The translations under genes and the position numbers were made by a program. Below are positions 1 through 43,820 of a DNA stretch of 43,820 bases, one piece after another. Numbering within the stretch: position 1 is the stretch's first letter; the number at the start of each line of letters is the position of its first letter. This stretch comes from Actinomycetes bacterium (lineage in GTDB: Bacteria; Actinomycetota; Acidimicrobiia; Acidimicrobiales; Bog-793), in NCBI GenBank assembly GCA_021809425.1, contig JAKBAA010000022.1:1-43820 (forward strand), written 5' to 3'. Under the pieces are notes generated by a model. That model was not told the DNA's origin. It made no database searches and saw nothing but the letters and a program-made list of their open reading frames with translations.

Positions 1-326
1 AGCCCGGGCGGGCGCGTCGGGTCGTCGGCCGCCCCGGCGCGGGCGCGCCCGAGCTGCTCGAGGGCGGCGCCGGCCCCTTCACCGGCCGGGAGCAGCACGA
101 CCGGCCGCACGCCGGCCCGGGCGGCGCCGACCGCCAGCCCGCACAGCGCCCCTGCCGTCCCGGGCGGGGCGGCCCAGACACGGTGCCGGCCGTGGGCGGC
201 GACCAGCCCGGCCGCACGGGCGTCGTCGGCGAGGTCGGCGCTGCCGGCACCGAGCACCACGAGGTGCTCGTCGGCCCCGAGCCCCCGGTCGAGCGCCCGG
301 GCGACGGCAGCGGTGACGTCGCTCAC
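1..326 (-). CDS. E1 beta-like (transketolase pyrimidine-domain) protein, partial
   Basis: The gene runs off the left edge of the window; only the first 108 codons are present. It starts at GTG and overlaps the stop of the upstream E1 alpha-like gene by four bases (GTGA), so the two are translationally coupled. The visible part matches the N-terminal pyrimidine-binding fold of 2-oxoacid dehydrogenase E1 beta subunits: a run reading ARALDRGLGADEHLVVLG, then CGLAVGAARAGVRPVVLLP. In active E1 beta subunits the conserved P-I-S-E-A-G segment carries the glutamate that activates thiamine diphosphate; here the matching segment reads P-P-G-T-A-G, so the glutamate is missing. Family assignment is good, catalytic competence is doubtful. 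Confidence 0.7.
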   Translation of the reverse strand, partial: MSDVTAAVARALDRGLGADEHLVVLGAGSADLADDARAAGLVAAHGRHRVWAAPPGTAGALCGLAVGAARAGVRPVVLLPAGEGAGAALEQLGRARAGAADDPTRPPG

Positions 327-1159
327 GCGCTGCTCCCGATCGCCCGGAGGGCCGCCTCGACCTCGACGCGTGCCGCCGCCTCGGCGCTCGCGGCGTCGGC
401 CGGGCTGAACCATCCGGTGGTGGCAGCCTGGCGGCAGAGGCGGGCGATCGGGTCGCCGGTGCCCGGCCTCGGGTCGCCGGTGCCGGCCAGCCCGAGGCGG
501 GGGAGGAGGCACTCGAGCAGGAACGGGCCGTCGCCGTCCCGGGCGGCGGCGAGGGCCCCGGCGGCGGCGTCGTGGACGGCGGCGGCGTCACCGCCGTCGA
601 CCGTCGTCGAGGCGACGTGGAACGGGGCCACGAGCTCGGTGGCGCGCGGGAGGTGCGTCCCCCGGTCGGTGCACGCCCCGTCGGGGTCGCGGCGCTGGCA
701 GACGAACAGGACGGGCAGCCCCCAGCAGGCGGCCAGCCGAACGGCGGCGACGAAGGGGCCGCCGGCGGCCGCGTCCCCGAACAGCGCCACGACCGGCCGC
801 TGCCGGCCGGTGGCCCGGTCGGCGAGGGCCGTTCCGACCGCCTCGGCAAGACCGGTGCCGGCCGGGCCGCTCGCACCGAGCAGGCCGTGGGCCGGCTCGA
901 CGAGGTCGGTGGGCTCGAGCGGGCCGGAGAGGAGCCGGGCCATCGGGACGCCCTTCGCCAACGCCGCTCCGTGCGGCTGCTCGCTCAGGTACAGCGGCTC
1001 GCCGGCCCGGAGCTGGTGGCACACGCCGGCGGCGACCGCCTCCCCGCCAGGGTCGCGGCCCAGCCGCTCCTCGAGGGCGCGGATACGCCACATCGTCGCC
1101 AGCAGCCGCCGCGCCGTCTGAGCGGCGTCCTCGAAGCCCGGATCGGCGTCGGCGGCCAT
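323..1159 (-). CDS. E1 alpha-like thiamine-dependent dehydrogenase subunit with eroded cofactor motif
   Basis: 278 residues, shorter than the usual 320-370 of pyruvate/branched-chain/acetoin dehydrogenase E1 alpha subunits. The N-terminal RIRALEERL helix, the LVEPAHGLLGASGPAGTGLAEAVG segment (equivalent of the HGIVGGQ-type region) and the LACWGLPVLFVCQ strand identify the family. The thiamine diphosphate motif GDG-(25-30)-NN is degraded: residues 128-130 are GDA and 155-157 are QRR, so the second glycine and both asparagines are lost. It lies 16 bases after the short-chain dehydrogenase stop and overlaps the E1 beta-like gene, so the three form one operon. It may be a diverged enzyme with another role or an inactive complex subunit; no E2 or E3 gene is in view. 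Confidence 0.7.
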   Translation of the reverse strand: MAADADPGFEDAAQTARRLLATMWRIRALEERLGRDPGGEAVAAGVCHQLRAGEPLYLSEQPHGAALAKGVPMARLLSGPLEPTDLVEPAHGLLGASGPAGTGLAEAVGTALADRATGRQRPVVALFGDAAAGGPFVAAVRLAACWGLPVLFVCQRRDPDGACTDRGTHLPRATELVAPFHVASTTVDGGDAAAVHDAAAGALAAARDGDGPFLLECLLPRLGLAGTGDPRPGTGDPIARLCRQAATTGWFSPADAASAEAAARVEVEAALRAIGSSA

Positions 1160-1175
1160 GGCAGGATGCGACCCG

Positions 1176-2072
1176 CTACCGACCGCCGGCCGGCCGGGCG
1201 CCCTGCAGGGTCGAGCCGAAGACCGGCTGGAAGGACTCGGCGATCGCCTCCGGGGTCCAGCCGCCCTCGCGGACGGCTTGCACGAGCTCGGCCGGGCGTG
1301 ACCACAGGGAGAGCTTGTCGCCCCCGATGCCGATGCACTGGCCGGTGATCTCGGCCGCCTCGTCCGAGGCGAGGAAGACCACGAGCGAGGCCACGTCCTC
1401 GACGAGCCCGAAGCCCGAGCGGCGCATCGCCGGCGGCACCGGCTCGCCCCGCTCGACAGCCTCGGTCACCTCGCGCAGCGCCGGGATGGTGGCGGCCATC
1501 CGGGTGAGGGCGACGGGGATGACGGCGTTGACGGTGACGGCGTCGCGGGCGAGCTCCATGGCCCAGGTCCAGCAGATGGCGGCGATGGCCGCCTTGGCGC
1601 CGGCGTAGTTGGTCTGGCCGAAGTTGCCGCGCTGGCCGGCAGGGGAGCCGACGAGCAGGAGGCGCCCTCCCCCGCCCTGCTCGCGGAAGCGGGCGGCCGC
1701 CGCCCGCCCACAGGTGAAGGTGCCGCGCAGGTGGGTCTCGATGACCAGGTCGAAGTCCTCGTCGGTCATGTTCTTGAGGGTTCGGTCGCGCAGGATGCCG
1801 GCGTTCGTGCACATGACGTCGAGGCGGCCGAACTCGTCGACGGCCCGGGCGACCAGCCGGTCGGCCGCCTCGGTGGGGCCGACGCCGACGATCTCGGCGA
1901 CGGCATGCCCGCCGGCCTTCTCGATGTCGTTGACGGCCTGCTCGGCGACGTCGGCGTCGATGTCGTTCACGACGACGGCGGCACCGGCAGCGGCGAGCGC
2001 CTTTGCGTACGCCAGGCCGAGCCCGCGTCCCGAGCCGGTGACGACGGCGACCTTCCCGGCTAGATCGATCAT
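1176..2072 (-). CDS. short-chain dehydrogenase/reductase, 3-hydroxyacyl-CoA dehydrogenase type
   Basis: 298 residues of classical SDR fold. The nucleotide-binding TGSGRGLG sits at residues 12-19, NAG at 90-92, the catalytic serine at 143, and Y156-x3-K160 completes the active site. An aspartate at the end of the second strand (VNDID) suggests NAD(H) preference, by family knowledge. A C-terminal tail of about 40 residues after the SDR core (from SLWSRPAELV) resembles tails of hydroxyacyl-CoA dehydrogenases of the multifunctional-enzyme-2 type found in beta-oxidation clusters. It is the first gene of a minus-strand operon with the two E1-like genes and faces the TetR gene across a 201-base intergenic region. 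Substrate cannot be read from sequence. Confidence 0.85.
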   Translation of the reverse strand: MIDLAGKVAVVTGSGRGLGLAYAKALAAAGAAVVVNDIDADVAEQAVNDIEKAGGHAVAEIVGVGPTEAADRLVARAVDEFGRLDVMCTNAGILRDRTLKNMTDEDFDLVIETHLRGTFTCGRAAAARFREQGGGGRLLLVGSPAGQRGNFGQTNYAGAKAAIAAICWTWAMELARDAVTVNAVIPVALTRMAATIPALREVTEAVERGEPVPPAMRRSGFGLVEDVASLVVFLASDEAAEITGQCIGIGGDKLSLWSRPAELVQAVREGGWTPEAIAESFQPVFGSTLQGARPAGGR

Positions 2073-2261
2073 GTGGCCTCCCCTGTGGTGCGACGCGGGC
2101 GGACCCGATCGCCGTGGACGTGGACGGTACTACTCGCCGCCGCGCACCCCGTTCCCGCCCGGTCCGCGCGCGGCGACGAGCCGCTCGAGGACGGGCGGTG
2201 CATCCCCGGCGACATCCTACTCACTTCGGACGATCCCCGTCCGCATTGGTGGCGCGAACCG

Positions 2262-2267
2262 TACACT
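2262..2267 (+). promoter_or_regulatory. -10 element of tetR, leaderless type
   Basis: TACACT lies exactly six bases before the GTG start, so transcription would begin at or next to the start codon. No convincing -35 or ribosome-binding site is seen, which fits a leaderless transcript. The same arrangement recurs at several other genes in this window. Confidence 0.5.
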
Positions 2268-2273
2268 CGTGCT

Positions 2274-2942
2274 GTGGCGAGCGTGACGCAGCCGGACGAG
2301 GGGCCGGTGCCGCGGCGCGGCCGGCGCCGGGACCCGAGCATCGACCGGCGCGTCGCCGAGACCGTCATCGAGCTCTACGCCCGGGCCGGCTGGAACGGGC
2401 TCACCGTCGACGAGGTGGCGCGGCGGGCGCGTGTGGGCAAGGCGGCCCTGTACCTGCGCTGGCCGACGAAGGAGGCGCTCCTCGTCGACGCCGTCGCCGC
2501 CGTCGGCGTCCCCGTTGTCCCCGAGCCGAGCGGCAGCATCCGCATCGACCTGCTCGAGCTCGCCCGCTCGCTGTTCGGGCTGTACTCGACGACGAACGGC
2601 ATCGCCTACCTGCGGCTGTACGTCGAGGCCCGCTACCTGCCGTCGCTCGAGCAGACCTGGCAGCAGCGCACCACCGTCCCGCGCCAGCTCGAGGCACGGG
2701 CGCTCGTGCGCCAGGCGATCGCCCGCGGCGAGCTGCCGGCGGGGACCTCCCCGACCATCCTGCTCGACGCGCTGGCCGGCGCCATGGCGAACCACGTCCT
2801 GTCGACGCCCCCCGAGCTGTACGCCGAGATGATCGCCCAGGCCCCCTCCTACCTCGAGCGGCTCGTCGACTTCGTCCTCGCCGGCGCCCGGGCTGCGGCC
2901 CCGCCGGGAGCGGGGAGCGGGGCGGCCGCCGTGCCCGACTAG
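2274..2942 (+). CDS. TetR/AcrR family transcriptional regulator
   Basis: 222 residues from GTG. The reading frame is open further upstream, but the upstream translation is not protein-like and a -10-like TACACT ends six bases before this GTG, so this start is preferred; a second GTG three codons later is possible. The N-terminal DNA-binding domain has the TetR pattern from about residue 23 to 70 (ETVIELYARAGWNGLTVDEV, then RARVGKAALYLRWPTKEALL). The C-terminal half is helical, ligand-binding type, with no recognisable specificity. It is divergent from the SDR/E1 operon, so repression of that operon and of itself is the likely role. It converges on the anti-sigma gene with a 52-base gap. Confidence 0.88.
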   Translation: MASVTQPDEGPVPRRGRRRDPSIDRRVAETVIELYARAGWNGLTVDEVARRARVGKAALYLRWPTKEALLVDAVAAVGVPVVPEPSGSIRIDLLELARSLFGLYSTTNGIAYLRLYVEARYLPSLEQTWQQRTTVPRQLEARALVRQAIARGELPAGTSPTILLDALAGAMANHVLSTPPELYAEMIAQAPSYLERLVDFVLAGARAAAPPGAGSGAAAVPD

Positions 2943-2994
2943 CGGTCCGGCGCAGCGGCCGGCTCGCCCCGGCGGTCCGGACGGCCGCCGCCCG

Positions 2995-3849
2995 TCAGTC
3001 GAGGTGCCCGACCGCCACCACGTCGGTCGGGGCTCGCGGCACGACCCGCCCCGGCTCGAGGCTGATGGCAAAGGACGTGTCGGGACGGCGCGGGGCGACG
3101 AGGGTGCCGACGCCGAGGGCGGCCCTCTCGCCGCCCGTCACGTCGAACCCGCCGACAGCACGGGGCGGGTGGTGACCGTCGATCTGCCACAGCACGTAGA
3201 TCTGCCGGTCCTTCCGGTCGGGTGCCAGCCGCAGCGGCTGCACCCAGACGTCGCCGCCGCGCACCACCACCCGGGCGATCGGGTGGTCGGTCCGGAGGCT
3301 CGCGAGCGTCCCTTGGACGCACCCCGACGCTGCCGTGCACGACGTCGGTGCGGGGCCGAGCCCTCCGCCGGTGGCGAGGACGCCGCCGATGGCGCCGCCG
3401 GCGACGACCACGACAGCCGCCGCGGCCGCCGCCAGGCGGACCCGGCGGGAGGTGCCACGCCGTGCACGGGACGGCAGCGCCACCACGGGTGCCACCCTGG
3501 CCGGCCCGCCGCCGTCTCCTCGGGCCGGGCCCGACCCGTCGAGCGGCCCCGGGCCCGCCGGCTCCACCGCGTCCTGCGGCGTGACGGGCCGCTGCGGCGT
3601 CCGCCGGGCGGCGGCCAGCAGGTCGTCGCGCAGTCCCGGGCGCGGCGTGGCGTCCGACGCGTCCTCGGCCAGGCGCCCGGCCACCTCCCCGAAGCGGGCC
3701 ACCGTCACCTGGCAGCGCTGGCAGTGGCGCAGGTGGGCCTGGAACGCCGCCGCCTCGTCCGGCTCGAGCGCGCCGAGCGCCTCGGCGGCGGCGAGCTCGT
3801 CGAGGTGCTCGTGCCCCACGTCGTCGGGGAGCCTCCGGTCGTCGCTCAT
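2995..3849 (-). CDS. membrane-bound zinc anti-sigma factor, RskA type
   Basis: 284 residues. The cytoplasmic N-terminal part carries the zinc anti-sigma signature H-x3-C-x2-C (HLRHCQRC near residue 45) in a helical bundle that binds the partner sigma factor. A single hydrophobic span of alanines and valines follows near residue 140-165, then an extracytoplasmic RskA C-terminal domain (VWVQPLRLAP, IYVLWQIDG, FAISLEPG). Family knowledge: such proteins hold the ECF sigma factor inactive at the membrane and release it through regulated proteolysis. Its ATG overlaps the sigma-factor TGA by four bases, so the pair is coupled. Confidence 0.92.
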   Translation of the reverse strand: MSDDRRLPDDVGHEHLDELAAAEALGALEPDEAAAFQAHLRHCQRCQVTVARFGEVAGRLAEDASDATPRPGLRDDLLAAARRTPQRPVTPQDAVEPAGPGPLDGSGPARGDGGGPARVAPVVALPSRARRGTSRRVRLAAAAAAVVVVAGGAIGGVLATGGGLGPAPTSCTAASGCVQGTLASLRTDHPIARVVVRGGDVWVQPLRLAPDRKDRQIYVLWQIDGHHPPRAVGGFDVTGGERAALGVGTLVAPRRPDTSFAISLEPGRVVPRAPTDVVAVGHLD

Positions 3850-4472
3850 GGCGCACCCCCTTCGCACGCGCCGTCCTGCCGCCCGAGGGCGGCCTCGAGC
3901 CGCCGCAGCCCGGCGAGCGTGCGCGTCTTGACGGTGCCGAGCGGCACGCCGGTCCGCTCGGCGATCTGCCGCTGGCTGAGGCCCCCGTAGTAGGCGAGCA
4001 CGAGCGCCTCTCGCTGTGCCGGCGACAGCTCGCCGAGGGCGGCGCGGACGTCGTCGTCGCGCAGCCCGGCCAGCACCGCCACCTCGGGCTGCCCGTCCAC
4101 CTCGGCCACCGGGGACTCCTTGTGGCCGTACCGCTCCTGGCGCCGCGCCAGCGCGCTCTCGCGGCGGACGGCGTCCACTGCCTTGTGGTGGGCGAGCGAG
4201 CACAGGAAGCTGCGCAGGCTGCCCCGGCGGGTGTCGTAGGCGGCGTCGCGCCAGAGCGACAGGAACACCTCCTGCACGATCTCCTCGGCGAGCGCCGCGT
4301 TCGACGTGACGCGCAGGGCCAGCCGGTAGCACGCCGTTCCGTGCCGGTCGTAGAGCAGGCCGAGCGCCTGGTCGTCGCCCGCCGCAAGGCGACCGGCGAG
4401 CGCCTGGTCGTCGCCCGCCTCCTCGAAGGGCGGTGCGCCCGGCTCAGCCACGAGGAGGAGTGTCCCAGTCAC
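3846..4472 (-). CDS. ECF RNA polymerase sigma factor, SigK-like
   Basis: 208 residues from a GTG start with GAAGGG upstream. Region 2 is complete (DRHGTACYRLALRVTSNAAL, then AEEIVQEVFLSLWRDA) and region 4 has a good helix-turn-helix (LSPAQREALVLAYYGGLSQR, then QIAERTGVPLGTVKTR). Pairing with an RskA-type anti-sigma factor in the next, overlapping gene points to the SigK/SigL branch of ECF factors. A putative ECF promoter (minus strand GAACC, 16 bases, CGAAT, at 4641-4616) lies upstream and suggests autoregulation. Whether the surrounding lipid genes belong to its regulon is unknown. Confidence 0.92.
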   Translation of the reverse strand: MTGTLLLVAEPGAPPFEEAGDDQALAGRLAAGDDQALGLLYDRHGTACYRLALRVTSNAALAEEIVQEVFLSLWRDAAYDTRRGSLRSFLCSLAHHKAVDAVRRESALARRQERYGHKESPVAEVDGQPEVAVLAGLRDDDVRAALGELSPAQREALVLAYYGGLSQRQIAERTGVPLGTVKTRTLAGLRRLEAALGRQDGACEGGAP

Positions 4473-4484
4473 GGAGGCGACCCT

Positions 4485-4577
4485 TCAAGCCGCCCGGCGG
4501 CGTGCCCGGGTCGGCGTCCCCCGGGGCGGCCGGCGGGTGCCCGGTCGGTGCTCGAGCCAGCGTCGTGTGACCTGCAT
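4485..4577 (-). CDS. possible 30-residue arginine-rich leader ORF of the sigma operon
   Basis: An ATG at 4577 is preceded by AAGGA at four bases and opens a 30-codon frame beginning MQVTRRWLEHRPGTR and ending TRARRRAA, with its stop 12 bases before the sigma-factor start. It lies between the putative ECF promoter and the sigma gene, so it would be transcribed. The protein is strongly basic. Arginine runs are common in chance high-GC frames, so coding is uncertain; the support is the ribosome-binding site and position. Confidence 0.3.
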   Translation of the reverse strand: MQVTRRWLEHRPGTRRPPRGTPTRARRRAA

Positions 4578-4615
4578 GGCGTCCTTCCCCGGTGGAGCGA
4601 GCCCTGACGCCTTGG

Positions 4616-4641
4616 ATTCGGTGCCGCCGCCTCCCCGGTTC
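4616..4641 (-). promoter_or_regulatory. putative ECF sigma autoregulatory promoter
   Basis: On the minus strand GAACC (4641-4637) and CGAAT (4620-4616, within CCGAATCC) are separated by 16 bases, the layout of ECF promoters with a GGAAC-like -35 and a CG-containing -10. It points at the sigma/anti-sigma pair about 145 bases downstream. From memory, CCGAAT resembles the -10 of mycobacterial SigK targets. Confidence 0.4.
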
Positions 4642-4657
4642 ACCCGCTCCCGCCGCC

Positions 4658-4729
4658 GACCACCCGCGGGCCCGCCGACCACCCGCGGGCCCGGCGGGCA
4701 GCCGCAGCCCCGGCGACCACCCGCGGGCC
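4658..4729. repeat. three direct copies of a 15-base repeat downstream of the acyl-CoA dehydrogenase gene
   Basis: GACCACCCGCGGGCC occurs at 4658-4672, 4677-4691 and 4715-4729. Each copy contains the palindromic core CCCGCGGG. The array sits between the stop of the acyl-CoA dehydrogenase gene (4746, minus) and the sigma-operon promoter, so it is intergenic. Confidence 0.75.
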
Positions 4730-4745
4730 GGGCGGGCAGCCGGGG

Positions 4746-6872
4746 CTAGCGGGGCAGCCCGAGCGCCCGGGCGAGCAGGTTGCGCTGGATGTCGCGGGTG
4801 CCGCCGCCGATCGACGACATGAGGGCGTGCCGGTGGGCATGCTCGAGCTCGCCGCCGCCGGGGACCGCCGGCGCCGGGACGCCGAGCGCCACGGCGGGAC
4901 CGGCGAGGTCGAGGACGGCCCCGAACAGCTCCTCGCCGAGCTCGGTCGAGACGATCTTCGCCATCGGTGCCTCGAGGCGCGTCCCGCCCCCGCCCTCGAC
5001 GGCACGGACGCTCGCGACGGCGAGCAGGCGGGCCGACTGCACCTTGACGGCCAGCTCGCCCAGACGGGCCCGAGCTGCCGAGCCGCGCCGTCCCGGGTCG
5101 GCCGCACCCGATCGGAGCGCGCCGAGCAGCTCGTCCAAGTGTCGCAGGGAGGCGGCTGCCGCACCCGCCAGCACGGCCCGCTCGCCGGCGAGGGCCGAGG
5201 TGAGCACCTTCCAGCCGCCGTTGACCTCGCCGACGCGGGCGTCGTCGCCGACGTGCACGCCGTCGAAGAAGGTCGAGCACGAGATGCTGCCGCCGAGCGA
5301 TCGGTGCTGCTGCGCCTCCCATCCGGGCAGCCCGGTGGGAAGGAAGAACACGGTGATCCCGGCGTGGGGCGGCGTGGCGTCCGGGTCGGTGCGGGCGGCC
5401 ACCCACGCCCAGTCGGCCCGGTGGGCACCGGTGCCCCACATCTTGCGCCCGTCGAGCACCCAGCCGTCGCCGTCGCGCGCTGCCCGGGTCGACAGGTTGG
5501 CCAGGTCGGAGCCGACCTCCGGCTCGGAGTAGCCGAGGTAGAAGCGGAGCGTCCCGCCGGCGAACTGGGGCAGGAACCGGTCCTTCTGCTCCTGCGACCC
5601 GTGGCGGAGCAGGGCGCCCCCGACCATGCCGATCGAGGCGACGGCGTGCGAGACCGGGACCCGCCGGTAGGCCACCGTCTCGCCGAGGACGTACGCCTCC
5701 TCGGCGCTCGCACCCCGCCCGCCCACCGTCCGTGGCCAGGTCGGGGCGAGGAACCCCTCGGCGGCGAGCGCCCCGAGGACGGCCGGGTCGTCCGCCTCCT
5801 CGTCACGCTGCGCCCAGCTTCCGTCGTCGATCCGGTCGAGCAGGGCGGCGAGCTCGGCCCGGAAGGCGGCGGCGGCCGGGCCGAGGTCGGGGGCGGGCAG
5901 CGAGCCGTCGCCCTCGACCAGCTGGTCGCCGACCCCGCCGGCCGACAGCGGGAAGCCGTCGAGGAAGCACACGTCGGCGTGCACCCGGCGGAACAGCCAC
6001 GGCGCCTCGTGCTCCTCGAAGTAGCCGACTGCCGCAAGGGTGTGGTGGGCGGCCAGCTGGGCCGCCGGAAGCGCCCGCCGGGCGCTCGCCGCCGCCAGCT
6101 CGGCCGCCAGCAGGAAGCGGCCGCCCCCCTCGGCGTGCGCCCGAACGGCCTCGTCCAGCAGCAGGGCGGTCGTGCGCAGGCCGATCTCGGCATCCACCAG
6201 CCGGTGTGACACCGCCTGGTAGCTGCCGATCAGCCGGCCGAACTGGACCCGGGTGCGGGCGTGGTCGAGCGCCAGCTCGTGCGCCCGGCGCGCCGCACCG
6301 AGGGCACGGGCGGCGAGGCCGAGCCGTGCCACCGCCCGCAGCCGGTCGACCGCCTCGGGCGCCAGGTCGACCGACGCCGTCGCCTCGGCCGCCAGCTCGA
6401 CGGCGGACCATGCCGGCCGGGCCATCCCCGGCCGGGCCGCCCCGGCGGTGATCGCCCGCAGCGCCACCGCCCCGCCGCCGGCACCGGGAAGCACCAAGGC
6501 GTGCGTCGCCGACCCCGCCGCCTCCACGAGCAGCTCGCCAGCTGCCGGAAGGGCCAGCACCGGCCGCACCGTCCCGGCGGCCACCGCTCCGGCGGCGTCA
6601 CCGGGGAGCGCCACCGCCGTCACGTAGGCGTCGGTGAGCGGAAGCGGGCAGGCGACCGCCCCGCACGCCTCGTTCAGCGCCAGCAGGCCGCCGAGCAGCC
6701 CATCGGGCGCCAGCGCCGTCCAGCCCTGGTCGACCCCCCGTGCCATGCCTGCCGCCAGGCGTGCGTCGGCGTCGCCCTCGCCGGCGGTCGTCGCCGGGCC
6801 CCACGCCCGTGCCAGCTCGCCGCGCGCGGCGCCGGCCAGCATCTCGAGCTCGTCTCTGTCGAGGATCGTCAT
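4746..6872 (-). CDS. fused double acyl-CoA dehydrogenase (FadE34-like)
   Basis: 708 residues from an ATG preceded by GAGGG; an in-frame ATG 13 codons earlier lacks such a site. The protein is two acyl-CoA dehydrogenase folds in tandem: residues 1 to about 325 form a divergent copy (TRVQFGRLIGSYQAVSHRLV near 207-226, VGYFEEHEAPWLFRR near 282-296), and about 335-708 a better conserved copy (EPEVGSDLANL, GRKMWGTGAHRADW, SIGGGTRDIQRNLLARALG at the C terminus). This matches the length and layout of mycobacterial FadE34-type enzymes, fused equivalents of alpha2beta2 dehydrogenases acting on steroid side-chain CoA esters. The usual catalytic glutamate of the C-terminal EGT motif is glycine here, so the base must come from elsewhere. 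Divergent from the amidohydrolase/FadD/MaoC genes, which suggests a common acyl-CoA pathway. Confidence 0.88.
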   Translation of the reverse strand: MTILDRDELEMLAGAARGELARAWGPATTAGEGDADARLAAGMARGVDQGWTALAPDGLLGGLLALNEACGAVACPLPLTDAYVTAVALPGDAAGAVAAGTVRPVLALPAAGELLVEAAGSATHALVLPGAGGGAVALRAITAGAARPGMARPAWSAVELAAEATASVDLAPEAVDRLRAVARLGLAARALGAARRAHELALDHARTRVQFGRLIGSYQAVSHRLVDAEIGLRTTALLLDEAVRAHAEGGGRFLLAAELAAASARRALPAAQLAAHHTLAAVGYFEEHEAPWLFRRVHADVCFLDGFPLSAGGVGDQLVEGDGSLPAPDLGPAAAAFRAELAALLDRIDDGSWAQRDEEADDPAVLGALAAEGFLAPTWPRTVGGRGASAEEAYVLGETVAYRRVPVSHAVASIGMVGGALLRHGSQEQKDRFLPQFAGGTLRFYLGYSEPEVGSDLANLSTRAARDGDGWVLDGRKMWGTGAHRADWAWVAARTDPDATPPHAGITVFFLPTGLPGWEAQQHRSLGGSISCSTFFDGVHVGDDARVGEVNGGWKVLTSALAGERAVLAGAAAASLRHLDELLGALRSGAADPGRRGSAARARLGELAVKVQSARLLAVASVRAVEGGGGTRLEAPMAKIVSTELGEELFGAVLDLAGPAVALGVPAPAVPGGGELEHAHRHALMSSIGGGTRDIQRNLLARALGLPR

Positions 6873-6906
6873 CAGCCCTCCCTCGTCGCCCCGGCGACGA
6901 CCGCGG

Positions 6907-6939
6907 AGCATATTCCAGACGGATCACGACCGGTATAGG
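6907..6939. promoter_or_regulatory. back-to-back promoters between fadE-like and amidohydrolase genes
   Basis: On the minus strand TATGCT (6912-6907) is a good -10 for the acyl-CoA dehydrogenase gene; on the plus strand TATAGG(AT) (6934-6941) is a good -10 for the amidohydrolase, giving a leader of about 60 bases. The two are only 21 bases apart. TATTCC (6911-6916) and GGTATA (6932-6937) form an imperfect inverted repeat across the gap, a reasonable place for one regulator to control both directions. Confidence 0.45.
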
Positions 6940-7005
6940 ATGCGCCCACCTGTACGTGGCCCTCGCACCGTCGCGACCAGGCCACCGACCGAGAGGGGGC
7001 GTCGG

Positions 7006-7899
7006 ATGAACGTGGACGAGCTCGTGGCCATCGACGTGCACACGCACGTGTCGATGTCCGTCGACGCCCCGGCCCGGGAAGCCTCCGAGGGGGCCGAGGC
7101 GATGGCCCGCTACTTCAAGACCGAGGTGGTCGCCACCACCGTCCCCCAGATGGCCGACTACTACCGTGCCCGCAACATGGCCTGCGTGGCCTTCATGGTC
7201 GACGCCACCACCGCCACCGGTGAGCCGCCGGCGGTGACCAACGAGGAGATCGCCGCGCTCGCAAAGGAGCACGCCGACGCCGTCATCGCCTTCGGCAGCG
7301 TCGACCCCCACGCCGGCAAGGTCGCCGTCAAGGCCGCCCGGCGCCTCGTCGAGGAGCACGGCGTGCGCGGCTTCAAGTTCCACCCGAACGCCCAGGCCTT
7401 CTTTCCGAACGACCGGACCTTCTACCCCCTCTACGAGGTCCTCGAGGAGCTGCAGGTTCCCGCCCTGTTCCACAGCGGCCACACCGGTGTCGGCGCCGGC
7501 GTGCGCGGCGGCAACGGGATCCGGCTCAAGTACTCCAACCCGATGTTCGTCGACGACGTCGCCGTCGACTTCCCCGACCTTCCCATCATCCTCGCCCACC
7601 CGTCGTTCCCGTGGCAGGACGAGGCGCTCTCGGTGTGCCTCCACAAGCCCACCGTCTACATCGACCTTTCCGGCTGGTCGCCCAAGTACTTCCCGGCCAA
7701 CCTGATCCAGTACGCCAACACGCTCCTCCGCCACAAGATGCTGTTCGGCTCCGACTACCCGGTGATCACCCCGGACCGCTGGCTGGCCGACTTCGAGAAG
7801 ACGGCCATCCGCGACGAGGTCCGGCCGCTCATCCTGAAGGAGAACGCCGTCAACCTGTTCAAGCTCCGCGGCGAGGCGGGCTCGCCGGCAACGGCCTAG
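7006..7899 (+). CDS. amidohydrolase family (COG2159/ACMSD-like) metal-dependent enzyme
   Basis: 297 residues starting at an ATG preceded by GAGAGGGGG. The frame is open upstream but the metal-site motif DVHTH lies at residues 10-14 of this start, as expected. Other TIM-barrel ligands are visible: KFHPNAQAFF, LFHSGHTG, ILAHPSFPWQDEA and LFGSDYPV with the terminal metal aspartate. The family includes decarboxylases and hydrolases acting on small organic acids; the substrate is not deducible. It leads a plus-strand run with an acyl-CoA synthetase and MaoC hydratase, so it may release or decarboxylate an intermediate of the same pathway. Confidence 0.85.
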   Translation: MNVDELVAIDVHTHVSMSVDAPAREASEGAEAMARYFKTEVVATTVPQMADYYRARNMACVAFMVDATTATGEPPAVTNEEIAALAKEHADAVIAFGSVDPHAGKVAVKAARRLVEEHGVRGFKFHPNAQAFFPNDRTFYPLYEVLEELQVPALFHSGHTGVGAGVRGGNGIRLKYSNPMFVDDVAVDFPDLPIILAHPSFPWQDEALSVCLHKPTVYIDLSGWSPKYFPANLIQYANTLLRHKMLFGSDYPVITPDRWLADFEKTAIRDEVRPLILKENAVNLFKLRGEAGSPATA

Positions 7900-7900
7900 C

Positions 7901-7906
7901 TACGCT
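7901..7906 (+). promoter_or_regulatory. -10 element of the acyl-CoA synthetase gene
   Basis: TACGCT begins two bases after the amidohydrolase stop and 22 bases before the next GTG start, followed by a strong GAGGGGGGG ribosome-binding site. An internal promoter for the synthetase/hydratase pair is likely. Confidence 0.4.
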
Positions 7907-7927
7907 CCGGCGAGGGGGGGTAACGCC

Positions 7928-9670
7928 GTGGACGGAGCAAGGGAGCCGGACCTCAACCTGGCGACGCTGTGGGAGGCGGTGGCCGACACCGTCCCCGATG
8001 CCCTGGCGGTGGTCCAGGGCGGGGTGCGCCGCACCTGGCGCGACCTCGACCGGCGCGCCTCCCGCCTCGCCGGGGCGCTCCAGGCGGCGGGGGTGTCGGC
8101 CGGCAGCAGGGTGGCGATCGACTGCTACAACTGCCCCGAGTACCTCGAGACGGTGTTCGCCGCCTTCAAGCTGCGCGCCGCTCCGGTCAACCTCAACTAC
8201 CGGTACCGCTCGAAGGAGCTCGTCCCGCTGCTCGAGGACGCCGGCGTGTCGGCGCTCGTCTACCACGGGGCCCTCGCCGACCGGGTCCGGGAGGCCGCCG
8301 ACGGGCTCGGCCGCGACCTGTTCCTCATCGAGGTGACCGACGGCGACGCCGCCCCGCTGCCGGGGGCCTCGGCCTTCGAGGCCGTTATCGGCGCCGCCCC
8401 GCCGGCGAGCCGCCGGGCGCGCAGCGGGGACGACGAGTTCCTCCTCTACACCGGCGGCACCACCGGGCTGCCGAGGGGCGTCCGCTGGCGCCACCGGGCG
8501 GTGTTCGGCATGCAGCAGCTCCAGATCGGCCAGCGCGGGCTCGACGTGCCGACCGACGCCGCCGAGCTCGCCGCGGCCGTTGCCCAGCTGCACGCCCGCG
8601 ACGACGCCCCCACGGCGCTCGTCGTCTCGCCACTCATGCACGGAACTGCCATCTTCAACTCGATGGGGGCCTTCGGGCTCGGTGGCACCGTCGTGCTGTG
8701 CACCTCCCGCTCGCTCGACCCCGACGAGATCTGCCGCCTCATCGCCACCTACCGGATCCGCCAGCTCTCCATCGTCGGCGACGCCTTCGCCAAGCCCATC
8801 CTCGCCGCCCTCGACGACGCCGAGGCGGCCGGTACCCCGTACGACCTGTCGAGCCTCGAGCGCGTCACCAGCGTCGGGGTCACCTGGTCCGGCGAGGTCA
8901 AGCAAGGCCTGCTGCGCCACGCCGACGTGGTCCTCGTCGACGGCGTCGCCGCCAGCGAGGGGGGCGGGTTCGCCACCGCCGAGACCCGCCGCGGCGACCC
9001 CGTCGTCACCGGCCGCTTCCGGCTCGGCCCGAGCGCCAAGGTGCTCCGCGAGGACGGCACCGAGGTCACCCCCGGCTCCGGCGAGGTCGGCTACCTCGCC
9101 GCCAGCGGGCCGCTCCCGGACGGTTACCTCAACGACCCCGACAAGACGGCCCGCACCTGGAAGACGATCGGCGGCGTCCGCTACGTCGTCCCCGGCGACA
9201 TGGCCAAGCTCGACCCCGACGGCACCGTCGTGCTGCTCGGCCGGGGGAGCGAGGTGGTGAACACCGGCGGCGAGAAGGTGTTCGTCGAGGAGGTGGAGCA
9301 GGCCATCGCCACCGACCCGGGCGTCGAGGACGTCCTCGTCGTCGGGGTCCCCGACGACCGCTTCGGCACCCGCGTCGCCGCCGTCGTCCAGCTGGCGCAC
9401 GGCGCCCATCGCACCGAGCGGGCCATCGTCGACCACGTCGGCGAGCAGCTCGCCGACCACAAGCGCCCGCGCCAGGTCGTCTTCGTCGAGGCCGTCCCGC
9501 GGACGCCCGCCGGCAAGGCCGACCGGGCCGGTGCCCGGGCGATCGCCGCAGCGGCTGCCGGCACGCAGCCGCCCGGCAACCCAGCGGCTGCCGGCACGCA
9601 GCCGCCCGGCAACCCAGCGGGCAGCAACCGAGCGGCTGGCGCCGCGACGACCACCGACAAGGGAGCATGA
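7928..9670 (+). CDS. acyl-CoA synthetase (FadD19-like AMP-forming ligase)
   Basis: 580 residues from GTG with a strong upstream GAGGGGGGG. ANL-superfamily motifs are complete: the P-loop YTGGTTGLPRGVRWRH, the hinge region GRGSEVVNTGGEKVFVEEVE and the C-terminal catalytic lysine in PRTPAGKADR. The LYTGGTTG...WRH form is typical of actinobacterial FadD ligases for steroid side chains or branched/aromatic acids, which activate a free acid to its CoA ester using ATP. Unusual: after the last domain the protein carries a tail of about 40 residues containing two exact copies of AAAGTQPPGNP. The stop is one base before the MaoC-type start. Confidence 0.9.
   Translation: MDGAREPDLNLATLWEAVADTVPDALAVVQGGVRRTWRDLDRRASRLAGALQAAGVSAGSRVAIDCYNCPEYLETVFAAFKLRAAPVNLNYRYRSKELVPLLEDAGVSALVYHGALADRVREAADGLGRDLFLIEVTDGDAAPLPGASAFEAVIGAAPPASRRARSGDDEFLLYTGGTTGLPRGVRWRHRAVFGMQQLQIGQRGLDVPTDAAELAAAVAQLHARDDAPTALVVSPLMHGTAIFNSMGAFGLGGTVVLCTSRSLDPDEICRLIATYRIRQLSIVGDAFAKPILAALDDAEAAGTPYDLSSLERVTSVGVTWSGEVKQGLLRHADVVLVDGVAASEGGGFATAETRRGDPVVTGRFRLGPSAKVLREDGTEVTPGSGEVGYLAASGPLPDGYLNDPDKTARTWKTIGGVRYVVPGDMAKLDPDGTVVLLGRGSEVVNTGGEKVFVEEVEQAIATDPGVEDVLVVGVPDDRFGTRVAAVVQLAHGAHRTERAIVDHVGEQLADHKRPRQVVFVEAVPRTPAGKADRAGARAIAAAAAGTQPPGNPAAAGTQPPGNPAGSNRAAGAATTTDKGA
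9551..9616 (+). repeat. perfect 33-base tandem duplication in the C-terminal tail of the acyl-CoA synthetase
   Basis: Two identical 33-base units (9551-9583 and 9584-9616) keep the reading frame and encode AAAGTQPPGNP twice; a degenerate third start (GCGGGCAGCAAC) follows. Identity at the DNA level, including third codon positions, indicates a recent duplication. Confidence 0.9.
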
Positions 9671-9671
9671 C

Positions 9672-10538
9672 GTGGCAGAGCCCTTCGACCCGACGAGCCT
9701 CGGCAGGCACTCCGAGCCGGTCCCCTACGACGTGACGGCCGAGGCGATCGCCGCCTACGCCCGGGCCACCAACGACACGGCCCCCGATGCCCTCGCCGGC
9801 GAGGTGGCGCCGGCCGTGTTCGCCATCGTCCCGGTGTTCGGCCGGGCCAACGGCCCGTCGGTCGTCCACCCCGACCAGGCCGCCGCCCTCCAAGGACGCG
9901 TGGTGCACGGGGAGCAGTGGATGGTCATCCACCGCCCGATCGTCGCCGGCGACCGCCTGCTCGTGCGCGGCGCCGCCATCGGCATCCACGCCAAGGCGTC
10001 CGGTGTCCAGGTGGTTTCCCGCAACGAGACCACCGACGCCGCAACCGGCCAGCCGGTCAACGAGCAGTACGTCACCATCTTCTACCGCGGCGTCGAGTCG
10101 GGCGTCGACGAGGGCGAGGTCGCCCCGAGCCTCAAGGCGCTGCGCGGCGACGAGGAGGGCACGCCGCTCCCCCCGCTCGTCTTCCCGGTCGACCCCGACC
10201 AGCCCGCCCGCTACGCCGACGCCTCGGGCGACCACAACCGGATCCACCTGGACGACGACTTCGCCCGCTCTGTAGGCCTGCCGGGCATTATTGTGCACGG
10301 GATGTGCACTCTTGCCTTTGCCGCGCGCGCCGTGCGCGAGGCGCTCGGCGAGACCTCCGCCGGGGCAGTCCGCCAGCTCGGTGCCCGCTTCACCTCGCCG
10401 CTCCTGCCCGGCGACCAGCTCACGACCACCGTCGCCCGGCTTGCTCCGGGCGCCGGCGGCCGGAGCGCCGTGCGCTTTGGCTGCGCCAACGGTGCCGGCC
10501 AGGCCGTCCTCGGTGCGGGGTACGCCGAGCTGGCCTGA
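9672..10538 (+). CDS. MaoC-like double hotdog (R)-enoyl-CoA hydratase
   Basis: 288 residues from a GTG one base after the synthetase stop. The N-terminal half is a degenerate hotdog domain (AYARATNDTAPDALAGEVAP, VVHGEQWMVIHRPIVAGDRL); the C-terminal half has the hydratase-2 motif YADASGDHNRIHLDDDFARS followed by GLPGIIVHGM, with the catalytic Asp and His of (R)-specific hydratases. These enzymes hydrate trans-2-enoyl-CoA, matching the product of an acyl-CoA dehydrogenase. With the FadD, FadE and SDR genes it completes the first steps of a beta-oxidation-like pathway. It converges on the ABC exporter genes. Confidence 0.9.
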   Translation: MAEPFDPTSLGRHSEPVPYDVTAEAIAAYARATNDTAPDALAGEVAPAVFAIVPVFGRANGPSVVHPDQAAALQGRVVHGEQWMVIHRPIVAGDRLLVRGAAIGIHAKASGVQVVSRNETTDAATGQPVNEQYVTIFYRGVESGVDEGEVAPSLKALRGDEEGTPLPPLVFPVDPDQPARYADASGDHNRIHLDDDFARSVGLPGIIVHGMCTLAFAARAVREALGETSAGAVRQLGARFTSPLLPGDQLTTTVARLAPGAGGRSAVRFGCANGAGQAVLGAGYAELA

Positions 10539-10548
10539 CCGCTCCCGA

Positions 10549-10568
10549 GGGCCGCCGCCCTGCGGCCC
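10549..10568. terminator. hairpin between convergent MaoC and ABC exporter genes
   Basis: GGGCCGC (10549-10555) and GCGGCCC (10562-10568) form a perfect 7-base-pair stem with a six-base loop in the 55-base convergent gap. No T tract follows, as is usual in high-GC actinobacteria. Confidence 0.45.
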
Positions 10569-10593
10569 CGCCCCCCCCGGTCTGCCAGGCGGG

Positions 10594-12525
10594 TCAGGCG
10601 ACCTCCTCGCCGGCCCCCTGGCGGAGCCAGGTGGCGTACATGGCCGCGTACGTCCCCCCCGCCTCGACGAGGCGCTCGTGCGGCCCCCACTCGACGACGC
10701 GCCCGGCGTCGACCACGGCGATGCGGTCCGCCTTCATCGCCGTCGTCAGGCGGTGGGCGACCAGGATGGCCGTGCGCCCCTCGAGCAGCCGGTCGAGCGC
10801 CGCCTCCACCTTGGCCTCCGAGGCCAGGTCCAGGTTGGAGGTGGCCTCGTCGAGGACGAGCACGCGCGGCCGGGCGAGGAACGCCCGGGCGAGGGCGATC
10901 AGCTGGCGCTCCCCGGAGGACAGCGACTGGCCGCGCTCGTGGACCGCCGTGGCGAGCCCGTCGGGCAGCCGCTCGACGAGGTCGCCGAGGCCGACCGCCT
11001 CGACGGCGGCGAGGACGTCGGCGTCGGAGGCGTCCGGGTCGGCGAAGGCGATGTTGTCCCGCAGCGTCCCGACGAACAGGAACGGCTCCTGGGGCACCAC
11101 GCCGAGCTGCCGGCGCAGGCTCGACAGCTGGACCTTGCTGATGTCGTGGCCGTCGACGAGGACACGCCCCTCGGTCGGGTCGTAGAAGCGGGCGACCAGC
11201 TTTGCGATCGTCGACTTCCCCGCCCCGGTGCGCCCGACGAAGGCGACCGTCTCGCCGGGACGGAGGTCGAGGTCGACGTCGTGCAGGACCGGATGGGCCG
11301 GGTCGTAGCCGAAGCTGACGTGGTCGAAGCGGACCGCCCCGACCACCGTCGGCAGCGGCTCGGCATCGGCCGCCTCGGCGACGCCCGGGTCGGTGGCGAG
11401 CAGGCCGTTCAGCTTGACGAGCGACGACATCCCCTGCTGGTAGGTGTTGTAGGTCTGCACGAGCAGCTGGATCGGCTGGAAGAACCGGCCGAGGTACAGG
11501 AAGTAGGCGACGAGCACGCCGAGCGACAGCTCGTGGTGCACCACCATGGCGCCGCCGATCGCCAGCAGCACCGCCTGCCCGAGGTAGCCGAGCAGCTGGG
11601 AGCCCGGGCCGTACACGGCGGCGACCTTGGCCGTGTAGACGTACGCCTCGCGGTAGTCGCCGAGCACGTTGCGGTGGTGCACCACGTTGCGCGCCTGGCG
11701 GTTGTGCGAGACGACGACGCGCACCCCGTGCAGGCTCTCGGACAGGTCGGCGAGCACGTCGGCGATGCCGTCGCGCACGCGCAGGTAGCCGGTGGCCGAC
11801 GCCGAGCGGAACCACAACGACAGCACGGTGAGGGCCGGCACCACGAGCACGATGGTGACGAGGGCGAGCCGTACGTCGAGCACGAACAGGACGACGGCGA
11901 TCACCACCATGGTCAGCCCCTGGATGACGAGCTGGCCGAGCCCGTCGCCGAGCAGCTGGTTGAGGTTCTCGATGTCGCTCGTCATCCGCGTCATCACGAC
12001 GCCGGCCTTCTCGTCGGTGTAGAAGTCGAGCCCGAGCCGCTGCAGGTGGGTGAAGATGCGCAGGCGCAGGGCGTACTGGATGCCGGCGGCGATCCGCCCC
12101 TCGGCCATCACGAGGTAGCGCTGGGCGACCGCCGTGAGGGCGATCGAGCCGGCGTAGCCGACGACCACGGCGACGAGCACCCCGACGTCGCGCCCGAGCA
12201 TGCCGGCGTCGATCCCGGTCGAGATGAGCAGCGGCCCCGCCTGGTTGGCGGCGACGAGCACGACGATGCCGGCGAGCGCTGCCACCGCCAGCCGGCGGTG
12301 CGCGGCGAGCAGCCCCCCGAGGCTCAGCCGCTGGCGATCGGTGGCCGGGGCGCGGTGGGAGAAGGCGACGTCCGGCTCGCCATGCTCCGGCTCGTCGGCG
12401 AGCAGCCGGTCGACGCCCTCCTGCATCTCCTCGGGGATCCCCCCGAAGGGCAGCCCCGGCTGGGTCCCGCGCCCGGCGGCGAACACCGCCCCGACGCCCC
12501 CGCCCCATCCGCCCCCCATCCCCAT
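10594..12525 (-). CDS. ABC exporter subunit 2 (consensus Walker B half of heterodimer)
   Basis: 643 residues: an N-terminal glycine-rich and acidic extension of about 65 residues, six-helix exporter membrane domain (about 75-375) and nucleotide-binding domain (about 395-620). Walker A GRTGAGKS at 431-438, Q-loop Q479, signature LSSGE at 535-539 instead of LSGGQ, Walker B with the catalytic E560, and the switch histidine in AHRLTT. Its start overlaps the stop of subunit 1 by one base (TGATG) with GAGGAGGTGG just upstream. The modified signature pairs with the degenerate Walker site of the partner. The family exports drugs, lipids or peptides; substrate unknown. Confidence 0.92.
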   Translation of the reverse strand: MGMGGGWGGGVGAVFAAGRGTQPGLPFGGIPEEMQEGVDRLLADEPEHGEPDVAFSHRAPATDRQRLSLGGLLAAHRRLAVAALAGIVVLVAANQAGPLLISTGIDAGMLGRDVGVLVAVVVGYAGSIALTAVAQRYLVMAEGRIAAGIQYALRLRIFTHLQRLGLDFYTDEKAGVVMTRMTSDIENLNQLLGDGLGQLVIQGLTMVVIAVVLFVLDVRLALVTIVLVVPALTVLSLWFRSASATGYLRVRDGIADVLADLSESLHGVRVVVSHNRQARNVVHHRNVLGDYREAYVYTAKVAAVYGPGSQLLGYLGQAVLLAIGGAMVVHHELSLGVLVAYFLYLGRFFQPIQLLVQTYNTYQQGMSSLVKLNGLLATDPGVAEAADAEPLPTVVGAVRFDHVSFGYDPAHPVLHDVDLDLRPGETVAFVGRTGAGKSTIAKLVARFYDPTEGRVLVDGHDISKVQLSSLRRQLGVVPQEPFLFVGTLRDNIAFADPDASDADVLAAVEAVGLGDLVERLPDGLATAVHERGQSLSSGERQLIALARAFLARPRVLVLDEATSNLDLASEAKVEAALDRLLEGRTAILVAHRLTTAMKADRIAVVDAGRVVEWGPHERLVEAGGTYAAMYATWLRQGAGEEVA

Positions 12526-14372
12526 CAGGCCACCTCCTCGGTGTGCTCGGCCTGTGCCAGCACCTCCACGTAGAGCGGCTCCCGCTCGAGCAGCCCCTCG
12601 TGGGACCCCTCGGCGACCACCCGCCCGGCGTCCATCAGCACGACGCGGTCCGCCAACGAGATCGTGGACAGGCGGTGGGCCACGATCAGGGTGGTCCGCC
12701 CCCCGAGCAGGTGCGCCAGGGCCTCGTGGATGGCCTGCTCGACCTGCACGTCGACGGCGCTCGTTGCATCGTCGAGGACGAGGACGGGCGGGTTGACGAG
12801 GAGGGTGCGGGCGATGGCGATCCGCTGGCGCTGGCCGCCCGACAGGGTGTAGCCGCGCTCGCCGACCACCGTGTCGTAGCCGTTCGGCAGCTCGGCGATG
12901 AACCCGTCCGCCTGTGCCGCCCGGGCCGCCGCCTCCACCTCGGCAAGGCTCGCCCCGGGACGGCCGTAGGCGATGTTGTCGCGGATCGAGGTCGAGAAGA
13001 GGAACGGCTCGTCGAGCACGATCCCGACCCGGTCCCGCAGGCTGGAGAGCGTCACCGACCGGACGTCGCGCCCGTCGATGCGGACGGCGCCGGCCGTCAC
13101 GTCGTAGTAGCGGGCGATCAGCCGGGCCACGGTCGACTTGCCCGACCCGGTCCGCCCGACCAGGGCGACCGTCTCGCCCGGCCGCAGGTGGAGCGAGAAC
13201 CCGTCGAGGGCGCGGGGCAGGTCGCCTCGGTACGAGAACGCCACGTCCTCGAAGGCGACGTCCCCGGCCACCGCCCCGAGCGGGCTGGCGTCGGGCGCGT
13301 CGACGATGTCGGGCTGCTCGTCGATCAGCTCGTAGATCCTGCCGGCCGAGGCGGCGGCGCGTTGTCCCATCATGATGAGCTGGCCCAGCATCTGGAACGG
13401 TGCCTGGAGCATCACGATGTAGGCGCTGAAGGCGAGGATGGCGCCGATCCCGAGCTGGCCGTGGATGACGAGCTCGCCGCCGACCAGCAGGACGAGGGCA
13501 AGGCCGAGCTGGGGCAGGTTCTGCACCGCCGGCGTGTAGCGGGCGCGCAGGTCGTAGTCGCGCACGTTCGCCCACCGCAGCCGTGTCGCCGCCCGGGCGA
13601 GCGCCCGCAGCTCGCGGGCCTCGGCGTCGAACGCCTTGACGATGCGGACGCCGTTCACGTTCTCGTCGACGATCGTGGCCACCTCGGCGAGGCGCGCCTG
13701 GATCAGCCAGGACACCGGGAACAGGATCTTGCGCATCCTCGTGCCGGCGACGTACACGAGCGGCATCGTCACCATCGCCACGATGGCGAGCGGGACGCTG
13801 ATCGCCAGCATGTACCCGAACGCCACCACCGCCACGGCGCACTGGACGAGGATGGCCGGGGCGAACGTCAGGTACAGGTTGACCGACCGCACGTCCGAGT
13901 TGGCCCGCGAGATCAGCTGTCCGGACTGCACGCGGTCGTAGAACGAGAACGACATCTGGGTCAGGTGCTCGTACAGCAGGTGGCGCAGGTCGTACTCCAT
14001 CGAGTAGGCGGTGCGCATCAGGTACAGCCGGGAGACGAAGGCAGCCACGCCGGCGCCCACGCCGAAGCCGAGCACCTCCCACACGTAGGTGGCGAGCGAC
14101 GTCCGGTGGTGCTGGACGGCGTTCGTGATCGCCTCGTTGAGCAGGTTGGGGATCTGCACCTGCAGCACGAGCCCCACGAACGAGCAGCCGAGGGCGATCG
14201 CCACCGTCCACTTGTGGGCGGCCACGACCGGCAGGGCGCGGCGCAGCCACGAACGGCTGGTGTCGGGGTGGATCCGCCCTCGCGGCGGCGCGTAGCGGGA
14301 CGCCTCCGTCCCCTCGCCCGGTGTCGCCGGGCGCGACGGCGGCCTTCCGGCGGTGTCGTCCGGGGCGCCCAT
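12525..14372 (-). CDS. ABC exporter subunit 1 (degenerate Walker B half of heterodimer)
   Basis: 615 residues: cytoplasmic N-terminal stretch, six-helix membrane domain (about 45-345) and nucleotide-binding domain (about 370-605). Walker A GRTGSGKS at 406-413, canonical signature LSGGQ at 510-514 and switch H566, but the Q-loop position is D454 (GIVLDEP) and the catalytic glutamate after Walker B is D535 (LVLDDATS). Asp in place of Glu marks the degenerate half of heterodimeric exporters such as TM287/288. Head of a two-gene operon; a -10-like TAGCCT ends six bases before the ATG, so the transcript is probably leaderless. Confidence 0.92.
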   Translation of the reverse strand: MGAPDDTAGRPPSRPATPGEGTEASRYAPPRGRIHPDTSRSWLRRALPVVAAHKWTVAIALGCSFVGLVLQVQIPNLLNEAITNAVQHHRTSLATYVWEVLGFGVGAGVAAFVSRLYLMRTAYSMEYDLRHLLYEHLTQMSFSFYDRVQSGQLISRANSDVRSVNLYLTFAPAILVQCAVAVVAFGYMLAISVPLAIVAMVTMPLVYVAGTRMRKILFPVSWLIQARLAEVATIVDENVNGVRIVKAFDAEARELRALARAATRLRWANVRDYDLRARYTPAVQNLPQLGLALVLLVGGELVIHGQLGIGAILAFSAYIVMLQAPFQMLGQLIMMGQRAAASAGRIYELIDEQPDIVDAPDASPLGAVAGDVAFEDVAFSYRGDLPRALDGFSLHLRPGETVALVGRTGSGKSTVARLIARYYDVTAGAVRIDGRDVRSVTLSSLRDRVGIVLDEPFLFSTSIRDNIAYGRPGASLAEVEAAARAAQADGFIAELPNGYDTVVGERGYTLSGGQRQRIAIARTLLVNPPVLVLDDATSAVDVQVEQAIHEALAHLLGGRTTLIVAHRLSTISLADRVVLMDAGRVVAEGSHEGLLEREPLYVEVLAQAEHTEEVA

Positions 14373-14378
14373 CTCGTT

Positions 14379-14384
14379 AGGCTA
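14379..14384 (-). promoter_or_regulatory. -10 element of the ABC exporter operon, leaderless type
   Basis: TAGCCT on the minus strand is separated by six bases from the ATG at 14372. No ribosome-binding site is seen between them. The divergent kinase gene starts 106 bases away. Confidence 0.45.
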
Positions 14385-14477
14385 TCGAATGGTCTGCAGG
14401 TCACCGCTGCGGACCGACGGAGGGTCGCGCCGGCGCCGCCCGGGCGCGGGCGGCCCGGCGACGCGTACGGGGGCACA

Positions 14478-16952
14478 ATGACGACCGTGGTGCACGTGCC
14501 GACCGCGCCCCCGGTGCCGCTGCTCGCCGCCCGGGGGCTCACCGTCCGCTACGGGCCGCTCGTGGCCCTCGAGGGGATCGACCTCGAGGTGGCCGCCGGC
14601 GAGCTCGTCGTCGTCGCCGGCGAGAGCGGGGCCGGCAAGACGACGCTCCTGCGCTGCGTGGCCGGCGAGGTGGTGCCGGCGGCCGGCGACGTCGTGCGCC
14701 TCGGCGAGCCCGTCGTCCCCAGCCGGTCGCGGCGGGCGCACGACGTCGGCATCGTCTGGCAGGACCTCGCGCTCTGCGAGAACCTGAGCATCGCCGACAA
14801 CCTGGCGCTCGGGCGGGAGCGGCGGTTCCTGCTCCGCTCGGACGCCCGGGTCCACCGGGCCGCCGCCGAGACGCTCGCCCGCTTCGGCGTGCGCTCCGCC
14901 GACACCACCCGCAACGTCCGGTCGCTCACGAGGGCCCAGCGCCAGCTGCTGGCGGTCGCCCGGGCCATGCTCGACGCACCCCGCCTGCTCATCCTCGACG
15001 AGCCCACCGGCGCCCTCGGTGCCCAGGAGACGGCCGAGGTGGAGCAGCTCATCGAGCGGCTCCACCGGGACGGCACGACCATCCTGCTCGTCTCCCACGA
15101 CCTCGACCAGATGTTCCGCCTCGGCGACCGCATCGTCGTGCTGCGCAACGGCCGGCTCGTCGCCGAGGTCGATCCGCGCCGGGCGCACCACGAGGACGTC
15201 GTCAGCCTCATGTCGGGCCAGCCGGTCGACTCGTCGGCACGCGGCCAGCTCACCCGGCTCCACGGGCTCGCCGACCGGCTGGCCTCGGCCGACCGGTCGT
15301 CGAGCCTGTCGCTCATCCTGTCCACGCTGGCGGCGGCCCTCAACGTCGAGCACCTGGCCGTCCACCTGGCCGACGGCGACGTGCTCCGCTGCGCCGAGGC
15401 GGTCGGCGTCCCGGCCGGGCTGCGCCGGTCGTGGGACGACCTGGCGATCGGCGCCGCCGGCGGGCCGGTCGGCCTGGCCGCCGCGACCGGCCAGCCGGTC
15501 GTCGTCGGCGACGCCCGCACCAGCCCGCTGTGGGCGCCCCGGCGGTCCGAGCTCGAGGGGCTCGGCGTCGCCAGCTCGTGGTCGGTGCCGTTGAGCGGCC
15601 CGGGAGGCCTGCTCGGGGTGGTGAGCGCGCTCCGCTCGGTGCCGGCGGCGCCCGGGCGCGACGAGCTCGACCTCGTCAGCCTCTATGCCGGCTACCTGGC
15701 GGGCGCGCTCGAGCGGGAACGGCTGTTCGGCGAGGTCACCCGGCGCAACCGGGTGCTCGAGACGGTCCGCGAGATCCTGCAGGCGCTCACCGGGCCGATG
15801 CCGTTCGAGCAGGGGCTGGCGACCGCCCTGCGGGCCCTGCGATCGGGCCTCGAGGCAGCCGAGGTCGCCCTCGTCATGGCCGACGGGTCGGGCGAGGAGC
15901 GGGTGCGCGTGGCGGCCGGGCCGGCCGGCGCTGCGCCGGTGGCGTCGGCGCTGCTCGAGGCCGCCACCGCCGCCCTCCGCTCGGCCCGACCCGGGGAGCT
16001 CGTCCGCCGCGCCGGCGGCGGCGTCATGGCGATCCCGCTGGCGGCACCCGGGGGCGACGCCGCCCTCGTCGCCTCCTGGCACGGCCCCCCGCCCGGGGTC
16101 GAGGGGGGGGCGCTGCTCGTCGACGCCGCCAGCTCGCTCAGCCTGGCCCTCGAGCGGGAGGCCGCCGCCCAGGCGACCCAGGAGACCGCCGCCCTCCGCC
16201 GCTCGCGCGAGCTCCAGCGCGCCTTCCTGTCCCGCCTCGGCCACGAGCTGCGCACCCCGCTCACCGGCATCCGCGGGTACGCCTCGAGCCTGCTCCAGCC
16301 CGACGTCACCTGGGACGGCGACTCGGAGCGGCGGTTCCTGTCCCGGATCGCCTCCGAGTCGGCCCGGCTCGGCCGCCTCGTCGACGACCTGCTCGAGTTC
16401 TCGGTCATCGAGTCGGGGATCCTCCGGCTGAGCCCGGACTGGTGTGACCTCGGTCTCGTCCTCGAGGCCGCCGCCGCCTGCATCCCGCTGGAGCGTGCCG
16501 GGACGCTGCGCATCGAGCCGGCCGCCGACCTCCCGGCCGTCTGGGCCGACCACGATCGCCTGGAGCAGGTGTTCGTCAACCTGCTCGACAACGCCCTCCG
16601 CCACAACCCTCCGGGCACCTCGGTGGCGGCCACGGCTTCGGCGGGCGCCGACGGCCAGGTGGTCGTCGAGGTGCGCGACGACGGGCCGCCGATGCTCCCC
16701 GAGGTCGCCGCCGGGCTGTTCGAGCCCGGCCGCCGCCGGTTCGCCCCCACGGCCGGGACCGGTCTCGGGCTGCTCATCGCCCACGGGATCGTCGCGGCCC
16801 ACGGCGGTCACCTCGAGCTCGTCGAGGAGCCGGCCGGCAAGCGCTTCCTCGTCGTCCTCCCCGTCGAGCCGCACGACGCCCACGACCACGAGCCGGCCGG
16901 CCAGGACGCCTGGCGGGCGCTCGCCGCCCCCGGCACGGCCGGGCGGCCGTGA
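14478..16952 (+). CDS. ABC ATPase-GAF-GAF-histidine kinase fusion protein
   Basis: 824 residues with no membrane segment visible. Residues 15-248 are a full ABC ATPase: Walker A GESGAGKT (48-55), Q95 in GIVWQDLALCENLSI, signature-like LTRAQ (150-154), Walker B LLILDEP with E175, and H207. This part closely resembles the ATPase of the CUT2 sugar importer 2.6 kb downstream (YQDLALCDNLDI, DEPTAALG). Two GAF-like sensor modules follow (about 270-410 and 425-555), then a histidine kinase: H589 in GHELRTPLTGIRGY, N-box NLLDNALRHN (701-710), an altered G1 box (DDGPP) and G2 GTGLGL (760-765). The GTGA overlap with the response regulator couples the two. ATG chosen because the ABC domain begins right after it. 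A transporter-coupled sensor is inferred; domain identities are clear. Confidence 0.9.
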   Translation: MTTVVHVPTAPPVPLLAARGLTVRYGPLVALEGIDLEVAAGELVVVAGESGAGKTTLLRCVAGEVVPAAGDVVRLGEPVVPSRSRRAHDVGIVWQDLALCENLSIADNLALGRERRFLLRSDARVHRAAAETLARFGVRSADTTRNVRSLTRAQRQLLAVARAMLDAPRLLILDEPTGALGAQETAEVEQLIERLHRDGTTILLVSHDLDQMFRLGDRIVVLRNGRLVAEVDPRRAHHEDVVSLMSGQPVDSSARGQLTRLHGLADRLASADRSSSLSLILSTLAAALNVEHLAVHLADGDVLRCAEAVGVPAGLRRSWDDLAIGAAGGPVGLAAATGQPVVVGDARTSPLWAPRRSELEGLGVASSWSVPLSGPGGLLGVVSALRSVPAAPGRDELDLVSLYAGYLAGALERERLFGEVTRRNRVLETVREILQALTGPMPFEQGLATALRALRSGLEAAEVALVMADGSGEERVRVAAGPAGAAPVASALLEAATAALRSARPGELVRRAGGGVMAIPLAAPGGDAALVASWHGPPPGVEGGALLVDAASSLSLALEREAAAQATQETAALRRSRELQRAFLSRLGHELRTPLTGIRGYASSLLQPDVTWDGDSERRFLSRIASESARLGRLVDDLLEFSVIESGILRLSPDWCDLGLVLEAAAACIPLERAGTLRIEPAADLPAVWADHDRLEQVFVNLLDNALRHNPPGTSVAATASAGADGQVVVEVRDDGPPMLPEVAAGLFEPGRRRFAPTAGTGLGLLIAHGIVAAHGGHLELVEEPAGKRFLVVLPVEPHDAHDHEPAGQDAWRALAAPGTAGRP

Positions 16953-17665
16953 GCGCCGCCAGCGCCCTCGACGGGGTGGTCACCCGGGCGCTCATCGTCG
17001 AGGACGACCCCAACATCGTCGACCTCATCCGCGCCAACCTGGCGGTGCGCGGCTTCGACGCCGTCGTGTCGAGCGATGGGACGAGGGCGCTCCAGTTGCT
17101 CGAGGTCGAGCAGCCCGACATCGTCCTGCTCGACCTCATGCTGCCCGAGGCCGACGGCCTCGAGCTGTGCCGGGAGATCCGGGAACGTTCGAGCGTGGGC
17201 ATCATCGTCGTGTCGGCCCGCGGCGGCGAGCGCGACAAGGTGACCGCCCTCAACATGGGCGCCGACGACTACCTGACCAAGCCGTTCAGCATCGAGGAGC
17301 TGCTCGCCCGCATCATGGCGACGCTCCGTCGCAGCAGGACGCCCACGCCGCCGGCCCAGCTCGCCCCGGTCGTCCGGGCGGGCGACGTCGTGATCGACCT
17401 GGCCAGCCAGCAGGTCACCCGCGCCGGCGAGCCCGTCCACCTCACCCCGACCGAGTTCGCCCTGCTGCGCGAGCTGGCGAGCCAGCGCGGCAAGCTGCTC
17501 ACCCATGCCCACCTGCTCCGGCGGGTGTGGGGGCACGGCTACGAGACCGAGACCGAGTACGTCCGGGTCTACGTCCGCCGGCTGCGGGTCAAGCTCGAGA
17601 CGCCGGGCGCTGCGCCCCTCATCCTCACCCAGCCCCGGGCCGGCTACCGCTTCGTCCCCGAGTGA
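16949..17665 (+). CDS. OmpR/KdpE-type response regulator
   Basis: 238 residues from GTG, overlapping the kinase stop by four bases. The receiver domain has the acidic pair D19/D20, phosphoacceptor D62 in DIVLLDLMLPEADG, and the conserved lysine in YLTKPFS. The C-terminal winged helix is complete (VHLTPTEFALLRELASQRGK, then YVRVYVRRLRVKLE and the RAGYRFVPE wing). It is the cognate regulator of the ABC-GAF-kinase. The next gene, 475 bases downstream, encodes a sugar-binding protein, and direct GTTAAC repeats lie in between, so regulation of that importer is likely. Confidence 0.95.
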   Translation: MSAASALDGVVTRALIVEDDPNIVDLIRANLAVRGFDAVVSSDGTRALQLLEVEQPDIVLLDLMLPEADGLELCREIRERSSVGIIVVSARGGERDKVTALNMGADDYLTKPFSIEELLARIMATLRRSRTPTPPAQLAPVVRAGDVVIDLASQQVTRAGEPVHLTPTEFALLRELASQRGKLLTHAHLLRRVWGHGYETETEYVRVYVRRLRVKLETPGAAPLILTQPRAGYRFVPE

Positions 17666-17716
17666 CCTCCCGCGCCGGTGTCACCTCCCGCGCCGGTGTC
17701 GCCTCCCGCGCCGGTG
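17663..17716 (+). repeat. three tandem copies of an 18-base unit starting at the regulator stop codon
   Basis: Units at 17663-17680, 17681-17698 and 17699-17716 share CTCCCGCGCCGGTG and differ only in their first three or four bases. The first unit includes the TGA stop of the response regulator. The array is noncoding in the sense frame after the stop. Confidence 0.85.
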
Positions 17717-18140
17717 TGGCCGCCGCCCCGCCGGACCACGCCTGCCCCGCATCGTGTTAACGGCTTGTTAACCGGGCGTCGTGAATGTTGACGCGATCGT
17801 TCACGCTCGCGTTCGTATCTTCGTAACGCGACAGCGCGTCTTCGGCGGCGCCACGGGAGTGGTACCGCCGCCCGCAGCGATCCAGGGGGAGTGACACGAC
17901 GGCGCCCGGCGCAGCCTGCCGGCGCCGGTCCCGCGACGGCTTGCGGGAGGGAGAGGGAGAGGAGGTGGGCCCGGGCCCTTCGCCCCTATGGCGGGGATGT
18001 ACGGGCCGTGAACATTGCTCGGGCCGGGGGGGACTCCCGGCAAGGACGGGGGGCGGGCCGCCGAGGTGGCGTGCACGACCCGTGAGGTTGACGACCGGCC
18101 CATCCGGGTCGGCGCACCCAAGTGGAGAGGAGCAACACCG
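17717..18140 (+). promoter_or_regulatory. long intergenic control region of the XylF/XylH-like importer
   Basis: No convincing gene is present. The 17750-17835 part is clearly richer in A and T than its surroundings and holds: GTTAAC at 17756-17761 and 17767-17772 (11 bases apart), GTTCAC at 17799-17804, an inverted pair CGTGAA/TTCACG (17780-17785 and 17800-17805), and TCGCGTT/AACGCGA (17807-17813 and 17825-17831). A -35-like TTGACG is at 17788-17793 but the nearest TATCTT (17816) is 22 bases away, so the promoter is not resolved. After 17875 the leader is purine- and G-rich and ends in GGAGAGGAG before the ATG at 18141; no known riboswitch was recognised. Confidence 0.5.
17844..17872 (+). 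other. strong hairpin in the importer leader
   Basis: GGCGGCG (17844-17850) pairs with CGCCGCC (17866-17872), and CCAC (17851-17854) with GTGG (17859-17862) inside it, leaving a GGGA tetraloop and a three-base bulge. It could end read-through from the kinase operon or act as a leader structure; no T tract follows. Confidence 0.4.
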
Positions 18141-19355
18141 ATGAGAGGCACACGTACAGCGCGCAAGATGGCCGTCGCCGCCATTGCCGGTTCGACCCTC
18201 GCAGGCGGCGCTGCCGTGCAGGTGGCCACGGCCGCCCCGGCGAAGCACGTCGCGACGGCGCACGCGACGGTCTCGGCGAGCACGTTCAACCGCAACTTCA
18301 CGACGATGAAGCTGCTGAAGGCGATCACCGCCAAGGGCAAGGGCGGCATCGGCGCGATCCTGCCGGACACCGTGTCGTCCACCCGCTACGTCGAGTTCGA
18401 TGCGCCTTACCTGCAGAAGGCACTCACCCTCGCCGGCATGTCGCCGAGCCAGTTCTCGGTCGTCAACGCCCACGGCAGCGACGCCACCGAGTTCGCCGAC
18501 GCCCAGGCCGACATCGCCAAGGGTGACCGTGTCCTCATCATGGACCCGCTCGACTCGGGCGTCGGCGCCCGGATCGAGTCGTACGCCAAGGCGCACGGCG
18601 TGGCCGTCATCGACTACGACCGCCTCACGCTCGGCGGCAGCCGGCAGTACTACGTCAGCTTCAACAACGTCCGGGTCGGCACGCTGCTCGGCCAGGGCCT
18701 CGTGAGCTGCATCTCGGCGTGGCACGTCAAGAGCCCGAACGTCCTCGTCATGCACGGTGCGGTGACGGACAACAACGCCACGCTGTTCGCCAACGGCTAC
18801 AACGCCGTGCTGGCGCCCTACTTCAAGAAGGGCACCTACAAGCTGGCCGGCCGCCCGGCCGGGACGTGGACGCCGACCGTGGCGCTGTCGGAGTTCCAGG
18901 GCTACTTCACGAAGAACCCCAACATCAACGCCATCCTCATGCCGAACGACGAGAACGGCGCGCCGGTCATCGCCTACCTGAAGAGCAAGGGCCTGAAGCC
19001 GCACACCCTCCCGGTGACCGGCCAGGACGCCACGCTGACCGGCCTCGGCAACATCCTCACCGGCTACCAGTGCGGCACGGTGTACAAGCCGATCTACCTC
19101 GAGGCCCAGGCGGCCGTGGCGCTGGCCATCTACGCCCGTGCCGGCATGGCACCGCCCGCCTCGCTGGTGAACGGCTCGACCATGGACACCCAGGCCCACA
19201 AGTCGGTCGCCTCGGTGCTCCTCACCCCGGAGTGGGTGACGTCGGCCAACATGGCCTCGACGGTCATCGCCGACAACTTCGTGCCGCCCGCCCAGCTGTG
19301 CGCCGCGCCGTACGCCACGGCCGCCGCCTGCAAGGCCGCCGGCATCAAGGCGTAG
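18141..19355 (+). CDS. XylF-like sugar ABC transporter substrate-binding protein
   Basis: 404 residues from an ATG preceded by GGAGAGGAG. A Sec-type signal peptide (RTARKMAVAAIAGSTLAGG, then a likely AxA-type cleavage near VATAAPA) has no lipobox cysteine. The mature part is a type I periplasmic-binding protein of the xylose-binding class: IGAILPDTVSSTRYVEF, VIDYDRLTLGGSRQYYVSFN, NINAILMPNDENGAP and LPVTGQDATLTGL. Four cysteines could form disulfides outside the membrane. It is the first gene of a binding protein/ATPase/permease set and follows the kinase/regulator pair. The exact sugar (xylose, arabinose or another pentose) cannot be fixed from sequence. Confidence 0.9.
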   Translation: MRGTRTARKMAVAAIAGSTLAGGAAVQVATAAPAKHVATAHATVSASTFNRNFTTMKLLKAITAKGKGGIGAILPDTVSSTRYVEFDAPYLQKALTLAGMSPSQFSVVNAHGSDATEFADAQADIAKGDRVLIMDPLDSGVGARIESYAKAHGVAVIDYDRLTLGGSRQYYVSFNNVRVGTLLGQGLVSCISAWHVKSPNVLVMHGAVTDNNATLFANGYNAVLAPYFKKGTYKLAGRPAGTWTPTVALSEFQGYFTKNPNINAILMPNDENGAPVIAYLKSKGLKPHTLPVTGQDATLTGLGNILTGYQCGTVYKPIYLEAQAAVALAIYARAGMAPPASLVNGSTMDTQAHKSVASVLLTPEWVTSANMASTVIADNFVPPAQLCAAPYATAAACKAAGIKA

Positions 19356-19383
19356 CCGCGCTCGACGCAGCACCAGCAAGCGC

Positions 19384-19420
19384 GGGGCCGGCCCCGGGGG
19401 AGCACCCCGGGGCCGGCCCC
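19384..19420 (+). terminator. perfect 16-base-pair hairpin after the binding-protein gene
   Basis: GGGGCCGGCCCCGGGG (19384-19399) is followed by a five-base loop and its exact reverse complement (19405-19420). It starts about 30 bases after the binding-protein stop and lies inside the operon. A partial terminator or mRNA-protecting element would let the binding protein be made in excess over ATPase and permease. Confidence 0.7.
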
Positions 19421-19577
19421 GGTCGCCGGGTGCGACGGGAGCGACGCTCGGCCGGGTCCGGCCCGGGCGCAGCCCCCGTCGACCTCGGGGCGATCGTGCA
19501 CGGAGGGCGCCGCGCGGCCCGATCCGCGCGACACTGTCGGACGTCCCAGCCCCTGGGACGAGAGCCAGAAGGAGCGG

Positions 19578-20393
19578 GTGGGAGCGATGGTTGACGGCAT
19601 GCTCGGCCGGGGCCAGCCGCTGCTCGAGCTGCGGGGGATCGAGAAGCACTTCGGTCCCGTCCGTGCGCTGCGCAGGGTCGACTTCACGATCGAGGCCGGC
19701 AAGGTGACCGCCCTGTGCGGCGACAACGGTGCCGGCAAGAGCGTCACGGTGAAGATCATGTCGGGCATCATCCAGCCCGACGGCGGCGAGCTCGTGTGGC
19801 GGGGTCGCCCCGTCCACCTGCGCACACCGCGCGACGCCGCCGACCTCGGCATCGCCACCGTCTACCAGGACCTCGCCCTGTGCGACAACCTGGACATCGT
19901 CCAGAACATGTTCCTCGGCAGGGAGAGGCGCCGCTTCGGCGCCCTCGACGAGGGCCCGATGGAGCAGGCCGCCCGGAGCACCCTCGCCGACCTGCGGGTG
20001 ACGACGGTGCGGTCGATCCGCCAGCCCGTCGGCTCGCTGTCGGGCGGCCAGCGCCAGTCGGTGGCGGTGGCACGCGCCGTGCTGTGGAACTCCCAGCTGA
20101 TGATGCTCGACGAGCCGACCGCCGCTCTCGGCGTCAACCAGACGGCGCTCGTCCTGTCGCTCGTCCGGCGCCTCGCCGACCAGGGCTACGGCGTCGTCAT
20201 CATCTCGCACAACCTGAACGACGTCTTCGAGGTCGCCGACCGCATCGCCGTCCTCCACCTCGGCACGATGGTGGCGCAGGGCGAGGCCTCCGAGTTCGAC
20301 CGCCAGAGCGTCGTCGAGCTCATGACGACGGGCAAGGTCGAGCGGGCCGACTCAGGCTCGCTCGCCGCCAACCGAGCGTCCAAGGAGGCGTGA
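19578..20393 (+). CDS. CUT2 sugar ABC transporter ATP-binding protein
   Basis: 271 residues from GTG (AAGGAG three bases upstream); an ATG at 19587 is the alternative start. A single ABC domain rather than the two fused domains of RbsA/XylG: Walker A GDNGAGKS, Q-loop [11 protein letters not shown], signature LSGGQRQ, Walker B LMMLDEPTAALG and switch IISHN. The FrcA-like single-domain form would work as a dimer on the permease dimer. Strong local similarity to the ABC part of the upstream kinase fusion (QDLALCxNL, LGRERR) is notable. Its stop overlaps the permease start by three bases of GTGA. Confidence 0.92.
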   Translation: MGAMVDGMLGRGQPLLELRGIEKHFGPVRALRRVDFTIEAGKVTALCGDNGAGKSVTVKIMSGIIQPDGGELVWRGRPVHLRTPRDAADLGIATVYQDLALCDNLDIVQNMFLGRERRRFGALDEGPMEQAARSTLADLRVTTVRSIRQPVGSLSGGQRQSVAVARAVLWNSQLMMLDEPTAALGVNQTALVLSLVRRLADQGYGVVIISHNLNDVFEVADRIAVLHLGTMVAQGEASEFDRQSVVELMTTGKVERADSGSLAANRASKEA

Positions 20394-21763
20394 CCACCGT
20401 GGCGACGACACAACCCCCCGTCGACGACGTCGAGCGCGCCCCGGCGGGCGCCACCCACGCCGCACCGGCGACCGAGGAGGCCGCCGAGGCCGGCGCGATC
20501 GCCGCCTCGCCCGAGATCTTCGCCAACACCCTCCCCGAGTACCTGCGTGGCTGGTGGGGCCGGGTGCGCAGCGGCGAGAGCGGCATGCTGCCGGTCATCG
20601 CCGCGCTCGCCGCCATCGTCATCATCTTCCAGGTCCAGAACTCGCTGTTCCTGTCGGCCGGCAACATCGTCAACCTGCTCATCCAGGCGGCGGTCATCGT
20701 CCTGCTCGGCATCGGCGAGGTGTTCGTCCTGCTGCTCGGCGAGATCGACCTGTCGGTCGGCTACGTCGCCGGCGTGTCCGGCGGGCTCATGGCGGCGCTC
20801 GTGGCCCCCCCGTTCAACCTGCCCTGGTGGCTCGCCATCCTGGCTGCCCTCGGCGGCGGCGCGGTCATCGGCTTGGTCCAGGGAACGCTCATCACCCGAC
20901 TCGGGCTGCCCTCCTTCATCGTCACCCTCGCCGGCCTCATCGGCTGGGAGGGCGTGATGATCTGGATGTTCGACAGCCTGAACGTGGCCGTCGGCGGCGT
21001 GATCTCGGTCTCCAACAAGTACCTGCTCGACCTCGTGTCGGGCGACCTGAGCCCGGTGGCCGGATGGATCGTGATGGCGGTGCTCGTGGTGGCCTTCGGC
21101 GCCCTCATGCTCAGCCGTGACGCCAGCCGCCGGCGGGGCGGGCTGGTCGCCCCGCCGCTCGGGGTGACCGTCGGCAAGCTCATCGGCGCGGCGATCGGCG
21201 GGTCGCTCGTCGTCTGGGTGTGCAACATCAACCGTGGCATCAACACGGCCACCCTGCACACCGTGTCGCGCGGCGTCCCGTGGGCGATCCCGATCATCTT
21301 CGCCGTCTGGCTGGTCGCCTCCTTCGTGCTCGGCCGCACCCGGTTCGGCCGGTACATCTACGCCATCGGCGGCAACGCCGAGGCGGCCCGCCGTGCCGGC
21401 GTGAGCCTGGCGCGCATCCGCACGGCCGCCTTCGTCATCGCCGGCGTGATGGCCGCCGTCGCCGGCATCGTCTACACCTCCTGGCTCGGCTCGATCTCCA
21501 CGAACATCGACGGCGGCACCTACGTCCTCTACGCGGTGGCGGCGGCGGTCATCGGCGGGACCAGCCTGTTCGGCGGGCGCGGCAAGCCGCTGCACGCCGT
21601 GCTCGGCGGCCTCGTCATCGGCGCCATCGCCAACGGGCTCTCCCTGATCGGCCTCGGGGCCGCCCCGACCTACATCGTGACGGCGCTCGTCCTCATCGCC
21701 TCGATCACCATCGACTCGGTGGCCCGCCGCGGCCAGGCGGCGACGGCCCGGGCGAAGGTGTAG
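20390..21763 (+). CDS. XylH-like sugar ABC transporter permease
   Basis: 457 residues from a GTG that overlaps the ATPase stop, with AAGGAG just upstream; GTG at 20399 is possible. After a cytoplasmic N-terminal extension of about 65 residues, rich in Ala and Glu, come about ten hydrophobic segments of the BPD_transp_2 family, with the diagnostic GEIDLSVGYVAGVSGGLMAA and GGNAEAARRAGVSLARI loops and GGTSLFGGRGKPLHAVLGGL. A charged loop DASRRRGGLV sits mid-protein, as in XylH. It completes the importer. Confidence 0.93.
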   Translation: MTTVATTQPPVDDVERAPAGATHAAPATEEAAEAGAIAASPEIFANTLPEYLRGWWGRVRSGESGMLPVIAALAAIVIIFQVQNSLFLSAGNIVNLLIQAAVIVLLGIGEVFVLLLGEIDLSVGYVAGVSGGLMAALVAPPFNLPWWLAILAALGGGAVIGLVQGTLITRLGLPSFIVTLAGLIGWEGVMIWMFDSLNVAVGGVISVSNKYLLDLVSGDLSPVAGWIVMAVLVVAFGALMLSRDASRRRGGLVAPPLGVTVGKLIGAAIGGSLVVWVCNINRGINTATLHTVSRGVPWAIPIIFAVWLVASFVLGRTRFGRYIYAIGGNAEAARRAGVSLARIRTAAFVIAGVMAAVAGIVYTSWLGSISTNIDGGTYVLYAVAAAVIGGTSLFGGRGKPLHAVLGGLVIGAIANGLSLIGLGAAPTYIVTALVLIASITIDSVARRGQAATARAKV

Positions 21764-22318
21764 GTGGGCCCGTTGGTGCGACGTCGTCTGCCCCAGGCCG
21801 CCGCGCGCCGCCGAGCCCGGATCTCGCCGGCGCACCCGTCGGTGGGCGCCGGGCTCCCGCCGGCGGCTGCCCCGGCGCTCGCCGAGCCGGTCGCCTACCT
21901 GTCGGGCACCTGGTCGCTCGAGCGCCGGCTCGAGGACGCCGGCCTGGGCGTCGAGGGCCGCTTCGTCGGCATCGCCCGCCTCGAGCCTGCCGGCGACGGT
22001 CGGAGCCGGTACCGCGAGGAGGGCCTGCTCGAGTGGCAGGGCTACCGCGGCCAGGCGTCGCGCACCCTGACGGTGGCACCCGCAGGCCCGGCCACGGCGA
22101 CGTTCTCGTTCCCCGACGGTCGCTTCTTCCACCTGCTGCAGCTCCGGCCGGACGGCTACGAGGTCGTCCACGAGTGCGGGTCGGACCGCTACGCCGGCAC
22201 CTTCGTGCTGGTCGGACCGGACGCCTGGACGGCCACCTGGCGGGTCGCCGGGCCCCGCAAGGAGCTGCTCCTCGCCGGCGAGTACACCCGGCTGCCGGCC
22301 CGCCCCGCCGGCGGCTGA
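21764..22318 (+). CDS. DUF6314-like small protein
   Basis: 184 residues if translation starts at the GTG that directly follows the permease stop; a GTG at 21842 would give a 158-residue protein and omit a basic, low-complexity N-terminus. The body matches the pattern I recall for DUF6314: YLSGTWSLERRL at the start, YREEGLLEWQGY, FHLLQLRPDGYEVVHECGSD and TWRVAGPRKELLLAGEYTR at the end, a small beta-barrel-like fold of about 130 residues. No function is established. Its position as the last gene of the importer operon suggests a link to sugar uptake or sensing. It converges on the oxidoreductase gene with a six-base gap. Confidence 0.65.
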   Translation: MGPLVRRRLPQAAARRRARISPAHPSVGAGLPPAAAPALAEPVAYLSGTWSLERRLEDAGLGVEGRFVGIARLEPAGDGRSRYREEGLLEWQGYRGQASRTLTVAPAGPATATFSFPDGRFFHLLQLRPDGYEVVHECGSDRYAGTFVLVGPDAWTATWRVAGPRKELLLAGEYTRLPARPAGG

Positions 22319-22324
22319 CCCCGC

Positions 22325-23305
22325 TCAGGCGGTCGCCGGCCGCCCGCGCCGGCCGAGCCCGGCAGCCTCGTAGATGGCGTCGATGACCACCATGTTGGCC
22401 ACGGCATCCGCCCCGCCCGTCGGCGCCGGCGCGCCGGCGACGGCCGCCACGAACGCCTCCAGCTGGTACGAGTAGGTCGTCCGGCCCGTCACCTCCTCGT
22501 CGACGCGCCGGCCGTCGTCGAGCTCGACGACGAGGCGGTTGCCGAGGTGCGAGACGCACGGGTTGACCGCCCGCAGCGTCCCGCGGTCCCCCTCGAGCCG
22601 CAGCCACCACTCCGGCGGGCCGGCGGGGCCGTCCATCGCCGAGGTGACCCTTCCGGTGGCGCCCGACGGGAAGCGGAGGTCGGCCGTGCACGACACGTCG
22701 ATCCCCGGTGCCCCGACGGTGGCGGTGGCGCCGGTGACGACCGGCTCGGCACCCACGAGGGTGCGCAGCCAGTGCACCGGGTAGCAGCCGAGGTCCATCG
22801 TGGCCCCGCCGCCGAGCTCGCGGGCGTGGCGGATGTCGCCCTCGGGGATGGCGGTGCGGAAGACCGCCTCGCCGTGGCGCAGCGTCCCGAGCTCGGGGAC
22901 GAGCTCGAGCATCCGGGCGGCGAGCGGGTGGTAGCGCCAGTGGAACGCCTCGACGAGCACCCGCCGGGCCCGGCCGGCCGCGGCGACCATTGCCCGGGCC
23001 TCGTCGGCGTTGCAGGCGAACGGCTTCTCGACGAGCACGTGCCGTCCGGCCTCGAGCGCGGCGATCGACCAGCGGGCGTGCTCGGACGGCGGCAGGGCGA
23101 TGTAGACGGCATCCAGCCCGTCGTCCGCCACGAGCTCGGCGTAGCTGCCGTGGACGGTCTCGATTCCGTGGGCCGCGGCGAGCTCGGCGGCGCGCCCCCG
23201 GTCGCGGGCAGCGACCGCCACCACCTCGACCTCGGGCAGCGTCGCCGCCGCCTCCAGCAGGGCGGGCGGCGTGATCCTCGCCGCGCCGAGCGCTCCGATC
23301 CTCAC
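22325..23305 (-). CDS. Gfo/Idh/MocA family NAD(P)-dependent oxidoreductase
   Basis: 326 residues from GTG, overlapping the stop of the LytR_C-domain gene by four bases. The N-terminal Rossmann fold starts IGALGAARITPPALL, followed by the family EKPFACNADEA motif with the catalytic lysine, FHWRYHPLA, and the C-terminal beta-sheet domain with DLGCYPVHWLRTLVG, where the Asp and His of the active site reside. Members oxidise or reduce cyclic sugars, sugar acids and inositols. Placement at the end of an arabinose operon fits sugar metabolism; substrate unknown. Confidence 0.88.
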   Translation of the reverse strand: MRIGALGAARITPPALLEAAATLPEVEVVAVAARDRGRAAELAAAHGIETVHGSYAELVADDGLDAVYIALPPSEHARWSIAALEAGRHVLVEKPFACNADEARAMVAAAGRARRVLVEAFHWRYHPLAARMLELVPELGTLRHGEAVFRTAIPEGDIRHARELGGGATMDLGCYPVHWLRTLVGAEPVVTGATATVGAPGIDVSCTADLRFPSGATGRVTSAMDGPAGPPEWWLRLEGDRGTLRAVNPCVSHLGNRLVVELDDGRRVDEEVTGRTTYSYQLEAFVAAVAGAPAPTGGADAVANMVVIDAIYEAAGLGRRGRPATA

Positions 23306-24234
23306 CCGCCGCCCTCCGTCGCCGTCACGCCGAGGAAGCTCTCGCCGAGCACCAGGTGCACCACGCCCTCCGGCACGGCCGTCGACGGCTCGACCTGGAC
23401 CTCGCCGCTCACGTAGGCCGCCACCGTCGCCGCCTGCTCCTCCATCCCGGGTGGGTACAGCACGAGCGTCACCGGGTTCGTGAACGTGGCGGCGTTCCCC
23501 GTCCCGTTGATCAGGAAGCCGTCGCCGCGCAGCGTGGTGGCCGTCTGGGCGGCCAGCCCGCCCCAGCCGTTGCCGTTCAGCACCTCGACGAGCACCTCGG
23601 ACGGCGCCACGGCCGACGGCGTTGCGCTCGTGGTGGCGAGCGGTGCCGGCACCGGGCCGCTGCTCGTCAACGACGACGGCGGTGCCGCCGCCGCCGCCGG
23701 CGCGGCGGTCGCCGTCGTGGTCGGTGCCGGCGTCGTCGTCGTGGTGGTGGTGACCGGCACCGTGGTCGTCACCGGGGTGGTCGTCGGCGGCACCGTGGTC
23801 GTCGCCGTGGTCGTCGCCGGGGGGGTCGTCGTGGGGGTCGTCGTGGGCGGGGTGGTGGTCGCCGGCCGGGTCGTCGTGGGTGCCGCCGACCTCCGCCGGG
23901 TCGTGGTGGGCGAGGAGGCAGTCGTGGAGGTCGTCGCGGTCGTGCTGGTCCTCCGCACGGGGCGGCCGGCGGCCGGCCGGCGGCCGGCCGGCGTGGTCGC
24001 GGTCGGTGCCGCAGGCGACGTGGAGGAGGGCGGGACGGACGAGCGGGTCGGCTCGGTGGTGGGCGTCGCGGAGACGGCCGAGCGCGCCGGCGCCCGGGAG
24101 AACGCGCCGGCGGCCGCCACGGCGCCCGCGGCGACGCCGCCGACCACGAGGACGCCGGCAGCGGTCAGGGTGACGCGCGTGCGGACGGCCCAGCGCCGGC
24201 GGTGGCGCACGCGCTTCGACCCCTGCCACCTCAT
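23302..24234 (-). CDS. membrane-anchored LytR_C-domain protein with Thr/Pro-rich stalk
   Basis: 310 residues: basic N-terminus, one membrane span (about 22-45), a long Thr/Pro/Ala-rich low-complexity stalk (about 55-205) and a C-terminal domain of about 95 residues reading VEVLNGNGWGGLAAQTATTL, LVLYPPGMEEQAATVAAY, VHLVLGESF, which matches LytR cell-envelope C-terminal (LytR_C, Virul_Fac) domains. No LytR_CpsA_Psr catalytic domain is present, as in other actinobacterial stand-alone LytR_C proteins. Probably exposed outside the membrane in the cell envelope. A -10-like TAGCGT seven bases before the ATG indicates its own promoter rather than read-through only. Confidence 0.8.
   Translation of the reverse strand: MRWQGSKRVRHRRRWAVRTRVTLTAAGVLVVGGVAAGAVAAAGAFSRAPARSAVSATPTTEPTRSSVPPSSTSPAAPTATTPAGRRPAAGRPVRRTSTTATTSTTASSPTTTRRRSAAPTTTRPATTTPPTTTPTTTPPATTTATTTVPPTTTPVTTTVPVTTTTTTTPAPTTTATAAPAAAAAPPSSLTSSGPVPAPLATTSATPSAVAPSEVLVEVLNGNGWGGLAAQTATTLRGDGFLINGTGNAATFTNPVTLVLYPPGMEEQAATVAAYVSGEVQVEPSTAVPEGVVHLVLGESFLGVTATEGGG
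23650..24090 (-). repeat. low-complexity Thr/Pro codon region
   Basis: Irregular repeats of ACC-ACG-type codons encode the threonine/proline stalk of the LytR_C-domain protein. Units are imperfect and coding; this is not a CRISPR array. Confidence 0.7.
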
Positions 24235-24241
24235 CGGAAAA

Positions 24242-24247
24242 ACGCTA
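24242..24247 (-). promoter_or_regulatory. -10 element of the LytR_C-domain gene, leaderless type
   Basis: TAGCGT on the minus strand is seven bases from the ATG at 24234, with TTTTCCG between and no ribosome-binding site. Confidence 0.45.
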
Positions 24248-24291
24248 CCCGGCCGCGCCCTGCGACCCGGGGATGGTGCCGGGAGCCCCGC

Positions 24292-25989
24292 TCAGCGGGT
24301 GACGGCGTCGCGGCGAAGCTGGCGGAGGGTCCGCATCACGTCGTCCCCGCCGCGGCCGAACCGGTCGTGGAGGCGCCGGTACTCGCCGTACAGGCGGTCG
24401 TAGGTGGCGAGGTGGGCCGGAACCGGTCGGAAGGTCTCGTCGCGAAGGTGCGCCATGTGCCGGGAGGCGTCGACGATCGAGTCGAAGCCGCCGCGGGCCG
24501 AGCCGGCGGCGACGGCCCCGAACATGGCGGCGCCGAGGGCAGGCGTCTGGCTGGAGGCGGCGACCGCGAGCTCGTGCCCGGTGATGTCGGCGTAGCACTG
24601 CATGAGCAGCCGGTTCCGGTCGGGGAGGCCGCCGCAGGTGACGATCCGCTCGACGGCGACACCGGCGGCGTCGAACGCGTCGACGATGGTCCGCGTCCCG
24701 AAGGCGGTCGCCTCGATCAACGCCCGGTAGACCTCCGGCGGGCGGGTGGCGAGCGTCATCCCGACGAGCAGGCCCGACAGCTCGGCGTCGACGAGGACGG
24801 ACCGGTTGCCGTTCCACCAGTCGAGCGCCAGCAGCCCGGACTCGCCCGGGCGGAGGCGCGCCGCCTCCTCCTCGAGCACGCCGTGGACGCTCGTCCCGGC
24901 CTGGCGCGCCCGGGCGTGCCACTCGGGGGGGACCGAGCTCTCGGTGTACCAGGCGAGCAGGTCGCCGACGGCGGGCTGCCCGGCCTCGAAGCCGAACCGG
25001 CCCGGGACGACGCCGTCCTCGACCACGCCGCACATCCCGCCCACCACCGACTCCCGGTCGCCGAGGAGGATGTGGCAGTTGCTCGTGCCCATGATGATCA
25101 CCATGGCGCCCGGCTCGGTGACCCCGGCGGCCGGCGCCGACACGTGGGCGTCGACGTTGCCGACGGCGACCGGGGTGCCGGGCAGGAGCCCGGTCCAGGC
25201 GGCACCGTCGGCCGACAGCCCGCCGGCGGAGGCCCCGAGCGGGAGGACGCGGCGCGAGAGCTTGTCGTCGACGACGTGGCGGAACCCCGGGTGGAGAGCG
25301 GCGAAGAACTCCTCGGGTGGGAACCCGGCCTGCTTCGACCAGAGCGCCTTGTAGCCGGCGGTGCAGCTGTTGCGCGTCTCGTGGCCGGTGAGCTGCCAGA
25401 CGATCCAGTCGGTGGCCTCGACGATCCGGGCGGCCCGGGCGTAGAGGTCCGGCGCCTCCTCGAGGAGCTGGAGCGCCTTCGGGTAGAACCACTCCGAGGA
25501 GGTCCGCCCGCCGTAACGGGGGAGGAACGCCTCGCGGCGCTGCTCGGCGAGCGCGTTGAGCCGGTCGGCCTGCGGCTGGGCGGCGTGGTGCTTCCACAGC
25601 TTGACCCAGGCGTGCGGCGACCGGCGCAGCTCGTCGAGGAAGCACAGCGGCGTGCCGTCGGCGAGGGTCGGCAGGACGGTGCACGACGTGACGTCGACCC
25701 CGACGCCCACCACGTCGACCGGTGCCACCCCGGCGGCCGGTAGCAGCGGCGGCACGAGCGCCTGGATGGCCCGGACGTAGTCCGCCGGGTCCTGCAGCGC
25801 CCAGTCGGGGCCGAGGGCGACGTCGTCGTCGGGGGCGGGCAACGTGGCGTCGATCACCCCGTGCTCGTAGGCGTGGACCGTGCTCGCCAGGGTGCGCCCG
25901 TCGGCGAGCGAGACGAGGACGGCCCGCGCCGACTCGGTGCCGAAGTCGATGCCGAGCGCGCACCGGCGCTCGTCCGGGGCGGCGGTCAT
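24292..25989 (-). CDS. araB: L-ribulokinase
   Basis: 565 residues, the size of E. coli AraB (566). FGGY kinase signatures: N-terminal ALGIDFGTESARAVLVSL, the VGVGVDVTSCTVLPTLADGT strand, AVGNVDAHVSAPAAG, MGTSNCHILLG, LDWWNGNRSVLVDAELSGLL and the C-terminal IVTCGGLPDRNRLLMQ. It phosphorylates L-ribulose to L-ribulose 5-phosphate, the second step of arabinose catabolism. Start ATG overlaps the stop of the zinc dehydrogenase gene (ATGA), in line with araA and araD upstream in the same operon. Confidence 0.93.
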   Translation of the reverse strand: MTAAPDERRCALGIDFGTESARAVLVSLADGRTLASTVHAYEHGVIDATLPAPDDDVALGPDWALQDPADYVRAIQALVPPLLPAAGVAPVDVVGVGVDVTSCTVLPTLADGTPLCFLDELRRSPHAWVKLWKHHAAQPQADRLNALAEQRREAFLPRYGGRTSSEWFYPKALQLLEEAPDLYARAARIVEATDWIVWQLTGHETRNSCTAGYKALWSKQAGFPPEEFFAALHPGFRHVVDDKLSRRVLPLGASAGGLSADGAAWTGLLPGTPVAVGNVDAHVSAPAAGVTEPGAMVIIMGTSNCHILLGDRESVVGGMCGVVEDGVVPGRFGFEAGQPAVGDLLAWYTESSVPPEWHARARQAGTSVHGVLEEEAARLRPGESGLLALDWWNGNRSVLVDAELSGLLVGMTLATRPPEVYRALIEATAFGTRTIVDAFDAAGVAVERIVTCGGLPDRNRLLMQCYADITGHELAVAASSQTPALGAAMFGAVAAGSARGGFDSIVDASRHMAHLRDETFRPVPAHLATYDRLYGEYRRLHDRFGRGGDDVMRTLRQLRRDAVTR

Positions 25990-27059
25990 CGGGACCGGTC
26001 CGCCGGGCCGGCCGGGTCCGCCGTCCCCGGCGGCGGCGCCACCGGGCGGTCGGCCTGGGGCTCGATGACGACCTTCAGGCCGCGACGGCCGGCAAGGGAG
26101 GCGAAGGCGGCGCCGAACCCGGCGAGCGGGTGCCGCTCGGTCACGAGGGGGGCGAGGTGGAGGTGTCCGGTGCGTGCGAGCCGGATGGCCCGCTCGAGGT
26201 CGCCCGGGCGCATCCGCCGGGAGACCAGGAGCGTGAGCCCCTTGCGCCGGGCGGTCGAGGCCGGGAACGAGGTGCGGTCGCCGTCGGGGATGCCGACGAG
26301 GACGACCCGGCCGGCCGGACGGACGACGTCGGCGGCGTCGGCCAGCGCGTCGTCCTCGCCGGAGGTCTCGAAGGCCACGTCGACGCCGAGCTCGCCGAAC
26401 GGCCCGGCAGCGGCGACGTCGCCGGGGGCGAGCGCCGCCAGCGCGCCGAGGCGGGCCGCCGCGGCGCGCCGGTGGGCGAGCGGGTCGGTGGCGAGGGCCA
26501 CCTCGACGCCGGCGGCGTGGAGCGCCTGGATGGTGAGGAGCCCGATCGGCCCGCAGCCGAGGACCGCCGCCGCCGTGCCGGCCCGGACGTGGCCGAGGTC
26601 GAGCGCGTGCAGGGCGACCCCGAGCGGCTCGAGCAGGGCCGCCTCGACGTCGGGGAGGTCGTCGGGGAGCGGGAAGGCGAGCGCCCTCGGCCAGGCGAGC
26701 CGGGTCCGCAGCGCCCCGTCGGTGGTGCCGTGGCCGGCGAAGCGCTGCTGCAGGCAGAGGTGCTGCAGCCCGGCACGGCAGGTGCCACAGGCTCCGCAGG
26801 GGACCGCCGGCTCGAGGGCGACCCGCAGCCCGGCGTCGGGGCCGGAGGCGAGGACGCCGGCGAACTCGTGGCCGAGCACCAGTGGCCGGTCGAGCCCGGC
26901 GTCGCCGATGGACCCCTCGAGGTACCAGTGCCGGTCCGACCCGCACAGCCCGACGGCGGTCACCTCGACGAGGACCTCCCCGTCGCCGGGCGCCGGGTCC
27001 GGCTCCTCGTGCAGGCGCAGGTCCCCGGGTCCGTGGATCCGCAGCGCCGTCACGGTCAC
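25986..27059 (-). CDS. zinc-dependent medium-chain dehydrogenase, polyol/sugar type
   Basis: 357 residues from GTG (a second GTG two codons later is possible). Catalytic zinc ligands are visible in LCGSDRHWY and LGHEFAG; the structural zinc lobe has four cysteines (VPCGACGTCRAGLQHLC). The Rossmann motif AVLGCGPIGLLTIQAL binds NAD(P). Sorbitol/L-threonine dehydrogenase-like MDR enzymes with this pattern oxidise polyols or sugars. Lying between araD and araB, it could feed L-arabinitol, ribitol or another pentitol into the pathway, but the substrate is inferred from context only. Confidence 0.87.
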   Translation of the reverse strand: MTVTALRIHGPGDLRLHEEPDPAPGDGEVLVEVTAVGLCGSDRHWYLEGSIGDAGLDRPLVLGHEFAGVLASGPDAGLRVALEPAVPCGACGTCRAGLQHLCLQQRFAGHGTTDGALRTRLAWPRALAFPLPDDLPDVEAALLEPLGVALHALDLGHVRAGTAAAVLGCGPIGLLTIQALHAAGVEVALATDPLAHRRAAAARLGALAALAPGDVAAAGPFGELGVDVAFETSGEDDALADAADVVRPAGRVVLVGIPDGDRTSFPASTARRKGLTLLVSRRMRPGDLERAIRLARTGHLHLAPLVTERHPLAGFGAAFASLAGRRGLKVVIEPQADRPVAPPPGTADPAGPADRSR

Positions 27060-27066
27060 GGCACGG

Positions 27067-27774
27067 TCACCCCGGCTGCCCGTAGGAGGCACCCGGCCCG
27101 TGCTTGCGGTGGAAGTGGCGCTCGAGGAGGTGGGTGCCGATCTCGGGGGTGCCCGGGCGGAGCTGCTCGGTGCGCAGCGCCGCCTCGGCGACGGCCTCGA
27201 GGGCGACGGCGTTGTCGACGGCGTCGCCGGCGTCCCTGCCCCACACGAACGGGCCGTGCGAGGCGACGAGGGCGGCCGGCCGCTCGAGCGGGTCGACGCC
27301 GAGGCGGGCCAGCGTCTCGACGATGACGTCGCCGGTGCGCTCCTCGTACCGGTCACCTGTCTCGTCGGCCGTGAGCGGCCGGGTGACCGGGACCGGGCCG
27401 AAGAAGTGGTCGGCGTGGGTCGTCCCGAAGCACGGGACAGGACGGCCGGCCTGCGCCCAGGCGGTGGCGAACGGGGAGTGGGTGTGCACCACCCCGCCGA
27501 CGGCGGGGAAGGCGCGGTAGAGGGCGAGGTGGGTCGGGGTGTCCGACGACGGGCGGGCCGTGCCGCCGACGACGGCGCCGTGGCCGAGGTCGACGAGGAC
27601 GATCGACTCGGGGGTCAGCTCGTCGTAGGGGACGCCGCTGGGCTTGATCGCCATCACCCCGGTGGAGCGGTCGACCCCGCTCACGTTGCCGAACGTGAGC
27701 CGGACGAGCCCGGCCCGGACGATGGCGAGGTTGGCCTCGAGGACGTCCCGCCGGAGCTGGTCGAGGTCGCTCAT
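27067..27774 (-). CDS. araD: L-ribulose-5-phosphate 4-epimerase
   Basis: 235 residues (E. coli AraD 231). Class II aldolase fold with zinc ligands in [14 protein letters not shown] and ASHGPFVWG, the phosphate-binding [10 protein letters not shown] and [10 protein letters not shown], and the C-terminal [17 protein letters not shown] typical of AraD. It converts L-ribulose 5-phosphate to D-xylulose 5-phosphate. ATG overlaps the araA stop by four bases. Confidence 0.93.
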
Positions 27775-29279
27775 CGGCGGGTGCCGGCGAGGCGGAAGTA
27801 GGCGTCGTTCCAGCGCAGCTCCTGCTGGAAGCGGCGGGTGCTCGTGTCGGCGTCGACGACCACGAGCTCGATGCCGGCGATCTCGGCGAGGTCGGCGAAC
27901 GCCTCGACGCCGACCGCCTGGCAGTAGGCGGTGTGGTGGGGGCCCCCGGCCGTGAGCCAGGCCTCTGCTGCCGTGGCGAGGTCGGGTCGCGGCTGCCAGA
28001 CGGCGCGGGCGACCGGGAGGACCGGCAGGTCCTCGTCCGGGACGACCGTGTCCACCTCGTTCAGCACGAGCCGCAGGCGGTCGCCGAGGTCGAGCAGGCC
28101 GACCACGACCGCCGGGCCGGGTGCCGCCGTGAAGACGAGCCGGACCGGGTCCTCGCGCCCGCCGATGGACAGGGGGTGGAACTCGCACGACGGCCGGTCG
28201 GACGTGATGGTCGGGCACACCTCGAGCATGTGGGCGCCGAGCACCTTCGTCCCCTCGGGCGCCAGGTGGTAGGTGTAGTCCTCCATGAACGACGTCCCGC
28301 CGGGAAGGCCGGCGCTCATGACCTTGGCGATCCGGACGAGCACCGCCGTCTTCCAGTCGCCCTCGGCGCCGAAGCCGTAGCCGTCGGCCATCAGCCGCTG
28401 GGCGGCGATGCCGGGGAGCTGCTTGAGCCCGTCGAGGTCCTCGAAGGTGTCCGTGAAGGCGCCGAAGCCGCCGTCCTCGAGCAGGGCCCGCAGCCCGAGC
28501 TCGATCCGGGCGGCGTCCCGGAGGGAGCCGTGGCGCTCGCCGCCGCGGTGCAGCTCGGGGGCGACGTCGTAGGTGTCGGCGTAGTCGGCGACGAGCTGGT
28601 CGACGGCGCCGTCGGCCACCTCGCCGACGGCCGCCCCGAGGACGTCGACCCCGTAGCCGTCGACCGACGCACCGAGCCGGATCTGCAGCTCCACCTTGTC
28701 GCCCTCGGTGACGGCGACGTGGCGCATGTTGTCGCCGAAGCGGGCGACCGACAGGTTCTGGGCCTCGTGCCAGCCGCACGCCGCCCGGGCCCAGGTGCCG
28801 ATCCGGGCGACGACGCCGGGGTCGCGCCAGTGGCCGACCACGGTCTTGCGGCGCAGCCCCATGCGCGTCTCGAGGTAGCCCAGCTCCCGGTCGCCGTGCG
28901 CCGACTGGTTGAGGTTCATGAAGTCCATGTCGATCTCCGACCACGGCAGGTCGCGGTTGAACTGCGTGTGGAGATGGGCCAGCGGCTTCTGCAGGGTGGC
29001 GAGCCCGGCGATCCACATCTTGGCCGGCGAGAACGTGTGCATCCATGCCAGCACGCCGACGCAGCCGGGCGCGGCGTTGGCCTCGAGGGCGACCGCCCGG
29101 ATGGCGTCGGCGTTGGCGACCACGCCCTTGCCGACGACCCGCACCGGTACGGCCGGGTCGGCGTCGAGGGAGGCGGCGACCTCGTGCGCGTGGCGCTCCA
29201 CCTGGCGCACCGCCTGCTCGCCGTAGAGGTCTTGGCTGCCGACCACGAGCCAGAGCTCGAGCTCGGAGAGGGGCTTCAT
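27771..29279 (-). CDS. araA: L-arabinose isomerase
   Basis: 502 residues (E. coli AraA 500). Start [19 protein letters not shown] is diagnostic. Metal and catalytic residues are present in order: Glu in GFGAEGDWK, Glu in [11 protein letters not shown], His in GAHMLEV and His in GGPHHTAYC. It isomerises L-arabinose to L-ribulose. GGAG lies upstream of the ATG. First catabolic gene after the transporter genes, 35 bases from the ATPase stop, so probably co-transcribed with the importer. Confidence 0.95.
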
Positions 29280-29314
29280 GGACGACTCCTCGTGCGCTGC
29301 GACCGTGCCGACCC

Positions 29315-30133
29315 TCAGGACGAGGCGTCGGGGCGGCCAGCCATGATCTGCTTGCGGTACTCGGTCACCATGTAGGCGGTGAGCTCCTCGAGGGAGGTGT
29401 CGCGCACGGCGGTGTCCAGGGTGATCTGACCTTGCTCGATCACGTTCAGGCGATCGCAGAGCTCGAACAGGTGGGTGTAGTTGTGGTCGATGATGACCAG
29501 GGACACCCCGCGCGCCGACAGGTCGCGGATGAGGTCGATGATGAGCGACGACTCCTTCGCACCCATCGCTGCGAGCGGCTCGTCGAGGAGCAGGATCTTC
29601 ACCTCCGAGCGCGTGGCGCGGGCGACGGCGATCGCCTGGCGCTGGCCGCCCGACAGCTGCTCCACGGTGGCGTCGATGTCGGGGATGCTCACCCGGATGT
29701 CGGCCAGGTACTCGGCGGCGAGCCGCCGCATCTTGCGGTTCGACAGCATCCGGACGGGACCGCCGAAGGTCATCTCCCGGTTGAGGAAGAGGTTGTGGTA
29801 GATCGACATCTGCGGGATGAGCGCCAGGTCCTGGTACACCGTCTCGATGCCCTGGCGGCGGGCGTCCCGGACCGAGTGGAGGGTGACCTCGGTGCCCTCG
29901 ATCAGGATCCGGCCGGCGTCGGGCCGGTGGAAGCCGGAGAGCACCTTGACGAGGGTGCTCTTGCCGGTGCCGTTGTCGCCGACCAGCCCGAGGACCTCCC
30001 CGCGGTTGAGGTGCAGGTTGATGTCCCGCAGCGCCACGACCGCCCCGAAGCTCTTGCGGATGTGCTCGATCCGGAGGATCTCGTTCGATCGGTCCCCGTC
30101 CGGCTCGGACGGCGTCGAGGCGACGTCGCTCAT
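29315..30133 (-). CDS. CUT2 sugar ABC transporter ATP-binding protein (arabinose operon)
   Basis: 272 residues, one ABC domain: Walker [10 protein letters not shown]-loop [11 protein letters not shown], signature LSGGQRQ, Walker [13 protein letters not shown] and switch histidine in IIDHNY (Asp before His where Ser is usual). As with the plus-strand importer, it is the single-domain form that must dimerise. ATG overlaps the permease stop by four bases. Together with the permease and Tat-exported binding protein it forms an importer whose substrate is most likely L-arabinose, judged by araA-araD-araB downstream. Confidence 0.92.
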
Positions 30134-31182
30134 CGGACGACCCGCCAGCGTCGCATGGCGACACGGCGCAGCTGCACGTTGGCGGCCATCGCCAAGAGGA
30201 TGGCCACGCCGAGCACCAGCTCGAAGTAGAAGGCGCTCACCCCCTGGATGTTGAGCCCGTCGTAGAGGACGCCGAGCACGATGGCTCCGATGCCGGCGCC
30301 GATCACGGTGCCACGCCCTCCGGTGAGCGCCGTGCCCCCGATGACGGCGGCGGCGACGGCGTAGAACATCTCGAGGGTCCCGTCGTTGCCCGGGTCGAGC
30401 GTGGTGATGCGCACGGCGTCGATGATCCCGGCAAAGGCGGAGACGACCGAGCAGAGCACGAAGGTCCACACCTTCACCCGCCGCACCGCCACGCCGGCCT
30501 CGGCGGCCCCGAGCTGGTTGCCGCCGGTCGCCACGATGTGCAGGCCGAAGCGCGTGCGGTGGAACAGGACGAACATCCCGGCCACGAGGAAGAGCGCCCA
30601 GAGGACCTCCGACCACGAGTAGTTGCCGAGGATGGACCCGCCGGTGCCGCTCAGGCTGAACGTGTCCTGCACGCCGTTCGAGGTGAGCAGCATGATGCCG
30701 TCCAGGGCGAACAGGGTGCCGAGGGTGGTCACGAAGGAGGGCAGGTCCAGCATGACGGTGAGCAGGCCGTTGATGGCGCCGAAGCACGCCGCGGCGATGA
30801 GCGAGATGACGATCGCCAGGCCGATCGGCAGCCCGGCGTTGGCCCAGAGGAAGTAGGCGACGAACGGGAAGAAGATGAACGACGTCCCTGCCGACAGGTC
30901 GACCTCGGCCGCGGTGAGCAGGAGGGCCTCGCCGGCCCCGATGACGGCGATGGGCGCAAGGAACTGCGTGAGCGTGACGAAGTTGGCGTAGCTGATGAAC
31001 GCCGACGTGGCGAACGTGAAGTAGAGGAACAGCGCCACGGCGACGACGAAGATGGCCGCCTCACGGCGCTCGACGAGGAGACGGAGCCCACCGCCCGAGC
31101 CGGCCCCCCCCGCCACCTCCGGCGAGGGGGGCTCGGTGCTCACGGGCGCCGGGCTGGCGACGAGCCCAGCCCTGCGGGCCAC
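30130..31182 (-). CDS. CUT2 sugar ABC transporter permease (arabinose operon)
   Basis: 350 residues from GTG, two bases after the binding-protein stop; GTG at 31143 would remove 13 residues. About nine hydrophobic spans of the BPD_transp_2 family, with [56 protein letters not shown] and [20 protein letters not shown]. The conserved EVDLS loop is intact. It forms the channel of the importer with the ATPase above it. Confidence 0.92.
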
Positions 31183-31183
31183 G

Positions 31184-32338
31184 TCAGGCGCTGATCGTCG
31201 ACGGCGGCTTCAGGGTCACCGCAGACGTCGAGCTGCCCTCGTATCGGTCCTTCTTCGTGTACGGGGTGATCTGCGGCTTCTCCACGAACTTGAGGCCGGT
31301 GTCGACGGGCACCGGGGCGACGAGCCCGCCCGAGACGTTGTACATGAAGAGCTGCAGCACCGGCAGGAACCCCTGGAGGTACGGCTGCTGGTCGATCGTC
31401 CACAGCTGCGACCCGCTCTGGACGGCACCGACCGTCGTCGGCAGGAAGTCGAAGCCGCCGACGAACACCTTGCCCTTCAGGTTGTGCTTCTCGACGACCG
31501 CTGCCGCCGACGAGGTGGACCCGGCGTCCACGGCGTACATGAACTTGACGTTCTTGTGGCCGAGATACCACGCCTCGGTGGCCGTCGCCTCCTGTGAGAG
31601 GAGCGCCCCCGTCGCAACCTCCGGGAAGTTGACGCCGGCAGGGCGGAGCACCGAGGCCGCCCCGTCGATGCGGGGCTGGATGTTGAGCGAGCCCGGCGTC
31701 GCGATGAAGCCGGCCACGAGGTCGCCCTTCTTCACGACCTGGAGGATCTTCTTCCCCGCCTCGACGCCCGCCTGGAACAGGTCCTGGCCGATGTAGGCCA
31801 TCTGGTGGTTCTGCGACGCCGTGGCGCTCGGCGCGCTGGCGTTGTAGGCGACCACCGGGATGCCCGAGGACAGGGCGCGGTTCGTCGGGGCGATGAAGGC
31901 GCTCTTGTCGATGATCGTCGAGGCGATCCCGTCCACGCGGCCGGCGACGGCGGCGTTGAACGCCGACACCATCTGGCCGACGTCCGAGGTGGCAGAGCCC
32001 TGCCAGCTGTACGAGCAGCCGAGCAGGGTGCAGGCGTCCTGTGCCCCGTAGCGGGTGGGAACGAAGAACGGGTTGGTCGTCACGTGGTTGACGAAGGTGA
32101 ACTTGTACCCCGGGTGCGCGGCGAAGACGCCCTCCGGCACGGCGGCGTTGCGCCCGAGCCGGCGGCCGGCGGCAGCCCGCTCGACCGTGCTGGCCGAGGC
32201 CGGCATGTCCATCAGGCCCTCGGTCAGGAAGCCGAGTGCAGGCACCGCGGCGGCCGCTGCCCCCAGGTTGCGTAGGAAGCGACGACGTGAGAGCTCGAAT
32301 TGCTCCCGGCTGACGCCGTTCTCGTCATGGTCCGACAT
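31184..32338 (-). CDS. Tat-exported sugar-binding protein of the arabinose operon
   Basis: 384 residues. The N-terminus carries a twin-arginine signal (SRRRFLRNLGAAAAAVPALG), unlike the Sec signal of the other importer's binding protein. The mature domain is a type I periplasmic-binding fold: YKFTFVNHVTTNPFFVPTRY, GRVDGIASTIIDKSAFIAPT, IPVVAYNASAP, and the ligand-proximal VFVGGFDFLPTTVGAV. No lipobox cysteine. AGAGGAG lies about 11 bases before the ATG. First gene of the arabinose operon, behind a promoter/operator at 32673-32714. Tat export suggests folding in the cytoplasm before secretion. Confidence 0.9.
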   Translation of the reverse strand: MSDHDENGVSREQFELSRRRFLRNLGAAAAAVPALGFLTEGLMDMPASASTVERAAAGRRLGRNAAVPEGVFAAHPGYKFTFVNHVTTNPFFVPTRYGAQDACTLLGCSYSWQGSATSDVGQMVSAFNAAVAGRVDGIASTIIDKSAFIAPTNRALSSGIPVVAYNASAPSATASQNHQMAYIGQDLFQAGVEAGKKILQVVKKGDLVAGFIATPGSLNIQPRIDGAASVLRPAGVNFPEVATGALLSQEATATEAWYLGHKNVKFMYAVDAGSTSSAAAVVEKHNLKGKVFVGGFDFLPTTVGAVQSGSQLWTIDQQPYLQGFLPVLQLFMYNVSGGLVAPVPVDTGLKFVEKPQITPYTKKDRYEGSSTSAVTLKPPSTISA

Positions 32339-32509
32339 GGATCGAGACGCTCCTCTCGAGAAGTACCGTGCTTGCTTCGCCCCGGCTCGCCTCGCACACC
32401 GCGCCTCAGGGCCGGTGGGGGATCCGGGACATCGAACACCTCGTTGACGTACTCGTCACCCGTCGACGACGCAGGCCCCCCGCCTCGGGTGTCGCGCTGG
32501 CCGAGACCG

Positions 32510-32539
32510 TCAGGCGCGGCCGGGACCGCGCTGGCCCAT
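32510..32539 (-). CDS. possible nine-residue leader peptide in the arabinose operon leader
   Basis: ATG at 32539 follows an unusually strong purine run (AGGGGGAGGGGG) and opens a nine-codon frame MGQRGPGRA before TGA. Position in the long leader fits an attenuation-type or coupling peptide, but it may be chance. Confidence 0.2.
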   Translation of the reverse strand: MGQRGPGRA

Positions 32540-32672
32540 CACCCCCTCCCCCTTGCATCCTCGACGCCGGTCGCCTGACCTGCGCGCTGGGGGCCGACGT
32601 GTGCGCACCGCGCTCCTCGCGGCGCTGCGCTGACCGTCGCCGCCCGTCGGGCGACGAGATCATCGCACCCCA

Positions 32673-32686
32673 TGTTCACGCTCACA
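32673..32686 (-). promoter_or_regulatory. putative LacI-family operator
   Basis: The minus strand reads TGTGAGCGTGAACA, an imperfect palindrome with the central CG and TGT/ACA ends typical of LacI-family sites (TGTnnnCGnnnACA). It overlaps the -10 element of the arabinose promoter and lies 40-55 bases after the end of the lacI-like gene, so repression of the arabinose operon by that protein is likely. Confidence 0.55.
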
Positions 32687-32714
32687 CTAACGCGTCGAGC
32701 TTCCCGATTGTCAA
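32684..32714 (-). promoter_or_regulatory. arabinose operon promoter
   Basis: A perfect TTGACA (minus strand, 32714-32709) is followed after 18 bases by TTAGTG or after 19 by TAGTGT (32690-32684). This is the best sigma-70-type -35 box in the window. Confidence 0.55.
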
Positions 32715-32727
32715 GAATAGCCCGGCA

Positions 32728-33711
32728 CTACGGGCGGCGGGCCGTGCTGGCGCGTACGACGAGGAAGGGCGGGATGACGATGCGCACCGCGTCGCGAGCG
32801 CCGCTCTCGACCTGGTGGACGAGGAGGTCGAGGCTCCGCTGGCCGACCTCGTCGAAGTCCTGGCGGACGGTCGTGAGGGGCGGGTTGAGGTAGGCCGACT
32901 CGGCGCTGTCGTCGAAGCCGACCACGCTGACCTCGTCAGGCACCCGCCGCCCGTGCTCGTACAGGGCACGCAGCAGGCCGAGGGCCATGTGGTCGTTGCC
33001 GGCGAACACGGCGGTCGCCTCGCCCATTCGGGCGAGGGCCTTGCCGGCCTCGTAGCCCGAGCGCGCCGTCCAGTCGCCGGCGAGCGGCGGCGGCGCCTCG
33101 GCGCCGGCGGCCTCGAGGGCGGAGCGCCAGCCGGACGACCTCGCCCGGGCCTCGAGCCACTCACCCGGACCGGCGACGTGGAAGACGGTCCGGTGGCCGA
33201 GCCCGAGCAGGTGCTGGGTGGCGAGGCGGGCGCCGGTGCGCTGATCGACGGTGACGACCGGGAGGGGGGCGTCCGGGTCGCCCTCGACGACGACGATGGG
33301 CACGTCGACGCCGAGGGCGGTGAGGGCGGCGGCGTCCCAGGCGAGCGGGGCGATGAGGACGATCCCGGCGACGGACTGGGCCACCAGGCGGTGCACCGCC
33401 TCGTCGACCGAGGCGCGGTCGATCGAGCGCAGGCTGGCCACGCTCACCACGTAGCCGCGTGCCCGAGCGGCCCGCTCGACCCCGTAGAGGGTGGCGACCG
33501 GGCCGAAGAAGGTGGTGTCCAGGGTGACGACGCCGAGCGTCTGGGTGCGCCCGGTGACGAGCGCCCGGGCGGCGAGGTTGGGCCGGTACCCGAGCTGCTC
33601 GATGGCGGCGAGGACGCGAAGGCGCGTGCTGTCCTTCACGCGGGGGTGGTCGTGGAGCACCCGCGAGACGGTCTGGTGGGACACGCCGGCGAGCCTCGCC
33701 ACGTCGGTCAT
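32728..33711 (-). CDS. LacI family transcriptional regulator
   Basis: 327 residues from ATG; a GTG at 33798 would add 29 low-complexity residues. The HTH begins at once (TMTDVARLAGVSHQTVSRVL, hinge YRPNLAARALVTGRTQTLGV), followed by a sugar-binding-protein-like core (GVERAARARGYVVSVASL, VAGIVLIAPLAWD, AVFAGNDHMALGLLRAL, VSVVGFDDSAESAYLNPPL). Last gene of the AI-2E/transpeptidase/galT/galK run and directly upstream of the arabinose promoter. Likely repressor of the arabinose/transport operon with the sugar as inducer. Confidence 0.92.
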   Translation of the reverse strand: MTDVARLAGVSHQTVSRVLHDHPRVKDSTRLRVLAAIEQLGYRPNLAARALVTGRTQTLGVVTLDTTFFGPVATLYGVERAARARGYVVSVASLRSIDRASVDEAVHRLVAQSVAGIVLIAPLAWDAAALTALGVDVPIVVVEGDPDAPLPVVTVDQRTGARLATQHLLGLGHRTVFHVAGPGEWLEARARSSGWRSALEAAGAEAPPPLAGDWTARSGYEAGKALARMGEATAVFAGNDHMALGLLRALYEHGRRVPDEVSVVGFDDSAESAYLNPPLTTVRQDFDEVGQRSLDLLVHQVESGARDAVRIVIPPFLVVRASTARRP

Positions 33712-33809
33712 GGTGGGCGGGCGGCCGGTGGCCGGGAGCGCCGCAGCCGGGCCGGCGGCTGCGGCCAGGCAGGTGGTGCGGGCGGCGTCCCCCGTCACGG
33801 CGCGGCGGC

Positions 33810-34985
33810 TCAGCGGAGGCGGGCGGCGCCGCCGGCGGCGGCGACCGGGCTGGTCGAGGGGGTCGGCAGGCCGGCGGCGGCGAAGGCGTCGGCGACGGCC
33901 CGCCCCAGCGGGCCGGCGAGACCGGCCGGCGCGAGGGCGAGGACGGCGCCCCCGAACCCGCCGCCGGTCATGCGGGCACCGAGCGCGCCGCTGGCGAGGG
34001 CGGTGTCGACGGCGAGGTCGAGGGCGGCCGAGGAAACCTCGAAGTCGTCCCGCAGCGAGCGGTGGCCCTCCGAGAGGACCGGCCCGATCGCCTCCGGCCG
34101 GCCGGCGTCGAGCAGGGTCACCACCTCGAGGACGCGGGCGTCCTCGGTGACCACGTGCCGGGCGCGCCGGCGCGTGGTCGGGTCGGACAGCTCGGCGAGC
34201 GCAGCGTCGAGCTCGTCGGGGCCGACGTCGCGCAGCGCGGCGACCCCGAGCTGGGCTGCCGCCCGGCGGCAGTCGTCCCGGCGATCGCCGTACGCCGAGC
34301 CGGCGAGGGTGCGCGGGGTGTTCGTGTTGACGAGCAGCAGCTCGAGGCCGGCCGCCGACAGCGGGAGCGCCACGTGCCGGGCCTCGAGCGAGCGCGTGTC
34401 GAGGAACAGGGCGTGCCCGACCGTGCAGCACAGCGACGCCATCTGGTCCATGAGGCCGGTCGGCACGCCGACGTAGTCGTTCTCCGCCCGCCGCGCCGCC
34501 GTGGCGAGCTCGCGCCGGGTGGCCGTCAGGCCGAACAGGTCGTGCAGGGCGAGCGCCACGGCACACTCGACCGCCGCCGACGACGACAGGCCGGCGCCGA
34601 TGGGCACGTCGCTGTCGAGGTAGATGTCGGCACCACCCGCCGGCAGCCCGCCCGGTGCATGGTCGAGCGCCCAGGCGACGCCGTGGACGTAGGCGAACCA
34701 GTCGCGCCCGGCACCCGGCGCCAGCTCGGCGCGGCGGACCTCGAACACCGGGGCTCGGGGACCGTCGCCGGCTCGCTGGGCCGACGCCACCCGCAGCCGG
34801 TCGTCGTCTCGCCGGGCGACGGCGGCCCGGGCCGACCAGCCGAGGGCGAAGGGGAGCACGAAGCCGTCGTTGAAGTCGGTGAACTCGCCGATCAGGTTGG
34901 CGCGCCCGGGCGCCGACCACAGGCCTTCGGCCGGCCGCCCGAACACGCGGCGGAACCCGTCGAGGGCGGTCTCGGGGTCGGTCAT
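33810..34985 (-). CDS. galK: galactokinase
   Basis: 391 residues. GHMP kinase motifs: GRANLIGEFTDFNDGFVLPF near residue 27, PIGAGLSSSAAVECAVAL for ATP binding, and MTGGGFGGAVLAL. The sugar-binding segment reads GEFTDFN where most galactokinases have GEHTDYN; aromatic residues at this position occur in actinobacterial relatives, from memory. Catalyses galactose to galactose 1-phosphate. ATG overlaps the galT stop by four bases. Confidence 0.93.
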   Translation of the reverse strand: MTDPETALDGFRRVFGRPAEGLWSAPGRANLIGEFTDFNDGFVLPFALGWSARAAVARRDDDRLRVASAQRAGDGPRAPVFEVRRAELAPGAGRDWFAYVHGVAWALDHAPGGLPAGGADIYLDSDVPIGAGLSSSAAVECAVALALHDLFGLTATRRELATAARRAENDYVGVPTGLMDQMASLCCTVGHALFLDTRSLEARHVALPLSAAGLELLLVNTNTPRTLAGSAYGDRRDDCRRAAAQLGVAALRDVGPDELDAALAELSDPTTRRRARHVVTEDARVLEVVTLLDAGRPEAIGPVLSEGHRSLRDDFEVSSAALDLAVDTALASGALGARMTGGGFGGAVLALAPAGLAGPLGRAVADAFAAAGLPTPSTSPVAAAGGAARLR

Positions 34986-36088
34986 CGGGCCACGGCGCGC
35001 AGCCGCCCGGCGGCGGCCTCCGGGGGGATGTCGTTGGCGAAGGCATCCATCCCGGACTCGGTCCCGGCCAGGTACTTGAGCTTCTCGTCGGCACGCCGGA
35101 TGGTGAACAGCTCGAGGTGCAGGGCGAGCTCGTCGTGCCCCACCCCGGCGGGTGCCTGGTGCCACCCGGCGATGTACGGGGCAGGGGTGGCGAAGAGCCG
35201 GTCGAAGCGGGCGAGCAGGTCGAGGTAGAGGGGCGGGAACAGGGCGCGCTCGTCGTCGTCGAGCGCCAGCAGGTCCGGCACGCGCCGGCGAGGGTAGAGG
35301 TGGACCTCGTAGGGCCAGCGGGCGGCGTGGGGGACGAACGCCGTCCAGGCGTCGTTCTCGGCGACGAGGCGCCGGCCGTCGTGCAGCTCGGCGGCGAGGA
35401 CGTCGTCGAACAGGTTGCGCCCGGTGCGGCGGGCGTGGTCGCGCACCGAGGCGAGGACGCGGGCGGTGCGCGCGGTGACGAAGGGGAACGCGTAGATCTG
35501 GCCGTGCGGGTGGTCGAGGGTGACCCCGATCTCGCTGCCACGGTTCTCGAAGCAGAACACCTGGGTCACGCTCGGCAGCGCCGACAGCTCGGCCGTCCGG
35601 TCGGTCCACGCGGCGAGGACGAGGCCGGCAGCGTCGGGGGTGAGGTCGGCGAAGGAGGCGTCGTGGTGCGGGGTGAACACGACCACCTCGCAGCGCCCGA
35701 CGCCCGGCCGGGTGGCGAGCAGGCCGCCGGCGCGCCCGGCGCGCCCGGCGACGCTCGTGGCGGTGGCGTCGGACAGCGACGGGAACCGGTTGTCGAAGAC
35801 GACCACGTGGTAGTCCTCGGCGGGGATCTCGGTCGGGTGCCCGGGCCGGGAGGGGCAGAGCGGGCAGTCCTCCCGGGCCGGGCGGTAGGTGCGCTCCTGG
35901 CGGTGGGCCGCCACGACCACCCAGGTGTCGAGCAGCGGGTCGTAGCGAAGCTCCGACGCCGTCCGGACGGGGGAGAGGGGCCGCTCGTCACGGGCGTCCC
36001 TCACCGGCCCGCCGGGCGGGTCGTAGTAGTGGAGCTGCCGGCCGTCGGCGAGCGTGGTGTCGGTTCGTCGCCACGGCTCGCCACCCAT
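34982..36088 (-). CDS. galT: galactose-1-phosphate uridylyltransferase
   Basis: 368 residues. The active-site HPHGQ is present in GVTLDHPHGQIYAFPF, the zinc cysteines in DCPLCPSRPGHPTEIP, and the N-terminal LRYDPLLDTWVVVAAHRQER is typical. It exchanges UDP-glucose and galactose 1-phosphate in the Leloir pathway. The start ATG is two bases from the end of the L,D-transpeptidase gene. No galE is in the window. Confidence 0.94.
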   Translation of the reverse strand: MGGEPWRRTDTTLADGRQLHYYDPPGGPVRDARDERPLSPVRTASELRYDPLLDTWVVVAAHRQERTYRPAREDCPLCPSRPGHPTEIPAEDYHVVVFDNRFPSLSDATATSVAGRAGRAGGLLATRPGVGRCEVVVFTPHHDASFADLTPDAAGLVLAAWTDRTAELSALPSVTQVFCFENRGSEIGVTLDHPHGQIYAFPFVTARTARVLASVRDHARRTGRNLFDDVLAAELHDGRRLVAENDAWTAFVPHAARWPYEVHLYPRRRVPDLLALDDDERALFPPLYLDLLARFDRLFATPAPYIAGWHQAPAGVGHDELALHLELFTIRRADEKLKYLAGTESGMDAFANDIPPEAAAGRLRAVAR

Positions 36089-36090
36089 CG

Positions 36091-37320
36091 TCAGCCTTCG
36101 ACGGTGACGACCGTCCCGAGGCGCAGGTAGGGCCAGGCCGTCTCGGCGGCGGTGTACGGCGTCTCGATGCAGCCGAGGCTCTGCGGGTAGCCGTAGGCGG
36201 CCCGGCCGATGTAGTGGACGGCGTCGCCGCCGTTGAAGTAGGCGACCCACGACACCGGGTCGGCGTAGTGGGTGCCCCACGGGTTGGTCCCCTGCATCAC
36301 CTGGCTGGCGAGGCGCTCGTAGACGAGGAAGCTGCCGTTTGCGGTCGGTGACTGGGGGATGCCGGTGTTGGCGAGGGTGTGCACCACGACGTGGCCGTTG
36401 TCGTACACGGTGAGGGTCTCGGGCTGCTGCTGGTCGGCCAGCGCGTACGTGTAGCCGCCCGGCTGCTGGTTGGCGGCCGGGTCACCGGCGGCGGCCGCCA
36501 GGGCCCGCCAGGTCGGGGCGTCGAGGATGCCGGTCATCGCCAGCCCGTGGACGCGCTGGAACGAGATGACGGCGCCGCGCAGCAGCACCCCACCGTCGGC
36601 GCCCCCGAGCAGCGCCCGCAGCGGCGCAGGCGCCCAAGCGGCGGCGGCGAGGCGCGGGGCGGCGGCCCCGTAGAAGGCGCCGGCCAGCGTGGCCGGGGTG
36701 GCCGCCGAGGCGGTCGCCGCGGTCAGGTGCCCACCGGTCGCCGGTACGAGGGTCGCCGGCAGGTAGTCCAGCGCCGCCAGGGCCGCCTCGGCCCCGGTCT
36801 GGGTACCGCCGCGGGTCGAGAACTGCAGCTGCGCCGGCTGCGCAAGGGTGGCACCCGAGCTCGACCGGATGCCACCGCGACCACCGGGGAGGCGGACCGT
36901 GAAGGTGTTCCCCGGGGCGAACGACCCGACCGGCCGGTAGACGAGCTCGCCGGCGTCGCGCGCCCAGGTCCCGGGCACGGACGGCGAGAGCTGGGGGAGC
37001 GGCGTCGTCGCCGACAGCGGCTGGGAGAAGCGCAGCACGAGGGGTGCCGTCCCCGCCACGCCGCTGCCGCTCGGGGTGGTCGACAGCAGCCGGAAGCTGC
37101 CCGGCGTGCCCGTCGAGGTGCCCTTGGCGGGGGTGGTGGTGGCCGTCGGTGGCTTGCCGGTGGAGGCGGCGGGGCGCCTGGCGCCGCCGGCGGGCGACGC
37201 CGCCCCGGCCGGGGTCACCGGGAGGGCGAGGGCGGCCGTGCCGGCCAGCGCGAGCGCGGCCGTGCCGGCGAGGGCGACGGCGGTGGCGCGTGCCGTCCGG
37301 CGTCGTCGGGGGTCGTTCAT
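36091..37320 (-). CDS. L,D-transpeptidase (YkuD) with Ig-like and peptidoglycan-binding modules
   Basis: 409 residues. A Sec signal peptide (about 10-40) is followed by a low-complexity Thr/Ala stretch, an Ig-like segment (VLRFSQPLSATTPLPQLSPS to LQFSTRGG, about 90-170), a peptidoglycan-binding-like repeat (ISFQRVHGLAMTGILDAPTW, about 245-275) and the YkuD domain (about 290-409). The catalytic signature HYIGR-x9-SLGC-I/V is present with the nucleophilic cysteine in YPQSLGCIE. It would form 3-3 crosslinks in peptidoglycan outside the membrane. Overlaps the AI-2E gene stop by four bases. Confidence 0.9.
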   Translation of the reverse strand: MNDPRRRRTARATAVALAGTAALALAGTAALALPVTPAGAASPAGGARRPAASTGKPPTATTTPAKGTSTGTPGSFRLLSTTPSGSGVAGTAPLVLRFSQPLSATTPLPQLSPSVPGTWARDAGELVYRPVGSFAPGNTFTVRLPGGRGGIRSSSGATLAQPAQLQFSTRGGTQTGAEAALAALDYLPATLVPATGGHLTAATASAATPATLAGAFYGAAAPRLAAAAWAPAPLRALLGGADGGVLLRGAVISFQRVHGLAMTGILDAPTWRALAAAAGDPAANQQPGGYTYALADQQQPETLTVYDNGHVVVHTLANTGIPQSPTANGSFLVYERLASQVMQGTNPWGTHYADPVSWVAYFNGGDAVHYIGRAAYGYPQSLGCIETPYTAAETAWPYLRLGTVVTVEG

Positions 37321-38504
37321 GATCGGTTCATCCTCGGCAAGGCGATCTCCTCGATGAGTAGGTAGATGGTAGCGGCGCTCGGGATGGCGATGAGCGCCCC
37401 GATCAGGCCGAGCAGGGCGCCGCCGATGAGGGTGGCGATGATGGTCAGCCCGGGCGAGATCCGCACGGTGTGGCCCATGACGCGCGGCGTGAGGAGGTAG
37501 TCCTCGAAGAACCGGTAGGCGAGGTAGAAGGCGGCGGTGGCGACGGCGATCGGCAGCCCCTTCGTCAGGGCGACGAGGGAGACGACGATGCCGCCGACGG
37601 TCGAGCCGACGACCGGGACGAGGTCGAGGAGGGCCACGAAGAGGGCCAGCAGGAACGGGTAGGGGACGCCGAACGCCGCCAGCCAGACGTAGGTGCCGAT
37701 CCCGGCGACGAACGACGTGAGGAGGTTGCCGAGCACGAAGCCGCCGACGCGGGCGAACGTCTCCTCGGTGAGCGCCCGGGCCCGCTCGCGCCGGCTGAGC
37801 GGGACGAGGCCGAGCCAGAGGCGCTTGACGGCGGGGAGGGCGACCAGGAAGTAGATGGTGAGCACCACCGTGCTGATCGTCGCGGTGGCCGCCCCGAGGA
37901 GGGCCTTGCCGGCGCCGAGCGCCCCGCCCTCGATCGACAGCTTGAGCTTGGCGGCCTTGGACCCCTGCAGGTAGCTCGTGAGGTGGAACCGCTTGACCAG
38001 GCTGCCGAGGAACCCGTGGCCGTGGAGGATGTCGCGGCGGTACCGCGGATAGTTGGTCGACAGCAGCTTGGCCTCGTGGCTGATCGGGGGCACCGCCGCC
38101 GCCACGAACCCGCCGATGACGAGGAGGGTGCCGATGACGATGACCAGCACGGCGAGGCCCCGGCCGACCCCGTGGCGGGTGAGCCAGGTGACGATCGGCT
38201 CGAGGCCGACCGCCAGGAACAGGGCGACGCCGAGGTAGACGAGGACGCTGCCGACGTCGATGACGGCGCGCAGGAGGAGGTAGGCGACGGCCACCCCGAG
38301 CGCGCCGGTGAGGCCCCAGTAGAACGGCGTCCGACGGCTGAACGGACGCCCGGACGCAGCCACCTCGACGTCGGCACCGGGCGGCAGGATGAGACCGGCC
38401 GGCGTGACGGGGGCGACGACCGGGTCGGGGTCGCCCGGCGGGGTCGGGACGGCGCCAGCGGCCGCTGCGTCACCTTCGGGCGGCGGGGCCGCCGACCTCA
38501 CCAT
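37317..38504 (-). CDS. AI-2E family transporter (PerM/YdiK-like membrane protein)
   Basis: 395 residues from ATG; the frame is open further upstream and the start is not secured by a clear ribosome-binding site (GGAGGAG lies about 35 bases upstream). About eight hydrophobic segments, with the family pattern LFLAVGLEPIVTWLTRHGVG, LTIYFLVALPAVKRLW, FGVPYPFLLALFVALLDLVP and VVGSTVGGIVVSL. Despite the name, few members are shown to move autoinducer-2; some are Na+/H+ antiporters or permeases. It heads a co-directional run to lacI. Confidence 0.88.
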   Translation of the reverse strand: MVRSAAPPPEGDAAAAGAVPTPPGDPDPVVAPVTPAGLILPPGADVEVAASGRPFSRRTPFYWGLTGALGVAVAYLLLRAVIDVGSVLVYLGVALFLAVGLEPIVTWLTRHGVGRGLAVLVIVIGTLLVIGGFVAAAVPPISHEAKLLSTNYPRYRRDILHGHGFLGSLVKRFHLTSYLQGSKAAKLKLSIEGGALGAGKALLGAATATISTVVLTIYFLVALPAVKRLWLGLVPLSRRERARALTEETFARVGGFVLGNLLTSFVAGIGTYVWLAAFGVPYPFLLALFVALLDLVPVVGSTVGGIVVSLVALTKGLPIAVATAAFYLAYRFFEDYLLTPRVMGHTVRISPGLTIIATLIGGALLGLIGALIAIPSAATIYLLIEEIALPRMNRS

Positions 38505-38641
38505 CGCCGTGGCCGGCCGGTGGTCTCGATGGCCCCCAATGCTCCTCCTCGGCGCCGTCAGGAGTATGCCCGATCGCGTGAGCAGCATGCCCGATGGCGA
38601 CGCCGGCCCGTGACCCGGCGGGGCCGGCCGCCGGGTTCTGG

Positions 38642-38647
38642 CACGAT
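38642..38647 (+). promoter_or_regulatory. -10-like element before the NDH-2 gene
   Basis: CACGAT ends six bases before the preferred GTG start at 38654. It is a weaker match than the TANNNT elements elsewhere but has the same spacing. Confidence 0.3.
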
Positions 38648-38653
38648 GGGCGG

Positions 38654-39943
38654 GTGATCGAGCAGGAGCCGGTGGCGGCCCGACGTCGCCCGCGGCCACG
38701 CGTCGTGGTGCTCGGGGCCGGGTTCGGCGGGCTGCACGCCACGCTCGGCCTGGCCGGTGCGACCGTCGACGTGGTCCTCGTGGACCGCGACAACTACCAC
38801 GGGTTCTGGCCGCTCCTCTACCAGGTGGCCACGGCCGGGCTCGCGCCGGAGGACATCGCCCACCCCATCCGGGCCATCGTGGCCCGCCAGGCCAACGTCG
38901 CCGTCCGCCGGGCGCGCGCCACGGCGATCGACCTCGACGAGCGGGTCGTCCAGGTGGACGAGGGGGCGGCGATCCCCTACGACTACCTCGTCGTCGCCGT
39001 CGGGTCGTCGCTGAGCGACTACGGGATCCCCGGGGTCCGCTCGCACGCCTTCGGCCTCAAGACGCTGCCCGAGGCGGTACGGCTGCGCAACCACATCCTC
39101 GGTGCCTTCGAGGCGGCCGACAGCGACCCGGCCGGCGCCCCCGAGGGCCTGCTCACCTTCGTGCTGGCCGGTGGCGGACCGACGGGGGTCGAGATGGCCG
39201 GGGCGCTGGCCGAGCTGATCGGCACGAACCTGGCGGTCGACTTCCCGCACCTCGACGTGTCGGCCGCCCGGGTCGTCGTGCTCGAGGCGACCTCCCGGCT
39301 GCTCAACGGGTTCTCGGCGCGTTCCCAGGCCGAGGCGTACGCGACGCTCGTGGCCCGCGGGGTCGAGGTGCTGCTGGATGCCCCGCTTGCCGAGGTGACC
39401 GAGGCGGGCGTCCGGCTGGTCGACGGCCGTGAGCTCGCCTCGAGGACGGTGGTGTGGACGGCCGGCGTGCGGGCGAACCCGCTCGCCGACAGCTTCGCCA
39501 CCCCGAGGGCCCTGAACGGGACGGTCGAGGTGGAGGCGGACCTGTCGCTGCCCGGCCACCCGGAGGTGTTCGTGATCGGCGACATGGCGCGCCGTGCCGG
39601 CCGGGGCGGGGCGCCGCTGCCACAGCTGGCGCAGGTCGCCATCCAGGGTGGCCGCCACGCGGCACGGTCCATCGGGCAACGCCTCGAGGGGCGGCCGACG
39701 CGACCGTTCCGTTACCACAACCACGGGATCATGGCGACGATCGGCCGCCGGTCCGCCGTGGCCGAGCTGCCCGGGGGGCTCACGCTGCGCGGGACGCTCG
39801 GCTGGCTGTCGTGGCTGGGTGTCCACCTCGTCTTCCTCGTCGGCTTCCGGAACCGGGTCGTGGTCCTGTTCAACTGGGCCTGGAACTACCTGACGTGGGA
39901 CCGTGCGAGCCGGGTGCTGCTCGAGGAGGGCGACGATGGGTGA
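38654..39943 (+). CDS. type II NADH dehydrogenase (NDH-2)
   Basis: 429 residues from GTG; an ATG at 38594 would add 20 residues not typical of the family. Two Rossmann motifs: FAD site RVVVLGAGFGGLHATLGL near the N-terminus and NADH site FVLAGGGPTGVEMAGALAEL. Further FAD-binding VFVIGDMAR and quinone-proximal LPQLAQVAIQGGRHAARSI are present, and the amphipathic C-terminus with WLSWLGVHLVFLVGFRNRVV anchors the enzyme at the membrane. It transfers electrons from NADH to quinone without proton pumping. Overlaps the zinc-finger gene by eight bases. Confidence 0.93.
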   Translation: MIEQEPVAARRRPRPRVVVLGAGFGGLHATLGLAGATVDVVLVDRDNYHGFWPLLYQVATAGLAPEDIAHPIRAIVARQANVAVRRARATAIDLDERVVQVDEGAAIPYDYLVVAVGSSLSDYGIPGVRSHAFGLKTLPEAVRLRNHILGAFEAADSDPAGAPEGLLTFVLAGGGPTGVEMAGALAELIGTNLAVDFPHLDVSAARVVVLEATSRLLNGFSARSQAEAYATLVARGVEVLLDAPLAEVTEAGVRLVDGRELASRTVVWTAGVRANPLADSFATPRALNGTVEVEADLSLPGHPEVFVIGDMARRAGRGGAPLPQLAQVAIQGGRHAARSIGQRLEGRPTRPFRYHNHGIMATIGRRSAVAELPGGLTLRGTLGWLSWLGVHLVFLVGFRNRVVVLFNWAWNYLTWDRASRVLLEEGDDG

Positions 39944-40151
39944 CGAGGGGGCGGCCGACGAGGCGGCGGTCGAGGCCGAGCAGCTGGCGGACCGGCTCGG
40001 GTCCGACCTGGCCGCCCTCGAGGCGGCGCTCGGACGGGTGGAGGACGGCAGCTACGGGCGCTGCGAGGTGTGCGGCGAGGACATCGGGGACGAGGTGCTC
40101 GCCGAGGCGCCGGCGGCGGTGCGCTGCCACCGGCACGGCGTCACCGGCTGA
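39936..40151 (+). CDS. small DksA/TraR-type zinc-finger protein
   Basis: 71 residues. An acidic helical N-terminal half (AVEAEQLADRLGSDLAALEA) leads to SYGRCEVCGEDIGDEVLAEA and AAVRCHRHG. The zinc site is C-x2-C...C-x2-H, so the fourth ligand is His instead of Cys. Family members bind in the RNA polymerase secondary channel or act as small regulators; this one is shorter than DksA. Start ATG lies inside the end of the NDH-2 gene, implying translational coupling. Confidence 0.8.
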   Translation: MGDEGAADEAAVEAEQLADRLGSDLAALEAALGRVEDGSYGRCEVCGEDIGDEVLAEAPAAVRCHRHGVTG

Positions 40152-40153
40152 GC

Positions 40154-40190
40154 CCCCCCGGCACGCCGGCCGGGGCCGGCGGCCGGGGGG
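40154..40190. terminator. bidirectional hairpin between zinc-finger gene and sodN
   Basis: CCCCCCGG (40154-40161) pairs with CCGGGGGG (40183-40190), with an inner GCCGGC/GCCGGC stem (40165-40170, 40175-40180). It lies in the 50-base gap between two convergent genes and can serve both. Confidence 0.6.
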
Positions 40191-40201
40191 CGACCCGGCG
40201 C

Positions 40202-40621
40202 TCAGGCCTTCTTCGTCTCCCAGAAGATCCGGTCGATCTCGGCGATCTCCTGCAGCAGTCGGTCGGCGACGGCGACGTCGGTCGTCTTCTTCGCCTCGCC
40301 GGCCGACTTCGTGGCCTTCCAGAACAGCTCGTGGAGGTTGGGGTGCTTCTCGAGGTGCTCCGGCTTGAAGTAGTCGGTCCACAGGACCCAGAGGTGGTGC
40401 TTGCAGAGCTCGGCCCGCTCCTCCTTGATGAAGAGGGCACGCGTCTTGAAGTCGTGGTCGGAGGAGCCGACGTACTTCTCCATGATCCCCTTGATCGACT
40501 CCGCCTCGATGCGCGCCTGCGCCGGGTCGTAGACGCCGCAGGGAAGGTCGCAGTGGGCGTGGACGACGGTCGCCGGCGAGAGCCGGTCGACGAGGGTGAG
40601 CAGGCGTGAGGTGAGGGCCAT
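40202..40621 (-). CDS. sodN: nickel superoxide dismutase precursor
   Basis: 139 residues with AAGGAG seven bases before the ATG. A 22-residue propeptide (MALTSRLLTLVDRLSPATVV then HA) precedes the nickel hook HCDLPCGVYDP, in which the new N-terminal His and the two Cys bind nickel after cleavage. The rest is the four-helix bundle typical of NiSOD (ARIEAESIKGIMEKYVGSSD, FKTRALFIKEERAELCKHH). It dismutates superoxide; family enzymes are hexameric. The divergent gene next to it encodes the probable propeptide peptidase. Confidence 0.96.
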   Translation of the reverse strand: MALTSRLLTLVDRLSPATVVHAHCDLPCGVYDPAQARIEAESIKGIMEKYVGSSDHDFKTRALFIKEERAELCKHHLWVLWTDYFKPEHLEKHPNLHELFWKATKSAGEAKKTTDVAVADRLLQEIAEIDRIFWETKKA

Positions 40622-40643
40622 CGAACATCTCCTTGTGTCGCTC

Positions 40644-41147
40644 GTGCCGGGACGTCACGCCGCGCCGGAATGCCTCGCGACCGGGCGCGGTCACCGCCAG
40701 CCTAACCGTCCCCCTCGCCGGTCCCGCCGGGGGCCGAGGCTGGGGCGGAGGGCAGGCGCGCTCGCCGCGGGCGCGGGGCTGCTGGCGGTCGCCGTGCTCG
40801 GGCGGCGGTGGGTGCAGCGGGTGGAGGTGCGCGGCCCGAGCATGCAGCCGACCCTCGCCGAAGGCGACCGCCTGCTGTGCGGGCCGGCGGTCCGGCTGCG
40901 CACGGGCGACATCGTCGTCGTGGAGGAGCCGGGCGGCGGCGGGCTGCTGGCGGTGAAGCGGGTGGCGGCGCTCGACGACGGGGCGGTGGTGGTGCTCGGG
41001 GACAACCGGTCGGCAAGCCGGGACAGCCGCGCCTACGGCCCGCTGCCGAGGGCGGCAGTGCGCGGGCGCGCCTGGTGGCGCTACTTCCCGGCAGGGCGGG
41101 CCGGGCGGCTGGCGGGAGCCCGGGCGGAGGCCCGAACGGGCGGATGA
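40644..41147 (+). CDS. sodX: S26 signal-peptidase-like NiSOD maturation protease
   Basis: About 167 residues if started at GTG 40644; the start is uncertain (GTG 40635 and GTG 40794 are alternatives). A hydrophobic segment (ALAAGAGLLAVAVLG) precedes the serine motif VRGPSMQPTLAEGDRLL, the lysine region LLAVKRVAALDDG and box E VLGDNRSASRDSRAYG, the Ser/Lys arrangement of S26 peptidases. Pairing with sodN on the opposite strand identifies it as the SodX-type enzyme that removes the NiSOD propeptide. Confidence 0.82.
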   Translation: MPGRHAAPECLATGRGHRQPNRPPRRSRRGPRLGRRAGALAAGAGLLAVAVLGRRWVQRVEVRGPSMQPTLAEGDRLLCGPAVRLRTGDIVVVEEPGGGGLLAVKRVAALDDGAVVVLGDNRSASRDSRAYGPLPRAAVRGRAWWRYFPAGRAGRLAGARAEARTGG

Positions 41148-41168
41148 CGTGGGCGTCGCCGGGGCCGG

Positions 41169-41174
41169 TACGCT
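41169..41174 (+). promoter_or_regulatory. -10 element of mshA
   Basis: TACGCT ends eight bases before the mshA ATG, with no ribosome-binding site between, as expected for a leaderless or nearly leaderless transcript. Confidence 0.45.
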
Positions 41175-41182
41175 CCTGCGAC

Positions 41183-42439
41183 ATGCGCAGGCTGGCCGTG
41201 CTGTCGATGCACACGTCGCCCCTCGCCCAGCCGGGCAGCGGGGACGGGGGCGGGATGAACGTGTACGTGCGCGAGCTGTGCACGGCGCTCGCGCGCAGCG
41301 GGACGGCCTGCGTCGTGTTCACCCGGGCCGACGCTCCGGGGCTGGCGCCGGAGGTGACCGTCGAGCCGGGCTTCGCCGTCCGCCACGTCGTGGCCGGGCC
41401 GGAGGCCGGGGTGCCCAAGGCGGCGCTGCCCGGGCTGGTGGACGCCTTTGCCGACGCGGTGGAGGCGTCGCTGCTCGCCGACGAGGCCGCCGGGGAGGCG
41501 ACGCCGGGCGCCATCCACGCCAACTACTGGCTGTCAGGGGTGGCCGGGCACGCGCTGAAGCACCGGCTCGACCTGCCGCTCGTGTCGACGTTCCACACGC
41601 TCGAGCGGGTGAAGGCGGAGGCGTCGCCCGAGGACGCCGAGCCGGGCGGCGAGGCGCGCCGGGCGGCAGCCGAGGCGGCGGTGATCGGCTGCTCGGACGC
41701 CCTGCTGGCGTCGTGCACCGTGGAGGCGGACGACCTGGTCGCCCACTACGGGGCGGACCGGGCGCGCATCGAGGTGGTGGCGCCCGGGGTCGACGGCGCC
41801 TTCTTCGCCCCGGGCGACCGCGGGCAGGCCCGGCGGGCCCTCGGGCTGGCGACCGAGGGTCGGCTGCTGCTGTTCGTCGGCCGTATCCAGCCGCTCAAGG
41901 GGGCGGACGTCGCCGTGCGCAGCCTGGCCGCCCTCGACGAGCGGGGGCTCGGTGGCACCCGCCTGCTGCTCGTCGGCGGCCCGAGCGGCCCCCGTGGCGA
42001 GGAGGAGGTGCTGGCCCTGCGGGCGCTGGTGGGCTGTCTCGGGCTAGAGGAGCGGGTGAGCTTCGTGCCGCCGCAGCCGCACGAGGCGCTGTCGAGCTTC
42101 TACCGGGCCGCCGACTGCTGCGTGGTGCCGTCCCGCTCCGAGTCGTTCGGCCTGGTGGCCCTGGAGGCGGCGGCGTGCGGCATCCCGGTGGTGGCCTCCG
42201 AGGTGGGCGGGCTGGCCACCCTCGTCGAGGACGGCCGGACCGGCTTCCTCGTGCCCGACGGGACGGTGGGGTCGTTCGCCGACCGGCTGGCGGCCGTCCT
42301 CGGCGACCCGTCGGGAGCGGCGGCCATGGGGCGGGCGGCGGCCGCCCGGGCGCGCACCTACACCTGGCCGATCGCCGCAGGGCGGCTGGGGCGGCTGTAC
42401 GACGAGCTGACGGCGCGCACGCTCGTCACCTGCGCCTAG
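41183..42439 (+). CDS. mshA: D-inositol-3-phosphate glycosyltransferase, mycothiol biosynthesis
   Basis: 418 residues, GT4 family with GT-B fold. The N-terminus RLAVLSMHTSPLAQPGSGDG followed by GGMNVYVRELC is characteristic of MshA; HANYWLSG, STFHTLERVKA, FVGRIQPLKGADVAVRSL and the donor site SRSESFGLVALEAAACGIPV follow in order. It joins GlcNAc from UDP-GlcNAc to 1L-inositol 1-phosphate in the first step of mycothiol synthesis, which marks an actinobacterium. ATG start fits the -10 element just upstream. Confidence 0.94.
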   Translation: MRRLAVLSMHTSPLAQPGSGDGGGMNVYVRELCTALARSGTACVVFTRADAPGLAPEVTVEPGFAVRHVVAGPEAGVPKAALPGLVDAFADAVEASLLADEAAGEATPGAIHANYWLSGVAGHALKHRLDLPLVSTFHTLERVKAEASPEDAEPGGEARRAAAEAAVIGCSDALLASCTVEADDLVAHYGADRARIEVVAPGVDGAFFAPGDRGQARRALGLATEGRLLLFVGRIQPLKGADVAVRSLAALDERGLGGTRLLLVGGPSGPRGEEEVLALRALVGCLGLEERVSFVPPQPHEALSSFYRAADCCVVPSRSESFGLVALEAAACGIPVVASEVGGLATLVEDGRTGFLVPDGTVGSFADRLAAVLGDPSGAAAMGRAAAARARTYTWPIAAGRLGRLYDELTARTLVTCA

Positions 42440-42451
42440 CAGCCGTCGCTG

Positions 42452-42457
42452 TACGGT
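42452..42457 (+). promoter_or_regulatory. -10 element of proC, leaderless type
   Basis: TACGGT ends six bases before the proC ATG. The GGGAG directly before the ATG is too close for normal ribosome binding. Confidence 0.45.
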
Positions 42458-42463
42458 CGGGAG

Positions 42464-43258
42464 ATGGCGAGACTCCTGATCTTCGGCGGCGGGCGCATGG
42501 GGGGCGCCGTCGTGGGCGGCCTGGTGCGGGCCGGGTGGGCGGACCGTGACCAGCTGGTGGTGGTGGAGCGCCGGCAGGAGGCGCGGGAGGCGATCGCCGC
42601 CCGGTACCCGGCCGTCGAGGTGGTGGAGGCGCCCGGGCGGGCCGACGGGGTGGTGCTCGCCGTGAAGCCGGGCGACCTCGAGGCCGCCTGCCGGGCCCTG
42701 CCGCGCCAGGAGGTGGGCCGCCTGCTGTCGATCGCTGCGGGCGCCACGCTGGCCCGGCTCGAGGGGTGGCTGTGGCCCGGCCTGCCGGTGGTGCGGGCGA
42801 TGCCCAACATGCCGGCCCTCGTCGGTGCGGGCGCCTCGGTGATCGCGCCGGGCACGGCGGCGGCCGAGGAAGACCTGGCGTGGGCCGAGTCGGTGCTGTC
42901 GTCGATCGGGGTCGTGGTGCGCCTGCCGGAGCGCCTGCTCGACGCCGCCACCGGCCTGTCGGGGTCGGGGCCGGCCTACGTGTTCCTCGTGGTGGAGGCC
43001 CTGGTCGAGGCCGGCGTGCTGGAGGGGCTCGATCGCGAGGTGGCCCGCGTGCTCGCCGTCCAGACGCTGCTCGGTGCCGCCCGGATGCTCGACGAGACCG
43101 GCGAGCGGGCCGAGGAGCTGCGGGCTGCGGTCACCTCGCCGGGCGGGACGACGGCGGCCGGGCTGCGGGCGCTCGAGGGGCGCGCCGTGCGCTCGGCGTT
43201 CCTCGAGGCGGTGGCGGCAGCGGCCGAGCGTGCCCGCCAGCTCGGGCGGGAGCACTGA
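42464..43258 (+). CDS. proC: pyrroline-5-carboxylate reductase
   Basis: 264 residues. N-terminal Rossmann motif LLIFGGGRMGGAVVGGL for NAD(P)H, VVLAVKPGDLEAA, RAMPNMPALVGAGASVI, and the family signature in the C-terminal domain (LSGSGPAYVFLVVEAL through VTSPGGTTAAGLRAL). It reduces 1-pyrroline-5-carboxylate to proline. In mycobacteria proC is followed by a small HTH gene, from memory; the same order is seen here. Confidence 0.95.
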   Translation: MARLLIFGGGRMGGAVVGGLVRAGWADRDQLVVVERRQEAREAIAARYPAVEVVEAPGRADGVVLAVKPGDLEAACRALPRQEVGRLLSIAAGATLARLEGWLWPGLPVVRAMPNMPALVGAGASVIAPGTAAAEEDLAWAESVLSSIGVVVRLPERLLDAATGLSGSGPAYVFLVVEALVEAGVLEGLDREVARVLAVQTLLGAARMLDETGERAEELRAAVTSPGGTTAAGLRALEGRAVRSAFLEAVAAAAERARQLGREH

Positions 43259-43330
43259 GCGGCCGCCCACCGGCACCGGCGGGGCCGCGGGGCGGTCCGC
43301 AACGACTTTTCGGCGCCGGTGGGGAGCGCC

Positions 43331-43336
43331 TAGGCT
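43331..43336 (+). promoter_or_regulatory. -10 element upstream of the small HTH gene
   Basis: TAGGCT lies 18 bases before the GTG start, followed by a purine-rich GGAGAGGG ribosome-binding site. A short leader of about 10 bases would result. Confidence 0.4.
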
Positions 43337-43354
43337 CGGGGGCAGCGGAGAGGG

Positions 43355-43558
43355 GTGGTAGCGCTGACGGCACACTACGCATCGTCCCGGTTCCTGACGG
43401 TCGCCGAGGTGGCCGGCGTGCTCCGGGTCTCCAACATGACGGTCTACCGGTTGATCACGAACGGCCAGCTGCCGGCGGTGCGGGTGGGCAAGTCGTACCG
43501 CCTTCGCGAGGAGGACGTCGACGCCTACCTGGCCGCCCGGTTCACCGAGGCCGGCTGA
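43355..43558 (+). CDS. excisionase-family (MerR-like/BldC-like) small HTH protein
   Basis: 67 residues from GTG with GAGAGG just upstream. Nearly the whole protein is one winged HTH: RFLTVAEVAGVLRVSNMTVY, RLITNGQLPAVRVGKSYRLR and EEDVDAYLAARF. BldC-size, single-domain proteins of this type bind direct repeats cooperatively. Its position between proC and rex resembles the Rv0500A neighbourhood of mycobacteria; the target genes are unknown. Confidence 0.88.
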   Translation: MVALTAHYASSRFLTVAEVAGVLRVSNMTVYRLITNGQLPAVRVGKSYRLREEDVDAYLAARFTEAG

Positions 43559-43584
43559 CCCTGGAACGCCGACCGGCGGCGCCC

Positions 43585-43820
43585 GTGCAGGGGCGTCCCG
43601 GCCGCAGGGCGCGCGCGTCCCGGCGCCGGCGGTCGCACGGCTGCCGGTGTACCGCCGCGCCCTCGACGCGCTCGCCGGGTCGGAGCCGACGACCGTCTCC
43701 TCGGCGGAGCTCTCCCGACTGACCGGGGTGAACGCCGCGACCGTCCGCCGGGACCTCGCCCGGCTGGGGTCGTACGGGACACGGGGCACCGGGTACGACG
43801 TGGGCCAGCTGCTCGACCGG
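43585..43820 (+). CDS. rex: redox-sensing repressor Rex, partial, with apparent 5' frameshift
   Basis: The gene runs off the right edge. From 43614 the frame reads RVPAPAVARLPVYRRALDAL, then the winged-HTH VSSAELSRLTGVNAATVRRD and LGSYGTRGTGYDV, which is diagnostic of Rex, the NADH/NAD+-sensing repressor. No ATG, GTG or TTG occurs in that frame between the preceding HTH stop and the conserved N-terminus; the first is GTG 43647, which would cut conserved residues. A GTG at 43585 in another frame would join it if the GC run near 43609-43617 were two bases shorter. Sequencing error, slippage or an unusual start are all possible. Confidence 0.8.

Follow-up and report, generated by a model that had tools for sequence, protein, structure and literature searches.

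Why should a soluble sensor histidine kinase begin with the ATPase domain of a sugar importer, and sit beside the genes of such an importer? This question is raised by a gene at the centre of the two-component system in our window (the whole stretch of 43,820 nucleotides that was analysed), whose product joins an ABC ATPase to GAF-type modules and a kinase core. We lean toward the hypothesis that this is the kinase of a transporter-coupled two-component system, which docks by its ABC part on the permease of the adjoining CUT2 importer, reads the transport or nucleotide state of that importer, and controls importer expression through its response regulator. The transporter itself would then probably tell the cell how much sugar it is taking up. 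A sequence-only reading of the same DNA had proposed the docking and a dependence of phosphorylation on transport or ATP binding, and the analysis below supports that interpretation in part. The features of the locus are collected in Table 1.

Table 1. Features of the fusion locus, in window coordinates.
Feature	Position	Strand	Remarks
ABC ATPase-GAF-GAF-like-HisKA-HATPase_c fusion, 824 aa	14478..16952	+	start may be GTG 14487 rather than ATG 14478
CUT2-type ABC domain, residues 16-246	14523..15215	+	Walker A, Q-loop, Walker B with Glu, and H-loop present; signature LTRAQ (degenerate)
GAF domain, residues 274-411	15297..15710	+	Pfam
GAF-like (PHY-like) module, residues ~443-558	15804..16151	+	visible in predicted structure only
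HisKA (DHp) domain with H589	16215..16418	+	Pfam and homologue alignment
HATPase_c (CA) domain	16548..16868	+	Pfam
OmpR/PhoB-family response regulator	16949..17665	+	overlaps kinase by GTGA; Response_reg and Trans_reg_C (Pfam)
Predicted response-regulator operator TGTTAACGGCTTGTTAAC	17755..17772	+	direct repeat GTTHAC, 11-bp period
CUT2 sugar-binding protein	18141..19355	+	Peripla_BP_4, XylF/ChvE-like
Stand-alone CUT2 importer ATPase	19578..20393	+	canonical LSGGQ
CUT2 importer permease	20390..21763	+	BPD_transp_2, GguB/RbsC-like

Translation of 14478-16952 gives one stop-free frame of 824 residues, in which Pfam finds ABC_tran (31-177, 5e-25), GAF (274-411, 8e-15), HisKA (580-647, 6e-17) and HATPase_c (691-797, 6e-20), in the order that the sequence-only reading had given. 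The motifs also lie where it had put them (GESGAGKTT at 48-56, D174-E175, H207 and H589), and the fusion stop does overlap the regulator GTG at 16949-16952. Of the two GAF-like modules that it described, the first is a Pfam GAF domain; the second has no Pfam match, the Pfam GAF model stopping short of it, and is present only as a GAF-like topology in the AlphaFold2 model. That model (17 homologues; mean pLDDT 78, pTM 0.37) contains the ABC domain, the GAF domain, a long helix, the GAF-like fold, a two-helix DHp and the CA domain, with a pTM low enough that the arrangement of these domains is not fixed by it. The best Foldseek matches to its C-terminal part are GAF-PHY-kinase bacteriophytochromes, and ABC ATPases are also among the best matches; unlike the bacteriophytochromes, the fusion has no photosensory assignment and places an ABC domain ahead of the GAF modules.

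The kinase core is that of a HisKA-type sensor histidine kinase, with a phospho-acceptor His, N and G boxes, and a regulator in the same operon; H589, N701, N705 and G764 are invariant across 17 homologues. No convincing membrane span was found in the fusion, as had been noted before: the highest 19-residue mean hydropathy is 1.65 and falls within the ABC domain. A CACAATG-like string at the start of the gene (14471-14490 in the window) is conserved at the equivalent position of homologues. In some of them it is out of frame, and it may serve as the -10 element of a gene with a leaderless GTG start.

The fusion is not a chance or assembly accident, because it recurs in more than 30 genomes, among them one single-contig and one two-contig assembly. 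A whole-genome search found it in 11 of 60 close relatives (the window's own genome counted), and it is present in 25 of 397 genomes sampled from the order; a 26th match there (G052) is a stand-alone ATPase and was left out of the count. It occurs as well in a further family of the window's class (G165, G251) and in a second actinobacterial class (G586, G673, G796, G804), so that its distribution is scattered among genomes of two classes of the phylum. No fusion was found in the rest of 396 phylum-wide genomes, in 72,556 plasmid records, or in 42 genomes sampled by way of loci from other taxa, where only unfused ATPases appeared at the threshold used; sampling outside the phylum is thin. When 84,980 named genomes were searched with an alignment of the fusion, the matches listed were swamped by ordinary CUT2 ATPases and are uninformative on the fusion elsewhere.

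A match over residues 6-809 in a Burkholderiales MAG (L090) comes from separate kinase, regulator and ABC genes, and plasmid matches in Tistrella, Rhizobium and Microvirga come from genes that are adjacent but separate. On the Rhizobium and Microvirga plasmids (L257, L258) CUT2 importer genes lie just 3' of large sensor kinases, an unfused parallel, and one of these kinases is inside an AAA-family ATPase.

In a tree of 121 ABC domains all fusion ABC parts form one clade (89/96), which adjoins the single-domain CUT2 ATPases and is distinct from the tandem CUT2 ATPases, first and second halves alike. The single clade includes L148, a contig-truncated fusion that is labelled as a single ATPase in the tree and that we read as a fusion. 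With moderate supports, this topology points to one ancient fusion event.

What, then, has been kept of the ATPase since it was fused? The best NCBIfam matches to residues 15-260 are YtfR, AraG and XylG-type models, all of CUT2 sugar-importer ATPases, and all fall below curated cut-offs that were set for longer tandem proteins; together with the tree they give the domain a CUT2 affinity. The ABC part groups with single-domain (FrcA-like) CUT2 ATPases, having QDLALCDNL in common with them and, in most homologues, LSGGQ, but it is a separate clade and is fused to GAF-GAF-HisKA-HATPase_c. The segments QDLALC-NL and LGRERR, which the earlier reading saw in both the ABC part and the ATPase of the operon, are indeed common to the two. 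Its description of a complete ABC ATPase holds for Walker A, Walker B with its Glu, and the H-loop; it does not hold for the signature, which is LTRAQ in the window copy and LSGGQ in the operon ATPase and most homologous fusions.

Conservation across the fusions is uneven. K54, D174 and E175 are invariant in 31 of 31 ABC parts, the Q-loop Gln is absent in L172 only (30/31), and the H-loop His is absent in L172 and L218 (29/31). The signature varies among fusion ABC parts; relative to the operon ATPase, conservation of signature and D-loop is relaxed, and the ABC part evolves faster. In ABC transporters the segment that follows the Q-loop lines the groove taking the coupling helix of the permease. 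This segment (96-115) has a conservation of 0.66 in the fusions compared with 0.42 in the remaining columns, a value reached in 0 of 5000 random draws. It agrees with the consensus of the operon ATPases at 65% of positions, as against 45% for tandem CUT2 ATPases, and its own consensus, QDLALCDNL, is the single-ATPase CUT2 sequence where tandem CUT2 ATPases have QEFNLVPDL. The best 60 structures listed by a PDB sequence search with the ABC part were mostly exporters, with no CUT2 complex for groove mapping among them. Because the Walker residues are invariant, the post-Q segment conserved and the signature variable, ATP binding and permease contact look maintained and hydrolysis less strictly so. 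Such a pattern would fit a sensing rather than a purely motor role. The fusion of L172 (10151-13531), in an operon without another ATPase, has lost both the Q-loop Gln and the H-loop His; judged by these residues, it may bind ATP but hardly hydrolyse it.

Homologues lying away from CUT2 importers had been named beforehand as evidence against coupling, and the survey gave the opposite. A CUT2 binding protein and permease adjoin the fusion in all 30 loci with readable DNA beyond the two-component genes (window included), in two classes. In 29 of these the importer genes follow the kinase pair and share its strand; in the other (L215) importer and kinase pair are tail to tail. A separate ATPase accompanies it in 28. 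The remaining two, L153 (genome G673) and L172 (genome G804), have the order fusion, regulator, binding protein, permease, with gaps of less than about 120 bases between regulator and binding protein and between binding protein and permease, and no second ABC domain is detectable in either locus even at lax thresholds. Since both lie within the fusion clade of the tree, the absence of the ATPase looks derived. A second full importer is encoded on another contig of G673 and could supply an ATPase in trans for L153; the G804 assembly has a completeness of only 64%.

Some importers of this family occur without the fusion (e.g., L159 and L161), and thus the importer does not require the fusion. 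Among the 60 relatives, the binding-protein family (at least 50% identity) is found in 11 of 11 fusion genomes versus 3 of 49 fusion-free genomes (Fisher 1e-9), a statistic that overstates certainty because related genomes are not independent. In two of these three fusion-free genomes the contig ends beside the gene.

A motif search on the gaps between regulator and binding protein in 27 loci found an 18-base motif, cgTTcACggtTTGTTcAC, with a log-likelihood ratio of 279 compared with 50-54 in shuffled sequences. It is a direct repeat, GTTHAC-N5-GTTHAC, whose 11-bp period is the geometry of PhoB/OmpR-type operators, and its position before the importer agrees with the OmpR/PhoB-family domains of the regulator. 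In the window it occurs once in 43.8 kb (27.1 bits), 90 bases past the regulator stop. All 25 training loci that have a separate importer unit contain it, L214 does so weakly, and it is also found in four held-out loci (L142, L166, L209 and L215), in the last of which the kinase genes are elsewhere and the motif lies ~260 bases before the aligned start of the importer binding protein. In several loci the motif recurs after 31 bases. It is absent in both ATPase-less loci, where the importer genes are directly 3' of the regulator, and fusion-free importer loci have no site upstream of the importer. This conserved operator is predicted to link the regulator to the importer promoter.

The half-site also resembles the core of the actinobacterial PHO box, GTTCACC in Streptomyces (PMC4415409), and similar repeats adjoin pstS/phoU and Pit-like genes in these genomes. 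The repeat before the importer could therefore be a PHO box that serves the general phosphate regulator, with the fusion's own regulator acting on other targets. We think this unlikely, as the site tracks the fusion system and not importers as such, being absent 5' of the importer in fusion-free relatives. Moreover, a T in the spacer is invariant in 28 of 28 linked sites (24 of them training) versus 11 of 48 others, and for the four held-out sites alone p = 0.005, although here too the relatedness of the genomes makes the figures look firmer than they are. On this pattern of sites the cognate regulator appears considerably likelier than the phosphate regulator to read the operator. Just 5' of the operator, at 17665-17717, an 18-bp unit (ACCTCCCGCGCCGGTGTC) is repeated in tandem about three times, starting at the regulator stop codon. 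In the family of L142 (9131-15302) and L209 (11165-17343) regulator and binding protein are separated by two inserted genes, for an additional CUT2 permease and for a divergent ATPase with the signature MSGGE, and the operator is present twice, 31 bp apart.

The kinase is soluble, its ABC part is of the same type as the permease's own ATPase, its linkage to an importer is strict, and the operator is private to the system. Taken together, this suggests that the kinase senses flux or occupancy and is brought to the membrane by its ABC part. From these computed features we infer docking, a signal and its direction, phosphotransfer, and binding of the regulator to the operator, which might proceed as follows. 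A copy of an importer-type ATPase domain would have replaced a membrane sensor, so that coupling is built into the kinase; docking would explain how the kinase has access to the membrane, because it has no membrane span. The fusion would dimerise via its kinase part and its two ABC domains would dock on the CUT2 permease like a normal ATPase, alone where the operon has no separate ATPase and otherwise by sharing or competing with it. When the binding protein delivers sugar, this event and the ATP-driven opening and closing of the ABC domains that results from it would be relayed to H589 by way of the linker helix and the GAF modules. The phosphorylated regulator would act at GTTHAC-N5-GTTHAC 5' of the binding protein, ATPase and permease genes, and importer expression would be matched to transport.

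There are other ways to read this protein. The ABC part could be undocked, a duplicated ATPase turned into an ATP-dependent dimerisation switch of a cytosolic energy or metabolite sensor, with the GAF modules binding an internal sugar-derived ligand and the importer still regulated through the operator. We regard this as doubtful. It accommodates a soluble protein with two GAF-type modules, a separate ATPase in most loci, and a signature and D-loop less constrained than those of the operon ATPase, but a post-Q groove specific to the permease type and two operons without another ATPase would not be expected without docking. Least credible is docking on another transporter: the exporter pair (10594-14372) and a second CUT2 importer (29318-32338) are both encoded in the window, yet the other loci gave no match to either exporter protein next to the fusion, whereas the adjoining importer is always present there.

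The operons without another ATPase hint that the fusion may drive the CUT2 permease. In operons such as that of L153, where it is the only ATPase encoded with the importer, the histidine kinase may itself be the motor subunit, a possibility we put forward tentatively. It is distinctly unlikely that the fusion is the importer's working ATPase, combining motor and kinase, and that the separate ATPase joined later or only assists. The invariant residues of Walker A and B and the two operons, including the largely intact motifs and LSRGQ signature of L153, speak for it; the separate ATPase retained nearly everywhere, two catalytic residues lost in L172, and the derived look of both operons speak against. 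The docking kinase that we prefer has its own difficulties. The normal ATPase in most loci means that the fusion is not needed for transport there, and the faster evolution of the ABC part, the degenerate signature in the window, the losses in L172, the likeness to a PHO box and a possible trans ATPase for L153 also count against it.

Sugar-importer operons with a dedicated two-component system are known from XylFII-LytS and other binding-protein-linked kinases, in which a membrane kinase senses the signal outside the cell through a binding protein; the fusion differs in having no extracellular domain. A resemblance in function exists to BceAB-BceRS, where the nucleotide state and activity of an ABC transporter control a histidine kinase and the regulator induces the transporter genes (PMC10314905; PMC7828314). 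There, the kinase moves when the transporter binds nucleotide, and in turn it holds back the ATPase (PMC10314905). However, BceS is a separate two-helix membrane kinase on the permease BceB of a bacitracin-resistance transporter, whereas here a soluble kinase carries a sugar-importer ATPase domain; lacking a convincing membrane span and partnered by CUT2 importer genes, the fusion is not a Bce-type intramembrane-sensing kinase. In the maltose system of E. coli it is the importer ATPase subunit that reports the transport state, the idling importer holding the regulator at the membrane (PMC10427625). MalK belongs to a CUT1 importer and binds MalT, a STAND regulator, non-covalently, with no kinase or response regulator; the CUT2-type ATPase described here is fused to a kinase and its partner is the OmpR-type regulator of a two-component pair. 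The resemblance to both systems is one of function and not of membership; neither is a fusion or involves a CUT2 importer. We found no published description of an ABC ATPase-GAF-kinase fusion in the open-access full-text literature, and the architecture is apparently undescribed.

In the few systems for which it is known how a transporter signals its activity to transcription, the two machines are separate and make contact; here the two are fused and the contact surface is fixed by sequence. The ABC ATPase fold would join the input domains of histidine kinases. If the kinase is also the motor, a single protein would carry out transport and phospho-signalling, and the transporter would act as its own sensor. 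Thanks to the operons without another ATPase and the conserved operator, only a few genes are needed for a direct test of the question.

The surroundings of the system in the window offer a few further observations. A strong G+C-rich inverted repeat, seen by eye between the binding-protein and ATPase genes (19378-19420), perhaps lowers expression of the downstream pair; no Rfam family was found in 14300-22400. Directly after the permease lies a gene for a DUF6314 protein (21764-22318), which had no match in the other fusion loci searched for it and is probably outside the system. The second CUT2-type importer is on the minus strand, with its binding protein at 31187-32338, its permease at 30133-31182 and its ATPase at ~29318-30064. 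A class II aldolase gene comes next (27070-29046), and a galactokinase-like gene is located at 33813-35609; together they probably make up a sugar-use cluster beside the one studied here.
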